Assembly (NCBI RefSeq): GCF_000315485.1
Contig: NZ_JH992941.1
Location: forward strand, 310,001-374,000
DNA from: Bacteroides oleiciplenus YIT 12058
GTDB taxonomy: Bacteria; Bacteroidota; Bacteroidia; Bacteroidales; Bacteroidaceae
DNA: 64,000 nt
Reading direction: 5' to 3'
Shown: positions 1-64,000 of the stretch, one piece after another
Position numbering within the stretch: position 1 is the stretch's first letter
Layout of the letters: every line of letters begins with the position of its first letter
Translations under genes and position numbers: made by a program
Notes under the pieces: generated by a model
What the model saw: the letters and a program-made list of their open reading frames with translations, nothing else
Databases searched by the model: none
What the model was told of the DNA's origin: nothing

Positions 1-2725
1 CCGCTGCACCTTGCCAGTTCATAGAAATATCAATGCCTTTCCATTCAGCTCCCATTACAAAGCCATAGTTAAATACCGGCAGGTTATAGGTTGCCATCGG
101 ATGATTGTCCTCACCATTGATTATACCATCACCGTTCCAGTCTTTATAGTAATAGTCACCCGGCAAGGTTCCTTGGCCATATCCACCACCGGTAACATTG
201 TGATAACGGATTTCCTCATAACTGGAGAAGCGTCCACCTTCTTCATAAGAAAACCAGATGTCTTTATTACGCCCTGATACATCTCTACGACGCCAAGCAT
301 CCATAGAATTACTGGCTGGGCTGTCCAAACGATAATCCCAACGATTCTTTGTAGCAGAAATCTGTCCGCCTACCCAATAGTTCACTTTGCCCACTCTGTT
401 GCGGTGATTCAAACTTATTTCCCAACCAAAAGTCTGATCACTATTCATATTCTCCTGAGGCAAAGAAGCACCGACTGTACCCGGGATAACAGTTGAAGAA
501 GTAGCAAGCAAACCACTACGTTTACGTTTGAAGACTTCGAACGTACCACTCAACATTTGATTCCAAAGGTCAAAGTCCAAACCAAGGTTATAAGTTTCGG
601 CAGTGAACCATGTCAAATCAGGATTAGGAATAGCAGTTGCAGCAACACCTGCCATTAACGCACCATTGTAGAACCAGCCGATTTTATCTTTTTCAATATT
701 ATAGGCTATCACAGTTTGAGGATAATTGCTGGCACCGCCATCATCTCCCATCTTACCGTAAGAACCACGAATCTTCAAGTTGGTGAGGAAAGGTACCAAT
801 TCTTTCATAAAGGCCTCTTCACTTATACGCCAGCCGGCAGATACGGACGGGAAGAATCCCCAACGCGAACCTTTCGGAAAGCTGGAAGAACCATCATAAC
901 GGAAAGCGAAATCCACCATATAGCGTCCTTTATAGTCGTAGTTTACTTTACCCACAACAGATTGGCGGGTTTTGTCACCGGCACCACCCATTGAACCTAT
1001 TTGATCCTTTTCTTCACCATAAATCAGGTATTCACCATCCAACTGCATAACACGTTGTGCATAAAAGTTGTCCCAATTGTTGTACTGTTCTTCAAACAAC
1101 ACCATAGCACTCACATTATGATCGCCAAACTTATTGGCATAGTTCAAAGAAAGTTGCATCACCGTCCCGTAGTTCGGATCGGTAGTACGTCTTAAATTGC
1201 TATCGGCATTGCGATCGAAACTTTCCATTGTACCATCTTCACGCTTATTATATAGTTTATAAGCACGCTTATAGCTTGTATTATTGGTAGTGTAATAATC
1301 GTAGCTATAGAAAGCCTTTGCACTCAAGCCCTTTACTCCCGGAATGTCATAAGTCAACGCCAAAGCACCATTGAAGTTGTAGCGTTTCTCACGGCGATAA
1401 CCGGTAAGGTCGCTATTGATGGCAGCTACAGGATTTTCAGGTTCGCCCATTTCACTATCCCAAGCAGGATAGTTATGATCGCCGTCTACATATGCTTCTG
1501 AAGTTGGACGGTAAGTCCAAGCCTTCTTATACACGGACCATATATCGGTAAACGGCTGATTCTTTTCGTCCATATAACCGCTGGTTTGTATAGTAGCCTT
1601 CAAGCGGTTGGTAATCTTAGCATCGATATTACTACGGAAGTTCCAGCGATCGTAATTCAATGAACCACTCTTATAAGAACCTTCCTGTTTCTGATAACCG
1701 AGATTAAAGAAATAGTTCACTTTCTCAGAGCCACCATTCACGCTAACATTATATTGTTGCTGCGGAACATTGTCATCGAACAATTCTTTTGTCCAGTTTG
1801 TACTCTTTTTCCTTCCTGTACTGTACTCCATCATTTGCTCCCAAGTATATTTGGCAGGAGTACGGTTAGGATAAGTATTGTCCCCAAAAGCATTATAATA
1901 TTTCTCATTAATAAGCAACATATGATCTGCTGCACTTGCTGTTTGTGGCACATAGAGGAACTGCTGCCAACCGTAATTGGCAGAGAATGTAATGTCGAAC
2001 TTGCCATTAGAAGCTTCACCATGCTTGGTAGTAACCAAAATTACACCATTGGCAGCACGTACACCATAAATAGCTGCGGAAGCATCTTTCAATACAGATA
2101 CATTATCAATTTCGTTAGCATCCATACGAGAGAAATAGGCTTTATCACGAGGAATACCATCGACCACAATCAAGGGTTCACCCATACCACGAATATCAAT
2201 AGCGTTGTCAAATTCACCAGGCTGTGAACTTTTCTGAGAGATACGCACACCAGGAACTTTACCAGAAAGCATGTTCACCACATTTTCATTCTTAGTAACA
2301 GCTATTTCTTTATTATTGATAGCAGAAACCGCACCTGTTAATGTAGCTTTCTTTTGTGTACCATAACCAACAACAACTACTTCTTCCAAAGTTTGACTAT
2401 CTTCCTTCAATGTAATTTTCAAGCTGGTTTTGTCAGCCGTAACAACAGCATCAATATAGCCGATAAAAGAAATAGTCAATTTTTCTTTTGCATCAGCAGC
2501 TATTTCAAACTCACCATTAATATCGGTAATGACACCTCGAGTGGTACCATTCACCCGAACATTGGCTCCAATGACAGTTTCACCCGTTTGGTCAACTACA
2601 GTACCGCGAACAATGCGGTTCTGTGCCGACATAGGTAATGCCGTCAGGAGACATAAAAGCGCAACCATCATCGCTTTCAATGAAAAGGATGCGCTTTTTT
2701 TGATATTAGAATTATAATGTTTCAT
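1..2725 (-). CDS. SusC/RagA-like TonB-dependent outer membrane receptor (3' end outside window)
   Basis: Start ATG at 2725; the frame stays open to base 1, so about 908 residues are visible and the C-terminal end of the barrel is missing (family usually 1000-1100 residues). A signal peptide ending near PMSAQ is followed by a carboxypeptidase-regulatory-like domain (VRGTVVDQTGETVIGANV), the SusC motif EEVVVVGYGTQKKATLTGAV, and a TonB plug (NVVNMLSGKVPGVRI, then DIRGMGEPLIVVDGIPRD). Such receptors import oligosaccharides through the outer membrane with a SusD lid; the SusD gene, if present, would lie left of the window. The gene follows the DUF4988-type lipoprotein gene by 41 bp and is probably co-transcribed from the promoter near 4626. 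The family is certain; the ligand is not. Confidence 0.95.
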   Translation of the reverse strand, partial: MKHYNSNIKKSASFSLKAMMVALLCLLTALPMSAQNRIVRGTVVDQTGETVIGANVRVNGTTRGVITDINGEFEIAADAKEKLTISFIGYIDAVVTADKTSLKITLKEDSQTLEEVVVVGYGTQKKATLTGAVSAINNKEIAVTKNENVVNMLSGKVPGVRISQKSSQPGEFDNAIDIRGMGEPLIVVDGIPRDKAYFSRMDANEIDNVSVLKDASAAIYGVRAANGVILVTTKHGEASNGKFDITFSANYGWQQFLYVPQTASAADHMLLINEKYYNAFGDNTYPNRTPAKYTWEQMMEYSTGRKKSTNWTKELFDDNVPQQQYNVSVNGGSEKVNYFFNLGYQKQEGSYKSGSLNYDRWNFRSNIDAKITNRLKATIQTSGYMDEKNQPFTDIWSVYKKAWTYRPTSEAYVDGDHNYPAWDSEMGEPENPVAAINSDLTGYRREKRYNFNGALALTYDIPGVKGLSAKAFYSYDYYTTNNTSYKRAYKLYNKREDGTMESFDRNADSNLRRTTDPNYGTVMQLSLNYANKFGDHNVSAMVLFEEQYNNWDNFYAQRVMQLDGEYLIYGEEKDQIGSMGGAGDKTRQSVVGKVNYDYKGRYMVDFAFRYDGSSSFPKGSRWGFFPSVSAGWRISEEAFMKELVPFLTNLKIRGSYGKMGDDGGASNYPQTVIAYNIEKDKIGWFYNGALMAGVAATAIPNPDLTWFTAETYNLGLDFDLWNQMLSGTFEVFKRKRSGLLATSSTVIPGTVGASLPQENMNSDQTFGWEISLNHRNRVGKVNYWVGGQISATKNRWDYRLDSPASNSMDAWRRRDVSGRNKDIWFSYEEGGRFSSYEEIRYHNVTGGGYGQGTLPGDYYYKDWNGDGIINGEDNHPMATYNLPVFNYGFVMGAEWKGIDISMNWQGAA

Positions 2726-2766
2726 GTTTAGATTTTCTATTTATTAAAGAAATCTTCATTTACAGA

Positions 2767-4467
2767 TTATTCTGGTATTGTAGTACCTTCCGGCATTACA
2801 CGACGATTAAAGAAGAAGAAACCAAATTGATCAGCTTTGTGAAGTTTCTTCCAACCATAAGCATACTCATAAATAGCAGCAATGGCAAAACGGAAACCAT
2901 AACCTGTATAAGTATCATTGAGCGTAATCTTACCAGTCTTTTGATCCATTGTCACACCGCCATATTTCGCAAATGTTGCTTCATATAATTCAGGGTGTTC
3001 TCTATCATCATTAAAACCACCTAAAATTTCGTCTCCTCCATTAACTTCCTTACCTGTAGCCGGATTCAGCCATTTTCCATATGCTTCTGGCACCAAAATG
3101 GAGATACCACGGAAATACCAGTATATGCCACGAGAGAATTGTGCATATTTCTTTGCAATATTATCCATTACAATAGTGTTTCCATCGCAAAACAAAACTG
3201 TTTCACCATCAGCTGTTTGAATCTGATAATTAGCATTAGCCCAATTTTCCAAGAAGCTCTTTCCACGGTGAGTAATTTCAGCATAATCTTCTTCCCAATT
3301 TGTAAATGTGTTCTGAATATCAATCACCTGAGCACCTAAAGGCAAACTTTTTGTACGTCCGCCCCACTCGCCTTCATACTCTTCGTTAAATGTACCAGCA
3401 AAATCAATGTCAGCTAATTCATCATTAATACAAACATAAATCTTAGCCTTTACGACATCATCAGCCAACACATTAATCAAGAAACCTTTACGATCTGCAT
3501 TTTCATTGAAGCTGGTTCCTGGTCTTTCACTAAATGCCCATGTACCATCTTTCTTCAAACTCTTACTAAGAAGTTCTTGCTTTTCCTGTGCTTTGCCAGC
3601 CGGCTGTTTGCTACTACTTGCAACTGCAAATTCTGCATTAGCCGGAAGTTCACTAAATAAATCCTTGAAATTAAGAGCATCCAAAAGATTAGATCCTTTA
3701 ATTGTCATTTCTTTAAAACCGTCTGCAAGATCTTTAGGACTATAATCCGCTTTGATCGTAACACCACCCAAATCTTCGGCAACAGACGAGAAATCATCAG
3801 ATACTTTCACATTGAAATAATTGGAGCCAATAATTGTTCCTTTCAAATTCAATTGAAGAGATACAGCATAAGTTTTTCCAGCTTCTGCTTCACCAAGGGC
3901 TTTAATAGGAACTTTAATAAAATCACCTTCCAATGTAGCATCTCCGCTCACTTTAAACTGTTCACCATCAGCAGCACGGGTAAGTACATGAGACTCAGCT
4001 ATTGTAAATTCGGCACCATCCAAACTCTTGAGAGCCGGTCTTGCCAAGAAACTAACAGTAACACCAGCACTACCGATTTCTACAATACCATCTACCGTTT
4101 CCGGACTATAAATCAGAGAATTCACTAAAGATCCCAACGGAAGGACATACTTTTCACCTTCTATTGTAATGGTAGCCTCCGTATCAGTAACTACTATAGA
4201 GATATTTCCTCCACCCGGCTTAATTACAATTTTTTGTCCGTCACTCAATGTCAATGTATAAGTGCCATTCTCTTCTTTCACATTAGTAATACTTGCACCA
4301 GTCATCAGTGCTTTTCCCAATTGGGCTTTGATGTCGTCAATTGCCACTTCGATTACTGATACTCTTGATTTCAGATCATCAACATCATCATTATTACATG
4401 AAGTAAAGGCTCCTGTTGAAAGAACCACCGCTCCAAACAGGAGCGCATTTAAAAATCGTTTGTTCAT
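2767..4467 (-). CDS. DUF4988-type surface lipoprotein, candidate glycan-binding protein
   Basis: 566 residues. A lipoprotein signal peptide ends in the lipobox GAFTSC (Cys24), followed by acidic CNNDDVDD, a common context for surface-exported Bacteroides lipoproteins. A short coiled coil (DLKSRVSVIEVAIDDIKAQL, about 31-50) is typical of the DUF4988 / PL29-N-terminal class. After it come beta-rich repeats (TYTLTLSDGQKIVIKPGG, then ATITIEGEKYVLPLG) and a C-terminal aromatic-rich region. I see no catalytic motif. It is transcribed ahead of the SusC gene, so a role as a cell-surface glycan-binding protein is a reasonable inference. Genes in that role usually follow SusC-SusD, so the order here is uncommon. 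Confidence 0.75.
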   Translation of the reverse strand: MNKRFLNALLFGAVVLSTGAFTSCNNDDVDDLKSRVSVIEVAIDDIKAQLGKALMTGASITNVKEENGTYTLTLSDGQKIVIKPGGGNISIVVTDTEATITIEGEKYVLPLGSLVNSLIYSPETVDGIVEIGSAGVTVSFLARPALKSLDGAEFTIAESHVLTRAADGEQFKVSGDATLEGDFIKVPIKALGEAEAGKTYAVSLQLNLKGTIIGSNYFNVKVSDDFSSVAEDLGGVTIKADYSPKDLADGFKEMTIKGSNLLDALNFKDLFSELPANAEFAVASSSKQPAGKAQEKQELLSKSLKKDGTWAFSERPGTSFNENADRKGFLINVLADDVVKAKIYVCINDELADIDFAGTFNEEYEGEWGGRTKSLPLGAQVIDIQNTFTNWEEDYAEITHRGKSFLENWANANYQIQTADGETVLFCDGNTIVMDNIAKKYAQFSRGIYWYFRGISILVPEAYGKWLNPATGKEVNGGDEILGGFNDDREHPELYEATFAKYGGVTMDQKTGKITLNDTYTGYGFRFAIAAIYEYAYGWKKLHKADQFGFFFFNRRVMPEGTTIPE

Positions 4468-4780
4468 AATAATTAAATTAAAAGTTGGTAAATATATAAA
4501 TATAGGTCACTTAAAAACCTTATCTTTCCATTAGCAAAAAGAAGCCTATTCAGGGGGAGGATACTTTATGTATACTTGTGCATTTTTCATATTTATTAAT
4601 TTGATGTTTTAAAATTCTATGAGGGCAAAAGTATGGGGTTGGCGTTAATATTATCCTTAAAAAGACATTAATCGGAGCACTTTTTTTGCCGTAAAATAGA
4701 GTCTTAGATGCATTTTAACAGATGCACCTTAAAAAAGAATATATAAATAGATTAATTGAAGAAATAAGGAATGTTTCGGG
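4468..4780. promoter_or_regulatory. Leader and promoter region of the lipoprotein-SusC operon
   Basis: Reading leftwards, TACTTTTG (plus-strand bases 4626-4633) is a good Bacteroides -7 element. No clear TTTG lies 19-21 bp upstream, which suggests an activated promoter. It would give a leader of about 150 bases before the ATG at 4467. Just upstream, about 4645-4672, is an AT-rich stretch reading TTAATATTATCCTTAA then ATTAAT. It loosely resembles box 2 of the GH3 and GH95 promoters. I see nothing else in 4690-4780. Confidence 0.5.
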
Positions 4781-4890
4781 TGAAGTTTAAACGATATTCA
4801 AGTGATGTTTAAACTACCCATAAGTAGTTGTGCAATCACTACGTAGTAGTCAGGCAACTACTTATGGGTAGATGAGAAACTACTACGTAG
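4781..4890. repeat. Array A: five degenerate 22-bp tandem units
   Basis: Units begin at 4781, 4803, 4825, 4847 and 4869, each exactly 22 bp. Positions 10-11 of every unit are AA and position 22 is G. First half-units read like TAGNTGNGNAA; second half-units carry CTAC...GTAG or TTATGGG-type cores. The second halves of units 2 and 4 are near reverse complements of each other, and those of units 3 and 5 are nearly identical (ACTACGTAG). The array sits between the terminator of the GH43 operon and the promoter of the lipoprotein-SusC operon. It has no coding potential that I can support. Confidence 0.8.
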
Positions 4891-4920
4891 CTATTGCAGG
4901 ATAACACCTCATAAAAATAA

Positions 4921-4964
4921 GGCTTGCAGTTTTATAACCCAAACAGGTCATAAAGCTGCAAGCC
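4921..4964 (-). terminator. Rho-independent terminator of the GH3-GH31-GH43 operon
   Basis: Arms GGCTTGCAG (4921-4929) and CTGCAAGCC (4956-4964) pair perfectly, and an inner TTTAT/ATAAA extends the stem. On the minus strand the hairpin is followed by a U-rich tract (reverse complement of 4910-4920). It lies 27 bp past the GH43 stop. Confidence 0.85.
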
Positions 4965-4991
4965 ACAACTAATAAATTCTTATCCTACTAA

Positions 4992-6701
4992 TTACTTCCC
5001 GACTCCATTCTCATTGAAAGCAGTGACAGAAAAATAATATTCCGAATCTCTATTGAAATAACGAGCTTCATAATGGTTGTTGTAAACTACCATGGAGTGG
5101 GTAAGTTTCTCTTTCTGCGTTCCCCAACGCAAAATATAGCCAGTCACATTATCCTGCGGTTCCCAACTAAAACGGTAGATACGTTTATCATTTTCATCAC
5201 GTGAAGCCTGGAAGCCTGTTACTACAGCAGGAACTTTACCACCACCCTGACCGAAAACACGTAAATCGAACAAAGAGAAACAACCTTCCATATCTTTCGT
5301 ATTGCAAATTCTCAGGTATTGCATTTTTGCAGGAGCACTCAAAGTATGCAGTTTATGAGGAGCATCTTTCTCGTTCTTTTCTTCATCAATCAGACGAGTC
5401 CAATTCTTCCCATCAGTTGAACCTTCAATATAATATTGGTAAACCACTGGTCCATGAGGAGCATGAACATTGAAGTTGTGATCGGCAAAATTGACTTGGA
5501 TAGCATTTATCTCCATTAGTTTGCCGAGGTCCATTTGCAACCACTCGCCCTTATTACCTGTTTGGGCAGCCCACCAGGTTTCTACCTGCTCATCATTCGC
5601 TAACTCAGGTTCATAACCTTCAAGAGAGGAAGATGCAGATACCTTTTTCTTATACGAAAGTAAGTTCCAACCCATGTTGATATCTTCTTTTTCAAAGTCT
5701 ACTTTCCTATCGGGAATGCAGAAAGGATAATCAGCAAAAGTGGTAAGCGCATACATACCGTATTTATCAGAAACAACTACCGGGAATATACCTAAACGGC
5801 GTTCAAACCAATGGCGCACGGAAATTGTCATAGAGGCTACATGCCAATAATTGCCATACTTATCTTTGAATGTATGGCCATGTCCTGCACCACCGATAAA
5901 GCCACCGGGTTTGAAAGAAAAAGGATTATCTTCTACATATTCAAAGGGGCCTAACGGATTATCACCCACATAATTACCATCACCATAAATACGATATTGG
6001 GTACCAGGGGCAGCATATTGCAAGTAATAACGCCCATTATGTTTCAGTACACAGGGACCTTCATTCCAGCCTTGACGTGGTTCTTCATTATTCTTTCCGG
6101 GAACTTCCCAACCATATTTATCACCATTATGTTCAATCAGCGATTTAGGTTCTCCGATAGCACAGAAACCATTCTTCGGATCTACTTCTACACCCACAAT
6201 CGGATCTACGTCAGAACATCCCCAATATAAATAGACCTTTCCATCATCATCTTTAAAGAAAGCCGGATCATGCTGACGGTAAGTCAACTTTGTATCCACT
6301 TCCTCCCAAGTATCCGTCTCAGGATGGGCATTCTTGAAAATTCGGGTATTTCCGCTGGATGCAGTAAAGTAAAGTGTATCACCATAAACAAGAATGGTAG
6401 GAGCATAATCTTCCAAGGTCGGAATAGTAGTACAGGGAATATACTCCCATTTGGCCAGATCTTCGGAACGCCAGTAACCACCGGATTTGGAAGCAAACAT
6501 GTAATAATATCCCTTGAAATATTCCAGTACCGGATCGGCAGCTTCGCGCCGTGACTCCTCGTTCGGTTGGAAACGATAGTTCAAGTCTATAGGATTGGTA
6601 ACAATCCTTTCATTCTGAACTATTTTCTGTTCTGTTGATGCACAACTTACGATCAGTCCTGAGACCAAAGCTATGCTCATTAATTTGGCAATGTTTTTCA
6701 T
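4992..6701 (-). CDS. GH43 family glycosidase lipoprotein with discoidin-like and Fn3 domains
   Basis: 569 residues. The lipobox VSC (Cys20) predicts lipid anchoring. The catalytic five-bladed propeller spans about 35-345, with the family triad visible as D56 (AADPVLEY), D145 (RQHDPAFF) and E214 (GWNEGPCVL). A discoidin/F5-8-type C module spans about 350-480 (GEWLQMDLGKLMEINAIQV) and a fibronectin type III module closes the protein (about 483-569). GH43 enzymes remove arabinofuranosyl or xylosyl units. Its ATG overlaps the GH31 stop by 4 bp (ATGA), indicating translational coupling. The subfamily and exact linkage cannot be read from sequence alone. Confidence 0.9.
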   Translation of the reverse strand: MKNIAKLMSIALVSGLIVSCASTEQKIVQNERIVTNPIDLNYRFQPNEESRREAADPVLEYFKGYYYMFASKSGGYWRSEDLAKWEYIPCTTIPTLEDYAPTILVYGDTLYFTASSGNTRIFKNAHPETDTWEEVDTKLTYRQHDPAFFKDDDGKVYLYWGCSDVDPIVGVEVDPKNGFCAIGEPKSLIEHNGDKYGWEVPGKNNEEPRQGWNEGPCVLKHNGRYYLQYAAPGTQYRIYGDGNYVGDNPLGPFEYVEDNPFSFKPGGFIGGAGHGHTFKDKYGNYWHVASMTISVRHWFERRLGIFPVVVSDKYGMYALTTFADYPFCIPDRKVDFEKEDINMGWNLLSYKKKVSASSSLEGYEPELANDEQVETWWAAQTGNKGEWLQMDLGKLMEINAIQVNFADHNFNVHAPHGPVVYQYYIEGSTDGKNWTRLIDEEKNEKDAPHKLHTLSAPAKMQYLRICNTKDMEGCFSLFDLRVFGQGGGKVPAVVTGFQASRDENDKRIYRFSWEPQDNVTGYILRWGTQKEKLTHSMVVYNNHYEARYFNRDSEYYFSVTAFNENGVGK

Positions 6702-9022
6702 AATAGTTTTATATTAAGTTTCTTTCCTTTGTATACTACGTTTACAGTCTGCGATTCATTATCCAGACCAAGCCCATCCTGTCCGTCCACAAGGGTAATG
6801 CGGAAATTACGTTCTTGCAGCATCCCATCATAACCTCCTTCACAAGGATAGATAGTAAACTGTTTCTTTCTGTCATTCCATGTCATACGGATAGTGGTGT
6901 ACTTTCCTTTTTCATAATTATAATTATCACCTTCATCCTCATATAAGATAAATTCCCCATCAGCACCGGGATAGATACGGATTTGCAGATTATTCCACGG
7001 TTTCTCGGTTGCATACTGTACGGAAGGTCCTACAGGGATGATGGAACCGACTTTCACATACAACGGAATTATATCAATAGGAGCATTGCGAGTAATCTCA
7101 CGTCCGCCATCTTGCATTTCACCTGTCCAGAAATCAATCCAACGGGTTCCCTCAGGCAAATATAAAGAACGACTTCGGCTTGTACTTGTAACCGGAGCTA
7201 CCAAAATAGACTTACCAAACATATATTCATCACCTAAGTCCAGCACCTTTTTGTCTGTCGGAAAATCAGAAAACAAGGCACGCATCAGACTTCCGCCCTT
7301 GGAAGTAACATCCCATGATGCAGAATAAATGTAAGGAAGTAAACGATAGCGGAGATTAATCATCTTCTCTTGCGCATCGAAAGCCCAATCACCCCGATTC
7401 CCAAACTGAAAAATCTCACGTGGAGTATTCGTACCGTGTGAACGCATCATACCGGTAAAAACGGAAAACTGCATCCAGCGTACATACAATTCCTGATAAG
7501 CCGGATTCTTCACACCACCAGGGAAATGATTGGCTGTATAGAATCCACCGATATCCGAGTTCCAGTAAGGTATGCCCGAAAGTGAGAAGTTCAGGGCAGC
7601 AGAAATCTGGTTACGTAGCACATCCCAGGCAGCAACAACATCCCCCGACCACGACTGAGCGCCGTAACGCTGCTGTCCGGCAAAGGCGGAACGCGTCAGA
7701 ATAAAAACACGTTTATCAGAAGCCACTGTCCGTTGATGATCGTAGACACCACCTACACTGACTAATGGAAAGGCATTACGCACCTTGCGGAAAGATCCCA
7801 GATAAGTTTGATAATCGTAATCTTCTTCTTTAATCGGATTATGTTCCGGTTCAGTAGCATCCAGCCACCAACTGTCCATGCCGATGCTGAACATCTGCTC
7901 GTTCAAGTGCTTCCAGTAAATATCTCTTGCCACAGGATCGTAAGCATCATATACCTTGACGCCGGAGTTCTGCGGAAAAGTCTCGTGTGACATCAGTTTG
8001 TTATGTCGTTCAAAATCTTTATACGGATTAGTAGCCGGACCAAAGGAAGGCCAAACAGAAATCATTGCATGGGCATTCAGACTATGCACCTCATCCAACA
8101 TCTTTTTAGGATTGGGAAACAGAGGGTTGCGGAACTCTATCGCATTCCAGTCTGCATGGTCTTCTCCCCAATAGCGCCAATCCTGTACAATGCCATCCAG
8201 AGGAATTTGCAGATCACGATACTTCTTCACTACCCCGACCAACTCATCCTGGCTGACATAACGTTCTCTGGACTGGTTGAAACCAAATGACCAAAGCGGG
8301 AACATGGGAGCCTGTCCGGTGAGGTCGCGCAATCCTGCCACGACTCCATCAGCACCTCCGCCATATACAAAGTAATAATCACACAAATCTCCGACTTCCG
8401 ACTCAAAAGTCATTCCCTGCTCATTGTCCGTGAAAGTAGTAGCAGAATAGTTATCCCAAAACAAAGCGTATCCTTTGACAGAGTGAATCAATGGAATATA
8501 AATCTCCATATTGACCTGCCGCATAACCATTGTCTGATTCCGCTGATTCATCCGTCCCTGCTGGTGCTGTCCCAACCCATAAATAGCCTCATCAGCATCC
8601 AGACGGAAACTCTGGCGAACCTTATATGTAGACATTCCTGCATCATCGAATGGAGTAAAACCAACAGAAGAAGGTTTTTCCGCTAACAGGACTTTTCCGT
8701 CCTTATCCGTAAAACAGACCTGATCCTTTGCGATATCCAGAGAAACAGACAATTCGGAAGTAATAAGTGTTATCCGGTTATCCTTTTCCTGCAATTTATA
8801 TTTCACATTTTCCGGTCGCTTGACAACCGAAAGAGAATGTTTCTCCGGTATTTTTCCTGAAGGATATTTCTTCACGCGTATGATAGAAGGAGAAAAGCAT
8901 TCCAGTTCCACACAGACAGTTCCGGCCTCTACTTTCACTCCATTGGAGATACGCGATACAGCCTGTCCCCATAATGGGACAAGCTGCATACAAATACATA
9001 AGAATGCTAGAAGTTTTTTCAT
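6698..9022 (-). CDS. GH31 glycosidase, probable alpha-xylosidase
   Basis: 774 residues with a Sec signal peptide (MKKLLAFLCICMQ...LWGQA). An N-terminal beta-sandwich is followed by the GH31 barrel. The nucleophile region is SWWLDATEPEH (Asp388) and the acid/base region is QSWSGDVVA (Asp461). The WLDATEPE form is common among Bacteroides alpha-xylosidases, though alpha-glucosidases can share it. There is no PA14 insert. Likely role: removing terminal alpha-linked xylose (or glucose) from oligosaccharides in the periplasm. It is 17 bp downstream of the GH3 gene and overlaps the GH43 start, so the three genes form one operon. Confidence 0.9.
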   Translation of the reverse strand: MKKLLAFLCICMQLVPLWGQAVSRISNGVKVEAGTVCVELECFSPSIIRVKKYPSGKIPEKHSLSVVKRPENVKYKLQEKDNRITLITSELSVSLDIAKDQVCFTDKDGKVLLAEKPSSVGFTPFDDAGMSTYKVRQSFRLDADEAIYGLGQHQQGRMNQRNQTMVMRQVNMEIYIPLIHSVKGYALFWDNYSATTFTDNEQGMTFESEVGDLCDYYFVYGGGADGVVAGLRDLTGQAPMFPLWSFGFNQSRERYVSQDELVGVVKKYRDLQIPLDGIVQDWRYWGEDHADWNAIEFRNPLFPNPKKMLDEVHSLNAHAMISVWPSFGPATNPYKDFERHNKLMSHETFPQNSGVKVYDAYDPVARDIYWKHLNEQMFSIGMDSWWLDATEPEHNPIKEEDYDYQTYLGSFRKVRNAFPLVSVGGVYDHQRTVASDKRVFILTRSAFAGQQRYGAQSWSGDVVAAWDVLRNQISAALNFSLSGIPYWNSDIGGFYTANHFPGGVKNPAYQELYVRWMQFSVFTGMMRSHGTNTPREIFQFGNRGDWAFDAQEKMINLRYRLLPYIYSASWDVTSKGGSLMRALFSDFPTDKKVLDLGDEYMFGKSILVAPVTSTSRSRSLYLPEGTRWIDFWTGEMQDGGREITRNAPIDIIPLYVKVGSIIPVGPSVQYATEKPWNNLQIRIYPGADGEFILYEDEGDNYNYEKGKYTTIRMTWNDRKKQFTIYPCEGGYDGMLQERNFRITLVDGQDGLGLDNESQTVNVVYKGKKLNIKLL

Positions 9023-9039
9023 AATGTCAGTGACAATGG

Positions 9040-11904
9040 TTAAAGAGATAGCACTTTATATTTAGTGGTAAATACAACAGGCGCATCACTGTCTTTATCC
9101 ACATGGAAAGGTATCAATTTCTCTTCTCCCGGAGCCAGTTCATAATGAACATTATCTCCTGTTTTCTGGCCACCAACATACATATCAATCTTACCGGTAT
9201 CCATTAAAGTACCATTGTTCTTAACAGATACCCAAACTGTTTTCTGGTTCTTCACCAAATTTTCTTCAACTTTGAACAACGTCAGACCGAAATCTGCAGC
9301 AAATTCATGGGTATATTCAAGCATACCGGACACGCCCTTTCTGGCATCTGTATAGCCTACACTATCTTTAATACGGTCTTTAGCCACATATTGAGGACTA
9401 ACACCACCGACTAATATCTTGAACTCTCCCTTCTCTACCACTCTATCCATATGGTCATTGAGCAATGATAAATCATAAGGTGTCAATTCAAAAGAAACTG
9501 TCTTTGATTCACCTGGCTTCAGATTGATACGAGTGAAGTCCTTCAATTCCGTAATACGTGTCTTTACACTGGCATACATATCAGTGACATACAATTGGAC
9601 AACTTCATCACCAGCACGTTGGCCTACGTTTTTCACAGTTGCCTGCACGGTAATATTGCCATTGTCTTTCTCCTGCACTTTCAGACCTGAATATTCAAAA
9701 GAAGTATAACTCAAACCATATCCAAAATAGTAGAGAGGATAATATTCCAAATCAGAATATTCATAACGGCGACCGGAAGTTTTAAAGTTATAGTAGAGAG
9801 GCAACTGACCAACGTGCTGTGGGAAAGTCATCGGCAAACGGCCGGCAGGATTATAATCTCCGAATAACACATCTGCTGTAGCCGGTCCACCTTCTTGTCC
9901 CGGTAACCAATTAACAATAATAGCTTTACACAACTTTGATGCTTTTGTCAGATTATAAGGGCGACCAGCCTGAAGCACTAATATAACCGGCTTCCCTGTA
10001 GCACAAACAGCTTCCAGCAACTCTTGTTGTTTTCCCGGCAGAATCAAAGTTGCATAGTCATGATTTTCACCGGATGTCTTGTAAACATCTGTCGTAGCTT
10101 CACTGGTTGAGCAATCTCCCAAAACCATAACTACCACATCTGATTGAGAAGCCGCTTTGACTGCTTTAGGAATATTCGTCTCACTCAAGTTTGTAAAGTC
10201 GCAACCTTGCTCATAAATTACTTTCGTCTGTTTGCCCACAGCTTGTTTGATACCCGTCAATACGGATTTCAACTGACCGGGCAGCAATTTCGGAGTATAG
10301 TCACCCGGCTGAAGATCATCTGCTCCGGGACCTAATACAGCAATCGAACGGATTCCTTTATCTAAAGGCAATATATTTTCCTTATTCTCCAACATTACGA
10401 TAGACTCCCGGGCTGCCTGACGTGCCATTTCTTTATGATTGTCTGAGTTCCAACCCGGATATATTTTATTCCAGTCCAAAGGTTTATTGGGAGCTTTTTC
10501 AAATAGTTCATTACGGAACATCATGCGTAACATAGTGCGACAAACATTATCCAGATTTTCCATATTGAGACGTCCATCCTTTGCAGCTTGTATCACCTCT
10601 TTATCATTATAAGTATCACCACAGTTTGTAGCAATACCTGCTGCCAATGCCTGGTTAGCTGCTTCAATCTTATCTTTTGCCGTATAGTGTTTGCGCGCCG
10701 TCAAGTTACCTATAGCGCCACAGTCACTAACTATAAAACCGTCAAAGCCCCATTCTTCGCGCAAGATATTATGCAACAACTCTTTACTTTTTGCAACCGG
10801 CACTCCCAGAAAGTCTGAGTAAGCCATCATCAAAGACTGGCAATCATAATTACGAATAACGTGACGGAACGGCACCAGATGTACCTCACGCATTTCCCGC
10901 TCGGACAATCCTATATCATGAGAATCGCGACCACCCAATGGAGCACCATGTCCCCCAAAATGTTTAGGAGTAGTAAATAAACCTTTGGACTGATACCCCT
11001 TAATCCAGGCTCCACCAATCTGTGATACCAAAACCGGGTCTTCACCAAATGTTTCTTCACAACGTCCCCAACGGGCATCCTGTGCTACATCCAGCACCGG
11101 AGACCATGCCTGCATAGTGCCTGCTGCAAGAGTCTCATCACCGACAGCCATTGCTATTTCCTCTGTCAGTTTCTTATTCCAGGTTGCTCCCATCGCCAAT
11201 GCTTGCGGGAAAATGGTTGCGCCACTACCATAAGAGAAACCATGCACAGCCTCTACTTTCGTGATAGGCGGCACATATAAATGAGGGATACCGGGAATGC
11301 CCCATCCTTCACGAATCAATTCCATTTTATCTTCCGGCGTCATCACAGACAACAGACTTTCCACACGTTCTTCCACCGGAAGCGTTGGGTCCATATAACG
11401 AAGTGCAGTCTTTTCACCTTTCCGGTCTTTCAATACTTTATCAGCCAAAAGAACTGAAACTTCCTTTACGGCAAAAGGTTTCACACGGTCACTTCCTTTG
11501 AAAGCCAGTCTGACATGTGCTCCATATTTGGGCGAAAACTTCACCTTCATTTCTTTTGCACTACCTTGCACCTGATAGTCCACAGGTACCCCGAGGTTCA
11601 TCGGGTCGTAGGTAACAAATACATTCATCAGTTGTCTCAAGTCGTCTTTCGCCACACCTTGCACCTGAAGATTAAGTTCGCATACATCACCGGGAGTCTG
11701 AATAGTAAACATCAACCATTGGTCCGTCTTCAAGTCCCGGCCATTAACTTCCCACATCGTCTTCGAATCTTTATCAAAAGCCAACGAAGCTTTTTCCATA
11801 TTAGTCGATGCCGAAACAGATAAAATATCACTTGGCTGCTGAGCCATTAGAAAAGTGCAGGACAATATACCTGCAAATAGAAACAAGTGCCTCTTTAAAT
11901 TCAT
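9040..11904 (-). CDS. GH3 beta-glycosidase with N-terminal discoidin-like domain
   Basis: 954 residues with signal peptide (cleavage near FLMAQQ). Residues about 25-155 look like a discoidin/F5-8 module (SASTNMEKASLAFDKDSKTM). The GH3 N-terminal barrel follows, with KHFGGHG (314-320) and the nucleophile Asp394 in GFIVSDCGAI; then the GH3 C-terminal domain, a fibronectin III-like domain and an extra C-terminal beta domain (about 870-954). Expected to act as a periplasmic exo-beta-glucosidase or beta-xylosidase. First gene of the GH3-GH31-GH43 operon; divergent from the membrane-spanning regulator with 211 bp between the start codons. Confidence 0.92.
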   Translation of the reverse strand: MNLKRHLFLFAGILSCTFLMAQQPSDILSVSASTNMEKASLAFDKDSKTMWEVNGRDLKTDQWLMFTIQTPGDVCELNLQVQGVAKDDLRQLMNVFVTYDPMNLGVPVDYQVQGSAKEMKVKFSPKYGAHVRLAFKGSDRVKPFAVKEVSVLLADKVLKDRKGEKTALRYMDPTLPVEERVESLLSVMTPEDKMELIREGWGIPGIPHLYVPPITKVEAVHGFSYGSGATIFPQALAMGATWNKKLTEEIAMAVGDETLAAGTMQAWSPVLDVAQDARWGRCEETFGEDPVLVSQIGGAWIKGYQSKGLFTTPKHFGGHGAPLGGRDSHDIGLSEREMREVHLVPFRHVIRNYDCQSLMMAYSDFLGVPVAKSKELLHNILREEWGFDGFIVSDCGAIGNLTARKHYTAKDKIEAANQALAAGIATNCGDTYNDKEVIQAAKDGRLNMENLDNVCRTMLRMMFRNELFEKAPNKPLDWNKIYPGWNSDNHKEMARQAARESIVMLENKENILPLDKGIRSIAVLGPGADDLQPGDYTPKLLPGQLKSVLTGIKQAVGKQTKVIYEQGCDFTNLSETNIPKAVKAASQSDVVVMVLGDCSTSEATTDVYKTSGENHDYATLILPGKQQELLEAVCATGKPVILVLQAGRPYNLTKASKLCKAIIVNWLPGQEGGPATADVLFGDYNPAGRLPMTFPQHVGQLPLYYNFKTSGRRYEYSDLEYYPLYYFGYGLSYTSFEYSGLKVQEKDNGNITVQATVKNVGQRAGDEVVQLYVTDMYASVKTRITELKDFTRINLKPGESKTVSFELTPYDLSLLNDHMDRVVEKGEFKILVGGVSPQYVAKDRIKDSVGYTDARKGVSGMLEYTHEFAADFGLTLFKVEENLVKNQKTVWVSVKNNGTLMDTGKIDMYVGGQKTGDNVHYELAPGEEKLIPFHVDKDSDAPVVFTTKYKVLSL

Positions 11905-11928
11905 ATTATCAGATTTTAATTTGATGAT

Positions 11929-11997
11929 GCAAAGTAAAGCGCAACCGCTTAATAAAATGATAACATCATAATTAATGAAACATTAAAATCCACTTAA
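11929..11997 (-). promoter_or_regulatory. GH3 operon promoter with two boxes shared with the GH95 operon
   Basis: Box 1 (plus strand GCAAAGTAAAGCGCAACC, from 11929, continuing to TTAATAAA at 11956) contains the -7-like TTACTTTG read leftwards. Box 2 (plus strand TTAAAATCCACTTAA, 11983-11997) lies upstream. Both recur before GH95 at 18591 and 18634. No TTTG lies at the -33 position, which fits an activator-dependent promoter. Confidence 0.6.
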
Positions 11998-12075
11998 TGG
12001 ATATCTTTTCTTAAAAAAGAGAAGCTCGGTCAGAAGAATTGCATGAATAAGTAATTGCTTTTCGCTAAAAAGCAT

Positions 12076-12083
12076 TACTTTTG
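12076..12083 (+). promoter_or_regulatory. -7 element of the regulator gene
   Basis: TACTTTTG matches the Bacteroides TAnnTTTG element, 32 bp before the ATG. A weak ATTG at about 12054-12057 would be the -33 element, about 18 bp upstream. Confidence 0.6.
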
Positions 12084-12115
12084 TCCAAGCTAATACTTCA
12101 TTAAGGACATACAAA

Positions 12116-14704
12116 ATGAAAAAGACACTATCTATAATCTTCCTCCTGCTTATATGTATGCATTCAATGTCTCAGCTTCCTGAATATGGTTTGCATATCC
12201 AGTCTTATCCACTTCAAAATTCCGAATTCACCAGCATGGCATTAGAAGATGGAAAGTACATAGAGACCAAAAGAGAAAAAATAACTCTGAGTTTCAACCT
12301 CTGGGTCAGACCTGATAATGTGTTCGGGACTGTATTCCGCATCATCACTGATAATAATAAGAACATCGACCTGATGTACAGTGTAAGTGATAACGACAGA
12401 CGTTTTCCAATCCTGGTTACCGGAGATGCCGTACATCCTATTCAAAAGGAAGTGAGACGTGAGATGTGGACTTCCGCCAATGTAACCCTTGACTTCAAAG
12501 AGGGTGATATTACCGTATCATATGATAGTACGGAAATCAAGGTTAAATATGCCGACCTGAAAGGCGTAGAGGGAATACGCATAGCCTTTGGCTATTGTCC
12601 ATTTGAGAATTTCTCTCTGGCCGATGTAGCTTCCGTCAATATTAGAGATATCAGTATAAAACGTGGAGCAGAAGAAATACGTCAATGGAAGATGGCACGT
12701 CACAACGGGGACGTTTGTTACGATGAGATATCCCACATTCCGGCTACCGGTAAAAACACCCGTTGGGTTATCGACCAATATATCACCTGGAAGAAAATCT
12801 ATTCACAGCATTTTGTGTCTTCTCCTTCCGTAGCATTCGATCCTCTTGTCGGAACCTTCTATGTAGCCACAAATAAAAAGAAATTATACGTCTTTCATAC
12901 TGATGAAAGAGTGACGGACACCATCCGGATAAAAGGTGGAGAGTTTGCCGCCAACTATCCAAACCAGTTGATATACATACCGCAACGCCAGCAGCTACTT
13001 TCCTATAATCTGAATGAGAATCTCTTTTCTGCTTTCGACCCCGTTACGCAGTGCTGGAAGGGGACGCAAGCGCCCGTACAAGAGCATGATTACTGGAACA
13101 ATACACTCGTTTATAATCCTGCCAATTCTTCATTAATTAGTTTCGGCGGATACGGACATTATCACTATAATAATAAATTAGTCATCAGTTATCCTTATGA
13201 AGACACACCGCAACGTCAACTCAGTCTGACAAGTATCCATCCCCGGTATTCTTGTAGTTCTGTTATTGTCGACAGTACACTCTACATCTTTGGCGGTCGT
13301 GGTTGCCCATCCGGACGACAGGAATTATCTCCCCGCAATTATTATGACTTATATTCAGTCAACCTGCTCACCCAGCAGGTCAATAAGCTGTGGGAAGCTC
13401 CGCAAACCCCGGTAGGTGGAGACTTCCAACCCTGCGAAAACATGGTTTATGATGCGGAAAAAGATTGCTTCTACCTTTTCAGCACACAGCAAGGCGGCAC
13501 TCTGATGAGAATTGATACACAAACGCCACATTTTGAACTAATGTCGCTACCTATGGGATTGAAGTTAGAATCGCAATACCTATATAGCAACCTATACTAT
13601 TCACCTAAACAAAAGAAACTATACGTAGCCATTCATCAGGCTGAAGTTAGCGGAAAGGCTGATTTGGATATATATGAATTGAATTTTCCCCCAATCCCCA
13701 TTCTGTCTTTCAAACAGCCGGATGTAGTTGAGGGCAAAACAGATCAGAGCAAGCACACCTATCTATGGCTATACATCGTAAGCGGATTATTAGTCATTAG
13801 CGGTATAGGAGCTCTTTATTACAAGAAAAGAAAAGAGGAAATAGACCGGATAAAGTCTTCTGCCAAAGAAGAAAAAAGCCCGACAACAAACACCTCCCAA
13901 GCAGAAGGAGCAAATACCCTACTGACCAAAGAGATGCCCGAAATAAAGATAGAGATGCCGATTAGTACACCTGATCTGACATTCCATAACTATGACTTTT
14001 CCAAGAAATGCGTTTGCTTCTTTGGTGGCTTCCATGTTGTAGACAAAGAGGGGAATGACTGTACAGCCTTATTCACCCCTACTCTTAAGGCTTTACTAAT
14101 ATTACTTATTCTTTATACAGGCAAAGATTCAAAAGGAATCATCGGGCACAAGCTGATCCAACTGTTATGGTACGATAAAGCAGAAGAGTCTGCTAAAAAC
14201 AACCGTAATGTATACATGAGTAAACTGCGCGGTTTACTGGATAAAGTGGGTGATATCAAGATACTAAATCAGAATGGATTCTGGAGTATACAGTTTGAAG
14301 AAGGCACTATCTGCGACTATCTGGAAGCGCTCCATTTATACAGAGGAAATAACGGACAAGACCTGGAGAAACTGCTTGAGCTATTATTGCGTGGTATGAT
14401 GCTCCCTAACGTAGAGAATGATTGGATTGATGCATTCAAGAATGATTTCTCCAATGATACTATTGATCTGCTTTGCAGATTATTAAAGCAGGAAGACCTT
14501 TCGGATACACTGAAACTGAAGATTGCAGACACCCTCTTCCAGCATGATTATATCAATGAAGAAGCGCTTTGTGTGAAATGCCGCATCCTCTGCCAGCAAG
14601 GAAAGAAGGGACTTGCCAAAACTGTTTATGATACTTTCTGCAAAGAATATGCAGCTTCATTGGGAACAGAATACAAATATTCTCTAATGGAGATTATCGA
14701 GTAG
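12116..14704 (+). CDS. Membrane-spanning one-component regulator: beta-propeller sensor, TM helix, winged helix plus BTAD-like domain
   Basis: 862 residues. A signal peptide (1-19) is followed by a jelly-roll/LamG-like region (about 25-185; LSFNLWVRPDN) and a Kelch/galactose-oxidase-type propeller (about 225-525; LVYNPANSSLISFGGYG, TLYIFGGRGC, MVYDAEKDCFYLFS). A single TM helix lies at about 548-568, then a KKRKEE stop-transfer and a low-complexity linker. Residues 632-728 look like an OmpR/SARP winged helix (FTPTLKALLILL, then NRNVYMSKLRGLL, then wing NGFWSI). The rest (730-862) is helical and resembles the bacterial transcriptional activator domain. This predicts periplasmic ligand sensing and cytoplasmic DNA binding in one chain, without phosphorelay. 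It sits between, and opposite to, two enzyme operons that share promoter boxes. Domain calls are by eye; DNA binding is inferred. Confidence 0.75.
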   Translation: MKKTLSIIFLLLICMHSMSQLPEYGLHIQSYPLQNSEFTSMALEDGKYIETKREKITLSFNLWVRPDNVFGTVFRIITDNNKNIDLMYSVSDNDRRFPILVTGDAVHPIQKEVRREMWTSANVTLDFKEGDITVSYDSTEIKVKYADLKGVEGIRIAFGYCPFENFSLADVASVNIRDISIKRGAEEIRQWKMARHNGDVCYDEISHIPATGKNTRWVIDQYITWKKIYSQHFVSSPSVAFDPLVGTFYVATNKKKLYVFHTDERVTDTIRIKGGEFAANYPNQLIYIPQRQQLLSYNLNENLFSAFDPVTQCWKGTQAPVQEHDYWNNTLVYNPANSSLISFGGYGHYHYNNKLVISYPYEDTPQRQLSLTSIHPRYSCSSVIVDSTLYIFGGRGCPSGRQELSPRNYYDLYSVNLLTQQVNKLWEAPQTPVGGDFQPCENMVYDAEKDCFYLFSTQQGGTLMRIDTQTPHFELMSLPMGLKLESQYLYSNLYYSPKQKKLYVAIHQAEVSGKADLDIYELNFPPIPILSFKQPDVVEGKTDQSKHTYLWLYIVSGLLVISGIGALYYKKRKEEIDRIKSSAKEEKSPTTNTSQAEGANTLLTKEMPEIKIEMPISTPDLTFHNYDFSKKCVCFFGGFHVVDKEGNDCTALFTPTLKALLILLILYTGKDSKGIIGHKLIQLLWYDKAEESAKNNRNVYMSKLRGLLDKVGDIKILNQNGFWSIQFEEGTICDYLEALHLYRGNNGQDLEKLLELLLRGMMLPNVENDWIDAFKNDFSNDTIDLLCRLLKQEDLSDTLKLKIADTLFQHDYINEEALCVKCRILCQQGKKGLAKTVYDTFCKEYAASLGTEYKYSLMEIIE

Positions 14705-14860
14705 TAACGAGTAACAAGCTACAAGCTACTGTGTTGTGAGAGTGTCAAAAGTAAAAATCACTATCAATGACAAAATGATACGCTTATCAGAATTTTGATA
14801 CACCTTCGGCGAGCATGCCGAAAGGTACTTATCACCTGTAACTCGTAGCCCGTAACTAAA
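14705..14860. repeat. Convergent intergenic region with GTTAC/AGCTAC-type inverted repeats and a hairpin
   Basis: Left part AGTAACAAGCTACAAGCTAC and right part GTAACTCGTAGCCCGTAAC are loosely inverted, and belong to the same repeat family as the longer stem at 32503-32591. Between them CCTTCGGC / GCCGAAAGG (about 14803-14826) forms an 8-bp hairpin. It probably ends transcription of both the regulator and the GH99-like gene. Confidence 0.5.
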
Positions 14861-16096
14861 TCATTTTCGTTTGGGCTGCTTCATTTCCAACGGCTTCTCT
14901 TTGCGCAGCATCTTACCTGCCTGCCCTACCAACCACAAGTAATGGTCGCTTTCAATTCCTTCTTCGATAGGAACAAATGTACTGGCACCTACAGGAACCT
15001 TTTTAGCACATTTGAAGATTGCCGTGCCTTCATCTATTTCGTCAAACATAGCTACATAAATCATTTCAGCTCCTTCCTTTATGGCCCCTGACAACTGTTT
15101 CCAAAGGAACGAACCTTTATTGCGTGGTATCTGCACACTATTTTCGCGCCCTTTCATATTACGCCACGAAAAACCTGGAAAACACAAAGGAGCATAGTCC
15201 ACTTTATTCTTCTTGGCCCACTTGATATCCTCACCAACCAGTTTCTGATAGCGGGGATATGAATCTTCATTATAACGCCCCACGAACCAAGGCATCACTA
15301 CATCACACTTCTTAATCAGTTCATGCAGACGAGGGTCCGATTCCGTATCGCCACTCAATTCGCGCCAATGCGTAGGCACACCCAGCATTACACTGAACCC
15401 TTGTGCTTTCAGACCATTAATAATCTTCTCAGCCTCATTCAGACCATAACGGCGGCGATCATTAAATCCCACTCCCCAAACAGTAACCAACGGTTTGCCG
15501 TTGTGATACAGATAGGAAGGATTCTTGGCATGGTCTTTCAAGGAATGGCGCTTGGCTATATCAGCAATATCTTTCAGTAACGCATCTTCACCTCCGGGGC
15601 GCATACCGCTCAGGTCGTACATCACACAGATAGCCCGCTCATACTTATTGGCAGCCTGCATGGCCGAGTTCAGTACCTTATTGAAGTGGTTCAGTCCGCT
15701 TTTATTGCTAATTTCCCCTACAAAGCGTTGCATAAACACGCCATCCAGTCCATACTCTTTCATCCATCTGAAATGGGTATCCACCGTAGAGGCATCGTGC
15801 GAAGAGAAAGTGTAAGCCGGCGTGCCGTCAGCAAACTTGAACTCCGTCTTATACAGTTGCTTATACTCCGATACTTCCGGCCAAAAGTCAATCGTACAGG
15901 AACCGGGGCGAAAACCATCGTGTCCGGTGTAGTGATACCATCCCCGGCCGGCACCATCATCAGGGGCGTTGAACCACCCCTGATAACCGGCCATCACCAA
16001 TCCTTTGTACGAGTTATACTGCTTTCCGGCAGTCTGTGCCATAATACCTACTGAAAACAACAAGTATACAATAAACCAATTTAGTCTTCTTACCAT
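14861..16096 (-). CDS. GH71/99-like glycoside hydrolase
   Basis: 411 residues with signal peptide (cleavage near IMAQTAG). The barrel-like sequence GLVMAGYQGWFNAPDDG at the start is typical of the GH71/99-like group. The end of the barrel carries FDEIDEGTAIF, with Glu353 and Glu356 spaced ExxE followed by GT. This is comparable to the ExxE pair of GH99 endo-alpha-mannan enzymes, where both glutamates are catalytic. The activity of this Bacteroides branch is not something I can state. It is the second gene after GH95 (38 bp gap) and so belongs to the same operon. Confidence 0.75.
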   Translation of the reverse strand: MVRRLNWFIVYLLFSVGIMAQTAGKQYNSYKGLVMAGYQGWFNAPDDGAGRGWYHYTGHDGFRPGSCTIDFWPEVSEYKQLYKTEFKFADGTPAYTFSSHDASTVDTHFRWMKEYGLDGVFMQRFVGEISNKSGLNHFNKVLNSAMQAANKYERAICVMYDLSGMRPGGEDALLKDIADIAKRHSLKDHAKNPSYLYHNGKPLVTVWGVGFNDRRRYGLNEAEKIINGLKAQGFSVMLGVPTHWRELSGDTESDPRLHELIKKCDVVMPWFVGRYNEDSYPRYQKLVGEDIKWAKKNKVDYAPLCFPGFSWRNMKGRENSVQIPRNKGSFLWKQLSGAIKEGAEMIYVAMFDEIDEGTAIFKCAKKVPVGASTFVPIEEGIESDHYLWLVGQAGKMLRKEKPLEMKQPKRK

Positions 16097-16134
16097 AACC
16101 TATTTTATATCTTTATTATCTTAATACCAATTCA

Positions 16135-18564
16135 CTAAAATGCTCTTTGCAAGGTGTACTTTTCTCCCGGTTGAGTCTGAATATCATACTCATAAATCTT
16201 ATACAGAAGAGGATACTGTGCCCTCAGTCCGGCAGCTACCAGAGGCTCTTTAATATCTCCGCGTTTCATCAACGGATTGGGATTATCGCCCTTGGCTTCT
16301 TTCAGTCCTGCACCTTCCAGTGGCACGTACGAACGGATGCGCAGGTTGCCACCGATGCGGGAAGTTACGGTAGCCGTAGTCAGCTCACCGCCATCCCAGT
16401 CCATATCTACCTCGAAAGCTCCACGGGCCACCAGACCTTTTACGCTGCCTTTGCTCCAATCTCCGGGCAGGGCAGGCAGTAAGTGCAATGCTTCATCATG
16501 ACTTTGAAGCAGCATCTCGGCTACACCGGCCGTAAAGCCGAAGTTACCATCAATCTGGAAAGGCGGATGTGCATCGAACATATTCGGGTAAGTGCGTCCG
16601 TTGGGGTTTCCATCTTCCACCAGATTCAGCATATTCTTGATTATCTTATAGGCATGGTCGCCATCGAGCAGACGTGCCCACAGGTTTATCTTCCAGCCGA
16701 TAGACCAACCGGTAGCCATGTCACCGCGATACAGGAGCGAACGTTTAGCTGCCTGAAAAAGCTGCGGATGCGCATACGGGGAAATCTGATTACTCGGATA
16801 AAGACCATACAAGTGGGAGACATGACGGTGGTCGTTACGCGGGTCATCCACATCGGCCAGCCATTCCTGCAACTGATTGTGCTTGCCTATCTGCATAGGG
16901 GGCAGGCGCTTAATCATACTTTGCAGACTGTCGCAATAGGATGTATGGTCGGGATACAGCAGTTTCGTAGCCGACAGGACGGAAGTCAGTGCATCCAGCA
17001 CAATCTGTGTGTCCATGGTGCATCCGGCGGTAAGCATCGTGCCTGTTCCCGGAGGGCCTTGTTCAGGCGACATGGAGGGTGCACAAACCATCCAGCCATA
17101 TTTAGGATGTTCCACCAGGAAGTCGAGGAAGAAGTCGGCAGCTCCTTTCAGAGCCGGATAAGCAGTTTGCAGGAATGCCTGGTCGCCTGTATAAAGATAG
17201 TGTTGCCACAAGTGCTGGCTCAACCAGGCACCGCCCAATGGCCAGACATACGAAGCACCATCTACAGGGCCGGCCATACGCCACAAATCCGTATTATGAT
17301 GTACTGTCCAGCCGCGACAATCATACAGGGTGTGGGCTGTGCCTTGTGCCGATTCGGAGAGCTCTTTTACCATCTGGAAGAGAGGCTCGTGCATTTCCGT
17401 AAGGTTGGTCACTTCTGCCGGCCAATAGTTCATCTCGGTATTGATGTTGATGGTATACTTTCCATCCCACGGGGCGAAGAGCTCATGGTTCCAGATGCCT
17501 TGCAAGCCTGCCGGTTGTCCGCCGGGCTGTGAAGAAGAGATGAGCAGGTAGCGACCGAACTGGAACATCAATGCTACCAGACCGGGGTCTTTGCCTTCAT
17601 TGAAATGCTTGATGCGGTAGGATGTCTCTTCTTTGGCGGAAGCTCCCACGTTGAGTGATACACGACCGAAAAGCTTTTGATAAGCTTCCTCATGGGCGGA
17701 CAGCGCCTGGGCATACGGGCGTTTCATGGCTTTCGCAAGGAACTCCGTCGCACGCCGGGTTTCATTGGCACTCACGTCTTTATAATTGACGAAGTTGGTG
17801 GCAGCCGTCACATAAATCACGGCGGCATCTGCACCTTTCACTTCGATGCAGTCATTGGTAACACTCACCTTGCCCTTTTCAGCCTTTATCTGGGTGCGGG
17901 TTTCAAAACGGATGGCTCCGGGGATGCCCTCGTGTGCAGAGCCGTGACCGGACAAGAGCAGACTCTTACCGCTTTTCTTTACCGCGTATTCCTTATACGG
18001 GGTGCTGTATCGGGTGGTGAAACTGACTGCGCCCGGTTTATCGGCTTCAATACGCACAATCAGCGCATTATCTGCCAACGAGGTAAACACGGTGCGGGTA
18101 TAGTTCACTTCACCTATTTTGTATCGCACGGATGCTATCGCCTTTTCCAAGTCCAGTTCTCTACGATAATCGGAGTAATCGGCATGTCCATCAAATTCCA
18201 GCATCAGGCTACCGATGGTCTGGAATGGCATACCATGTTGTCCGGTGAAGAAGTTATCGGCAATCATCTTTTCTGCTTCTTTCTCACGCCCGGTGAAAAG
18301 CAGTTCTCTGACCTGGGGCAACACGCCGAGTGCCTTCGGACTGTCATTGCGATGCGGTCCACCACCCCAGACAGTCTCTTCATTCAACTGTATTTGTTCA
18401 TTAACTACTCCGCCATAGAGCATGGCGCCCAAACGCGAATTTCCTAAAGGTAACGCTTCGGTCCATACCTTAGCCGGCTGACTGTACCACAGCTTCAAAT
18501 CATCAGCTTTGGCCATTACGCAACACGCGCATATAAAGAATAGACCTATCAAACGGTTTTTCAT
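16135..18564 (-). CDS. GH95 alpha-L-fucosidase (or alpha-L-galactosidase)
   Basis: 809 residues from the ATG at 18564. The frame opens 10 codons earlier, but only the inner start gives a proper signal peptide ([20 protein letters not shown]). GH95 hallmarks: [20 protein letters not shown] after the signal, NINTEMNYW (Asn373 and Asn375, matching the activating asparagines of the family), Glu567 in [12 protein letters not shown] (general acid), and Asp672 in FQIDGNFG. Inverting hydrolysis of terminal alpha-1,2-fucose is the usual activity; some members prefer L-galactose. First gene of a two-gene operon with the GH99-like gene. Confidence 0.92.
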
Positions 18565-18590
18565 GATTATTAAGTTTATGTTTTCCGAAT

Positions 18591-18648
18591 GCAAAGAAAA
18601 GCGGAACCCATTAATAAAGTCAACGAAAAAGCCTTAATATCCACTTAA
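18591..18648 (-). promoter_or_regulatory. GH95 operon promoter with the two boxes shared with GH3
   Basis: Box 1 reads GCAAAGAAAAGCGGAACC from 18591 (the GH3 copy differs at two positions over these 18 bases) and continues to TTAATAAA. Box 2 is TTAATATCCACTTAA at 18634-18648. Box-to-box distance is 43 bp, against 54 bp at GH3, a difference of 11 bp. No -33 TTTG. Confidence 0.6.
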
Positions 18649-18758
18649 AATAAGATTAATAGAAAGGATTGACGAAAATAATGCTCTTTTTGAGGGAAGA
18701 AATGAGATTAACATGAGGTTATTTTCAGAGTCAGAAGCCGGTTTACGTAGTTGCTACT

Positions 18759-18890
18759 TTGCCAACGTCTTGCCAAAGCTTTGGCAAAGTCTTGCCAAGG
18801 CAGTGGCAAAAGTTTGCCAATGCGGTGGCAAAAGATTGCCAAAGCCTTGGCAGAAGATTGGCAAAGTATTAGCAGAAGATTTGCAAATCC
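18759..18890. repeat. Array B: twelve 11-bp units, consensus TTGSCAAAGNN
   Basis: Units start at 18759 and then every 11 bp through 18880 with no slip. The core alternates TTGCCA and KTGGCA, so palindromic words (TTGCCAA/TTGGCAA) are presented on one face of the helix. The last two units decay (TTAGCA, TTTGCA). It lies between the divergent GH95 and proA genes. Both strands are open here, but no supported start or homology makes it a gene. Confidence 0.85.
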
Positions 18891-18930
18891 TTTTTCAAAG
18901 AGATAAAGCATGCATTCTCAATATAATTAG

Positions 18931-18938
18931 TACATTTG
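18931..18938 (+). promoter_or_regulatory. -7 element of proA
   Basis: TACATTTG, 32 bp before the proA ATG. I find no convincing -33 element; array B ends 40 bp upstream. Confidence 0.6.
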
Positions 18939-18970
18939 CAGTGTAATCAACACTAAAAAGTACAATAAAG

Positions 18971-20218
18971 ATGAACTTAAACAAAGTATTTGCCACTGTG
19001 CAGGAAGCCAGCCGCGAATTATTATCGCTGAGCGACCAGGAAATCAACCGGATTTTGCTGGCTGTAGCAGATGCCGCCCTGGCAAAATCGGACTTTATCC
19101 TTGCAGAGAACAAGAAGGACCTGGAAAGGATGGACCCTAAAGACCCGAAATACGACCGTTTGAAACTAACCGCAGAGCGTCTGCAAGGCATTGCTGCCGA
19201 CACACGCAATGTAGCAACCCTCCCCTCTCCACTGGGACGCATATTGAAGGACAGCACACACCCGAAAGGAATGAGAATCAAAAAAGTAAGCGTTCCCTTT
19301 GGCGTCATCGGCATCATATACGAAGCACGCCCGAACGTTAGTTTCGATGTGTTCTCCCTCTGCCTGAAAAGCGGAAACGCCTGTATCCTGAAGGGTGGCA
19401 GCGATGCCGACTATTCCAATCGTGCCATCATCAGCGTGATACACGAAGTACTGGAACGTTTCAACGTCAATCCACATATCGTAGAGTTGCTGCCCGCCGA
19501 CCGTGAAGCAACCGCCGAACTGCTGAATGCCCGAGGCTACGTGGATTTGCTCATCCCCCGTGGCAGCAGCAACCTCATCAACTTTGTGCGCCAGAACGCC
19601 ACCATCCCGGTAATTGAAACCGGCGCAGGCATCTGCCACACCTTCTTCGACCGATATGGTGACGTAAAGAAAGGTGCCGCCATCATCAACAATGCCAAAA
19701 CCCGCCGCGTCAGCGTCTGCAATGCTTTGGACTGCGTACTGATTGACGGAGACCGCCTCAGCGACCTCCCCGCCCTTTGCCGGCCGTTGCCCCAAAGCCA
19801 TGTGGTAATCTATGCAGACCCTTATGCCTACAATGTCCTGAAAGGCAGCTATCCCGACGAGCTGTTGAAAGAAGCCACAGAAGAGGACTTCGGCACCGAA
19901 TTCCTGGACTACAAGATGTCCGTCAAAACCGTTCAATCCATCCGCGAAGCCATCGCCCATATCCAGAAATATGGCTCCAAACATAGCGAATGTATCGTGA
20001 CCGAAGATGAGTCCCGTGCCGAATGGTTCTGCCGTGATGTGGACGCCGCCTGCATATACGTCAACGTACCGACTTCCTTTACAGACGGAGCGCAGTTCGG
20101 ACTGGGCGCTGAAATTGGTATCAGCACCCAGAAGCTGCATGCCCGTGGCCCCATGGCATTGGAAGAGCTCACCACCTACAAGTGGATTATCGAAGGAGAA
20201 GGACAGGTGAGGGAGTGA
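18971..20218 (+). CDS. proA: Gamma-glutamyl phosphate reductase (glutamate-5-semialdehyde dehydrogenase)
   Basis: 415 residues, the normal length. It reduces gamma-glutamyl phosphate with NADPH in proline synthesis. Family signatures: [33 protein letters not shown], the catalytic-cysteine region ALDCVLI, and [17 protein letters not shown] near the C-terminus. No proB lies adjacent in this window. It is followed after about 80 bp by the arginine-pathway carbamoyltransferase, so the two amino-acid genes are probably co-expressed. Confidence 0.97.
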
Positions 20219-20301
20219 TAAGTGGTAGAGTGATAAGTGATTAGTAAAAGTATCTCCATTCATAAATCATAAATCATAAATTATAAATCATAAATATAAT
20301 C
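20219..20301. repeat. AT-rich short tandem repeat between proA and argF'
   Basis: GTGATAAGTG-type repeats just after proA, then four copies of a 9-base ATAAATCAT-like unit (about 20261-20297) running up to the next start codon. Probably a low-structure leader; no promoter recognised. Confidence 0.55.
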
Positions 20302-21255
20302 ATGAAGAAGTTTACTTGTGTGCAGGACATCGGCAATCTGAAGGCTGCACTGGATGAAGCATTTGAGATCAAGAAAGACCGTTTTAAATATGTAGAGTTG
20401 GGACGTAACAAGACGTTGATGATGATTTTCTTCAACTCCAGCTTGCGTACCCGCCTCAGCACCCAGAAAGCTGCTACGAATCTGGGTATGAACGTCATCG
20501 TACTCGATATCAACCAGGGTGCATGGAAACTGGAAACAGAACGCGGCGTCATCATGGACGGCGACAAACCCGAACACCTGCTGGAAGCCATTCCCGTGAT
20601 GGGTTGCTACTGCGACATCATCGGTGTACGCTCCTTCGCCCGCTTCGAGAGTAAGGAAGATGATTACAACGAAATCATCATAAACCAATTCATCCAACAT
20701 TCCGGACGTCCGGTGTTCTCAATGGAAGCTGCCACACGCCACCCGTTGCAGAGTTTTGCCGACCTCATCACCATTGAGGAATACAAAAAGACGGCACGCC
20801 CCAAAGTCGTAATGACCTGGGCCCCCCATCCGCGTCCGTTGCCTCAAGCCGTGCCTAACTCATTCGCAGAGTGGATGAACGCTACAGATTATGATTTCGT
20901 CATCACCCATCCCGAAGGCTACGAACTTGCCCCGCAATTCGTGGGAAATGCACGCGTTGAATACGACCAGATAAAAGCCTTTGAAGGTGCCGATTTTATC
21001 TACGCCAAGAACTGGGCAGCTTATGCTGGCGATAATTACGGACAGATTCTGAGTAAAGACCGCGAATGGACTGTCAGCGCCCGCCAGATGGCTGTGACCA
21101 ACAATGCCCGTTTCATGCACTGCCTGCCCGTACGCCGCAACATGATTGTAACGGACGACGTTATCGAAAGCCCCCAGTCTATCGTAATTCCCGAAGCCGC
21201 TAACCGCGAAATATCGGCTACGGTAGTATTGAAGAGACTGCTCCAATCACTCTAA
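20302..21255 (+). CDS. argF': N-succinylornithine carbamoyltransferase (arginine synthesis)
   Basis: 317 residues. The carbamoyl-phosphate loop is NSSLRTRLSTQ (Ser47, Arg49, Thr50, Arg51) and the second signature is HCLPVRRN. Residue 90 is proline (DGDKPEHL). In the characterised Bacteroides fragilis enzyme Pro90 goes with N-succinyl-L-ornithine, whereas the N-acetylornithine enzyme of Xanthomonas has Glu at this place. The enzyme transfers the carbamoyl group to succinylated ornithine in the Bacteroidetes variant of the arginine pathway. The match in length and residue makes this call firm. Confidence 0.93.
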   Translation: MKKFTCVQDIGNLKAALDEAFEIKKDRFKYVELGRNKTLMMIFFNSSLRTRLSTQKAATNLGMNVIVLDINQGAWKLETERGVIMDGDKPEHLLEAIPVMGCYCDIIGVRSFARFESKEDDYNEIIINQFIQHSGRPVFSMEAATRHPLQSFADLITIEEYKKTARPKVVMTWAPHPRPLPQAVPNSFAEWMNATDYDFVITHPEGYELAPQFVGNARVEYDQIKAFEGADFIYAKNWAAYAGDNYGQILSKDREWTVSARQMAVTNNARFMHCLPVRRNMIVTDDVIESPQSIVIPEAANREISATVVLKRLLQSL

Positions 21256-21390
21256 GAAAGAGAAAGTCTTTGTGTATTCCGGACGAATCAATATGCGCCC
21301 GGAATATGCAAAATGACTTCTGACATACCTTCCCTTTACTCCAAAAGCGAAGATAAGCAACATCTCAACGTTAAAAATAAGCGAGCTTAT

Positions 21391-21421
21391 TTTGTACTGC
21401 TCTCGGTTTGCATTATCTTTG
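21391..21421 (+). promoter_or_regulatory. Full Bacteroides promoter of the PASTA-rluD-ddl cluster
   Basis: TTTG (21391-21394), 19-bp spacer, TATCTTTG (21414-21421). Transcription would begin about 15 bases before the ATG at 21443, which rules out the upstream in-frame ATG at 21392. Confidence 0.8.
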
Positions 21422-21442
21422 CCCCAAACAACGCTAAGGATT

Positions 21443-22084
21443 ATGACTATAAAAGAGTTTTTTTCTTTCCGACAGAATAAATACTTCTGGGCAAACCTGA
21501 TTGCAATGATTATTGTGGTTGCCCTTGCACTGTTCGGAGTATTGAAGGGACTGGATATATATACCCGTCACGGCGAAGCTGTAGTGGTGCCCAATGTGAA
21601 AGGCATGGGAGTTGCAGAAGCTGAAAAGCTATTCCGCAACCAGGGCCTGAGCTGCATTGTTTCCGACTCCAGCTATGTAAAAAACTTACCTGCCGGATGC
21701 ATCCTCGACTACAATCCTTCTGCCGGACAGAAGGTGAAAGAAGGACGCACCATCTATCTGACAATAAACACGCTTAGTACCCCCCTGCAAGTCGTTCCCA
21801 ACGTAGCGGACAACAGTTCTATGCGTCAGGCACAGGCACGTCTGTTAGCATCCGGTTTCAAACTGGCCGAAAACCAGTACATACCCGGTGAGAAAGATTG
21901 GGTATACGGTGTGAAATATAAAGGACATACACTGACTAACGGAGAGAAAGTGCCCGTAGGTGCTACGCTGACCCTAATTGTGGGAGATGGCGGAGAATTG
22001 CCCCAAGAAGGAGATTCTACAGGAACAGATGCCGGTACACCCGTTTCTTCCGGAGACTCTGCTGCGGATGAATCCTGGTTCTAA
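21443..22084 (+). CDS. PASTA-domain membrane protein
   Basis: 213 residues from the ATG at 21443, chosen because the longer frame would begin inside the promoter. A TM helix at about 16-36 is followed by two PASTA-like domains (about 46-110, VVVPNVKGMGVAEAEKLFRN; about 113-180, QVVPNVADNSSMRQAQARLL) and an acidic Ser/Thr/Gly-rich tail. PASTA modules bind cell-wall muropeptides or beta-lactams in other proteins. Here there is no kinase or transpeptidase domain attached. It precedes rluD-like and ddl genes, so a role in envelope growth is plausible. Confidence 0.85.
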   Translation: MTIKEFFSFRQNKYFWANLIAMIIVVALALFGVLKGLDIYTRHGEAVVVPNVKGMGVAEAEKLFRNQGLSCIVSDSSYVKNLPAGCILDYNPSAGQKVKEGRTIYLTINTLSTPLQVVPNVADNSSMRQAQARLLASGFKLAENQYIPGEKDWVYGVKYKGHTLTNGEKVPVGATLTLIVGDGGELPQEGDSTGTDAGTPVSSGDSAADESWF

Positions 22085-22140
22085 TCGAATAGATATACAC
22101 GGGGAATTTTCATTATAATAACACATAGAAAAAACAAGGG

Positions 22141-23214
22141 ATGATAGAAGAATTGCCGGACGACATAACGATTGATGACGACCTGGACGATGTGGAACCC
22201 GTCGGCGATGAGGCGCAACTCTATGAACACTTCCGTGTGGTAGTGGACAAGGGACAGGAGATGATGCGCGTAGACAAATACCTGTTCGACCGCCTGACGA
22301 ACGCTTCGCGCAACCGCATTCAGAAAGCGGCGCAAGATGGCTTCGTGATGGCCAACAACAAACCCGTCAAAAGCAGCTACAAGGTGAAGCCAATGGACGT
22401 CATCACCATCATGATGGACCGCCCACGTTATGAAAACGAAGTCATTCCCGAAGATATTCCACTTAATATCGTTTATGAGGATAAATACCTCATGATAGTG
22501 AACAAGCCTGCCGGACTGGTTGTCCATCCGGGACATGGAAACTATCACGGTACTTTAGTGAATGCCATTGCCTGGCACATGAAAGATAATCCCGATTACG
22601 ATGCCAACGACCCTCACGTGGGACTAGTACACCGTATCGATAAAGACACATCCGGTCTGCTCGTCATAGCAAAAACACCGGATGCCAAAACCAACCTCGG
22701 CATACAGTTCTTCAACAAAACCACCAAACGCCGCTACCGTGCGCTGGTGTGGGGAGTGATGGAACAGGATGAAGGAACCGTCACAGGCAACATCGGCCGG
22801 AATCCCAGAGACCGTATGCAAATGACCGTCCTGCCCGACGACCAGGGAAAACATGCCGTAACCCATTACCGGGTACTGGAACGCTTGGGTTATGTCACCC
22901 TTGTAGAGTGCATCCTCGAAACAGGACGTACCCATCAGATACGTGTGCACATGAAACACATCGGGCACGTGCTCTTTAATGATGAGCGCTACGGTGGTCA
23001 TGAGATTCTGAAAGGTACTCATTTTAGTAAATACAAACAATTTGTAAACAATTGCTTCGATACTTGTCCGCGGCAGGCGCTGCACGCCATGACGCTGGGG
23101 TTTGTGCATCCCGCCACCGGCGAAGAGATGTATTTTACCTCGGAAATGCCCGACGACATGACCCAGCTGATAGACAAATGGAGAGGCTACATCAGTAACA
23201 GAGATTTAGAATGA
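22141..23214 (+). CDS. rluD: RluA-family 23S rRNA pseudouridine synthase (RluD-like)
   Basis: 357 residues. An acidic N-terminal extension (1-30) precedes an S4 RNA-binding domain (about 42-105; RVDKYLFDRLTNASRNRIQK). The catalytic domain has GLVHRIDKDTSGLLVIAK with the catalytic Asp, then RRYRALVWG, and LETGRTHQIRVHMKHIGHV. It isomerises uridines in large-subunit rRNA; the exact positions are inferred from RluD similarity. The stop overlaps the ddl start (ATGA, 23211-23214). Confidence 0.9.
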   Translation: MIEELPDDITIDDDLDDVEPVGDEAQLYEHFRVVVDKGQEMMRVDKYLFDRLTNASRNRIQKAAQDGFVMANNKPVKSSYKVKPMDVITIMMDRPRYENEVIPEDIPLNIVYEDKYLMIVNKPAGLVVHPGHGNYHGTLVNAIAWHMKDNPDYDANDPHVGLVHRIDKDTSGLLVIAKTPDAKTNLGIQFFNKTTKRRYRALVWGVMEQDEGTVTGNIGRNPRDRMQMTVLPDDQGKHAVTHYRVLERLGYVTLVECILETGRTHQIRVHMKHIGHVLFNDERYGGHEILKGTHFSKYKQFVNNCFDTCPRQALHAMTLGFVHPATGEEMYFTSEMPDDMTQLIDKWRGYISNRDLE

Positions 23215-24185
23215 AACGCACGATTGCTATCGTTTGCGGAGGTGACACCTCCGAATTCCAGGTTTCCCTGCGCAGTGCACAGGGCATCTATTCCTTTATC
23301 GATAAGGAAAAGTATACATTATATATTGTGGAAATGCAAGGGCTGGACTGGCATGCGCAACTCCCCGACGGCGGCAAAGCCCCCATCGACCGGAATGACT
23401 TCAGTTTCCAACTGAATGGCAAGAAGGTCACCTTCGACTTTGCCTACATCACCATCCATGGCACCCCGGGCGAAGACGGACGTTTGCAAGGTTACTTCGA
23501 CCTGCTCCACATCCCCTACTCCTGTTGCGGAGTGCTGGCAGCCGCACTTACTTACGATAAGTTTGCCTGCAACCAATACCTGAAAGTATTTGGTGTCCGC
23601 ATTTCAGAGTCTTTAGTGCTCCGGCAGGGACAGTCCATTTCCGACGAAGACGTGATAGAGAAGATTGGCTTGCCTTGCTTCATCAAGCCCAGTCTAGGTG
23701 GTTCAAGTTTCGGTGTAACAAAGGTTAAGACGAAAGAACAAATACAACCTGCCATTGTTAAGGCATTCAACGAAGCGAAAGAAGTCCTGGTGGAAGCCTT
23801 CATGGAAGGAACGGAAATCACCTGCGGTTGCTACAAGACCAAAGAGAAGTCGGTAGTGTTCCCCATCACAGAAGTGGTGACGGATAATGAGTTCTTCGAC
23901 TACGACGCCAAGTACAACGGACAGGTTTCCGAAATCACTCCCGCCCGCATCTCCGACGACCTGACTCGCCGAGTACAGGCATTGACTTCCGCCATCTATG
24001 ATATTCTGGGTGCCTCCGGCATCATCCGTGTGGATTATATCATTACAGCCGGAGACAAAGTCAACCTGCTGGAAGTAAACACCACGCCCGGAATGACGAC
24101 TACCAGTTTCATACCCCAGCAAGTGCGTGCTGCGGGACTGGATATCAAAGATGTAATGACAGATATTATCGAGAACCAATTTTAG
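23211..24185 (+). CDS. ddl: D-alanine--D-alanine ligase
   Basis: 324 residues, an ATP-grasp enzyme joining two D-alanines for peptidoglycan. Visible: N-terminal IAIVCGGDTSEFQVSLRSA, FAYITIHGTPGEDGRLQG, ATP-grasp segment PCFIKPSLGGSSFGVTKV, and metal-binding LLEVNTTPGMTTTSF. Translationally coupled to the rluD-like gene by a 4-bp overlap. Confidence 0.97.
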   Translation: MKRTIAIVCGGDTSEFQVSLRSAQGIYSFIDKEKYTLYIVEMQGLDWHAQLPDGGKAPIDRNDFSFQLNGKKVTFDFAYITIHGTPGEDGRLQGYFDLLHIPYSCCGVLAAALTYDKFACNQYLKVFGVRISESLVLRQGQSISDEDVIEKIGLPCFIKPSLGGSSFGVTKVKTKEQIQPAIVKAFNEAKEVLVEAFMEGTEITCGCYKTKEKSVVFPITEVVTDNEFFDYDAKYNGQVSEITPARISDDLTRRVQALTSAIYDILGASGIIRVDYIITAGDKVNLLEVNTTPGMTTTSFIPQQVRAAGLDIKDVMTDIIENQF

Positions 24186-24195
24186 TGATGAAAGG

Positions 24196-24260
24196 TTAGT
24201 GATTAGTGATTAGCATCCAGGCAATTCACTATTCACAACCAACTAATCGCTAATCACTAA
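24196..24260. repeat. Inverted repeat (TTAGTGATTAG family) between ddl and the acyltransferase gene
   Basis: Left arm 24196-24213 and right arm 24243-24260 are 18 bases each and pair with a single mismatch around a 29-base loop. The same TTAGTGATTAG word recurs at 28774-28791 and near 55440. It could act as a transcript-end or stabilising hairpin inside the cluster. Confidence 0.65.
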
Positions 24261-24272
24261 ACGTTAATCATT

Positions 24273-25430
24273 ATGAACATGGAATTTGATGAAATCCGCC
24301 CTTATCATGACGAGGAACTTCCTCAGATTTTTGAGGAACTGATTGCCGATCCGGCTTTCCGGCAGGTGGCGACTGCTGTTTTTCCGGAAGTTCCTTTTGA
24401 GGCACTTGCGCAAAAAATGCGTTCATGCAAGACGAAGTTGGAGTTTCAGAAAGCATTCTGTTACGTAATTCTGAGAAAGTTTGCCAAGGACACCACTCTG
24501 GGGGTGACTCTGGACCGCACGGCGCTATCGGATAAGGAGTCCGCTTATACCTATATATCCAACCACCGCGACATTATCCTCGACTCAGGTTTCCTGTCCG
24601 TAGAATTGATAGACCAGGACATAGACACAGTAGAGATTGCCATCGGAGACAACTTATTAATCTATCCCTGGATTAAGAAATTCGTGCGCGTCAACAAATC
24701 ATTCATCGTGCAACGTGCCCTGACCATGCGGCAGATGCTGGAATCTTCGGCACGCATGTCGCGCTATATGCACCACACCATCAAGGACAAGAATCAATCC
24801 ATCTGGATAGCCCAACGCGAAGGACGTGCGAAAGACTCGAACGACCGTACACAGGAAAGCGTTCTCAAAATGCTTGCCATGGGTGGAGAAGGCGACATCA
24901 TAGACCGGCTAACGGAAATGAACATCGCTCCGCTGGCCATCTCGTATGAATATGACCCTTGCGACTACTTGAAAGCACAAGAGTTCCAGTTGAAACGTGA
25001 CATACCGGACTACAAGAAAACGCAGGCAGACGACCTGAAGAATATGCAGACCGGATTGTTCGGATTCAAAGGGTATGTACACTTCCAGGTGTCGCCCTGC
25101 ATCAATGAAGAACTGGCAAAGCTAGACCATTCTCTACCCAAGCCCGAACTCTTCTCACAGATTTCCGCCCTCATAGACCGGAAAATCCATGCGAACTATC
25201 GCATATATCCCGGTAATTATATAGCTCACGATTGCTTGTCGGGTACCAAATCTTTCTCCACCCATTACACCGCCGAAGAAAAACAACGTTTCCTGAAATA
25301 CATCGACCAGCAACTCGACCGCATAGAACTGGCAAACAAAGACGTACCGTTCCTACGCGAAAAGATACTGTTGATGTATGCCAATCCTCTGACGAATTAT
25401 CTGGTTGCAAAAACTGAGACTCCGAAATAA
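24273..25430 (+). CDS. Glycerolipid acyltransferase-family protein
   Basis: 385 residues, probably cytoplasmic or peripheral membrane. The acyltransferase core is SNHRDIILDSGFL (His98 to Asp104, an HX5D spacing rather than the classical HX4D), with a later AQREGRAKDSND in the place of the substrate-binding EGT motif. Bacteroidetes proteins of this type are usually annotated as 1-acyl-glycerol-3-phosphate acyltransferase. Substrate not determined from sequence. Confidence 0.7.
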   Translation: MNMEFDEIRPYHDEELPQIFEELIADPAFRQVATAVFPEVPFEALAQKMRSCKTKLEFQKAFCYVILRKFAKDTTLGVTLDRTALSDKESAYTYISNHRDIILDSGFLSVELIDQDIDTVEIAIGDNLLIYPWIKKFVRVNKSFIVQRALTMRQMLESSARMSRYMHHTIKDKNQSIWIAQREGRAKDSNDRTQESVLKMLAMGGEGDIIDRLTEMNIAPLAISYEYDPCDYLKAQEFQLKRDIPDYKKTQADDLKNMQTGLFGFKGYVHFQVSPCINEELAKLDHSLPKPELFSQISALIDRKIHANYRIYPGNYIAHDCLSGTKSFSTHYTAEEKQRFLKYIDQQLDRIELANKDVPFLREKILLMYANPLTNYLVAKTETPK

Positions 25431-25438
25431 AGTAAGAT

Positions 25439-26125
25439 ATGAAAGGTAAGCTACAATTCTCCGCTTCTTTACGCTGGCTCTTGCCCATACTGCTATGTGT
25501 ATTGGTTTCCTGTGGCGATGATGACGAGTATCATTACCCACCCGTGAAACTGGAATTTCTGACTGCACAGGCAGATGCCAATGGCAGTTTAAAATCCGTT
25601 TTGACGGATGAAGGAAAAACCTACGCAGTAGTGGAAGACGCATCGAATACGCGTATAGATGCGAATGCGTCAGTCCGCATAGTCAGTAATTATGGCACGG
25701 CAGTGACTACTGATGGCACATCCGGAGTGAAATTGTATGCCTCGTTAAATGCTGTATCTCCTGTGCCGAGACCTGCATCGGAGTTCAAAGATGGAGTGAA
25801 ACGCGATCCGGCCGATGTGACCAGCATCTGGATGGGACTTGATTATCTGAATATGATACTGGACATCAAAGCACAAAACGGAAAACATTTATTCCACTTT
25901 GTGGAAGAGGACGTCAGTACGGACGAAGAGACCGGACACCGGTTTGTGTACCTCTCATTGTATCATAGTGACGGAGATGTACAAGCTTATAATAAACGTG
26001 CCTATCTTTCCATTCCCCTGCGGCAATATGCTACAGAAGGGGTAGAAAAAGTAACAGTACGTTTTTCACTGCAAACCTACTCCGGTGAAGAAAAGAGTTA
26101 TGAATTTGAATATAATCCCCAATAA
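25439..26125 (+). CDS. NigD-like lipoprotein
   Basis: 228 residues. A lipoprotein signal ends LVSCGDDDEYHYPP (Cys24), followed by a beta-strand-rich NigD-type N domain and C domain (SIWMGLDYLNMILDIKAQNG is the recognisable stretch). NigD proteins were named for an immunity-like gene in Bacteroides bacteriocin clusters, but the family is widespread and mostly uncharacterised; no bacteriocin gene is near. It starts 8 bp after the acyltransferase stop. Confidence 0.8.
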   Translation: MKGKLQFSASLRWLLPILLCVLVSCGDDDEYHYPPVKLEFLTAQADANGSLKSVLTDEGKTYAVVEDASNTRIDANASVRIVSNYGTAVTTDGTSGVKLYASLNAVSPVPRPASEFKDGVKRDPADVTSIWMGLDYLNMILDIKAQNGKHLFHFVEEDVSTDEETGHRFVYLSLYHSDGDVQAYNKRAYLSIPLRQYATEGVEKVTVRFSLQTYSGEEKSYEFEYNPQ

Positions 26126-26135
26126 AACAATCCAG

Positions 26136-26525
26136 ATGAAAATAAATTCCGTTATCACAGGCATTTGCCTGTTCTTCACTTCCCTTTTTTCCTGTCAGCA
26201 AAAAGGAGATTTCAAGTCCGTTTCAGCCGAAGAGTTCTCTTCGATTATTGCTAATCCGGATGTTCAGCGCCTAGATGTACGTACCGTTGCTGAATATTCT
26301 GAGGACCACATACCGGGCAGCATCAATATTAATGTGCTGGATAAAGAGTTTCCGGCAATGGCCGACTCCACACTGCAAAAAGAAAAGCCTGTAGCTCTTT
26401 ACTGCCGAAGTGGCAAGCGCAGCAAAAAGGCAGCCGCTATACTCAGCGCAAAAGGATATGTAGTCTACGACCTTGATGAAGGTTTCGAAGGCTGGAAGAA
26501 AGCCGGCAAGGAAACAGAGAAATAA
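26136..26525 (+). CDS. Rhodanese-domain lipoprotein
   Basis: 129 residues from the ATG at 26136, chosen because it gives a lipoprotein signal (SLFSCQQ, Cys20) whereas the frame opens earlier inside the NigD-like gene. A single rhodanese domain has the LDVRTVAEYSEDHIPGSINI signature and active-site loop CRSGKRS with the catalytic Cys. It may carry sulfane sulfur outside the cytoplasm; the physiological substrate is unknown. It follows the NigD-like gene by 10 bp. Confidence 0.9.
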   Translation: MKINSVITGICLFFTSLFSCQQKGDFKSVSAEEFSSIIANPDVQRLDVRTVAEYSEDHIPGSININVLDKEFPAMADSTLQKEKPVALYCRSGKRSKKAAAILSAKGYVVYDLDEGFEGWKKAGKETEK

Positions 26526-26560
26526 GATAGTTTTGCACTACGTTCATATAAAAAAGAGAA

Positions 26561-26596
26561 AAGCCGCAAAGCACTGTTATCAGTCCTTTGCGGCTT
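26561..26596. terminator. Bidirectional terminator between the rhodanese gene and rpmH
   Basis: Arms AAGCCGCAAAG (26561-26571) and CTTTGCGGCTT (26586-26596), flanked by AAAAAAGAGA and TCTTATCTCTTT. It serves both convergent genes. Confidence 0.85.
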
Positions 26597-26622
26597 TCTT
26601 ATCTCTTTAAACAAAGAGTGAA

Positions 26623-26784
26623 TTATCCTTTCACTCCGTTGTATTCGTCAGAAACAGTCAGTTTCTTGCGGCCTTTTGCACGACGTGAAGCCAATACTCT
26701 GCGACCGTTAGCGGAAGCCATTCTTTCACGGAAACCGTGTTTGTTTTTTCTCTTTCTGTTAGAGGGTTGAAATGTTCTTTTCAT
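26623..26784 (-). CDS. rpmH: 50S ribosomal protein L34
   Basis: Read from the minus strand: 53 residues starting [20 protein letters not shown], continuing through [20 protein letters not shown] and ending EYNGVKG. This is the canonical L34 pattern and length. It is not next to dnaA/rnpA; instead it is divergent from efp. Confidence 0.97.
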
Positions 26785-26827
26785 TACTGTATATTGTTTT
26801 ATGTTATTATTTCACGTAATCGGGCTG

Positions 26828-26858
26828 CAAAAATAGGGACTTTTTTCAAAATAACCAA
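26828..26858 (-). promoter_or_regulatory. rpmH promoter
   Basis: On the minus strand: TTGG (26858-26855), 19-bp spacer, TATTTTTG (26835-26828). Confidence 0.7.
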
Positions 26859-26885
26859 GAGTTAAGTCTTTTTCTCTCAAAACTT

Positions 26886-26917
26886 TTTGCGTTTTTTACT
26901 GATTTCCATTACTTTTG
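26886..26917 (+). promoter_or_regulatory. efp promoter
   Basis: TTTG (26886-26889), 20-bp spacer, TACTTTTG (26910-26917). It places the start of efp downstream of 26917 and so decides for the ATG at 26975. Confidence 0.85.
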
Positions 26918-26974
26918 TACCCGCAAAGCTCACTGGAGACAAATTATATAACATCTAAAATAAAAAATATTAGT

Positions 26975-27541
26975 ATGATTAATGCCCAAGACATTAAAAA
27001 TGGAACTTGCATCCGCATGGATGGCAAGCTGTATTTCTGTATCGAATTCCTGCATGTAAAACCGGGAAAAGGTAACACTTTTATGCGTGTCAAACTGAAA
27101 GACGTAGTAAACGGCTATGTACTCGAACGTCGCTTCAATATCGGCGAAAAGCTGGAAGATGTACGTGTAGAGCGTCGTCCTTATCAGTACTTATATAAAG
27201 AAGGTGAAGACTATATCTTCATGAATCAGGAAACTTTTGACCAACATCCTATTGCTCACGACCTCATCAACGGTGTTGACTTCCTGATGGAAGGTTCAGT
27301 TTTGGAAGTTGTATCGGACGCTTCTACCGAAACTGTTCTTTACGCTGACATGCCTATCAAGGTTCAGCAGAAGATTACTTATACTGAACCGGGTGTAAAA
27401 GGTGATACAGCTACCAACACTCTGAAACCTGCAACTGTTGAGTCAGGTGCTACGGTACGGGTTCCTTTATTCATCAGCGAAGGCGAAACTATCGAAATCG
27501 ATACCCGTGATGGTTCTTACGTAAGCCGCGTGAAAGTATAA
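26975..27541 (+). CDS. efp: Translation elongation factor P
   Basis: 188 residues from the ATG at 26975 (MINAQDIKNG). EF-P relieves ribosome stalling at polyproline. The tip loop is KPGKGNTF with Lys32 at the position that is beta-lysylated in other bacteria; whether it is modified here is unknown. Domain III ends with GETIEIDTRDGSYVSRVKV, the standard end. Confidence 0.97.
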   Translation: MINAQDIKNGTCIRMDGKLYFCIEFLHVKPGKGNTFMRVKLKDVVNGYVLERRFNIGEKLEDVRVERRPYQYLYKEGEDYIFMNQETFDQHPIAHDLINGVDFLMEGSVLEVVSDASTETVLYADMPIKVQQKITYTEPGVKGDTATNTLKPATVESGATVRVPLFISEGETIEIDTRDGSYVSRVKV

Positions 27542-27567
27542 GACGGATCATTTCATACATATATAAG

Positions 27568-27612
27568 CTGTCTGCCAGGAGAATCAAACACTTCCGGCGG
27601 GCAGTTTTTTTT
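27568..27612 (+). terminator. efp terminator
   Basis: CTGTCTGCC (27568-27576) pairs with GGCGGGCAG (27596-27604; two G-U pairs), followed by eight T. Confidence 0.85.
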
Positions 27613-27665
27613 ATATAGTCAGTAAAAGAATATACAATCGGAGTAATTATCGAAAAATAATGGTT

Positions 27666-27673
27666 TATCTTTG
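27666..27673 (+). promoter_or_regulatory. -7 element upstream of the leader ORF and GT2 gene
   Basis: TATCTTTG; no clear -33 partner. It would place the transcript start about 20 bases before the small ORF at 27701. Confidence 0.55.
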
Positions 27674-27700
27674 TAAGCAACAAGCAACCCAATTGCAACC

Positions 27701-27769
27701 ATGAGTAAACAGATAAAGACAGACAACGAATATAACAGTCACCAAGTTGGTGACGAATTAAAAGATTAA
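27701..27769 (+). CDS. Possible 22-residue leader peptide
   Basis: ATG at 27701, stop at 27767, 7 bp before the GT2 start. The peptide MSKQIKTDNEYNSHQVGDEL (plus two residues) is hydrophilic and has no known homologue to me. Its codons include a perfect inverted repeat, GTCACCA-AGT-TGGTGAC (27738-27754), so translation of the peptide could affect a hairpin in front of the glycosyltransferase start. Coding status is uncertain. Confidence 0.35.
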   Translation: MSKQIKTDNEYNSHQVGDELKD

Positions 27770-27776
27770 TGCATTT

Positions 27777-28766
27777 ATGAAATACTCCGTCATCATCCCC
27801 GTATACAACCGTCCCGACGAGTTAGACGAACTGTTATGCAGCCTGGCCGGGCAAAGCTTCAACGATTTTGAGGTCGTGGTTGTGGAAGACGGTTCATCCG
27901 TTCCCTGCAAAGAAGTAGTGGAATACTATCAGAAAAAACTGGATATACACTATTATAACAAGCCCAATTCCGGCCCCGGACAAAGCCGGAACTATGGCGC
28001 CGAACGAAGTACCGGGGAATATCTGATTATACTAGATTCCGACTGCATACTGCCCGAAGGTTACCTTACCGCCATCGAGAAAGAACTCCAAATCTCCCCT
28101 GCCGATGCCTTCGGCGGACCGGACCGGGCACATGAATCTTTTACGGATATACAGAAAGCTATTAATTACTCCATGACTTCTTTCTTTACCACCGGTGGCA
28201 TCCGCGGTGGAAAAAAGAAAATGGATAAATTCTATCCGCGAAGCTTCAATATGGGAGTCAGACAAGATGTATACACTGCACTTGGAGGCTTCTCCAAAAT
28301 GCGGTTCGGAGAAGATATCGACTTTAGTATCCGGATATTCAAAGGCGGTTATCAGTGCAGGCTGTTCCCAGATGCGTGGGTATATCATAAGCGGCGCACG
28401 GACCTGAAGAAATTCTTCAAGCAAGTGCACAATTCGGGGATTGCACGTATCAACCTGTATAAGAAGTACCCGGAATCATTGAAGATTGTTCACCTCTTAC
28501 CAGCAGCATTCACGCTCGGAGTGGCAATATTGTTGCTCGGTGCTCCTTTCTGTCTTTATAGCCTGACGCCCATTGCACTATATGCACTATTGGTATGTGT
28601 TGACTCCACCATCCAAAACCGGAGTTTGCTTATCGGTATTTACTCCATCGCCGCTTCTTTCATCCAACTCATCGGATACGGGACCGGTTTCTGGCGGGCA
28701 TGGTGGAACCGTTGCATACGGGGAAAAGATGAATTTGAAGCATTTAAAAAGAACTTTTATAAGTGA
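27777..28766 (+). CDS. GT2-family glycosyltransferase with C-terminal membrane segments
   Basis: 329 residues. GT-A fold signatures: YSVIIPVYNRPDELDELL, VVVEDGSS (nucleotide binding), GEYLIILDSDCILP (DxD-like DSD), and GEDIDFSIRI (catalytic ED region). Two to three hydrophobic helices lie at about 242-305, placing the enzyme on the inner membrane. The sugar and acceptor cannot be deduced; no polysaccharide cluster surrounds it. Confidence 0.85.
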   Translation: MKYSVIIPVYNRPDELDELLCSLAGQSFNDFEVVVVEDGSSVPCKEVVEYYQKKLDIHYYNKPNSGPGQSRNYGAERSTGEYLIILDSDCILPEGYLTAIEKELQISPADAFGGPDRAHESFTDIQKAINYSMTSFFTTGGIRGGKKKMDKFYPRSFNMGVRQDVYTALGGFSKMRFGEDIDFSIRIFKGGYQCRLFPDAWVYHKRRTDLKKFFKQVHNSGIARINLYKKYPESLKIVHLLPAAFTLGVAILLLGAPFCLYSLTPIALYALLVCVDSTIQNRSLLIGIYSIAASFIQLIGYGTGFWRAWWNRCIRGKDEFEAFKKNFYK

Positions 28767-28792
28767 TGAACGATTAGTGTTTAGTGATTAGC

Positions 28793-29479
28793 ATGGAAAA
28801 ACTAAATATCAACCAGTGGGCGGAAGAAGACCGTCCACGGGAGAAGATGATGCTGAAAGGCTCAGAGGCTCTGAGCGACGCCGAACTTCTTGCCATCCTT
28901 ATCGGTTCAGGAAACACAGAGGAAAGCGCAGTAACTCTGATGCAACGGGTGCTCTCCGAATGTGGCAATGATCTGAATCAATTAGGAAAATGGGAAGTGC
29001 GGGATTTCTCCCGCTTCAAAGGCTTTGGCCCGGCCAAAAGCATCACTATCATGGCAGCATTGGAACTGGGCAAACGCCGCAAACTACAAGAACGCCCGGA
29101 ACGCGCCACGGTCCGTTGCTCTAAAGACATCTACGAACTTTTCCACCCTCTGCTCTGCGATCTTGCCTACGAAGAATTCTGGGTATTGCTACTCAACCAA
29201 TCTTCCCGCATCATCGACAAAACCCGCATCAGCCGCGGCGGCATCGACCAAACCACCGCCGATGTACGCAGCATCCTGCGCGAAGCCCTGATACAGCGTG
29301 CCACACAGATAGCCCTGATACACAACCATCCTTCGGGCAGTCCCCGTCCAAGCACAGACGACCAACGCCTGACGCAACTCGTGCAAAAAGGGACACAGAC
29401 TATGAACATCCGCCTCATCGACCACGTTATTGTAACAGACGGAAAGTACTACAGTTTCAATGATGAAGGAATGATCTAG
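28793..29479 (+). CDS. radC: RadC-family JAMM-domain protein
   Basis: 228 residues from ATG 28793; a GTG three codons earlier is inside a TTAGTGATTAG repeat and is less likely. The N-terminal helix-hairpin-helix part (FSRFKGFGPAKSITIMAALE) is followed by the JAMM metal site HNHPSGSPRPSTDD. The family was once linked to DNA repair; the biochemical role is still unclear. Confidence 0.93.
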   Translation: MEKLNINQWAEEDRPREKMMLKGSEALSDAELLAILIGSGNTEESAVTLMQRVLSECGNDLNQLGKWEVRDFSRFKGFGPAKSITIMAALELGKRRKLQERPERATVRCSKDIYELFHPLLCDLAYEEFWVLLLNQSSRIIDKTRISRGGIDQTTADVRSILREALIQRATQIALIHNHPSGSPRPSTDDQRLTQLVQKGTQTMNIRLIDHVIVTDGKYYSFNDEGMI

Positions 29480-29501
29480 CGGCTTTTTCAAAACCCGTTC
29501 T

Positions 29502-29532
29502 TTTGTAGTTTCAATTAATTTCTTTAGCTTTG
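29502..29532 (+). promoter_or_regulatory. Promoter of the MIP18-family gene
   Basis: TTTG (29502-29505), 19-bp spacer, TAGCTTTG (29525-29532), 20 bp before the ATG. Confidence 0.75.
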
Positions 29533-29552
29533 CCTAACTAAACCATACGAAT

Positions 29553-29864
29553 ATGACCAAGTTTGAAATAGAAGAAAAAATAGTAGAGATGCTCAAGACC
29601 GTATTTGATCCGGAAATCCCGGTAAACGTATACGATCTGGGACTTATCTACAAGATAGACCTCGCCGACAATGGGGAAGTAAGTATTGACATGACTTTAA
29701 CAGCTCCCAATTGTCCGGCTGCCGACTTCATCATGGAAGATGTGCGCCAGAGAGTTGAATCGGTTGACGGTGTCACTGCCGCTACCATCAATCTGGTGTT
29801 CGAGCCGGAATGGGACAAGGACATGATGAGCGAAGAAGCCAAACTGGAATTAGGCTTCTTATAA
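29553..29864 (+). CDS. MIP18/DUF59-family Fe-S assembly protein (SufT-like)
   Basis: 103 residues. The DUF59 pattern is clear: LKTVFDPEIPVNVYDLGLIY, then LTAPNCPAADFIMEDV with the conserved Cys, then VFEPEWDKDMMSEEAKLELG. Such proteins help mature iron-sulfur proteins. No other suf gene is adjacent. Confidence 0.9.
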   Translation: MTKFEIEEKIVEMLKTVFDPEIPVNVYDLGLIYKIDLADNGEVSIDMTLTAPNCPAADFIMEDVRQRVESVDGVTAATINLVFEPEWDKDMMSEEAKLELGFL

Positions 29865-29969
29865 TGTAAACTTTAAACACAAAGGCACAGATAAAGAAGC
29901 CTCGGAAAGAAAGCGTCCCTTCTGTACCTCTGTGTTTCTGTGTTCAAAACAAATTTAAAACTCAGAAGT
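29865..29969. repeat. Spacer with inverted AACACAAAGGCACAG / TCTGTGTTTCTGTGTT repeat
   Basis: The arms, near 29876-29891 and 29930-29947, pair imperfectly. The same type of CACAGAGG/CTCTGTG inverted repeat occurs at 53441-53516. Confidence 0.45.
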
Positions 29970-30734
29970 ATGAAGAACGTATATTTCCTTTCGGACGCAC
30001 ACCTCGGCTCACGCGCCATTGAGCACGGACGCACCCAGGAACGACGCCTTGTGAATTTCCTCGACAGCATCAAGCACAAAGCATCCGCCGTGTATTTGCT
30101 GGGAGATATGTTCGACTTCTGGTATGAATTCAAGACCGTTGTACCCAAAGGATATACCCGCTTTCTGGGCAAACTATCCGAGCTGACAGATATGGGAGTG
30201 GAGGTACACTTCTTCACAGGCAACCATGACATCTGGTGTGCCGACTATCTGACCACAGAGTGCGGTGTCATCATGCACCGCGAACCACTCACTACAGAAA
30301 TATACGGCAAGGAATTCTACCTTGCACACGGTGATGGTTTAGGCGACCCGGACAAGAAGTTCAAACTGCTGCGCTCCATGTTTCACAGCGAATTCCTGCA
30401 AGTTCTATTCTCTGCCATTCACCCCCGTTGGAGTATGGAGTGGGGACTGAACTGGGCAAAGCACAGCCGCCAGAAACGTGTCGACGGCAAAGAGCCCGAT
30501 TATATGGGCGAAGACAAAGAATTCCTGATACTCTACACAAAAGAGTATCTGAAAAGTCACCCAAACATCAATTTCTTCATCTACGGCCACCGCCACATCG
30601 AACTGGACCTGATGTTGAGCGCCACAGCCCGCATAACAATACTGGGAGACTGGATAAATTTCTTCTCGTATGCTGTCTTCGATGGCGAAAATTTCTTCCT
30701 AGAAAACTTTATCGAAGGAGAAACCAAAATGTAG
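29970..30734 (+). CDS. lpxH: UDP-2,3-diacylglucosamine diphosphatase
   Basis: 254 residues from ATG 29970; this start gives the family beginning MKNVYFLSDAHLGSRAIEHG. All calcineurin-type metal motifs are present: SDAHLGS (Asp9, His11), GDMFDFW, GNHDIW, LAHGDGLG and GHRHIE. It removes UMP to give lipid X in lipid A synthesis at the inner membrane. Five bp upstream of the YdjC fusion gene. Confidence 0.93.
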   Translation: MKNVYFLSDAHLGSRAIEHGRTQERRLVNFLDSIKHKASAVYLLGDMFDFWYEFKTVVPKGYTRFLGKLSELTDMGVEVHFFTGNHDIWCADYLTTECGVIMHREPLTTEIYGKEFYLAHGDGLGDPDKKFKLLRSMFHSEFLQVLFSAIHPRWSMEWGLNWAKHSRQKRVDGKEPDYMGEDKEFLILYTKEYLKSHPNINFFIYGHRHIELDLMLSATARITILGDWINFFSYAVFDGENFFLENFIEGETKM

Positions 30735-30739
30735 TCTAT

Positions 30740-32173
30740 ATGAACTTCTCAAAACTGAAGTATCTTTTCAGCATATGCCTGTTTGCCACAAGTATTCTGC
30801 AGGCATGGGGACAATCCGCCCCTACCCTCGCCGTCCGCATCGATGACCTCGGCGCTTTTCACTCTGTCAACGAAGCCTGTATCCAAACGTATCAGTCCGG
30901 AATAGCCCGTTCCGTAGAAGTAATGCCCGTAGCCAGTTGGTATCCGGAAGCCGTCCGCCTGCTGAAAGAAAACCCGGGGTTGGATGCCGGATTACACTTA
31001 GTCATTACCAGCGAATGGGAGAATGTGAAGTGGCGTCCATTGACACACTGCCCCAGTCTGACCGATGAGAACGGATACTTTTATCCGATGATGGGGCCCA
31101 ATCCTGCATATCCCGGACAGTCGGTTATGGAGAATAAATGGGACTTGAAAGAAGTGGAGCAGGAATTTCGTGCACAGATAGAGATGGCATTGAAGAATAT
31201 CCCGCAGCTCAGTCATCTGACAGGGCATATGCTGTCTACCGGTTTCACTAAAGAAGTAAATGAAATGGTGCTGCGCCTGGCTAAAGAATATCATCTTCCC
31301 TCTATCGACCGTATGAACTCACCGGAAGATTACCAGTTCACCTATATTGGTTACGACGGTCCCAACCGGACAAGCGCCGAAAAGGAGGAAAGCTTTATTC
31401 GTTCACTAAACAAGTTGGAGGCAGGTAAACGCTATCTGTTTCTTGACCATCCGGCATTGGACAATGAAGAAATGCGTCCTGTCTTCCATATCGGTTATGA
31501 GAATGTGGCACTCGATCGACAAGGGGTGACAGACTTACTCACCAGCCCGCGGGTGAAGCAAGCCATTGAAGATAAAGGCATCAAGCTGATTTCTATCAAT
31601 CAGCTAACGAAAGGTCTTCCCCATGCCACCACTCCCGGGAAACTGGCAAAAGCGATGCAGAAATATCTGGATGCAATGCAGAAAGCCAATCAAGAGCTGC
31701 ACAGCATCATGATTGTACAGCATGGCAAGGTCATTGCCGAAGAATGGTTTGGCGGACAAGATACAGAATCCACAAACTACATATGGGTGGACTCCGCCAC
31801 CATATCAAAAGCGAATGAAGAGAAACTCATGGACTTTTTATATCCGCGTTTGTTCCGTCCGTTGGGCATTGTCAATGTGAAGTGTCAGAAAAGCCCACAA
31901 AGCATCAATAGCAGCGGCTGGAGATTGTTCTTCAAGACGGAAGATTTTGCCAAGCTGGGGCAACTCTTCTTGCAAAAAGGGAAATGGAACGGTCAGCAAA
32001 TGCTCCCGGAAGAATGGATTGCCAAAGCATCAGCTTGCTGTGCCGACGGAAGAAATGGGCAATATATTCTTGTTATTCCTGAAAAAGATGCTGTAATTGC
32101 AGTAACGACACGAACCGAAGACGGACAAACCAAACCGTATTTGATTCGGAAACACCTGCTTCCGGCACTGTAA
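30740..32173 (+). CDS. YdjC/ChbG-like polysaccharide deacetylase fused to a degenerate serine hydrolase
   Basis: 477 residues from ATG 30740; the frame is open further upstream inside lpxH, but only this start yields a signal peptide (cleavage near AWGQS). Residues about 28-295 form a YdjC/ChbG domain with metal residues in RIDDLG (Asp35/36), GLHLVIT (His86) and TGHM (His163). Residues about 318-477 match the beta-lactamase-related fold in pieces: HSIMIVQHGKVIAEEWFGG, LYPRLFRPLGI, GWRLFFKTEDFAKLGQLFLQ. The SxxK nucleophile segment and Tyr-x-Asn region are missing (nearest is TISK, 354-357), as is a stretch before the last strands. The C-terminal half is therefore probably inactive. Confidence 0.8.
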   Translation: MNFSKLKYLFSICLFATSILQAWGQSAPTLAVRIDDLGAFHSVNEACIQTYQSGIARSVEVMPVASWYPEAVRLLKENPGLDAGLHLVITSEWENVKWRPLTHCPSLTDENGYFYPMMGPNPAYPGQSVMENKWDLKEVEQEFRAQIEMALKNIPQLSHLTGHMLSTGFTKEVNEMVLRLAKEYHLPSIDRMNSPEDYQFTYIGYDGPNRTSAEKEESFIRSLNKLEAGKRYLFLDHPALDNEEMRPVFHIGYENVALDRQGVTDLLTSPRVKQAIEDKGIKLISINQLTKGLPHATTPGKLAKAMQKYLDAMQKANQELHSIMIVQHGKVIAEEWFGGQDTESTNYIWVDSATISKANEEKLMDFLYPRLFRPLGIVNVKCQKSPQSINSSGWRLFFKTEDFAKLGQLFLQKGKWNGQQMLPEEWIAKASACCADGRNGQYILVIPEKDAVIAVTTRTEDGQTKPYLIRKHLLPAL

Positions 32174-32288
32174 ACAGATACTTCGCCGATTTAATCTTCT
32201 GTAAATAGATATGGGAAAGTATGGTTCTTCGGAACTTTTCTGCGAGCAATCTTGTAATAACATCATAAACCATTAAAGCTTAATTGTT

Positions 32289-32498
32289 ATGGATGATATG
32301 ATTTACAGAAATGATGCGATTGCCGAGGAAAATATTGACCCGCATGGTCGTCCGGCGAAGGATAAATTTGAAGAGTTCAGTGAGGAAGTTTCTGAGCATA
32401 CAGACCTCGGATACAAAAACCAAAAGGTGAAATCTAAAAAGGACCGAAAAGAACGCCTAGAGGAAATAGATGAAGTGATTAAAGAAGACCTAAAGTGA
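32289..32498 (+). CDS. Small highly charged protein, unknown function
   Basis: 69 residues (MDDMIYRNDAIAEENIDPHG to IDEVIKEDLK), acidic N-terminal half, Lys/Glu-rich helical C-terminal half, no Cys, no signal or membrane segment. I do not recognise the family. It stands alone between the YdjC fusion and a strong convergent hairpin. Confidence 0.6.
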   Translation: MDDMIYRNDAIAEENIDPHGRPAKDKFEEFSEEVSEHTDLGYKNQKVKSKKDRKERLEEIDEVIKEDLK

Positions 32499-32502
32499 AA
32501 GG

Positions 32503-32591
32503 AGTTACAAGCTACTACGGGCCATAAGCTACAAGTGGTTGTGCAATTACACTGCATGGGACTTGTAGCTTATAGCCCGTAGCTTGTAACT
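32503..32591. terminator. Long inverted repeat between convergent genes
   Basis: Arms 32503-32536 and 32561-32591 pair over about 31 bases with a 3-base insertion and one mismatch (AGTTACAAGCTAC...AAGCTACAAGT and its complement). Loop 24 bases. It lies between two convergent stops and probably ends both transcripts. Related words occur at 14711-14850. Confidence 0.75.
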
Positions 32592-32594
32592 ACA

Positions 32595-33995
32595 TTATTT
32601 GTATCCCGCCACCTTAGCTATACGTTTCGGGATTTCCGTATTATCATACTTGCCTGCAAATTCTTTGGAACCTGCTCCCACTGCATATACCGGAACATAT
32701 CCCGCAGTATGGCTACCACTTGTCCAGCCTACCATGGCAATCTGGCTCATGACTTTTCTTGCAGAAGCAGCCAGCGGTTCAGTCTTCGAATAGAGCGTTT
32801 CTTCAAATACCACTTTATTCTTTACGAACGACTGTTCAAATTCATCACGCAACATCTTTTCCTGTTCCCAAGTCAAAGGCAGTTCTTTCCAGAAGCCCAT
32901 CTTCTCAGTCAATAAAGCCTTGGCATCTTCCCAAGTCACATCATGTCCCTTCGCTTTACGCAAGTCAGTGATGGCAATAGAGAGTAAATCCTGAGACTGC
33001 TTTTGGTTCTTCAAAGCTTTCAGGTGCAATTCATATCTACCTGTACCCAAACCCAAACCACCTGTTTCATGGTCAGCAGTTACTACAATCAGGGTTTCTT
33101 TCGGATGTTTCTTATAGAATTCATAAGCTACTTTGATAGCATTATCCATATCAATCACCTCTTCGAAAGTAGTGGCAGGGTCGTTGGAGTGGCAAGACCA
33201 ATCAATCTTTCCACCTTCTACCATCAGGAAGAACCCTTTGTTCTTACCTTTGGTGAGGAAGGAGATAGCACTTTCAGTGATTTCAGCAAGCGTCAGGTCA
33301 CCGGCTTTGCGGTCAATAGAGTATGGCAAACAAGAGGGAGTGGCGCCATCTTCCTGAATCAGGACCATCTTATCAGCTTGGGCAGCCTTAGATTTGAAAT
33401 CATTTACGCCTTTCGCGATAGTATAACCAGCCTCCTCAATGATAGGGAAAATACTCGGAGCCTCTTTCTTATTGGCAGTAGTAGTCGGTTTCAGGAAACC
33501 GCCGCCCGCATAGAAATCGAAACCTGCTTTCGGCAAGTCAAGAGCTATTTCATAGTACATGTTACGATCAGGTTGATGTGCATAGAACGCTGCAGGAGTG
33601 GCATGATCTACACTAACACTGGTGGTTACACCGACTTTCTTTCCGGCTTTTTTTGCTTTTTCGGCAACAGACTGAATTACATTCTTCTGGTCGTCCATGC
33701 CGATAGCACCATTATAAGTTTTTACTCCGGTGGCAAGAGCGGTTCCGGCAGCAGAGGAGTCTGTTACAGAGTTGGTGGCAGAGAAAGTGGTAGCAACACC
33801 TACAGCCGGAAACTGTGTAAACAATAACGGCGTCACGCCAATGCGTCCTTCTTGTTCAGCCAAGTACATCTCCGTACCATTTACCTGATTAACTCCCATT
33901 CCATCACCGATGAAATAAAATACATACTTTGCCTGTTGTGCATACGTCATGCCTGTCAACAAAACAAAGAGTAATAAATACATGAATCGTTTCAT
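32595..33995 (-). CDS. Alkaline phosphatase, PhoA family
   Basis: 466 residues with Sec signal (MKRFMYLLLFVLLTGMTYAQ). Metal and catalytic sites are intact: YFIGDGMG (Asp31), nucleophile Ser80 in VTDSSAAGTALATG, VDHATPAAF, MVEGGKIDWSCHSND, VTADHETGG, and GSHTAGYVPVYAVG. A periplasmic phosphomonoesterase. No Pho-box-like repeat was recognised upstream. Confidence 0.95.
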   Translation of the reverse strand: MKRFMYLLLFVLLTGMTYAQQAKYVFYFIGDGMGVNQVNGTEMYLAEQEGRIGVTPLLFTQFPAVGVATTFSATNSVTDSSAAGTALATGVKTYNGAIGMDDQKNVIQSVAEKAKKAGKKVGVTTSVSVDHATPAAFYAHQPDRNMYYEIALDLPKAGFDFYAGGGFLKPTTTANKKEAPSIFPIIEEAGYTIAKGVNDFKSKAAQADKMVLIQEDGATPSCLPYSIDRKAGDLTLAEITESAISFLTKGKNKGFFLMVEGGKIDWSCHSNDPATTFEEVIDMDNAIKVAYEFYKKHPKETLIVVTADHETGGLGLGTGRYELHLKALKNQKQSQDLLSIAITDLRKAKGHDVTWEDAKALLTEKMGFWKELPLTWEQEKMLRDEFEQSFVKNKVVFEETLYSKTEPLAASARKVMSQIAMVGWTSGSHTAGYVPVYAVGAGSKEFAGKYDNTEIPKRIAKVAGYK

Positions 33996-34049
33996 AAGTT
34001 AGTATATTTAAAGTAGTTTGAATAAACGTCGCTTTCTCTTATTCTCCTC

Positions 34050-34057
34050 CAAAGATA
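34050..34057 (-). promoter_or_regulatory. -7 element of the alkaline phosphatase gene
   Basis: TATCTTTG on the minus strand, about 55 bases before the ATG; no clear -33. Confidence 0.55.
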
Positions 34058-34090
34058 AGGAATTTAAACCACTGACGGAGCAGATAGTGT

Positions 34091-34131
34091 AAAAAAAATA
34101 AAGCCGGAAGGCAATCTACATTGCTTCCGGC
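34091..34131 (-). terminator. Terminator of pta-ackA
   Basis: Arms 34103-34115 (GCCGGAAGGCAAT) and 34120-34131 (ATTGCTTCCGGC) with one bulge. On the minus strand the stem is followed by TTTATTTTTTTT. Confidence 0.88.
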
Positions 34132-34175
34132 ATTATTGTTACATCATCATTGCGATGTTATCTACTTTTCAAGGA

Positions 34176-35378
34176 TTATTTCTTGTTCAGAATGTCCATG
34201 GTATCCGAGGCAATCATCAACTCTTCGTCAGTCGGAATAACCACAACCTTCACCTTGGAGTCTTCGGCAGAAATCACAGCTTCTTCACCACGAACCTTAT
34301 TCTTTTCCAAGTCCAGTTTCACACCCATGAATTCCAAACCTTCGCAAGCACCTGAACGACAGGAAGCCTGGTTCTCGCCTACACCACCGGTAAATACAAT
34401 GATATCTACGCCACCCAAAGCAGCAGCATAAGCGCCGATATACTTCTTGATGCGATAGAAATACATTTTCTCAGTAAGGATAGCCATATCATTGGTACCC
34501 GCAGCTACAGCAGACTCCAACTCACGCATATCACTGGATACACCGAAGATACCCATTACACCGCTCTTCTTGTTCAGCAGGTCGGATACACCGGCAGCAG
34601 TTAGGTTCTCTTTTTCCATGATGAAAGTCACGGCACCAGCATCGATGTCACCACTACGGGTACCCATCATCAGACCTTCCAACGGAGTCAACCCCATGCT
34701 GGTATCCATGCTCTTGCCATCTTTGACAGCAGTGATAGAACCGCCGTTACCAATATGGCAGGTAATGATTTTCTTTCCTTCCGGATTCACACCCAAATAC
34801 TCACATACACGTTGTGAAACGTAACGGTGAGAGGTTCCGTGGAAACCATAACGGCGTACACCGTATTTCTTATAAAGTTCATAAGGGATAGCATATAAAT
34901 AGGCATAGTCCGGCATAGTCTGATGGAATGCTGTATCGAACACACCAATCTGCGGTACATTCGGCAGGATGGCAGAGATAGCATTCACACCTTTCAGGTT
35001 AGCAGGATTGTGAAGCGGAGCCAAGTCATTGCAAGCCGTGAAAGCATCCAGAACTTCTTGTGTCAGTAACACAGATTCACTGAACTTCTCGCCGCCATGC
35101 ACCATACGGTGACCCACTGCGTTTATTTCATTCAAAGATTTGATGGCACCATATTCAGGACTGGTCAATGCATCCAAAATAAACTCCACGCCTACTGTAT
35201 GTTCAGGAATATCTTTTTCCAGAACTTTCTTTTCACCGTTAGGCAAAGTTAGTTTCAGGAAAGAACCTTGCAGACCGATTTTTTCAATACCACCTTGTGC
35301 GATAACTTCCTTATGGTCCATATCAAACAACTTATACTTAATGGACGAGCTACCGCAATTCAGAACTAAGACTTTCAT
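34176..35378 (-). CDS. ackA: Acetate kinase
   Basis: 400 residues, normal length. Start signature MKVLVLNCGSSSIKYKLFDM; also HRMVHGGEKF, FDTAFHQTMP, YGFHGTSHRYV, CHIGNGGSI, and FTGGVGENQ. It makes ATP and acetate from acetyl phosphate. Second gene after pta, 22 bp downstream. Confidence 0.98.
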   Translation of the reverse strand: MKVLVLNCGSSSIKYKLFDMDHKEVIAQGGIEKIGLQGSFLKLTLPNGEKKVLEKDIPEHTVGVEFILDALTSPEYGAIKSLNEINAVGHRMVHGGEKFSESVLLTQEVLDAFTACNDLAPLHNPANLKGVNAISAILPNVPQIGVFDTAFHQTMPDYAYLYAIPYELYKKYGVRRYGFHGTSHRYVSQRVCEYLGVNPEGKKIITCHIGNGGSITAVKDGKSMDTSMGLTPLEGLMMGTRSGDIDAGAVTFIMEKENLTAAGVSDLLNKKSGVMGIFGVSSDMRELESAVAAGTNDMAILTEKMYFYRIKKYIGAYAAALGGVDIIVFTGGVGENQASCRSGACEGLEFMGVKLDLEKNKVRGEEAVISAEDSKVKVVVIPTDEELMIASDTMDILNKK

Positions 35379-35400
35379 TTTTATATATCAGATTTAATGG

Positions 35401-36411
35401 TTATTTTTTTGCTCCAATAGCTTGGTTAGCAGTTATGGCAATCATGCGATAAATGTCTTCGATGGAGCAACCGCGTGACAAGTCGTTCACCGGACGGGCA
35501 ATACCCTGCAAAATCGGACCTACCGCATCAGCATGACCTAAACGTTGTACCAGTTTATAAGAGATATTACCTACTTCAAGACTCGGCACAATCAGCACAT
35601 TCGCATTACCTGCAATAGCAGAACCCGGTGCTTTGCTGGCTCCTACTTCCGGAACCAATGCGGCGTCAGCCTGCAATTCACCATCGATAGCCAAATCCGG
35701 ATCCATTTCCTTAGCAATTCTCAAAGCCTCAACAACTTTATCCACAACTTCATGTTTAGCAGAGCCTTTGGTTGAGAAGCTGAGCATTGCCACTTTGGGA
35801 TCCATACCCACCACAGCTTTAGCTGTACGAGCCGTGCAAACAGCAATCTGCGCCAACTGTTCTGCATCAGGAACCGGAGTAACAGCAACGTCGCCCATTA
35901 CCAAAATACCGTTCTTTCCATATTCGGGAGCATGTGTCAACAGCAACATTGCGCCGGATACACAAGTGATGCCCGGAGTCGTCTTAATAATTTGCAAAGC
36001 CGGACGAAGTACATCGCCTGTTGTGTTGCGTGCACCAGCCAACTGACCGTCAGCATCGCCATTCTTTATAATCAGACAACCCAGATAAAGCGGATTAACC
36101 ACCAGCTTACGGGCTTCCTCAATAGTCATTCCCTTCTTCTTGCGGAGTTCACACAGCAATTGTGCATACTCTTCTTTCTTCGGATGATCTTCCGGGTTGA
36201 TGATTGTAGCCTTGCTGATGTTTCCAAGTCCCCACTCTGTTGCACAAGCATTGATTTCATCCGGATTACCCAGAAGAATCAAGTCAGCAACTCCGTCTGT
36301 CAAAATTTGATTGGCAGCTTTCAAAGTACGTTCTTCCGTACCTTCAGGAAGAACAATACGTTGGCGGTCGGCTTTCGCGCGCTCAACGATTTCATTAATT
36401 AATCTCTGCAT
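35401..36411 (-). CDS. pta: Phosphate acetyltransferase (short form)
   Basis: 336 residues: the compact catalytic form without the N-terminal DRTGG/regulatory part of the E. coli enzyme. Signatures: VLPEGTEERTLKAA, QLAGARNTTGDVLRP, FSTKGSAKHEVVDKVVEA, DGELQADAALVPEV and NVLIVPSLEVGNISYKL. It converts acetyl-CoA and phosphate to acetyl phosphate. Confidence 0.97.
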   Translation of the reverse strand: MQRLINEIVERAKADRQRIVLPEGTEERTLKAANQILTDGVADLILLGNPDEINACATEWGLGNISKATIINPEDHPKKEEYAQLLCELRKKKGMTIEEARKLVVNPLYLGCLIIKNGDADGQLAGARNTTGDVLRPALQIIKTTPGITCVSGAMLLLTHAPEYGKNGILVMGDVAVTPVPDAEQLAQIAVCTARTAKAVVGMDPKVAMLSFSTKGSAKHEVVDKVVEALRIAKEMDPDLAIDGELQADAALVPEVGASKAPGSAIAGNANVLIVPSLEVGNISYKLVQRLGHADAVGPILQGIARPVNDLSRGCSIEDIYRMIAITANQAIGAKK

Positions 36412-36458
36412 ATATATAAATTGTGTATAAATATCCGGTAGACGTGTTATTCACGCCG

Positions 36459-36493
36459 CAAAAGTACACAATTTTGCAATATCAACATTGCAA
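36459..36493 (-). promoter_or_regulatory. pta promoter with palindromic operator candidate
   Basis: TACTTTTG on the minus strand (36466-36459) is the -7 element. Just upstream lies a perfect inverted repeat TTGCAAT-N6-ATTGCAA (36474-36493), between the -7 and -33 positions, where a repressor or redox/carbon regulator could bind. Confidence 0.6.
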
Positions 36494-36564
36494 TTCGGGG
36501 TATTTTTATATCCTAAAGCACAATTATTATAATATTTAACACTAACGAATGATTTTCGGACATA

Positions 36565-36610
36565 TATCACAGCGAACAGTGATAACCAAACTACAAAATA
36601 CCTAACTTTG
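36565..36610 (+). promoter_or_regulatory. lrgA promoter with inverted repeat at the -33 position
   Basis: TAACTTTG (36603-36610) is the -7 element. TATCAC-N8-GTGATA (36565-36584) overlaps the -33 position, and no TTTG is present. 36494-36564 holds nothing else that I recognise. Confidence 0.55.
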
Positions 36611-36733
36611 CAGCGTTTTCAGTAAACAATTCAGCTTTCGATAAGTTATTAGAGAGGCTTTCTATGAAATGACAGCTCCTTTTCGGTCAGAAGGAAGTTG
36701 AATTTAATAATAATAAAAATAGGTAATAGTATT

Positions 36734-37072
36734 ATGATCCGTCAATGCGCCATCCTTTTCGGATGCCTGGCCTTGGGTGAATTGGTTGTTTTCCTTACGG
36801 ATATCAAACTTCCGTCCAGCATCGTAGGAATGCTGTTGCTCACCCTTTTCCTAAAATTAGGTTGGATTAAGCTGCAATGGGTGCAGGGATTATCCGACTT
36901 TCTGGTTGCTAATCTGGGATTTTTCTTTATCCCGCCCGGCGTAGCTCTCATGCTCTATTTCGACGTTATCGCCGCCCAGTTCTGGCCGATAGTCATTGCT
37001 TCTTTAGTCAGCACCCTGTTGGTATTGGTAGTGACAGGATGGGTTCATCAACTAGCACGTAAAATCAAATGA
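36734..37072 (+). CDS. lrgA: CidA/LrgA-family membrane protein
   Basis: 112 residues from ATG 36734; the frame extends 12 codons to a TTG but the ATG is preferred. Four hydrophobic helices and the family stretch IKLPSSIVGMLLLTLFLKLG and FFIPPGVALMLYFD. LrgAB-type systems were first linked to lysis control and, in Bacillus, to pyruvate transport. Overlaps lrgB by 4 bp. Confidence 0.9.
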   Translation: MIRQCAILFGCLALGELVVFLTDIKLPSSIVGMLLLTLFLKLGWIKLQWVQGLSDFLVANLGFFFIPPGVALMLYFDVIAAQFWPIVIASLVSTLLVLVVTGWVHQLARKIK

Positions 37073-37764
37073 GTTACTTAGACAATGAGTTTTTCCTGTT
37101 AGCCGTCACCTTCGGCGTGTTTTTCTTTTCTAAAGTGTTGCAGAAGAAAACGGGCATCCTGTTGCTCAACCCCATTCTGCTGACCATTGCCATTCTGATT
37201 ATCTTCCTGAAAATGGCGCATATCAGTTATGAAACCTATAATAAAGGCGGACATCTCATAGAGTTCTGGCTAAAACCGGCAGTGGTGGCCCTTGGAGTGC
37301 CTCTCTATCTACAGTTGGAGGCTATCAAGAAACAACTGGTTCCTATCCTGCTTTCCCAACTGGCAGGTTGCATCATCGGAGTAATTTCAGTAGTGGTGAT
37401 TGCCAAGTTGATGGGAGCACCGCAAGAAATCATTTACTCACTCGCTCCTAAATCCGTCACCACTCCCATCGCTATGGAGGTAGCCAAGACATTAGGCGGC
37501 ATTCCATCACTGACTGCTGCAGTAGTGGTCTGCGTAGGTTTACTGGGTAGCATTGTTGGCGTAAAAACATTGAAACTGACCCGCGTAGGCAGTCCTATTG
37601 CCCAGGGATTATCTCTGGGAGCCGCAGCCCATGCCGTAGGAACTTCCACTGCAATGGACATCAGCAGCAAATACGGAGCGTACGCCAGTCTCGGTCTGAC
37701 TCTGAACGGTATCTTTACCGCCCTGCTCACGCCAACTATTTTGCGATTATTAGGTTTGCTATAA
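37069..37764 (+). CDS. lrgB: LrgB-family membrane protein
   Basis: 231 residues, multiple TM helices. Family signatures: LKPAVVALGVPLYLQLEAIK, LAPKSVTTPIAMEVAKTLGG and GAAAHAVGTSTAMD. It partners LrgA. The pair is divergent from pta-ackA, which fits a pyruvate/acetate overflow role better than lysis; this is inference from context. Confidence 0.93.
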   Translation: MSYLDNEFFLLAVTFGVFFFSKVLQKKTGILLLNPILLTIAILIIFLKMAHISYETYNKGGHLIEFWLKPAVVALGVPLYLQLEAIKKQLVPILLSQLAGCIIGVISVVVIAKLMGAPQEIIYSLAPKSVTTPIAMEVAKTLGGIPSLTAAVVVCVGLLGSIVGVKTLKLTRVGSPIAQGLSLGAAAHAVGTSTAMDISSKYGAYASLGLTLNGIFTALLTPTILRLLGLL

Positions 37765-37775
37765 CAATTTCTCCT

Positions 37776-37783
37776 TATCTTTG
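37776..37783 (+). promoter_or_regulatory. -7 element of the DUF2156 gene
   Basis: TATCTTTG, with TTTG at 37755-37758 (17-bp spacer, slightly short), the latter inside the end of lrgB. Confidence 0.55.
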
Positions 37784-37818
37784 TTATTCTAAGTAATCAA
37801 CTTAACGAAAACGACTAT

Positions 37819-38733
37819 ATGATCTCATTTAAAGACATCGAACTTAAAGACAAAGAAGTTATCACATCCTATACACAGAACAGCCCCCGGCGTAACTGTG
37901 ACCTTTCATTCTCCAATCTCTGTAGCTGGCGCTTTCTTTACGACACCCAGTTTGCCGTGCAAGACGGTTTCCTCATTCTGAAATTCTGGGCGGGAGAGAA
38001 ACTGGTATATATGATGCCTGTAGGAAACGGCGATTTAAAGAAAGTGTTGGAGAACATGATAGAAGACGCTACGCAAGAAGGCGAGCGTTTCTGTATGCTT
38101 GGCGTATGCGCAGGTATGCGTGCAGACCTGGAAGCCATTATGCCGGACAAGTTTCATTTTGAGGCAGATAGGGATTATGCTGATTACCTGTATCTGCGCA
38201 CTGATCTTGCCACATTGGCAGGTAAGAAATTCCAGGCTAAACGAAACCATCTCAACAAATTCCGGCGGACTTACAATTATGAATACGTCCCCCTCACCCC
38301 CGACCGCATACAGGAGTGTCTTGACCTGGAAGCCGAATGGTGCAAAGTGAACAACTGCGACCAGCACGAAGGTACCGGCAACGAACGCCGCGCACTTATC
38401 TACGCATTGCACAACTTCGAGGCTCTCGGTCTGACAGGCGGTATCCTCCATGTAGACGGCAAGATTGTAGCTTTCACATTCGGCATGCCCATCAACCAGG
38501 ACACCTTTGGCGTACATGTGGAAAAGGCCGACACCAGTATCGACGGTGCTTATGCCATGATAAACAATGAGTTTGCTAACCATATCCCCGAACAATATAT
38601 TTATATCAACCGCGAAGAAGACCTGGGTATCGAAGGACTGCGCAAAGCCAAATTGTCCTATCAACCGGTCATCATCCTGGAGAAGTATGTAGCCTGCCTG
38701 AAAGAGACTCCTGTAAAACCCGTGAAATGGTAA
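37819..38733 (+). CDS. DUF2156 / LPG-synthase-C-like protein
   Basis: 304 residues, no signal or TM. GNAT-like tandem fold similar to the C-terminal domain of phosphatidylglycerol lysyltransferases: NSPRRNCDLSFSNLCSWRF at the start, FQAKRNHLNKFRRTYNYEYV in the middle, GKIVAFTFGMPINQDTFGVH, and the end YINREEDLGIEGLRKAKLSY. The membrane flippase half of MprF is absent. Substrate unknown; aminoacyl transfer is the family guess. Confidence 0.75.
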   Translation: MISFKDIELKDKEVITSYTQNSPRRNCDLSFSNLCSWRFLYDTQFAVQDGFLILKFWAGEKLVYMMPVGNGDLKKVLENMIEDATQEGERFCMLGVCAGMRADLEAIMPDKFHFEADRDYADYLYLRTDLATLAGKKFQAKRNHLNKFRRTYNYEYVPLTPDRIQECLDLEAEWCKVNNCDQHEGTGNERRALIYALHNFEALGLTGGILHVDGKIVAFTFGMPINQDTFGVHVEKADTSIDGAYAMINNEFANHIPEQYIYINREEDLGIEGLRKAKLSYQPVIILEKYVACLKETPVKPVKW

Positions 38734-38770
38734 ATCAGTGATTAATAAATGAAAAGTAGTAAGTAGAGAA

Positions 38771-39805
38771 ATGCGTGAGAAAGTAAGGAAACTGTGGAAA
38801 CTTTGTTTCAGTGACAGCAAAGAGTTTGTGGATATGTATTTTCATCTCCGTTACAACAGTGAAGTCAACGTCGCTATCGAAAGCGGCGATGAAGTCATTG
38901 CTGCTTTGCAAATGCTCCCTTATCCTATGACTTTTTGCGGAAGTGAGGTGCCTACAGCCTACGTTTCAGGTGCCTGTACCCATCCCGACTATCGCAGCCG
39001 GGGCGTAATGCGCGAACTGCTATCACAAGCATTCGGACGTATGTATCGCAATGATGTCGCCTTCAGCACTCTGATTCCTGCTGAACCGTGGTTATTCGAT
39101 TATTATGCCCGCATGGGCTATGTAACGGCTTTCCACTACGGCCAACGTACGTTCCACTTACCTGCCGACGGAAAAGACACCTTCCCACCTACCGGTATTG
39201 CCTGGCAATTCCAAACATTTACTGACTATAGCGAAGACGCCTACCAGTATCTGAATCGTAAAATGCAGGAACGCCCCTGCTGCCTGCAACATACAGAGGG
39301 CGATTTTCGTGTCATCCTTGCCGACCTGAACTTAAGTGAAGGATACATATTCACCCTCTCAAATGAGTTAGGTATTTCCGCTCTTGCCATTGCTTATCCG
39401 GATGAGAACCTTTCCGTCTTGCATATTGGTGAATTACTTTCTGATACTCCCGAAGCGGAGCATCTGCTACTGACTCATATTTGCCGGAGAATGCAAGCAG
39501 AAACTCTCCATATCACTCAGCCTCTCATGAAGGACCAGTCAGCTTTCAATCTGGGTATGATACGCATCATTCAAGCCAAACCCGTCCTTCAGCTCTATGC
39601 AGCCACACATCCGGAAGAAGAAATGAATATCGACCTCGTGGACGAGCAACTGTCTGCCAATAACGGTTATTACTATCTGAACAAAGGAAAGTGCATGTAT
39701 AGTCACAGGCGCATTCCGGGAGCTCACGAGCGACTGACTATCGGGCAATTGACAGAGAAAATTTTCTCTGGCGAAAAAGCATATATGAGTTTGATGCTGA
39801 ATTAA
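38771..39805 (+). CDS. GNAT-family N-acetyltransferase (Eis-like architecture)
   Basis: 344 residues. The acetyl-CoA site is VSGACTHPDYRSRGVMRELL, followed by FSTLIPAEPWLFDYYARMGY; a second GNAT-like and an SCP2-like C-terminal part make the length Eis-like. Gap of 37 bp after the DUF2156 gene suggests the two are co-transcribed. Substrate unknown. Confidence 0.8.
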   Translation: MREKVRKLWKLCFSDSKEFVDMYFHLRYNSEVNVAIESGDEVIAALQMLPYPMTFCGSEVPTAYVSGACTHPDYRSRGVMRELLSQAFGRMYRNDVAFSTLIPAEPWLFDYYARMGYVTAFHYGQRTFHLPADGKDTFPPTGIAWQFQTFTDYSEDAYQYLNRKMQERPCCLQHTEGDFRVILADLNLSEGYIFTLSNELGISALAIAYPDENLSVLHIGELLSDTPEAEHLLLTHICRRMQAETLHITQPLMKDQSAFNLGMIRIIQAKPVLQLYAATHPEEEMNIDLVDEQLSANNGYYYLNKGKCMYSHRRIPGAHERLTIGQLTEKIFSGEKAYMSLMLN

Positions 39806-39976
39806 TCTCTATTGAGAATCTTGCTACACAAATGTCTTATTTCCCGGTTCATCGTTTCACCAGTTCTCCGCATCGCCCTGTTCATAGGCAATAGCGGGTG
39901 AAGGAGAACAAGAAAAGTATCCTCTTCCCGGGTTCACCTCTTTCAATTTATAACAGGTACAGTTATGCCCTGAAGC

Positions 39977-40028
39977 AAGCAATGTTCCTGATGATTACAT
40001 CACTTGTAACCATCAGGAATAAGCAATG
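39977..40028. repeat. Small hairpin element flanked by 8-bp direct repeats
   Basis: A 15-bp stem (39985-39999 with 40005-40019, one mismatch, 5-base loop) is bracketed by identical AAGCAATG copies at 39977-39984 and 40021-40028. The surrounding 39806-39976 has only short inverted words (GTTCTCC/GGAGAAC) and no gene; 40029-40143 holds nothing that I recognise. Confidence 0.6.
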
Positions 40029-40143
40029 ATATTTCAGGTGAAAGGGATGAATCCCCGAATGCAATTATTTTAGTGATTAGAGTTCACCGTATCTTTCTAT
40101 TAATAAAGCATTTAAAAAGAGACTATGAAAAAGGTGAATGGTT

Positions 40144-40242
40144 GTTTATTCAGAAAGCTTTCGGAACGTATTCGTAAAGCTTACCGAACGTGTTCCAAAA
40201 GCTTCCGGAATACGTTCAATAAGCTGGAAGTATACTTATATT
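40144..40242. repeat. Array C: 22-bp AAGCTT-phased repeat on an 11-bp grid
   Basis: AAGCT or AAGCTT begins at 40155, 40177, 40199 and 40221, exactly 22 bp apart. The alternate half-units (40166, 40188, 40210) carry ACGT-NTTC or TACGTTC. One more half-unit with TTCAGA precedes (40144) and a decayed one follows (40232). It lies between two convergent genes. Confidence 0.8.
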
Positions 40243-40260
40243 ATTGAGCAATAAACCAAA

Positions 40261-40298
40261 TCCCGTTCTTCCATGATTGAGGTCAGGAAGAACGGGAT
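40261..40298 (-). terminator. Terminator of the tldD-tldE operon
   Basis: Perfect 12-bp arms TCCCGTTCTTCC (40261-40272) and GGAAGAACGGGA (40287-40298), 14-base loop; weak U-tract on the minus strand. Confidence 0.75.
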
Positions 40299-40321
40299 GT
40301 TAACCTTCAAAGGCTATTTCT

Positions 40322-41641
40322 TTAGAGGCCGCTGAAATCTACTCCTTCAAACACTAATGAAGGAACCAGCCAGCTACGGTCTTTACGGGCATCATTTCCG
40401 ATAGCTACCAGCGAATTCCACAACGTGAGGAAGTTTCCGGTAACGTTCATCTCATTGACAGGCTGTGTCAATTTACCGTTCTCAATAAGGAAACCTTCGA
40501 TACCATAAGAGAAATCACCGGTATTACTATTACTGTTACCACCATTCAATCCGGTTACAAGAATACCATTACTCACATCAGCAATCAACCCGTTAAGGTC
40601 TTTATCCCCCGGTGTCAGCACCAGGCGTGAGGGACCGCTGATAGTGGGAGCTACCCCCATCTTCTTGGCATTATATGTATCGAAGAAGTAAGTCTTCAGC
40701 ACACCATTCTCAAATATCGGACGACGTTCCGTAGCCACACCTTCACCGTCGAAGTAACGCGAACCATTGGCACCGATAACATGCGGATCATCCATCAGCG
40801 TCAGCTTATCGGAAGCGACTTTCTGGTCCAGTTTATCTATCAGGAAAGAATTTTTCTGCTGCAAAGAAGAACCGTAGAGTGCACTAAGCAGAGGACTCAA
40901 CATGCTTCCGGAACTCATCGGATCAACCACCATGGTGTATTTGCCCGACTTCGCCTTCTTCTGTCCCAACTTACGCAAAACCCGTTCCAATGCCTTGGCA
41001 CCAATATCCGTCTTCGGCAATGCATCATAGAACAGCGTGCTCGCATACCAATAGTCTGACGGGCGGGCTTCACCCTCACCTCTGACTGCCACACTGGCGC
41101 TTACCGAATACCATGTTGATTTGGACTCTCCTTCAAAGCCATTGCTCATCAAGCGGTAAGAAGCATTTTCACCATCACTGTAAGAAGTCTCCACAGAGAT
41201 AATGCGGTCATTCTTACCCAATGCTTCTTCTGCGGCAGCACGGGCACGGGCAACCTTATCATCCGGATTGATACCGAAGATTTTATCATCAAACATCTTC
41301 AGGTCGGGCTTACCACCTCTATAGTAACGGGCAGGGTCTGCCAACACGCGAAATTCATCCTCAGCCAGATAACGGGTAGACTCGATACCATTCTTAATGA
41401 AGCTTTCGAGTTCCTTCTTATCCAGACGGTTGGTAGAGTAATTACCATAACGTCCGTCAACATACAGGTTTATTCCCAACCCGCTTTCGGAAGCTTGCTG
41501 CAAACGATCCATCTTAGCATCGCGCAGTTCGAAAGAAGTATTTGAGTTGGCATACAATATTACTTTGGCTGCCTGGCAACCGTTCTTCAGAGCGAAGTCC
41601 ATCGCCCATTGAGCCAATTTCTTATTATCGTCTGTGATCAT
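40322..41641 (-). CDS. tldE: TldE/PmbA-type metalloprotease partner
   Basis: 439 residues, no signal peptide. The PmbA/TldE pattern is present (ESGLGINLYVDGRYGNYSTN, VVDPMSSGSMLSPLLSALYG, NTGDFSYGIEGFLIENGKLT), and the HExxxH motif is absent, as expected for the E subunit. In E. coli TldD/TldE degrade unstructured peptides and help process microcins and CcdA. Its ATG overlaps the tldD stop by one base, so the pair is coupled. Confidence 0.9.
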   Translation of the reverse strand: MITDDNKKLAQWAMDFALKNGCQAAKVILYANSNTSFELRDAKMDRLQQASESGLGINLYVDGRYGNYSTNRLDKKELESFIKNGIESTRYLAEDEFRVLADPARYYRGGKPDLKMFDDKIFGINPDDKVARARAAAEEALGKNDRIISVETSYSDGENASYRLMSNGFEGESKSTWYSVSASVAVRGEGEARPSDYWYASTLFYDALPKTDIGAKALERVLRKLGQKKAKSGKYTMVVDPMSSGSMLSPLLSALYGSSLQQKNSFLIDKLDQKVASDKLTLMDDPHVIGANGSRYFDGEGVATERRPIFENGVLKTYFFDTYNAKKMGVAPTISGPSRLVLTPGDKDLNGLIADVSNGILVTGLNGGNSNSNTGDFSYGIEGFLIENGKLTQPVNEMNVTGNFLTLWNSLVAIGNDARKDRSWLVPSLVFEGVDFSGL

Positions 41642-43179
41642 CAGTTTTCTCCTCCTACCGTTAATTTACTTACTAAGGCCGACGGCATGCCGCAGGTTAC
41701 AGGACAAGACTGTCCATCCTTGCCACATGTCCACGTACCGTTATCTATCTGGTCGTTGCTTGCCACCATAGTGATGTCTGCCAATGCCTTCGGTCCGTTA
41801 CCAATAATATTGATGTCTTTGATGGGTTGCGTCAACTTGCCATCTTCGATAAGATAACCGAACTTCACGAAGAAAGTAAAGTCGCCCGCACCGATTTGTA
41901 CCTGTCCGTTGGTGAACTGATAGGCATAGATACCATTCTTTACAGTAGAGATAATATCTTCCTCTTTCATGTTTCCGGCTTCCATATAAGTGGCACGCAT
42001 ACGCGGAATAGGCACATTGCGGAAAGTATCGCGGCGACCGTTTCCGGTGGGGGCCACGCCATAATGTTTAGAACTGATGCGGTCGTGCAGATAACTGGTC
42101 AGTACACCTTCTTTCACGATATACGTCTTCTGGCCTTCCACACCTTCGTCATCGAAGTTCACAGAACCGCGATTGAAAGGAATGGTACCGTCATCTACCA
42201 CACTGATATGCTCGTTGCATACCTTCTTATTCAGTTGGTCGGCAAAGATAGAAGTATTCTTGCGATTGAAATCAGCTTCGAAGGCATGTCCTATAGCTTC
42301 GTGCAACAAAATACCCGAACCACCGGCAGCCATCACCACAGGCAGTTCACCACCTTTAGGCTTAATGGCCTTGAACATGATTGCCGTATGGTCTACCACT
42401 TCACGGGCCAGCACTTCGATAATATCATCCGACAGGAATTCAAACCCTTTACGGTAAGAGCGGGTGGCATAGTTGTTTTCCATACGTCCATCTTCTTCCA
42501 TCACGCAGAAAGCCATATAGGATACCATCGGGCGATAATCATAATACGTAACACCTTCGGAATTACAAAACAATACATGGGTGGTGTTATCACTCAAACC
42601 CGCCTGCACTTTACGAACGCGTTTATCCAATGAGAACACTTTGTCATTCAGTTTCTGCAAATAAGGCATCTTAGCTTTCAGATTCACTTCTTCCCAGGGA
42701 GTCACTACAGAGTAACGGTCTCTTTCAATCGTCTTCTCCTTGAATGCCACCGGTTTGCCGGCCTTACCCGAAGAGGCAATACGGGCAGCAGTACGCGCTG
42801 CACGCAGCATTTCTTCCAGAGTCACGCCTTCTACATAAGCATAACCACTCTGGTCACCTGCCAATACACGTACTCCCATACCAAAGTCAATATTCGAACT
42901 GCAATTATTTACCTTGCCGTCCATCAGACTAACGTTGTTATTGAAAGAGTGCTCAAAATAGAGGTCAGCATAATCTCCACCTTTTTCAAGGGCAACTGTC
43001 AGCACTTTCTTCAAGTCAGCTTCCGTCACACCGAAATGGTTCATTGCCGCATCTACGGCAGATTTATTATCCATTCCTCCCAAAGCTCCCCGAACCGTAT
43101 CCGGCAGGGCAAGCGACGGAGCAGCCAGCGAACCTAATACCGCCAGACTCCCCATCCGTAAGAAATTCCGTCTATCCAT
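41641..43179 (-). CDS. tldD: TldD-type metalloprotease with twin-arginine signal
   Basis: 512 residues. Catalytic HEAIGH (His293, Glu294, His298), later TYMEAGN and the conserved GTWTCGKDGQSCPVTCGMP end region. Unusually, the N-terminus reads MDRRNFLRMGSLAVLGSLAA, a good twin-arginine export signal with a following hydrophobic stretch and ALP cleavage-like site. The E. coli protein is cytosolic and has none. The start is well supported because the signal belongs to the same frame with no later Met before the conserved region. Confidence 0.9.
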   Translation of the reverse strand: MDRRNFLRMGSLAVLGSLAAPSLALPDTVRGALGGMDNKSAVDAAMNHFGVTEADLKKVLTVALEKGGDYADLYFEHSFNNNVSLMDGKVNNCSSNIDFGMGVRVLAGDQSGYAYVEGVTLEEMLRAARTAARIASSGKAGKPVAFKEKTIERDRYSVVTPWEEVNLKAKMPYLQKLNDKVFSLDKRVRKVQAGLSDNTTHVLFCNSEGVTYYDYRPMVSYMAFCVMEEDGRMENNYATRSYRKGFEFLSDDIIEVLAREVVDHTAIMFKAIKPKGGELPVVMAAGGSGILLHEAIGHAFEADFNRKNTSIFADQLNKKVCNEHISVVDDGTIPFNRGSVNFDDEGVEGQKTYIVKEGVLTSYLHDRISSKHYGVAPTGNGRRDTFRNVPIPRMRATYMEAGNMKEEDIISTVKNGIYAYQFTNGQVQIGAGDFTFFVKFGYLIEDGKLTQPIKDINIIGNGPKALADITMVASNDQIDNGTWTCGKDGQSCPVTCGMPSALVSKLTVGGEN

Positions 43180-43284
43180 CTTTTTTATTCTTTAAGATTG
43201 CTAATAATCAAGTGTATGTTTCTTATATCAGTTATGTATTCAGTTTATCAGACGCAATTTACTACCATTTTGTCACACCGGGCA

Positions 43285-44049
43285 TTAATTTTCTTTCGTC
43301 AACAGGCTTTCCAGTTCTTCCGCATTCAAGCGCAGGTAGAATTGTCCTTTGTGAGCTACGGAAATAGAGCCGGTTTCCTCAGAAACGATAATGGCCATTG
43401 CATCAGACTCTTGAGAAATTCCCATTGCCGCACGATGGCGTAATCCCAATTCTTTCGGTATATCCAGATTATGCGATACCGGCAATATACATCCCGCAGC
43501 TTTAATGCGGCCTTTACTGATAACCATTGCTCCGTCATGCAAAGGACTATTTTTGAAGAAAATGTTCTCTATCAGGCGTTGATTAATATCAGCATTGATA
43601 ACCTCACCCGTACGCACTACATCGTCCAACGGAAAGTTATGTTCAATGACAATCAAAGCCCCTACTTTCTGTTTGCCCATGCTGATACACGCCATAACTA
43701 CCGGCATTATCTCATCATGTTGCATACTCTCTTTCTTATTCCCAGTAAAGAACCTTATCAACGCACTGGCATGCTGGTGCGAACCAAGCGTCAACAGGAA
43801 ACGCCGTATTTCATCCTGGAATAGAATAATCAGTGCAACCACTCCCACGCTCACCAACTTGTCAAAGATGGAACCGAGCAACTTCATCTCCAATACCTGA
43901 GATACCACCAACCATATCAATATGAATATCAAAATACCCGTAAACACATTGATGGAACCGGAAGCCTTCATCAGCTTATACGTATAGTAAAGCAGGAATG
44001 CAACCAACAGAACGTCGATAATATCTTTTACGCCAATATCAAAAAACAC
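43285..44049 (-). CDS. cdaA: Diadenylate cyclase CdaA
   Basis: 254 residues. Three N-terminal TM helices (about 10-80) precede a DAC domain with SPLHDGAMVISKGRIKAAG (DGA) and LGLRHRAAMGISQESDA (RHR), both essential for making c-di-AMP from two ATP. In Firmicutes cdaA is followed by cdaR and glmM; here it follows folP by 63 bp. Confidence 0.95.
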   Translation of the reverse strand: MFFDIGVKDIIDVLLVAFLLYYTYKLMKASGSINVFTGILIFILIWLVVSQVLEMKLLGSIFDKLVSVGVVALIILFQDEIRRFLLTLGSHQHASALIRFFTGNKKESMQHDEIMPVVMACISMGKQKVGALIVIEHNFPLDDVVRTGEVINADINQRLIENIFFKNSPLHDGAMVISKGRIKAAGCILPVSHNLDIPKELGLRHRAAMGISQESDAMAIIVSEETGSISVAHKGQFYLRLNAEELESLLTKEN

Positions 44050-44112
44050 GGTAGTCAGCTATTAATTATTAACTATTAATTATAAATCTATGAACGAAGT
44101 GACTTCCCTTTA

Positions 44113-44979
44113 TCACTCTATCACCTCATCACTATATCCCCGCATCGCTTCCACAATCTTCACCGTTTCCACGGCTTCACGTACATCGTGTACCCGGAGG
44201 ATATCAGCCCCTTTCAGCAGGCAGATAGTATCAAGTACCGTTGTTCCGTTCAGTGCATCCTGCGGAGTATTGCCCAGCAGACGGTATATCATGGATTTAC
44301 GGGAAACACCCACCAGCAAAGGTAACTCAAAAATACGAAATTCTTCCAGATGTGCCAGAAGTTCGTAATTATGTTCCACTGTTTTCCCAAAACCGAAACC
44401 GGGGTCGAGGATAATATCCTTTACACCCAAATCGCGCAATTGTTGCACCCTCTCTGCGAAATATAGAAAAACTTCTTTCAGAAGATTATCATAATGCGGG
44501 TGTTGCTGCATACTTTGCGGAGTGCCCTGCATGTGCATCATGATATAAGGCACATTCAGTTCTGCCACTGTACGAAACATATCCGTGTCCATCTCTCCGG
44601 CAGCAATATCATTGATGATTGCCACCCCATACTCTTCCACACACATCCGTGCCACGTCCGCCCGGAAAGTATCGACAGACACAACAGCTTCGGGATGTGT
44701 TTTGCTCAGAATTTCCAATCCCATGCGCAGGCGCTCCATCTCTTCACGGGGAGAAACGTTTTCTGCATTCGGGCGGGAAGAGTATGCACCAATATCTATG
44801 ATGGTGGCACCTTCATCCAATATCTGTTGCGCCCGTTCGGCTATGTCAGCCTCGGTCTGCATACGGGAACTGGCATAAAAAGAGTCGGGCGTCACATTTA
44901 ATATCCCCATGACACGGGGAGTGGAAAGGTCGAGCAAAGAACCGTTGATATTGATATATTTAGAGGATGATACTTCCAT
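44113..44979 (-). CDS. folP: Dihydropteroate synthase
   Basis: 288 residues from ATG 44979; the longer frame starts within the promoter. Signatures: VMGILNVTPDSFYASSRM, IIDIGAYSSRPNAENVS, DTFRADVARM, INDIAAG, DPGFGFGKTVEHNYELLAHL and GVSRKSMIYRLLG. Makes dihydropteroate from para-aminobenzoate; sulfonamide target. Confidence 0.96.
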   Translation of the reverse strand: MEVSSSKYININGSLLDLSTPRVMGILNVTPDSFYASSRMQTEADIAERAQQILDEGATIIDIGAYSSRPNAENVSPREEMERLRMGLEILSKTHPEAVVSVDTFRADVARMCVEEYGVAIINDIAAGEMDTDMFRTVAELNVPYIMMHMQGTPQSMQQHPHYDNLLKEVFLYFAERVQQLRDLGVKDIILDPGFGFGKTVEHNYELLAHLEEFRIFELPLLVGVSRKSMIYRLLGNTPQDALNGTTVLDTICLLKGADILRVHDVREAVETVKIVEAMRGYSDEVIE

Positions 44980-45006
44980 GGTTAGTCCTTTTTCGTTTAT
45001 ACTTTG

Positions 45007-45067
45007 CAAATGTAACCAAAAAAGATTATCACAATTGCATAAAATCTAAAAAAACAGATTAACTTTG
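45007..45067. promoter_or_regulatory. Divergent promoters of folP-cdaA and the first sensor kinase
   Basis: TACATTTG on the minus strand (45014-45007) for folP and TAACTTTG on the plus strand (45060-45067) for the kinase. The palindrome CAATTG (45032-45037) lies near the -33 position of both. Confidence 0.6.
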
Positions 45068-45104
45068 CTCGGGATTGACAACTAATCGAAAGAAGTAGTA
45101 AACT

Positions 45105-47063
45105 ATGAAGGTATGCAGGAGTGCCGGAGCGGCATCTTTTTTCCTACTATTTTTCTGGTTGCTTACTCCCGGGCGAGTTTGCGGACAAGAAACAAACGAA
45201 CAAGAAAAATATCACGTAGATAGTACGTTATTTGTCTACTACCAGCGTTGCAGGACAGAAGTAACCTCCCCTTCCGTCATGCAAAAGCTAGATACCCTCT
45301 TCCAAATGGCAGCAGAGAAAGGAGATGCACGGATGCAGGCCGTAGCCCTCTCCACTAAAGTAGACCATTTCTATTTCAGTCCCGCTACCGAAGAGCAAGA
45401 AGACAGCCTGATTTTCTACACCAATAAAGTCAAAGAGTTTGCCTTAAAGACTAACCAGCCCCAATATTACTATTTTGCATGGGCAAACCGTCTCATTACT
45501 TACTACACCAAACAAAAGAAATTAAACCTGGCCCTCTACGAAGCTAATAAAATGCAGCAGGAGGCCGAAGACCGGGAAGAAATTGATGGCATGCAAAACT
45601 GTTATCAGGCACTGACGCGCATCTATCAGGCCAAAGAACTCCATAAGCAGGCTGCCATATACGGTCAAAAGCTGATAGACCTCACACTGAAATACAATCT
45701 GAACCAGTACAACCTGACAAACAAATATCTTGAATTGAGTAACTGCTATCTTCAAACTCACGAAATAGAAAAAGCATGGAAAGCTCTTGAAGAAGCCCAA
45801 AAGTATGTGCTCAATGAAGTTCAGCAAGGATACATCCTGTGTGGGACTCTCCGCTACTATGTCCAGACAAACGACCTGACAAAAGCCCGTCAGTTATTAG
45901 AGGAGGCTACACAATATTACAATAATAACATCGAGTTGCTCACTAAACGCAAAACCAACCTGCTGGAAGTTGCTACAGACTACTATATGAAGACCAAAGA
46001 GTATGACAAGGCTCTGGCCACTCATCTCGAGATTCTTGAAGTAAATGATTTTGCAACTCCATCCTCATACCGCAGACTTGGCCTCATTTATGCTGCCCAA
46101 AAAGAGTATTTAAAAGCAATTGACAATTTAGAGTATGCTTTTGCACTCAACGATTCGCTAAGCAGTGCTCAGGAAGATATATCAGTAGGAGAATTCGCCA
46201 CCATTCTAGGAATGGAACATCTTAATCAAGAAAACAAAGAACTGATACAGAAGAATCAGGAAATACTACTGGAAAACCGCCGCCGCCTCATTATTCTCTT
46301 ATGTATTATTATAGCAAGTTTTGCATTCATGTTCTTCCGCGAAGTCCGCTTGAACAAGATTCTGCGCCGGGCTAAAGATGCAGAACAAAGCGCCAGTCGC
46401 ATGAAAACAGAGTTCATCCAAAATATGAGCCATGAGATACGCACTCCGCTGAACTCGATTGTCGGCTTTTCACAATTACTTGGCAGTATCTCCGAAAAAA
46501 ATGAAGAGTCGAAAGAATATACCGACATTATTGAACAAGGCAGCAACCATCTGCTTCAACTGGTGGACAATGTGCTCGAACTGGCAAACCTTGATAGCGG
46601 TACACCTATCCTCACCGACACTAAAGTTGAGATAAACGCACTGTGCCGCCAATGGATAGAAGAGGCTAAAAGTTCGCCCAAACCGGGAGTAGAATTGGTC
46701 TACCAACCGGAGCAGGAAGAACTCTATTTACACACTAATCCCAGCCGTCTCACACAAGTGGTATCACACTTGCTTCACAATTCAGCCCGATTTACAGAAA
46801 AAGGTAGCATCACACTCAGTTGGCATACCTTTCCTAAACAACAGTCATTAACAATTTGCGTAACAGACACCGGAATCGGTATTCCTCAGGATAAACAGGA
46901 TTTTGTATTTGAACGTTTTGCTAAAATAGATACATTTTCTACAGGAACCGGACTGGGCTTAGCACTTGGACGCCTCATTATAGAAAAGATGGGCGGCAGC
47001 CTTATACTCGATGGTAAATATACTGAAGGATGCCGTTTTATATTAACCCTACCTATAAAATGA
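45105..47063 (+). CDS. TPR-containing sensor histidine kinase (copy 1)
   Basis: 652 residues. Signal peptide (cleavage near VCGQE), periplasmic tetratricopeptide-like helical repeats (about 40-360; TRIYQAKELHKQAAIYGQKL), TM helix 394-412, then HisKA with His443 in NMSHEIRTPLNSIVGFSQLL, and HATPase with DTGIGIPQDK and GTGLGLALGR. No receiver domain is fused and no response regulator lies nearby. 48% or so of positions look identical to the next gene by eye. Signal unknown. Confidence 0.9.
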   Translation: MKVCRSAGAASFFLLFFWLLTPGRVCGQETNEQEKYHVDSTLFVYYQRCRTEVTSPSVMQKLDTLFQMAAEKGDARMQAVALSTKVDHFYFSPATEEQEDSLIFYTNKVKEFALKTNQPQYYYFAWANRLITYYTKQKKLNLALYEANKMQQEAEDREEIDGMQNCYQALTRIYQAKELHKQAAIYGQKLIDLTLKYNLNQYNLTNKYLELSNCYLQTHEIEKAWKALEEAQKYVLNEVQQGYILCGTLRYYVQTNDLTKARQLLEEATQYYNNNIELLTKRKTNLLEVATDYYMKTKEYDKALATHLEILEVNDFATPSSYRRLGLIYAAQKEYLKAIDNLEYAFALNDSLSSAQEDISVGEFATILGMEHLNQENKELIQKNQEILLENRRRLIILLCIIIASFAFMFFREVRLNKILRRAKDAEQSASRMKTEFIQNMSHEIRTPLNSIVGFSQLLGSISEKNEESKEYTDIIEQGSNHLLQLVDNVLELANLDSGTPILTDTKVEINALCRQWIEEAKSSPKPGVELVYQPEQEELYLHTNPSRLTQVVSHLLHNSARFTEKGSITLSWHTFPKQQSLTICVTDTGIGIPQDKQDFVFERFAKIDTFSTGTGLGLALGRLIIEKMGGSLILDGKYTEGCRFILTLPIK

Positions 47064-47109
47064 TATAAATAAAATATCAGAAAATCTTTTAGTTTCAAAA
47101 AAGATAAAT

Positions 47110-47117
47110 TAACTTTG
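47110..47117 (+). promoter_or_regulatory. -7 element of the second sensor kinase
   Basis: TAACTTTG in the 78-bp gap, the same octamer as before copy 1 (45060), so the duplication appears to include the promoter. Confidence 0.65.
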
Positions 47118-47141
47118 CAGAAAGCATATTAATAATCGACT

Positions 47142-49163
47142 ATGAACACTAAAAGGACATCATTGCATATCCTTACTATTTTGCTTTGCCTCATTACATT
47201 ATGCAGCCCCCAAATACGAGGACAACAAAGAGACACGCAGAAAGAATACAATGTAGATAGTACATTATATGTTTACTATCTCCGTTGTAAAGCTGAAACG
47301 AGTTCTCCCATTGTCATGCAAATGTCAGATACCCTCTTCCAAATGGCAGTTCAGAGAAACGACCAACGCATGCAGGCAGTAGCATTGTGCAACAAACTGG
47401 ATTTCTACTATTTCCAAAACACACAAGGGGACAGCATCAGTCACTACGTAGACGTAGTAAAGGACTTTGCCCGAAAAACCCACCAACCCAAATATTACTA
47501 TTTCGTATGGAGCAAGCGGCTCATTAACTTCCATATCAAGCAATACCAATATAACATCGCCTTGTATGAAGCGAACAAGATGATGAAAGAAGCCGAACAG
47601 GAAAAATATATGGATGGCATAGCCAGCGCATACAATGTTCTCAGTACAATTTACCAGTGCAAGAGATTATTCAACCTGGCTGCCGACAATAAAGAGAAAG
47701 AGATAGAAATCATTCTGAAATATGGCTTGGACACATACAACCTGACCACTTCCTATTCAGTATTGGCCAATCTCTATTGTGAATTGGGAGAAACCGAGAA
47801 AGCCTACGAAAATCTGCAAAAAAGCGCTTCATGCCTCTATAGCAGTACACAAGAGTTTTATCATTACGTCCGTGCCGCCCAATATTATCTTGTCATCGAA
47901 AAGTATTCCAAAGCCTGGGAATATCTGGAGAAGGCAAAGTACCTGTCCGATACGAAAAAAGAAGTACGGAAAAATCTTCAGGAATATTATGAAGTTTTAA
48001 AAAGATATTATACGCAAACGAAACAATACGAAAAGGCACTGAAAACCTTAAACTATTCCCTCGCTACTTTTGGGCAGAATATGAAGAACAATATGGACGC
48101 AACGCTCAATCGTGCTTCAATATATTATAATATGGGCGACATGGCCAATGCCGCCAAATATTTCATGGAATATTATCTCCTAAATGACTCGGCTCAGATA
48201 CATAATGAAGACATCACATCGGGAGAGTTCTCTGCCATGCTCGGTGTGGAAGGGTTGAAACTGGAAAAAAGCGAATTGCAACAGCAAATGCAACAACGCG
48301 ACCTGATAAACAAACAACGCATCATCATTTTCCTGATAGCGTTACTGACCCTCGGTTTCATTATTTTCTACCGCGAACATCTCCTCAACAGCCGATTGCG
48401 CGTATCCCAAAAGCAACTCAGCGAGAAGAACAGAGAACTGCTGCTTTCCCAAGAAGCATTGAAATACGCCAAAGAACAGGCAGAAGCAGGTAGCCGTATG
48501 AAGTCGGAATTTATACAGAACATGAGTCACGAAATACGTACGCCGCTCAACTCCATTGTAGGTTTCTCGCAAATACTCAGTAGCTACTTCAGCGATAATG
48601 ACGATACGAAAGAATATGCCCATATCATTGAGCAGAACAGTACCAACCTCCTGCAACTAGTCAGTGATGTGCTCGATCTCTCCTATCTGGATGGTGAACG
48701 GGATATACCTACACAGACCATTGTAGACATCACAGGTGTCTGCCAGACTTGCATCGACCAGGTGTGCTTCAAACTTAAACCGAATGTACAACTAATATTC
48801 ATCCCCGAACGTGAGAATTTCACCATGCAAACAAATCCCGACCGCATATCGCAGATATTAATGAATCTTCTGCAAAATGCGGCAAAGTTCACTCAAGAAG
48901 GCAGTATCACCCTCACATACCATATCCGCGAAGAAGAGAAAATAATTCTGTTCAGTGTAACAGACACAGGCATCGGTATTCCGGCAGATAAACAAGAAGC
49001 TGTGTTTGAGCGTTTCACCAAACTGGATTCGTTTGTGCCCGGCACAGGTTTAGGTTTGTCTATCAGTCGGATGATTGCCGAAAAGATGGGTGGTACCCTT
49101 ATTGTAGACTCAACCTATACAGCAGGTTGCCGCTTTATCCTGACTTTACCTTTGAAGGAATAA
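47142..49163 (+). CDS. TPR-containing sensor histidine kinase (copy 2)
   Basis: 673 residues with the same plan as copy 1: signal peptide (cleavage near IRGQQ), TPR-like periplasmic part (about 40-370), TM helix 393-410, a longer coiled coil (411-455), HisKA with His463 in NMSHEIRTPLNSIVGFSQIL, and HATPase with DTGIGIPADK and GTGLGLSISR. The first 130 residues align almost without gaps to copy 1 (DSTLYVYYLRC versus DSTLFVYYQRC). Orphan kinase; the partner regulator must be elsewhere. Confidence 0.9.
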   Translation: MNTKRTSLHILTILLCLITLCSPQIRGQQRDTQKEYNVDSTLYVYYLRCKAETSSPIVMQMSDTLFQMAVQRNDQRMQAVALCNKLDFYYFQNTQGDSISHYVDVVKDFARKTHQPKYYYFVWSKRLINFHIKQYQYNIALYEANKMMKEAEQEKYMDGIASAYNVLSTIYQCKRLFNLAADNKEKEIEIILKYGLDTYNLTTSYSVLANLYCELGETEKAYENLQKSASCLYSSTQEFYHYVRAAQYYLVIEKYSKAWEYLEKAKYLSDTKKEVRKNLQEYYEVLKRYYTQTKQYEKALKTLNYSLATFGQNMKNNMDATLNRASIYYNMGDMANAAKYFMEYYLLNDSAQIHNEDITSGEFSAMLGVEGLKLEKSELQQQMQQRDLINKQRIIIFLIALLTLGFIIFYREHLLNSRLRVSQKQLSEKNRELLLSQEALKYAKEQAEAGSRMKSEFIQNMSHEIRTPLNSIVGFSQILSSYFSDNDDTKEYAHIIEQNSTNLLQLVSDVLDLSYLDGERDIPTQTIVDITGVCQTCIDQVCFKLKPNVQLIFIPERENFTMQTNPDRISQILMNLLQNAAKFTQEGSITLTYHIREEEKIILFSVTDTGIGIPADKQEAVFERFTKLDSFVPGTGLGLSISRMIAEKMGGTLIVDSTYTAGCRFILTLPLKE

Positions 49164-49205
49164 AAACATTTTCACTGTAAGCGTACCACCGTAACAGAGA
49201 ATATC

Positions 49206-49213
49206 TATCTTTG
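49206..49213 (+). promoter_or_regulatory. -7 element of murF
   Basis: TATCTTTG, 50 bp before the ATG; -33 not recognised. Confidence 0.6.
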
Positions 49214-49263
49214 CAACGTCTTAAAACAACAGAATATAATAACGTTTCAAAAAGGAGATAGTT

Positions 49264-50562
49264 ATGGATATCACCGCCCTTTACAAAATATTTCTGGCAT
49301 GCACCAGCGTGACAACCGACAGTCGCAACTGTCCTGAAGGTTCTTTATTCATTGCCCTGAAAGGCGATAGTTTCAATGGGAATGCCTTTGCTGCCAAAGC
49401 ATTGGAATCAGGAAGTGCATACGCAGTAGTAGACGAAGCCGAACATGCCCCCGCAGGAGATTCACATTACATATTGGTAGACAATTGCCTGCATACGCTG
49501 CAACAACTTGCCAATTACCACCGCCACCAACTGGGTACACGCCTCATCGGCATCACGGGTACCAATGGAAAAACCACCACCAAAGAACTGATGGCCGCCG
49601 TTCTTTTGCAAAAATACAATGTGCTATACACACAGGGGAATCTGAATAACCATATTGGTGTCCCTCTCACTTTGCTGCGCCTGAAACCGGAACATGAGCT
49701 CGGCATCATAGAAATGGGTGCCAGCCATCCGGGAGACATCAAAGAATTAGTAGATATAGCTGAACCGAATTATGGCATCATTACCAATGTAGGCAAAGCA
49801 CATCTGGAAGGTTTCGGCTCTTTCGAAGGAGTCATCAAGACTAAAGGTGAACTGTACGATTACCTCCGCGAACGGGGCAATTCCATAGTATTCATCCATC
49901 ACGACAACGCATATCTGAAAGAGATTGCCGGAGGATTAAATCTTATTTCTTATGGAAGCGGAGATGAATTGTATGTCAATGGTCATGTGACGGGCAATTC
50001 TCCCTACCTGACCTTTGAATGGAAAGCAGGTAAAGACGGTGATCGCCATGAAGTGCAGACACAACTGATTGGTGAATATAACTTCCCGAATGCATTGGCT
50101 GCCGTCACTATCGGCCGTTTCTTTGATGTAGAACCGGAAAAAACAGATCTTGCATTAGCGGAATATACCCCACAGAATAATCGTTCGCAGTTGAAACAAA
50201 CCGCAGATAATACGCTGATTATTGATGCATACAATGCTAACCCCACCAGTATGCAGGCTTCAATCAGTAACTTCCATAATATGAAAGTTGAAAATAAAAT
50301 GCTGATATTGGGAGATATGAGGGAATTAGGAAAAGAAGGTCCGGAAGAACATCAAAAAATTGCAAACTTTCTCACAGAATGCGGTTTTGAGGACGTTATG
50401 TTGGTAGGCGACCAGTTTGCCGCTGCCAAACACCACTTCCCTATTTATCCGGATGCCCAGGCAGTCATTGAAGTCTTACAAAAAAACAAGCCTCACGAGA
50501 AAACAATCCTTATCAAAGGCTCGAATGGAATTAAACTGAATACGGTGATTGATTATTTATAA
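49264..50562 (+). CDS. murF: UDP-MurNAc-tripeptide--D-Ala-D-Ala ligase
   Basis: 432 residues. Mur ligase ATP site GITGTNGKTTTKEL, then MGASHPGDIKELVDIAEPNY, NVGKAHLEGFGSFEG, IDAYNANPTSMQASI and LGDMRELG. Adds the D-Ala-D-Ala made by Ddl to the peptidoglycan precursor. Its stop codon is inside the terminator hairpin. Confidence 0.97.
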   Translation: MDITALYKIFLACTSVTTDSRNCPEGSLFIALKGDSFNGNAFAAKALESGSAYAVVDEAEHAPAGDSHYILVDNCLHTLQQLANYHRHQLGTRLIGITGTNGKTTTKELMAAVLLQKYNVLYTQGNLNNHIGVPLTLLRLKPEHELGIIEMGASHPGDIKELVDIAEPNYGIITNVGKAHLEGFGSFEGVIKTKGELYDYLRERGNSIVFIHHDNAYLKEIAGGLNLISYGSGDELYVNGHVTGNSPYLTFEWKAGKDGDRHEVQTQLIGEYNFPNALAAVTIGRFFDVEPEKTDLALAEYTPQNNRSQLKQTADNTLIIDAYNANPTSMQASISNFHNMKVENKMLILGDMRELGKEGPEEHQKIANFLTECGFEDVMLVGDQFAAAKHHFPIYPDAQAVIEVLQKNKPHEKTILIKGSNGIKLNTVIDYL

Positions 50563-50574
50563 TCAATCACCGTA
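50541..50574. terminator. Perfect 15-bp hairpin spanning the murF stop codon
   Basis: Arms 50541-50555 and 50560-50574 pair without mismatch around a 4-base TTTA loop. The stop TAA is at 50560-50562. It serves murF and the convergent vanZ-like gene (stop at 50584). Confidence 0.8.
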
Positions 50575-50583
50575 TAATATAAT

Positions 50584-50976
50584 TTATTGTTTCTTCATCA
50601 TCCGCGGACGCAATACGAAGTAACCTATCAGCGAAGCAATCATCGCTCCTGTAGTATTCGCTGCAAAGTCCAACCAATCACCGCCACGGTAAGTGGTGCA
50701 ATACTCCTGCAATAACTCCACCATTCCGCTAAATAGCACAGGGCATACAAAAGCCCCTATCCATGCATGCCACAAAGGAGAATCATTTCTTCGGTGTGCT
50801 CTGAGAAACTCCAGCCACAACATGCCGGACATACCTAAATACATACAAATATGTACAATTTTATCAATATTAGGAATACTGTTCAATTCAGTTGTCGGCG
50901 GCTTAAAGAACGACAAATAAATCACCGTCAGTATAATCAGCAACGACACCGGATATTTCTTAATATAGTATAGCAT
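50584..50976 (-). CDS. VanZ-like membrane protein
   Basis: 130 residues, four hydrophobic helices. VanZ pattern: IDKIVHICMYLGMSGMLWLEFLR and FSGMVELLQEYCTTYRGGDWLDFAANTTGAM, with the conserved E/Q and R-x-x-D-x-x-D-x-x-xN segment. VanZ gives low-level teicoplanin resistance in enterococci; most homologues have no assigned role. Confidence 0.85.
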   Translation of the reverse strand: MLYYIKKYPVSLLIILTVIYLSFFKPPTTELNSIPNIDKIVHICMYLGMSGMLWLEFLRAHRRNDSPLWHAWIGAFVCPVLFSGMVELLQEYCTTYRGGDWLDFAANTTGAMIASLIGYFVLRPRMMKKQ

Positions 50977-51003
50977 ATTTCAATTTTATGAACGATTTGT
51001 GCG

Positions 51004-51031
51004 CAAAAGTACAGAACATTTTCTATATTTG
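51004..51031. promoter_or_regulatory. Divergent -7 elements of vanZ-like and SNF genes
   Basis: TACTTTTG on the minus strand (51011-51004) and TATATTTG on the plus strand (51024-51031), only 12 bp apart, so the two promoters probably compete. Confidence 0.6.
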
Positions 51032-51081
51032 CATGTTTTAGTAGAGAATAATAACGAAATGAAAGAATAATCTACTTTTTT

Positions 51082-52452
51082 ATGACTAAAAATGACAGAG
51101 CCAACTTTGGTAGCAAATTAGGCGTCATACTTGCTTCAGCAGGTTCCGCAGTCGGTCTGGGTAACATATGGCGGTTTCCCTACGAGACAGGCAATCACGG
51201 CGGTGCTGCGTTTATTCTCATCTACTTAGCATGCGTACTTATTTTAGGAATCCCTATCATGGTATCCGAATTCCTCATCGGGCGTCACTCACGTGCCAAC
51301 ACAGCGGGAGCTTATCAAAAGCTGGCACCGGGTACACATTGGCGTTGGGTAGGACGCATGGGAGTATTGGCGGGATTTCTGATTCTGAGCTATTATTCCG
51401 TTGTAGCCGGCTGGACATTGGAATTCATTGGCGAAGCCGTCACCGATAACTTTGCCGGAAAAACGGCAGCCGATTACATCCAGACATTCGATTCATTTTC
51501 TTCAAGTTCCTGGCGACCGGTTATTTGGTTGATACTCTTCCTTCTTGCCACTCACTTCATCATCGTGAAAGGAGTGGAAAAGGGTATTGAGAAATCCGCC
51601 AAGATTATGATGCCGATGTTGTTTATCCTGTTAATCATACTGGCGGCATGTTCCATATCACTGCCGGGTTCGGGTGCAGGCTTGGAATTTCTTCTGAAAC
51701 CGGAGTGGGACAAGGTGAATGCGAACGTATTCTTAAGCGCTATGGGACAAGCCTTTTTCTCTTTAAGTCTGGGCATGGGATGTCTTTGCACCTATGCATC
51801 TTACTTCAAAAAAGATACGAATCTGACAAAGACAGCTTTCAGCGTCAGCATCATCGATACATTCGTTGCAATATTGGCAGGGCTCATCATCTTCCCGGCG
51901 GCCTTCTCGGTAGGCATACAGCCCGATGCAGGTCCGAGCCTCATCTTCATTACATTGCCGAATGTATTCCAGCAGGCATTTAGCGGTATACCTCTACTGG
52001 CATATATATTCTCTGTAATGTTCTATGTTCTTCTGGCGGTTGCCGCACTTACTTCTACCATCTCCATGCACGAAGTAGTAACAGCCTATCTGCACGAAGA
52101 GTTCCATCTGAGCCGGAAGCGTGCGGCAAGTATCGTGACGGGTGGTTGTATGTTTCTGGGTATCTTATGTTCGCTTTCATTAGGAGTGGGCAGAGACTAC
52201 ACCATATTCGGTCTGAACCTGTTTAACCTGTTCGACTTTGTCACGGCTAAGATTATGTTGCCGTTAGGTGGTTTATGCATTTCCATCTTCACCGGCTGGT
52301 ATCTGAATAAGAAGATAGTCTGGGAAGAAGTCAGCAACAACGGAACGCTGAAAGTAACGTTCTACAAAGTGCTGATATTCATATTGAAGTTTATAGCTCC
52401 GATAGCCATTTCACTCATCTTCATCAAAGAACTGGGCTTCCTGAAATTGTAG
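51082..52452 (+). CDS. Sodium-dependent transporter, SNF family
   Basis: 456 residues, about 11-12 TM helices. The N-terminal signature is SAVGLGNIWRFPYETGNHGG, with the unwound TM1 Gly-Leu-Gly-Asn. Relatives (LeuT type) import amino acids with sodium; the substrate here is not visible. Three bp upstream of the helix-hairpin-helix gene. Confidence 0.93.
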   Translation: MTKNDRANFGSKLGVILASAGSAVGLGNIWRFPYETGNHGGAAFILIYLACVLILGIPIMVSEFLIGRHSRANTAGAYQKLAPGTHWRWVGRMGVLAGFLILSYYSVVAGWTLEFIGEAVTDNFAGKTAADYIQTFDSFSSSSWRPVIWLILFLLATHFIIVKGVEKGIEKSAKIMMPMLFILLIILAACSISLPGSGAGLEFLLKPEWDKVNANVFLSAMGQAFFSLSLGMGCLCTYASYFKKDTNLTKTAFSVSIIDTFVAILAGLIIFPAAFSVGIQPDAGPSLIFITLPNVFQQAFSGIPLLAYIFSVMFYVLLAVAALTSTISMHEVVTAYLHEEFHLSRKRAASIVTGGCMFLGILCSLSLGVGRDYTIFGLNLFNLFDFVTAKIMLPLGGLCISIFTGWYLNKKIVWEEVSNNGTLKVTFYKVLIFILKFIAPIAISLIFIKELGFLKL

Positions 52453-52455
52453 GAG

Positions 52456-53391
52456 ATGCAAAATCCACTTAGAGATTTCTTTTACTTCTCCCGGGGAGAA
52501 AGGCGAGGCATCCTGACACTCATAGCAGCAACAGGTATCGTTCTTCTCTCCGGGTATCTTATATCTGCCTGGCAGCATAGGGAAAATATCTCTCCGGCTG
52601 ATATAGCAGAGCAGGCTGCTGCACGGCAGGAATACGACGAATTTATGGCTTCATTGGAAGAGCAGGAACAACCCCGAAGCAGGTGGAAACATACATCTTA
52701 TGAACGAAAAGAAGCTGAAATTCCTGTAGTCCTGATTCCCTTCAACCCCAATAAGGCAGATTCAATGGCATTCCGACATTTAGGTTTGCCTGCCTGGATG
52801 GTTAAAAACATCTTGCACTACCGTTCCAAAGGTGGCAAGTTCCGGAAACCGGAAGATTTCAAGAAGATGTATGGTATGACGGAAGAACAATATTCCAATC
52901 TTTCACCTTATATATATATCGCCCCGGAAGATACGGCACGCAATACACCGCAGTTATACATTCCCCAACCTGCACAGGCAGAAAATATAAAGTACGCATC
53001 CGGCACTGTAATCGACCTGAACCTTGCCGACACCACCGAACTAAAGAAGATACCCGGTATCGGGAGCGGCATAGCCCGTCTGATTGTCGGCTACAGACAG
53101 CGATTAGGTGGGTTCTATCAGATAGAGCAGTTAAAGGATATACACCTCGACACCCGGCAACTACAAGCATGGTTCAGCATCAAACCGACGGACATTCATC
53201 ACATCAACCTGAACCACAGCAGTGTGGATAGACTACGTTCCCATCCATATATCAACTTTTACCAAGCCAAAGCAATCGTAGAATACCGCAAGAAAAAAGG
53301 CTCGCTAACGAGCCTCAAACCTTTCATCCTCTACGAGGAATTTACAGAAGCGGACTTAGAAAGAATCAGTCATTATGTTTGCTTTGAGTAA
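52456..53391 (+). CDS. Membrane-anchored ComEA-like helix-hairpin-helix protein
   Basis: 311 residues. A TM helix (about 19-37) is followed by an acidic spacer and three HhH-type segments: FRHLGLPAWMVKNILHYRSKGGKFRKPED, then LKKIPGIGSGIARLIVGYRQRLGGFYQIEQ, then LRSHPYINFYQAKAIVEYRKKKG described by position (about residues 98-130, 195-235 and 255-290). ComEA binds incoming DNA in naturally competent bacteria; no other com gene is near. Confidence 0.85.
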   Translation: MQNPLRDFFYFSRGERRGILTLIAATGIVLLSGYLISAWQHRENISPADIAEQAAARQEYDEFMASLEEQEQPRSRWKHTSYERKEAEIPVVLIPFNPNKADSMAFRHLGLPAWMVKNILHYRSKGGKFRKPEDFKKMYGMTEEQYSNLSPYIYIAPEDTARNTPQLYIPQPAQAENIKYASGTVIDLNLADTTELKKIPGIGSGIARLIVGYRQRLGGFYQIEQLKDIHLDTRQLQAWFSIKPTDIHHINLNHSSVDRLRSHPYINFYQAKAIVEYRKKKGSLTSLKPFILYEEFTEADLERISHYVCFE

Positions 53392-53440
53392 TGCATGGAA
53401 TAACATGATTTACTCGTTCTTTCTGTAGGGTTATGAATCT

Positions 53441-53516
53441 TTTCACCACAGAGGACACAGAGGTTATAATTATCTCTGAATTAGAAGTATAAAAACTCTG
53501 GGTCCTCTGGGTGAAA
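53441..53516. repeat. Inverted repeat CACAGAGGACACAGAGG type
   Basis: Left arm 53441-53465 and right arm 53493-53516 pair with a few mismatches. The same family is at 29876-29947. It lies after the HhH gene and may act as its transcript end. Confidence 0.6.
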
Positions 53517-53617
53517 GAATTCATTTCTCTTCAGATATGAGTTTCTTCCAATAGTTAGCTCCTTTCTCAGGCACTCCTATGCTTTTTTCCTACTACAAGT
53601 TAGCCTTTTTCATCCGA

Positions 53618-53716
53618 ACATCTATTCTTTCCACCATGGAGGTTTTTTCTTTCCACCATGGTGGAAAGAAACTTTCCCCGTGATGGAAAGAAACTTTCTC
53701 CATGGTGGAAAGAATA
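53618..53716. repeat. Array D: nine 11-bp units built on TTCCACCATGG / TGGAAAGAAAC
   Basis: Units start at 53618 and every 11 bp to 53706. TTCCACCATGG occurs at 53629 and 53651, a variant TTTCTCCATGG at 53695, and TGGAAAGAAAC at 53662 and 53684, with TGGAAAGAATA at 53706. The units are largely self-complementary, so the array could fold or bind a dimeric protein on one helix face. 53517-53617 and 53717-53912 hold no gene that I can support. Confidence 0.82.
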
Positions 53717-53912
53717 AAAGCCTACTACGATTTTCCTTAACCGTCGTAGCGAAAAGAGATAAAAGTGGCGATGCGGCAGCTTAACTCCCGTAATTCACTT
53801 TTTTCACATTTTAATGCGACTTTTGCAGCCTCTCCTTCGTCTAATTAGTAACAAACAACCTGAAAACAGAAAAGGCCATTCCGAGATAAGGAACTAAAAT
53901 CATACTATCACA

Positions 53913-53999
53913 ATGAAAAGATTATTAATAGCCATACTGCTGGGCAGCATGGCACAGGGAGCTTTTGCACAAAAAATAGAAATAGAGGAAGGTGAATAA
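53913..53999 (+). pseudogene. Stub ORF: signal peptide followed by an early stop
   Basis: 28 residues: MKRLLIAILLGSMAQGAFAQ then KIEIEEGE and a TAA. A complete Sec signal peptide with only eight mature residues is best read as the 5' remnant of a secreted-protein gene whose body has been lost. Only about 60 bp separate it from the end of lolD. A GACTTTTG (53824-53831 region) is a weak -7 candidate upstream. A true micropeptide is the alternative. Confidence 0.5.
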
Positions 54000-54037
54000 C
54001 AGTGATAACGATTCGGGAGTAATGAGTACGGGGAACT

Positions 54038-54057
54038 GAGAGGATGCAAATCCTCTC
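54038..54057 (-). terminator. Hairpin directly after lolD
   Basis: GAGAGGAT (54038-54045) and ATCCTCTC (54050-54057), 4-base loop, adjoining the lolD stop at 54058. No long U-tract. Confidence 0.55.
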
Positions 54058-54717
54058 CTACATCTCTTTGCTGATTTCCCCGTCCACCATATGCACCGTG
54101 CGGTCTGTAATCTGTGCCAGTCCTTCATCGTGGGTGACAATGACAAACGTTTGTCCGAAACGGTTGCGGAGGTCAAAGAAAAGTTGATGCAGCTCTTCCT
54201 TATTATGCGTATCCAGGCTACCCGAAGGCTCGTCGGCCAACACCACAGCCGGATGATTAATAAGGGCACGGGCTACGGCCACACGTTGTTTCTCTCCACC
54301 GGAAAGTTCATTTGGTTTATGTTCGGCACGGTCCGACAATCCCATGAACTCCAGTAATTCCATTGCGGAAGCTGTAGCTTCTTTCTGCCCCACACCAGCA
54401 ATGAAGGCAGGAATCATCACATTTTCCAATGCGGTGAACTCCGGCAAGAGTTGGTGAAACTGGAATACGAAACCGATATGCTTATTGCGAAAAGCAGACA
54501 GTTCTTTTTCCTTCATCCGGCTCACCAGGGTGCCGTCAATGATTACCATTCCGCCGTCAGGGGCATCCAGTGTTCCCATTATCTGGAGCAAAGTAGTTTT
54601 CCCGGCACCACTCGGGCCGACAATGCTGACAATTTCTCCTTTATCTATATTCAGGTCGATGCCTCGCAAAACTTGCAAGTTACCGAAGCTCTTGGTTATT
54701 CCTTCTAATTGTATCAT
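54058..54717 (-). CDS. lolD: ABC transporter ATP-binding protein, LolD-like
   Basis: 219 residues from ATG 54717; the longer frame overlaps tcdA. Walker [11 protein letters not shown]-loop [19 protein letters not shown], signature [15 protein letters not shown], Walker [13 protein letters not shown], and the switch His in IVTHDEGLA. It resembles LolD, which powers lipoprotein release from the inner membrane; MacB-type ATPases are the alternative, since no permease gene is adjacent. Confidence 0.85.
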
Positions 54718-54722
54718 CTTAT

Positions 54723-55433
54723 TTATAATCTCTTCAACACATACTCTGCAAGATAACATCCGAATACCGCCGGCATATAACTGACTGTTCCGCACGTAGA
54801 TTTCTTATTCATCTCATCTTCGGTCAGCAACACCGCCATGGGGTCTGCCTGTTCCGTACTGAACACCACCGGCAGTTTACGCTTAATCCCCATTTTCTGT
54901 AACCGTTTCCGCACGGCTTTACTCAATCCGCAGTGGTAAGTATCCCATATATCAGCAAAACGGACCTGAGTGATATCACTCTTTGCACCGGCACCCATGC
55001 TGGAAACTATCTTAATGCGCCGCTGCAAGGTTTCTGCTATCAAATGACACTTCGGAGCCAATGTATCAATGGCATCCACCACAAAATCATAAGACGCCGC
55101 ATCCAGTAGTTCGGGAATATTTTCATCTTTCAGGAATACAGGCAGCACCTTCAGTTCAATCTCCGGATTAATATCCCGAAAACGCTTCTCCAATATTTCT
55201 GCCTTACTCTGTCCTAATGTGGAATGCAAAGCCGGAAGTTGGCGGTTTATATTTGTAGGCTGCACCGTATCCGCATCTACAATTGTCATACGTCCTACCC
55301 CGGCACGGCAAATCATCTCCGCCGCATATGCTCCTACTCCACCCAAACCGACAACAAGCACATGTGCTTGCCGCAGCCGCTCCATCTTCTCTTCACCTAA
55401 CAAGAGCTGTGTCCTTTGTCGCCAATCTTCCAT
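54723..55433 (-). CDS. tcdA: tRNA threonylcarbamoyladenosine dehydratase
   Basis: 236 residues from ATG 55433. E1/ThiF fold with nucleotide loop [36 protein letters not shown], and [13 protein letters not shown]. It closes the t6A ring to cyclic t6A in tRNA. It lacks the thiocarboxylate-transfer features of true ThiF. Five bp upstream of lolD. Confidence 0.9.
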
Positions 55434-55459
55434 CCTGCTAACCACTAATCACTTTATCA

Positions 55460-57595
55460 TTAATTACTTTTCTTAAACCACTTATAGAACCACTTGCCCA
55501 CTTTTTCGTAATGCTGATCCTCATTGTTTCCTCGTGGGTTGGAGAAGGACAACATATCCTGCGGTTCTCCCAACTGGTCCGGATAAAGCACTATCAAACT
55601 ATTGTTGGCAAAATATTTTCCTAGCTGGGCAGGAAGTCTTTCAAACGCAGGGTCATAGGAAATAGAACCACGACGGGCACTTATAATCACCAATAAGTGA
55701 TCGTAATTCACTTGTCCGGTCAATAACAGCAAATCGCCCCAATCATCTAAGCGGGAGAAATCCGTTGAAGTTGTGCTATATCGTTTCTTCACCAGCATCT
55801 GCAGAAGTCCGGTTGTTTCCTCATTGGCAAAGAAGTGTACCCGGCACCCTAACATGTTTCCCATACGGCAGAAATGTTCCACCCACTTCTGAAAACCTGC
55901 TTCATATTCCGCTTTCGGCGGAACGGCAAGATTAATCCTTCGTATCGTATTAATGGGCATCAGGAGCTTGGCAATCATTACTTCCCGATGCAAACCTTTC
56001 AGCAAATTCTCCGCCAGCATACCGAAGAAAGAGTCCACGATGTTCACCTTTCGGTGCAGACCGATAATAACATCCGTCACCTCATGTTCTTTAGCCGTAT
56101 GAATAATACCCGAGGCAATATTCAGGTCATAACGGCTAATCAGTTTCAATGGGACATCCGCCGATGCCGCTATCATCGCCGCCTTCTCCAGATTGCGCTT
56201 CCCACGAATTTCCAAAGCTTCCGAAGCATTATTATCATTAATCACATTCAGGGCCATCATATTATCTCTTTGCTTCGGGTCACGTATCACCAACGACAGG
56301 TTTATGAGGTCTTCAATCGTATCCGGATTAGCAACCGGTATCAAAATCTTCTCTAATTCCGCCGGACGATTCTCTTCCTCCAGATGCGCCTCATCAATGG
56401 CTATTTTACGGGCAGCACGCTCAGTAATGAACGAACTCACCACACAGGTTACAAGAATCAATAGCACCGTACCATTCAAGACATCGTCATTCAGCAAGCG
56501 TTCGCCATTGGGCAGTATAATGTTATAACCCACCAACACCGCAGCCAATGTAGCCGCAGCTTGTGCATTACTCAGTCCATACATCAACTCCCGTTCAATG
56601 GCTCCCATCTTATATATCTTCTGTGTCAGCCAGCAAGCAATCCACTTACCCGTCAGTGCAACCACAATCATCACACCCGCCACTTTCAACGCATTGCCAT
56701 GACCGAAAATCACATGTATATCAATCATCATCCCCACCCCAATCAGGAAATAGGGAATGAAAAGCGCATTGCCCACAAACTCCAGATGATTCATCAACGG
56801 AGAGACATGCGGAATAAGTCGGTTCAATACCAGACCGGCAAGGAAAGCACCGAGAATCCCTTCCATTCCGACAAACTCCATCAACCCCGCTCCCAAAAAC
56901 ACCATGGCAAGTACAAAGATAAACTGCATCACATTGTCATCATAACGACGGAAGAACCAACGACCGATACGGGGAAAGAAATACATAATCAGACCGCCCA
57001 AGAAGATGACCTTGACAACCAGCCATAGCCAGAACAGTCCACCAGATTCACCTTTAAACATACCTCCCACTACAGCCAGTACCAACAATGTAAGCGTATC
57101 CGTTACCGCCGTACCGCCTACCGCAATGCTCACACTGCGATGTCGGGACACACCATACCGGATAACAATAGGATACGCCACCAACGTATGCGACGCGTAC
57201 ATACTCGCCAGCAGAACAGAAGTTATGAAACTATATTTCAGATAGGCCATATTAGTCACCAACCCAATCCCTATCGGAATGATGAATGCCAATAATCCCA
57301 GCACCACAGCCTTTCCACGATTCTGTTTGAAGTCCGACATATTCATTTCAAGACCAGCCAGAAACATAATATAGTATAGCCCTACCTTACCGAACAACTC
57401 AAAACTGCTGTCCCTTGCCAGAATATTAAACCCATGCTCACCAATCACCAATCCCGCCAATATCATGCCAATGATGTGTGGAATACGGAGCCTGTTCAAC
57501 AAAATAGGAGCAAACAGAATGATGAGAAGTACAAGGAGAAATATCCATGTAGGGTCGGTAATTGGAAGTTTCAGACTAAAGTCAAATAAGTCCAT
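55460..57595 (-). CDS. CPA2-type cation:proton antiporter with C-terminal USP-like domains
   Basis: 711 residues from ATG 57595 (a TTG three codons earlier is less likely). About 12 TM helices occupy 1-400 with LRIPHIIGMILAGLVIGEHG and VGMEGILGAFLAGLVLNRLI, the KefB/NapA pattern. The cytoplasmic remainder (about 415-711) resembles two universal-stress-protein folds (LEKILIPVANPDTIEDLINL, DVIIGLHRK). There is no TrkA-N domain. Likely exchanges Na+ or K+ for H+. First gene of an operon with tcdA and lolD. Confidence 0.9.
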   Translation of the reverse strand: MDLFDFSLKLPITDPTWIFLLVLLIILFAPILLNRLRIPHIIGMILAGLVIGEHGFNILARDSSFELFGKVGLYYIMFLAGLEMNMSDFKQNRGKAVVLGLLAFIIPIGIGLVTNMAYLKYSFITSVLLASMYASHTLVAYPIVIRYGVSRHRSVSIAVGGTAVTDTLTLLVLAVVGGMFKGESGGLFWLWLVVKVIFLGGLIMYFFPRIGRWFFRRYDDNVMQFIFVLAMVFLGAGLMEFVGMEGILGAFLAGLVLNRLIPHVSPLMNHLEFVGNALFIPYFLIGVGMMIDIHVIFGHGNALKVAGVMIVVALTGKWIACWLTQKIYKMGAIERELMYGLSNAQAAATLAAVLVGYNIILPNGERLLNDDVLNGTVLLILVTCVVSSFITERAARKIAIDEAHLEEENRPAELEKILIPVANPDTIEDLINLSLVIRDPKQRDNMMALNVINDNNASEALEIRGKRNLEKAAMIAASADVPLKLISRYDLNIASGIIHTAKEHEVTDVIIGLHRKVNIVDSFFGMLAENLLKGLHREVMIAKLLMPINTIRRINLAVPPKAEYEAGFQKWVEHFCRMGNMLGCRVHFFANEETTGLLQMLVKKRYSTTSTDFSRLDDWGDLLLLTGQVNYDHLLVIISARRGSISYDPAFERLPAQLGKYFANNSLIVLYPDQLGEPQDMLSFSNPRGNNEDQHYEKVGKWFYKWFKKSN

Positions 57596-57652
57596 GGGCT
57601 TCAAGTTTTAGGTTTACGATGCAAAATAACAAAAAACTTTTCATTTTATACG

Positions 57653-57681
57653 TTGTCATACAGCAAATTGTTATAAATTTG
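57653..57681 (+). promoter_or_regulatory. asd promoter
   Basis: TTG (57653-57655), 18-bp spacer, TAAATTTG (57674-57681); it places the start downstream and supports ATG 57747. Confidence 0.6.
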
Positions 57682-57746
57682 CAGCCAATTCTATCCTTTT
57701 TAAGGTGGAAGAACATTTTTATAAACTTAATAAAAAACAAAAGAAA

Positions 57747-58754
57747 ATGAAAGTAGCTATTGTTGGAGCAAGCGGAGCCGTGGGACAAGAATTCCTGCGT
57801 GTGCTCGATGAAAGGAATTTCCCGTTGGATGAGTTAGTGTTGTTCGGTTCTAAACGCAGTGCCGGAACAAAATACACATTCCGCGGTAAACAGATCGAGG
57901 TAAAACTCTTGCAACACAACGATGACTTTAAAGGGGTAGATATCGCTTTCACTTCCGCAGGCGCTGGTACCTCTAAAGAGTATGCCGAGACCATCACCAA
58001 ACATGGTGCCGTGATGATTGACAACTCCAGTGCTTTCCGTATGGATAACGATGTACCTTTGGTAGTGCCTGAGGTAAACGCAGCCGACGCTAAAGATCGT
58101 CCACGCGGTATCATCGCCAACCCGAACTGTACTACTATCCAAATGGTAGTGGCACTGAAAGCCATCGAACAGCTTTCTCATATAAAGACCGTACACGTTT
58201 CTACGTATCAGGCTGCCAGCGGTGCCGGTGCTGCCGCTATGGACGAACTGTACACACAGTACCGTCAGGTATTGGCTGGTGAATCTGTTACTGTTGAAAA
58301 GTTTGCTTACCAATTGGCATTCAACCTCATTCCTCAAATTGATGTGTTCACTGAAAACGGATACACCAAAGAAGAAATGAAGATGTATCACGAAACACGC
58401 AAGATTATGCACACTGATATTAAGGTAAGTGCCACTTGTGTACGTGTTCCTGCCCTTCGCTCCCACTCTGAAAGCATCTGGGTAGAAACAGAACGTCCTA
58501 TCTCGGTAGAAGAAGCTCGTGAAGCCTTCGCAAAAGGTGACGGTCTGGTATTGCAGGACAATCCGGCAGAAAAGGAATATCCGATGCCGTTGTTCCTTGC
58601 AGGCAAAGATCCCGTTTATGTTGGTCGTATCCGTAAGGACCTGACTAATGAGAATGGACTGACTTTCTGGATTGTGGGTGACCAAATCAAGAAGGGCGCT
58701 GCACTGAATGCAGTGCAGATTGCAGAGTATCTGGTAAAGGAGAATGCTATTTAA
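57747..58754 (+). CDS. asd: Aspartate-semialdehyde dehydrogenase
   Basis: 335 residues from ATG 57747 ([20 protein letters not shown]). Catalytic Cys in [14 protein letters not shown], substrate region [21 protein letters not shown]-like [14 protein letters not shown]. Common step for lysine/diaminopimelate, threonine and methionine synthesis. Confidence 0.97.
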
Positions 58755-58781
58755 AAAACAATCATTCATATTGCAATAAAA

Positions 58782-58816
58782 AAAGAGGCTGCACTTCTAA
58801 AGTGCAGCCTCTTTTC
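58782..58816. terminator. Bidirectional terminator between asd and susD
   Basis: Arms AAAAGAGGCTGCAC (58782-58795) and GTGCAGCCTCTTTT (58803-58816) pair perfectly; A-tract before and T-tract after. It ends two bases before the SusD stop. Confidence 0.92.
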
Positions 58817-58818
58817 GT

Positions 58819-60519
58819 TTATTTCCAGTTAGGATTCTGTTGCATATTGGGGTTAAGAGTCAACTGTGTTGTAGGTATCGGATAGAAATAATGTTTGGCT
58901 TCGTAAGTACGTGGTTGGTTAAGAGTGTTTGAACCAATCATATATCCATCAGCATTAATATCAATTTCCGGATTTTCTACATTTTTCATGTTAGCTCCAA
59001 GATAGATAGTAGGATTCTTGGAAGAATCAAGCAAATCGAGCTTATGCCAACGAATCAAATCCCAGTAACGTGTCCAATTATCACACATCAATTCACAACG
59101 GCGGCAACGGCGAATTTCCCAAATCAAATTGCTGACACCCATATTATTGGCCGGATCGGCTTCAGGTTGAGTAGTCATATCGGGCAATCCGGCACGAGCC
59201 TGCAATCTATTGATGGATTTGTCCAAATCTGCTTGTGTCAACGTTCCAAGCTCAGCCTTAGCTTCAGCAAAGTTCAAATAGACTACAGACAGCCAGTAAA
59301 GCGGACAGTCTGTGTACTGCTTGTTAATACTATTACGGTCGCTTACGCTCAATTCAGTCGTATTATCGTATTTAGCTATACCATAACCGGTAGTGGAAGT
59401 AAACGCTGCAACTCCAGCACGGCTATAAGCACTACCCTTGAAGCATAATACAGGGTCGAGGGTAACCGCCAATCGCTTGTCGCGAACGGCAAGAACATTC
59501 TCAATACTATATTTACCATTTGCATCTTTGACTGCGGCATCATCGGTATCCATTGTGGTAGTTGCTTTAGGTTTGCCGTCAAGGAACAGATAACTGTCGA
59601 AGGCATTCTTAGTCATACCGCTAGTACCACTTGTATTGATAGTGTAGTCAATGGTAGAATGCATAAAGGTGTTCTGTGAATAAGGCTTGTAGAAAATCAT
59701 TTCAGGATTAGAAGCCAGCGATACAGAATTGTAGTTTCCCTGATAGCTCGGATTCAATGAATACCCTTTAGCCATCAATGCTTCACAAGCCGATACGCAC
59801 TCACGCAAGTATTTCTCAGCACGGGTGTTGTCGGCAGCTTTACCGGCATTGTCATTGGCATTACGGTATTTACAATAGGTACCTTCATACAACGTGATGT
59901 CAGCTTTCATGGCCAGTGCCATATCGGCGGTGAAGCGTTGCTTGTTGGTGCCCGTAATTGTAGTGGTAGCATAGTTCAGGTCTTCAAGCACATTGTCCAT
60001 TACAACATCGCGATCCGTACGTGGTCCGTAAACCACATCCTTGTCTGCCGGATCTACAACTGTAGTTATCCACTGTACATCACCATACATGCGAACCAAT
60101 TGAAAATATTGCCATGCCCGGTTTAAGCGTGCCAAGCCTTCATAATTAGCTTTAACAGCATCATCAAGCGTAGATGTTTGCAATCCTTCGATAATATAAT
60201 TGGCACGGCGGATCTCAGTAAAAGGAGCAGACCAATTTGTAGAAGTAGCAACTACACTTGTATAAGTCCATACAGTTGACTGATAGTCCACTTGGTCATC
60301 GCTCAGCGTCTTGAAATAGAACCAGCCGCCACCGCTACCATTTCCATAACCCGAGTAATTGTTATAGAACGTATTGCATTGGTTATCAAGGTTACTTGTA
60401 TTGCTCCAATATGCAGAAGTATTGGTAAAGGCATCCAGAGGTGCCTTGTCGAGAAAGTCATTACAACTCGTCAAGCCCGTCAGTACTATTGTTGCGTATA
60501 TGAATAGTTTTTTCATCAT
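58819..60519 (-). CDS. SusD/RagB-like starch-binding-type lipoprotein
   Basis: 566 residues. Lipobox LTSCNDFLDKAPLDAFT (Cys19) is the classic SusD start, followed by TPR-like helices (LARLNRAWQYFQLVRMYGDV) and the conserved end NPEIDINADG, EAKHYFYPIPTTQLTLNPNM. It forms the lid of the SusC barrel at the cell surface and binds the imported glycan. It follows the SusC gene by 20 bp and is the last gene of its operon. Confidence 0.96.
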   Translation of the reverse strand: MMKKLFIYATIVLTGLTSCNDFLDKAPLDAFTNTSAYWSNTSNLDNQCNTFYNNYSGYGNGSGGGWFYFKTLSDDQVDYQSTVWTYTSVVATSTNWSAPFTEIRRANYIIEGLQTSTLDDAVKANYEGLARLNRAWQYFQLVRMYGDVQWITTVVDPADKDVVYGPRTDRDVVMDNVLEDLNYATTTITGTNKQRFTADMALAMKADITLYEGTYCKYRNANDNAGKAADNTRAEKYLRECVSACEALMAKGYSLNPSYQGNYNSVSLASNPEMIFYKPYSQNTFMHSTIDYTINTSGTSGMTKNAFDSYLFLDGKPKATTTMDTDDAAVKDANGKYSIENVLAVRDKRLAVTLDPVLCFKGSAYSRAGVAAFTSTTGYGIAKYDNTTELSVSDRNSINKQYTDCPLYWLSVVYLNFAEAKAELGTLTQADLDKSINRLQARAGLPDMTTQPEADPANNMGVSNLIWEIRRCRRCELMCDNWTRYWDLIRWHKLDLLDSSKNPTIYLGANMKNVENPEIDINADGYMIGSNTLNQPRTYEAKHYFYPIPTTQLTLNPNMQQNPNWK

Positions 60520-60539
60520 TCTTATTGTTTTAATGGTTA

Positions 60540-63500
60540 TTATAAGGTTACCTGGATACCGAATGAGAAGGTACGAGTGATAGGAGTCGTACGTCCCCAG
60601 CCACCATAAGAGAGACCGTCACCAGTGCTGATTTCCGGGTCAACGGGGAGGTCACTACCCTTGTAAAGCAGGAAGAGGTTGCTACCGCTAAAGTAGATGC
60701 GCGCCTTTTCGATGAAAGCTTTGCGGGTCCATTCCTTCGGCAAAGTATAACCGAGGGTTACATTCTTTAGACGAAGATATGACATATCAGTCAAGTAACG
60801 GCTTTGCGGATAGTAGTTGTTAGAACCGTTTGCAATACCCGATACGGTACCTTTGGCCTCATTACCCGGATATAAACGGGGATAGGTATTATTCTGGTTG
60901 ATTTCATAACCGGTTATCGTTTTCCAATCATCAGTATAGAGCACTCTATTATAACTTGTCTGGTTATCATAAATAGCTAAGTCGGCTGCACGCATCATCG
61001 GGAAATTCAAAGAAGAAATAGTCCAATCGGAACGTTTACCCACACCTTGGAAGAACAAGTCCAAGTCAATGCCTTTCCAACTGCCACCGAGGTGGAAGCT
61101 ATATTCGTAACGAGGAAGCGAATTACCGATAATCTTCAAGTCACCATGGTCGTCGGCGGTTCCTTTTCCCCCGTCAATCGCTCCACTGCCATCCAAATCT
61201 TTGAACTTTATATCGCCCGGGCCATAGTGGAATGGAGCCCGTTCAAGTGCTGACTGACTGGCAATACCCGATTTATAGTTCCAGCTACCATCTGCATTCT
61301 GACCGGTAAAGTCAGATTCTTCAAAGTAACGGTCTGTTTCAAATCCCCAGATGTCACCATAATTTTTACCCGAATAATAAGAACTGAGTAGTTTAGAGTC
61401 ATCACTCCACTTCGTCACTTTTGTCTTGGAGTCACTAAGATTGAAGTTTGCATACACATTGAATTCACCGAATTTACGATGCCAGTCGAGGTTCAACTCC
61501 CATCCGCGTGTGCGCAGGGTACCGGCGTTATCGTAAGGCGCAGTGGCACCTACACTGTTTGGCAAAACCTGAGCAGGAGCAAGCATATCACGGTTTTCGC
61601 GTTGATACCAATCGAATCCTACGGTCAGTTCATTGTTCAGGAAACCCAAATCTATACCAATATCAGTGGTGCGGATACGTTCCCAGGTAAGGGATTTCGA
61701 CACTAGTTTAGGCATATTATATTGAGTCAGTCTATTGGCATTAGCTCCATTACCATCTACCCAATAAATATATCCTGAAGCAGATGTATTTTCGCGTTGG
61801 GTAATCATTGCTTCGAACATATAGTCGCCGATAGCTTCATTTCCAATTTCACCATAAGATGCACGCAACTTACCATTGCTGATAACTTTTTTCAGCGGTG
61901 CAAAGAAAGCTTCTTCAGAGAAACGGTAACCGATAGAGGCAGAAGGGAAGAATGCCCACTGATCAGTATGCGGGAATCTGGAAGAACCGTCATAACGTCC
62001 GTTCACCTCCAACAGGTAGATACCCTTGTAGTCATAGTTAATACGTCCGAAGTAACCGGCTGATGCACGGGAAGTATGCGACCAGTTTATTTGTTGTCCA
62101 TCCTGACTAGCCAAGTTCAGTTCGGGATACGCTTCGTCATACAGTCCTTTGCGGTATCCATATAGATAAGTGTAATCTACCTCTTCTGCATTGGCACCAA
62201 CCATTACATTCAGATTGTGAGACTTAGCAAAAGTCTTGGCGTAGTTGGCATACACATTCAGCGTCCAGGTATTCTGCTTGGAATTATCCCGCCAGATTGC
62301 CGAGTTGCTTTTAGTAACAATGTATTTAGGGGTAGGCAGTCCCGACCAGTCAACACCATAAACCGAGAAGTCTTCCGAACCGCTGTTCAAGTTCTGAATA
62401 GCATAAGTAAAATCTGCATTCAGAGTTAATCCCTTAACGATCTCAGCTTTCAGGAATGCATTCATGCGAGTGAGGTCGGTAATTTCCCTACGGTCGGATG
62501 CTTGCTTACGCATAGCCATAAGGCGGGTGTCATAACCATCGACGGTACCTGAAGGAATAAAGAAAGAACCCCAGCGCCAAAGAGTCTGATAGGTACTACT
62601 GTAAACATCAGGACGCTCATAAGCTTTACGGGAGTAGTTGACACGTGCACCTACTTGCAACCAATCGTACAGGTTTGTGGTTACATTCACTGATACATTG
62701 TACTTTTTCAGTTCATCGGGGCGTACTTTCATGATACCTTCTTTCTGGTCATAACCAAAAGAAAGATAGTAATTAGTCTTTCCTGAAGTTCCCTGAACAG
62801 AAATATTGTGGCTCTGCGAAGGAGCAGCTTTGCTATAATAGATATCTTGAACATCCCAGTCGGCATAATAGTAAGGAGTTCCGTCGATTATTGCGTAATC
62901 ACCAACATTACTATCACTCTGATAAGGTCTCATTTCGCCATATTTCAGTTTTCCACGGTTCTGCTGTGCCCATCTTTGAGCATAAGGCAACAGCTTATCG
63001 AAATACATACCAAAGAGTTCAACTTCATATTGGTTGGCGTTAGCTTTGGCTTCCAGTGCAGAAAGCAGCTGAGTAGGAACATCCGGGAAGTTGGGGAGGT
63101 AAGTTGCCTGATCCCAAGCGAAGTTATTGCTATAATTAATGGTAACCTTTTCCGTCGGTTTGGCACTCTTCGTGTTAATCAAGATAACACCAAAAGCGGC
63201 ACGTGTACCATAAATAGAGGTAGAAGCGGCATCTTTCAATACAGAAATACTTTCAATATCCTGTGTATTTAAGAAAGATATGTCATCCATAGGAACACCA
63301 TCCACCACAATCAACGGATTACTCTTTTCTGAGTTACTCAACGTACCAACACCACGAATACGCATCGAGGCACTCCCATTGATATCACCATTTTCCGTGG
63401 TGATGCTCAAACCGGGAACCGCACCTTGCAATGCTTTGGATACATCTTGTTGAGGGCGACCTGCCATAGTCTTATTCAAGTCTACAGTAGTAACTGCCCC

Positions 63501-63926
63501 TGTTAAGTTGGCTTTTTTCTGTACACCATAACCAACTACTACTACTTCATCTAATAATTCAGTATCCTCCTTTAAGATGATTTTCATAGTTGAGGTTGCT
63601 TTCACTTCTTGTGGTTGGTAACCGATGAATGATATTTTTAAAGTAGCGCCTAGTTTAACACTCAAAGTAAACTTACCGTCCAGGTTGGTTACAATTCCAT
63701 TAGTGGTTCCTTTTTCTACCACGCTAGCACCGATAATAGGCTCGCCTGCCACATCTACGACTAAACCTGTAACGGTGATAGACTGTAACTGCTCTGTTAC
63801 TTCCAAAACATTATCCGAGTCAGTTGGAGCAGCCATTACGTTACCGCTACTTAAGAACAGTGCACTTATTGCTACTGTTATGAGGAACTTATTGGTTAGT
63901 CCTCGTTTTTTGCGATCTTCATTCAT
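60540..63926 (-). CDS. SusC/RagA-like TonB-dependent receptor (second locus)
   Basis: 1128 residues, full length. Signal peptide (about 1-33), carboxypeptidase-regulatory-like domain (about 50-135; GLVVDVAGEPIIGASVVEKG), motif DEVVVVGYGVQKKANLTGAV, plug with ALQGAVPGLSITTENGDING and IRGVGTLSN, then the 22-strand barrel ending RTFSFGIQVTL. Partner of the SusD at 58819. The locus regulator and enzymes would be to the right of the window, so the target glycan cannot be inferred. 63927-64000 is AT-rich leader with no -7 element that I trust. Confidence 0.97.
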   Translation of the reverse strand: MNEDRKKRGLTNKFLITVAISALFLSSGNVMAAPTDSDNVLEVTEQLQSITVTGLVVDVAGEPIIGASVVEKGTTNGIVTNLDGKFTLSVKLGATLKISFIGYQPQEVKATSTMKIILKEDTELLDEVVVVGYGVQKKANLTGAVTTVDLNKTMAGRPQQDVSKALQGAVPGLSITTENGDINGSASMRIRGVGTLSNSEKSNPLIVVDGVPMDDISFLNTQDIESISVLKDAASTSIYGTRAAFGVILINTKSAKPTEKVTINYSNNFAWDQATYLPNFPDVPTQLLSALEAKANANQYEVELFGMYFDKLLPYAQRWAQQNRGKLKYGEMRPYQSDSNVGDYAIIDGTPYYYADWDVQDIYYSKAAPSQSHNISVQGTSGKTNYYLSFGYDQKEGIMKVRPDELKKYNVSVNVTTNLYDWLQVGARVNYSRKAYERPDVYSSTYQTLWRWGSFFIPSGTVDGYDTRLMAMRKQASDRREITDLTRMNAFLKAEIVKGLTLNADFTYAIQNLNSGSEDFSVYGVDWSGLPTPKYIVTKSNSAIWRDNSKQNTWTLNVYANYAKTFAKSHNLNVMVGANAEEVDYTYLYGYRKGLYDEAYPELNLASQDGQQINWSHTSRASAGYFGRINYDYKGIYLLEVNGRYDGSSRFPHTDQWAFFPSASIGYRFSEEAFFAPLKKVISNGKLRASYGEIGNEAIGDYMFEAMITQRENTSASGYIYWVDGNGANANRLTQYNMPKLVSKSLTWERIRTTDIGIDLGFLNNELTVGFDWYQRENRDMLAPAQVLPNSVGATAPYDNAGTLRTRGWELNLDWHRKFGEFNVYANFNLSDSKTKVTKWSDDSKLLSSYYSGKNYGDIWGFETDRYFEESDFTGQNADGSWNYKSGIASQSALERAPFHYGPGDIKFKDLDGSGAIDGGKGTADDHGDLKIIGNSLPRYEYSFHLGGSWKGIDLDLFFQGVGKRSDWTISSLNFPMMRAADLAIYDNQTSYNRVLYTDDWKTITGYEINQNNTYPRLYPGNEAKGTVSGIANGSNNYYPQSRYLTDMSYLRLKNVTLGYTLPKEWTRKAFIEKARIYFSGSNLFLLYKGSDLPVDPEISTGDGLSYGGWGRTTPITRTFSFGIQVTL

Positions 63927-64000
63927 AAAAAGATTGATGATTTTGTTATTAATTAAATAGTTCTCTCTAAAAATTAGGGCAAGGATAGTCAGTATAGGAA

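Follow-up and report, generated by a model that had tools for sequence, protein, structure and literature searches.

The window, i.e., the whole stretch of 64,000 nt analysed here, comes from Bacteroides oleiciplenus YIT 12058 (GCF_000315485.1, NZ_JH992941.1, positions 310,001-374,000, forward strand). An intact open reading frame (ORF) with an ATG start encodes in it an 862-residue protein, termed here the regulator. As is asked of a PUL regulator, its gene lies within a SusC/SusD polysaccharide utilization locus (PUL), which spans about 47 kb and extends beyond the window. The locus contains the following features:

1..2725, minus strand: SusC-like TonB receptor, incomplete at the edge of the window (Pfam)
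L092 15549-17531, outside the window: SusD, after the SusC-like gene (Pfam)
2767..4467, minus strand: DUF4988 protein, probably a surface lipoprotein judging from its N-terminus (Pfam)
4992..6701, minus strand: GH43 enzyme with an F5/8 type C domain (Pfam)
6698..9022, minus strand: GH31 enzyme (Pfam)
9040..11904, minus strand: GH3 enzyme, first operon gene behind operator 1 (Pfam)
11929..11997, minus strand: candidate operator 1 with its -7 element (array and TTTGC), 93 nt before the GH3 start
12116..14704, plus strand: regulator gene, Kelch sensor, transmembrane (TM) helix and SARP-like output (ORF, homologs, alignment A1)
14861..16096, minus strand: GH99-like protein (Pfam E 2.5e-7, 30.6 bits, below the cut-off of 33)
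16135..18564, minus strand: GH95 enzyme of the fucosidase family, opening the operon downstream of operator 2 (Pfam E 2.6e-173)
18591..18659, minus strand: candidate operator 2 with its -7 element, same layout as operator 1, 95 nt before the GH95 start

For the GH95 gene, the ATG start was chosen; the ORF list gives a TTG start at 18594. The sequence-only reading had placed the regulator in a glycan locus, which SusC, SusD and the glycosidases recognised by Pfam bear out. It had also placed it beside two enzyme operons, and these are present, but they belong to a single large SusC/SusD locus that continues outside the window and whose size had been missed. Pfam detected no HTCS, SusR or ECF gene in 22 of the 23 locus ORFs of at least 90 amino acids; the 23rd clusters with GH3, and one locus protein of 412 amino acids has no Pfam match.

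The domain order of the regulator, from the N- to the C-terminus, agrees with the one first proposed, as the ORF, Pfam, hydropathy, the alignment and the homologs all indicate:

12116..12172, plus strand: signal-like segment, residues 1-19 (presumed end point), a hydrophobic N-terminus
12173..12730, plus strand: LamG/ConA-like beta-sandwich, about residues 20-205 (Laminin_G_3 in homologs, model, Foldseek)
12731..13750, plus strand: Kelch-type beta-propeller, about residues 206-545 (Pfam, PDB profile, KLHDC2 matches in Foldseek)
13757..13819, plus strand: single TM helix, residues 548-568 (hydropathy, positive residues on the C-terminal side)
14009..14299, plus strand: OmpR/SARP-type winged helix, residues 632-728 (secondary structure, Trans_reg_C in homologs, profile, Foldseek)
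14300..14701, plus strand: BTAD-like helical domain, residues 729-862 (BTAD in homologs, AfsR register)

The N-terminus is hydrophobic (MKKTLSIIFLLLICMHSMSQ), as in most full-length homologs, and residues 1-19 are signal-like; the signal peptide that had been claimed is a putative one. For the propeller, Kelch PF24681 is matched at residues 303-459 (E 8.8e-10, 38.7 bits, below the curated cut-off of 50) and PF13964 at E 9.7e-5, also below its cut-off; all 29 full-length homologs match a Kelch family with Pfam taken at E up to 1, and Kelch proteins are among the PDB profile matches (best E 3.3e-11). The repeats described as Kelch-like are thereby confirmed. The region described as jelly-roll-like corresponds to the LamG/ConA-like beta-sandwich, Laminin_G_3 being weakly matched by 2 of the 29 full-length homologs (best E 0.016). 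The model of the sensor is beta-rich, and its Foldseek matches are Kelch propellers, including KLHDC2, sialidases (NanB) and laminin LG domains. Both this model and that of the C-terminal half were built from 3 sequences and have low confidence (pLDDT 58 for the sensor and 53 for the C-terminal half); the structure searches are used as supporting evidence only. The single protein as a query found no direct match among PDB sequences at E up to 1, and its NCBIfam match, an LPXTG-type model on the TM region, was judged a chance one.

The TM helix was found where it had been placed, the hydropathy peak being at residue 550 and its position similar in most homologs. It is preceded by 2 K/R in 15 residues and followed by 7 in 15. 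Since the positively charged flank of a TM helix is the cytoplasmic one (positive-inside rule), this excess puts the C-terminus in the cytoplasm, and the propeller is predicted to lie outside the inner membrane. In three homologs (L003, L005 and L009), the strongest hydropathy peak lies at 636-649 and not at the TM position; this stretch aligns with the first helix of the winged helix and is taken as a buried helix. As read from the sequence, one chain holds an extracytoplasmic sensor, a TM helix and a DNA-binding domain, the arrangement that marks a transmembrane one-component transcription regulator.

The output half has the predicted order beta-beta-H-H-H-beta-beta, then eight helices. Among 36 homologous C-termini, 20 match BTAD (best E 4.3e-6) and 6 match Trans_reg_C in Pfam. 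The regulator itself scores E 0.26 and 12.1 bits for BTAD, under the curated cut-off of 22.1, so that its output half is to be seen as a diverged SARP-like branch rather than an ordinary SARP. The profile built from the 36 C-termini retrieves typical SARPs from the phylum (E 2.3e-17 at best). It also has 18 weaker loci, 10 of which were checked in Pfam: nine exceed the BTAD cut-off in the same register, and the tenth is a TPR/YaiO chance match. When the C-terminus is searched by profile against the PDB, TPR designs rank first and AfsR is matched in the same register at E 2.3. In Foldseek, the top six matches of the C-terminal model are all AfsR or EmbR chains (E 1.2e-3 to 1.5e-2, the seventh being at 0.25), with poor superpositions (TM-score about 0.3, rmsd about 13 A) and no match at E <=0.001. 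The best 50 matches listed by the VIA structure search are TPR-like and other helical proteins without AfsR or EmbR, which is compatible with their presence further down. BTAD is itself a TPR-like fold. An OmpR-type winged helix directly before a BTAD is the arrangement that defines SARPs, and by profile and Foldseek, with a low-confidence model, it is the one found here; we regard this output half as homologous to the SARP winged helix and BTAD, in keeping with the SARP/BTAD-like output of the sequence-only reading. That reading would have fallen with a C-terminal fold other than a winged helix, to which neither the low-confidence models nor the profile evidence points.

The sequence-only reading had further suggested looking for proteins of this domain order and for glycan loci beside them. 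Regulator homologs are present in 24 of the 60 genomes of the genus, and a SusC-like gene lies in 25 of 54 stretches (about 20 kb) around family genes. It was found in 23 of the 40 stretches first examined (P 2.7e-4) and in 2 of the 14 added later, mostly from distant or small genomes, with which P weakens to 8.4e-3; both P values set the rate expected by chance at 0.3, which is an upper bound derived from the number of SusD genes counted in the window's genome. The output-domain profile found only two family genes in the B. oleiciplenus genome (7.09 Mb), and no family member was found in viral contigs searched with the single regulator protein.

The promoters of the two enzyme operons share a 75-bp ungapped match (score 23, against a maximum of 16 in 200 shuffles). 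After this match, the boxes seen by the sequence-only reading, which had missed the 11-bp repeat code, were no longer treated as two separate single motifs: they form an array TTAA-N7-TTAA-N7-TTAA-N19-TTAA, i.e., spacings of 11, 11 and 23 bp between successive TTAA, followed 15 nt further by TTTGC. The first box (11929-11997) coincides exactly with one array including its TTTGC. The second spans 18591-18659, which exceeds the box that had been claimed by 11 bp. In 18 non-redundant arrays, drawn from 42 stretches, the fourth TTAA is followed after 15 nt by TTTG (17) or TTCG (1), an element that is absent from the array search pattern. When the gap was left free, 29 of 32 lengths from the array to TTTGC were 69 or 58 bp, give or take 1 bp, i.e., they moved in steps of 11 bp. 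The Bacteroides -7 consensus is TAnnTTTG (PMC7366714), and the SARP operator rule is given in PMC10936776 as a spacing of 11 or 22 bp between repeats, with 8 bp from the last one to the -10 element (see also PMC5930380 and PMC10972967). The arrays have this layout at the sequence level, with 11-bp direct repeats and the last one near the -7 element, and the two promoter boxes are likely binding sites of the regulator.

The distribution of the arrays follows that of the family genes. Exactly 4 matches to the four-TTAA pattern occur in the whole 7.09-Mb genome, none of them more than 16 kb from one or other of the two family genes, and the reversed pattern has none. Of 26 matches across 8 genomes, 21 have a family gene no further than 20 kb away, where 0.6 would be expected, and 15 family-free genomes gave no match. 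In the set of 60 genomes, which includes those of the smaller array searches and the 15 family-free ones, an array is present in 9 of the 10 genomes with a close family member and in 1 of the 50 others, the split having been set after seeing the data, where the best E values of the genomes jump from 2.9e-149 to 1.8e-98. A looser test with any family hit gives 9 of 24 genomes against 1 of 36 (P 6.5e-4). The P values treat the cases as more independent than they are, given the relatedness among the genomes and among the promoters. Over the 60 genomes, the reversed patterns had 6 matches and the forward one 33. One genome (G011) has a close member and no exact four-part array.

How does the regulator compare with known systems? 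Its winged helix-BTAD order is that of AfsR and other SARPs (PDB 8hvr, 8k60) and of EmbR (2ff4, 2fez), colinear over about 210-250 residues at 15-19% identity in the Foldseek alignments, and its sites resemble SARP sites in their direct repeats 11 bp apart that end near the -10/-7 element. It differs from SARPs in that its output is C-terminal, preceded by a signal-like segment, a propeller in the periplasm and a TM helix; it has no NOD, TPR-sensor or FHA domain, unlike AfsR and EmbR; its setting is a glycan locus and not an antibiotic cluster; and its sites combine a Bacteroides -7 promoter, a TTAA core and a fourth repeat 23 bp away.

For DUF6377, which we take to be the family model carried by SusR, the regulator is absent among the 36 places listed in the genome and has no match in Pfam (scanned at E up to 1), so SusR membership was rejected; the output-domain profile matches none of the genome's 7 DUF6377 genes. 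SusR-like proteins are also membrane one-component regulators of glycan loci, with a periplasmic sensor, a cytoplasmic DNA-binding end and direct-repeat sites (PMC3878776), but the repeats of SusR have spacings of 67 or 77 bp, which those found here (11, 11 and 23 bp) do not follow. Hybrid two-component systems (HTCS) similarly place a periplasmic propeller-type sensor over a cytoplasmic DNA-binding domain, and the sensor of one of them, BT4663, is among the Foldseek matches of the sensor model. This identity was rejected, no histidine kinase, receiver or AraC domain being found by the same Pfam scan, and so was that of an ECF system, whose domains are also absent. In ToxR and CadC, the winged helix is N-terminal. 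Regulators of their type are one-component proteins working at the membrane, and many of them have a helix-turn-helix, as described in a survey (PMC10269533), in the main text of which the word SARP is absent.

We consider it probable that the regulator is a transmembrane one-component activator of the PUL whose output is of the SARP type and which differs from the SusR, HTCS and ECF systems. In the mechanism that we propose, the LamG-like domain and the Kelch propeller would sense a glycan fragment in the periplasm, and the signal would pass via the single TM helix to the cytoplasmic winged helix and BTAD, whose homology is described above. By analogy with AfsR, several protomers could then bind side by side on the TTAA repeats spaced by 11 bp, and with the last repeat at the -33 position, RNA polymerase would be recruited to a weak -7 element; SARPs do this through region 4 of the sigma factor. 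This would switch on the GH3-GH31-GH43-SusC/SusD, GH95/GH99-like and GH92 operons, all of one locus.

It is unlikely, though the best placed of the alternatives, that the same protein acts on the same sites as a repressor, or that a signal triggers proteolytic release of its cytoplasmic half, which then works in soluble form. The linker (residues 569-631) is poorly conserved in alignment A1, as expected of a tether or a cleavage region. However, the fourth repeat lies roughly where a -33 element is expected, its end 15 nt upstream of TTTG, and the second base of the -7 element departs from the consensus in 16 of 18 arrays. This is the pattern of a weak promoter dependent on an activator, like that of AfsR, and SARPs are described as activators (both in PMC10936776).

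It is still less probable that the arrays serve another regulator (an HTCS, a SusR-like protein or an ECF sigma), the protein being a bystander or a sensor only. Two arrays in G057 (C1:200671-200739 and 203543-203591) and two in G035 (C201) lie in a shared lipoprotein gene cluster with no family gene nearby, and SusR sites are direct repeats too, but the arrays associate genome-wide with family genes, their 11-bp step is that of SARPs and not of SusR, and the locus ORFs covered by Pfam hold no gene of these three kinds. A Kelch protein at the surface or in the periplasm, with an enzymatic or binding role and, in the cytoplasm, a TPR tail that does not bind DNA, as the TPR designs and TPR-like matches above could suggest, is very improbable given the fold of BTAD, the alignment of the winged-helix half with SARPs and the SARP-type array adjoining family genes.

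The activator reading brings together elements that were known apart. The claim of a distinct class holds for the combination, but both transmembrane one-component regulators (SusR, and those of PMC10269533) and SARPs have been described before. The novelty apparently lies in joining the TM one-component layout to a SARP-type output, with a Kelch or LamG sensor and, on Bacteroides promoters, a site made of 11-bp repeats; a literature search, which covered few subscription papers and no preprints, found no prior description of such a protein. We find it reasonably probable, with somewhat less assurance than for the regulator itself, that this is a further class of glycan regulators in Bacteroidota, i.e., membrane-spanning SARP-type activators with exchangeable periplasmic sensors and an 11-bp array phase-locked to the -7 promoter. 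Such sensors would include Kelch with a LamG-like cap, LamG alone and others.

The SARP type of DNA-binding domain is known from Streptomyces antibiotic regulators. Its mechanism, structurally detailed for AfsR, would here operate in a phylum whose primary sigma factor and promoter are different. The regulation of Bacteroides glycan loci has been ascribed to HTCS, ECF sigma/anti-sigma and SusR-like systems (PMC3878776); a regulator and a site that can both be read from the sequence would add a fourth layout, with which the regulons of uncharacterised loci become predictable, and would offer a compact sensor-promoter pair for engineering gut bacteria. If the reading as a further class is true, SARP activation would be older than its use in antibiotic control or would have spread between phyla.

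The regulator is encoded by a single, intact open reading frame on the plus strand (window 12116-14704), and the 862-aa product is predicted to comprise, in order:

N-terminus: hydrophobic signal-like segment
Residues about 20-205: beta-sandwich
Kelch-type propeller, with a Kelch Pfam match at residues 303-459
Residues 548-568: one transmembrane (TM) helix, from hydropathy
Between the TM helix and the C-terminal block: variable linker
C-terminal block: about 230 residues

This order of signal, sandwich, Kelch, TM and output is kept across the 29 full-length homologs that we aligned, which match Kelch families in 29/29 cases, BTAD in 10/29, Trans_reg_C in 3/29 and Laminin_G_3 in 2/29 (Pfam, E up to 1). 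In three homologs the strongest hydropathy peak is found at 636-649 and not at the TM position; it corresponds to the first helix of the winged helix. Whole-genome searches recovered homologs in 24 of 60 genomes of the genus (E 1e-10 or better) and, in a family-level draw, in 5 of 151 genomes and 2 of 30 genera (E 1e-8).

We conclude that the C-terminal block shares common descent with the SARPs, mainly because of a chain of profile matches, the structural evidence being insufficient alone. Among 36 aligned homologous C-termini, 20 match BTAD and 6 match Trans_reg_C, while that of the regulator itself reaches 12.1 bits for BTAD, below the cut-off of 22.1. The profile built from this alignment matched 30 of 394 genomes of the phylum at E 1e-3. 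Its close matches, at E 3.4e-41 or better, fall in other families and classes; the weaker group, at E 2.3e-17 and above, comprises 18 loci, L074-L091. Ten of these weaker loci were run against Pfam, and 9 of the 10 carry BTAD above cut-off in the register that the profile predicts, joined to partners as varied as AAA, TPR, receiver and MEDS. L090, a TPR/YaiO protein, was rejected as a chance match to the profile. In the AlphaFold model of the C-terminus (three sequences, pLDDT 53), strands are followed by three helices, a hairpin and then eight helices. A Foldseek search of the PDB has AfsR (8hvr, 8k60) and EmbR (2ff4, 2fez) as its first six rows, which align about 250 columns at E 1.2e-3 to 1.5e-2, and the following row falls to 0.25. 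The structures in these six rows superpose poorly (TM-score about 0.3, rmsd about 13 A), and neither protein is among the first 50 rows of a second look with VIA-align.

The sensor half varies. When eight close profile matches from outside the family were run against Pfam, Kelch was found in six (L063-L066, L068, L073), Laminin_G_3 took its place ahead of the TM helix in L071 (E 2.7e-19), and the sensor of L072 gave no meaningful match; thus, the output block has been joined to different extracytoplasmic domains. Structures similar to the modelled sensor of the regulator (pLDDT 58) are Kelch propellers, laminin LG domains, the HTCS sensor BT4663, and sialidases that carry a lectin-like domain. 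In two distant Bacteroidota loci, L074 and L087, an N-terminal SARP block is followed by a hydrophobic TM-like peak and then TPRs, possibly the opposite orientation of a membrane-bound SARP. Tandem pairs of family genes with one shorter member also occur outside the class of the window's genome (L165/L166, 646 and 853 aa; L162, 808 and 259 aa).

The regulator lies in a locus of about 47 kb (contig C2, 281.7-328.7 kb):

Left of the window: rest of SusC, SusD, DUF3823, two GH99-like proteins (below cut-off), GH38, two GH43
Also left of the window: weak alpha/beta-hydrolase match, GH92, GH3-like (assigned by sequence cluster c7, not Pfam), GH2, second GH95, further GH43, GH30
Inside the window: SusC, DUF4988 protein, GH43, GH31, GH3, regulator, GH99-like, GH95

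The set of GH92, GH38, GH95, GH31, GH43 and GH3 suggests, from the usual activities of these families, that the glycan is a branched heteroglycan containing mannose and fucose. Around family genes, 23 of 40 stretches hold a SusC-like, 14/40 a SusD-like and 17/40 a GH92-like cluster (stretches of about 20 kb, the window 25 kb, some ended by contig ends; the left flank of the window locus, L092, excluded). Fourteen later stretches, mostly from distant or small genomes, hold SusC-like and SusD-like genes in 2/14, by a sequence comparison that may miss distant ones. The 105 SusD genes in 7.09 Mb put the chance SusC rate at no more than about 0.3, and at 0.3 the tail probability is 2.7e-4 for 23/40 and 8.4e-3 for 25/54; the SusC/SusD link is thus clear in Bacteroides relatives, without being general. 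In the same genome the paralog L002 (37% identity) has GH31, MGH1-like, SASA esterase, BNR_4, alginate-lyase-like and GH2 neighbours, and about 10 kb beyond them lie SusC-like and SusD-like genes.

A 75-bp ungapped match (score 23; maximum 16 in 200 shuffles) links the GH3 and GH95 operon promoters, and TTAA stands in both at relative positions 4, 15, 26 and 49, so successive copies are 11, 11 and 23 bp apart. The resulting pattern, TTAA-N7-TTAA-N7-TTAA-N19-TTAA, matches the window exactly at two candidate operators:

11949-11997, minus strand: TTAA array 1
18611-18659, minus strand: TTAA array 2

Allowing up to 2 mismatches gives four window matches (0.14 expected), one being array 2 read on the other strand. 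The whole genome holds four occurrences: two lie at the regulator, and the other two lie 8.5 and 15.9 kb from the paralog. The reversed-pattern control gives none. Across 8 genomes, 21 of 26 matches lie at most 20 kb from a family gene, against 0.6 expected. The five others belong to genomes G035 and G057. One of the three in G035 lies on a short contig, ahead of a GH3 ortholog of 80% identity, and is therefore probably the same locus; its other two overlap in simple-repeat sequence, beside a 663-aa gene 78% identical to the 647-aa gene that one of the two G057 arrays precedes. The second G057 array precedes a 369-aa gene, and the nearest family gene is 225 kb away:

L158 (G057 C1:191000-210900), 9740 and 12592, minus strand: lipoprotein-cluster arrays
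L161 (G035 C201), about 2886-2957: lipoprotein-cluster arrays

These arrays would be targets in trans or of another SARP-like regulator. The lipoprotein gene cluster is conserved and holds an S26 peptidase and an O-antigen-ligase-like gene.

Fifteen family-free genomes (about 64 Mb) gave no array match (control 2). Over 60 genomes, which include both smaller sets, matches occur in 10: 9 of the 10 genomes that have a close family member, and 1 of the 50 others (Fisher P 6.6e-9; split chosen after seeing the data), where the match, in G049, is G/C-run sequence. The reversed control gave 6 matches and the forward pattern 33, a few of which may thus be background. In the intergenic DNA of 39 loci, 4-mer triples are conspicuous at period 11, with 69 of them in 20 loci and TTAA as the leading word (31 of 69); periods 10, 12 and 13 give 5, 6 and 3 loci, and other words lead at periods 7, 8 and 22, which are also raised (10, 14 and 20 loci). 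The sites of more distant family members differ, with TTAACC repeats as one example. Small genomes of the genus (L172, L173, L175) have TTAA arrays 123-144 nt ahead of a 505-aa gene that adjoins the family gene and, in L172, has a Tat-like start by eye; SusC/SusD-like genes were not found in these stretches.

Exactly 15 nt past the fourth TTAA, 17 of 18 non-redundant arrays (42 stretches, the lipoprotein-cluster arrays lying outside them) read TTTG and one TTCG, a word absent from the search pattern. The Bacteroides -7 box is described as TAnnTTTG (PMC7366714), and the array TTTG is that of this box, whose second base is T instead of A in 16/18 arrays, i.e., a weak box. Three TTAA followed by a free gap of 20-45 nt and TTTGC gave 32 matches in 7 genomes with a family member (including three pairs, each at one site), none in 5 genomes without, and 1 in the reversed control. 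In 29 of the 32 the length is 69 or 58 (difference 11), within 1 bp, these promoters being related and not independent. All five sites in the window's genome fall inside the two family loci, one being the third site of the regulator locus:

C2:294858-294915: before the GH92 operon, 27 kb from the regulator

Tandem TTTGCCA/TGGCAAA-rich repeats of about 22 bp occupy the window at about 18700-18900, with the GH95 operon on one side and the gene at 18971 on the other.

SARP sites are described as direct repeats 11 or 22 bp apart, of which the last stands 8 bp away from the -10 box (PMC10936776); they often consist of three heptamers with 4-nt spacers (PMC5930380, PMC10972967), and SARPs bind on them side by side and engage sigma region 4 (PMC10936776, PMC5930380, PMC10972967). 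The TTAA array obeys this spacing rule, except that its last step is one base longer, and 8 nt separate the last array repeat (taken as 8 bp) from the -7 octamer, counted on aligned array columns.

Sequence evidence shows the topology and domain order of the regulator, the homology of its output block, its locus, and the array together with its co-occurrence with the gene. In the mechanism that we propose, the sensor would read a fragment of the locus' own glycan, ligand binding would alter the dimer, or how it packs across the membrane, and protomers, either at the membrane or after release, would load onto the array and recruit polymerase. Neither SARPs nor membrane one-component regulators are new in themselves; their union is the new part, and we found no account of it in print in the literature searched. 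The regulator family offers a strong, directly testable predicted site code.
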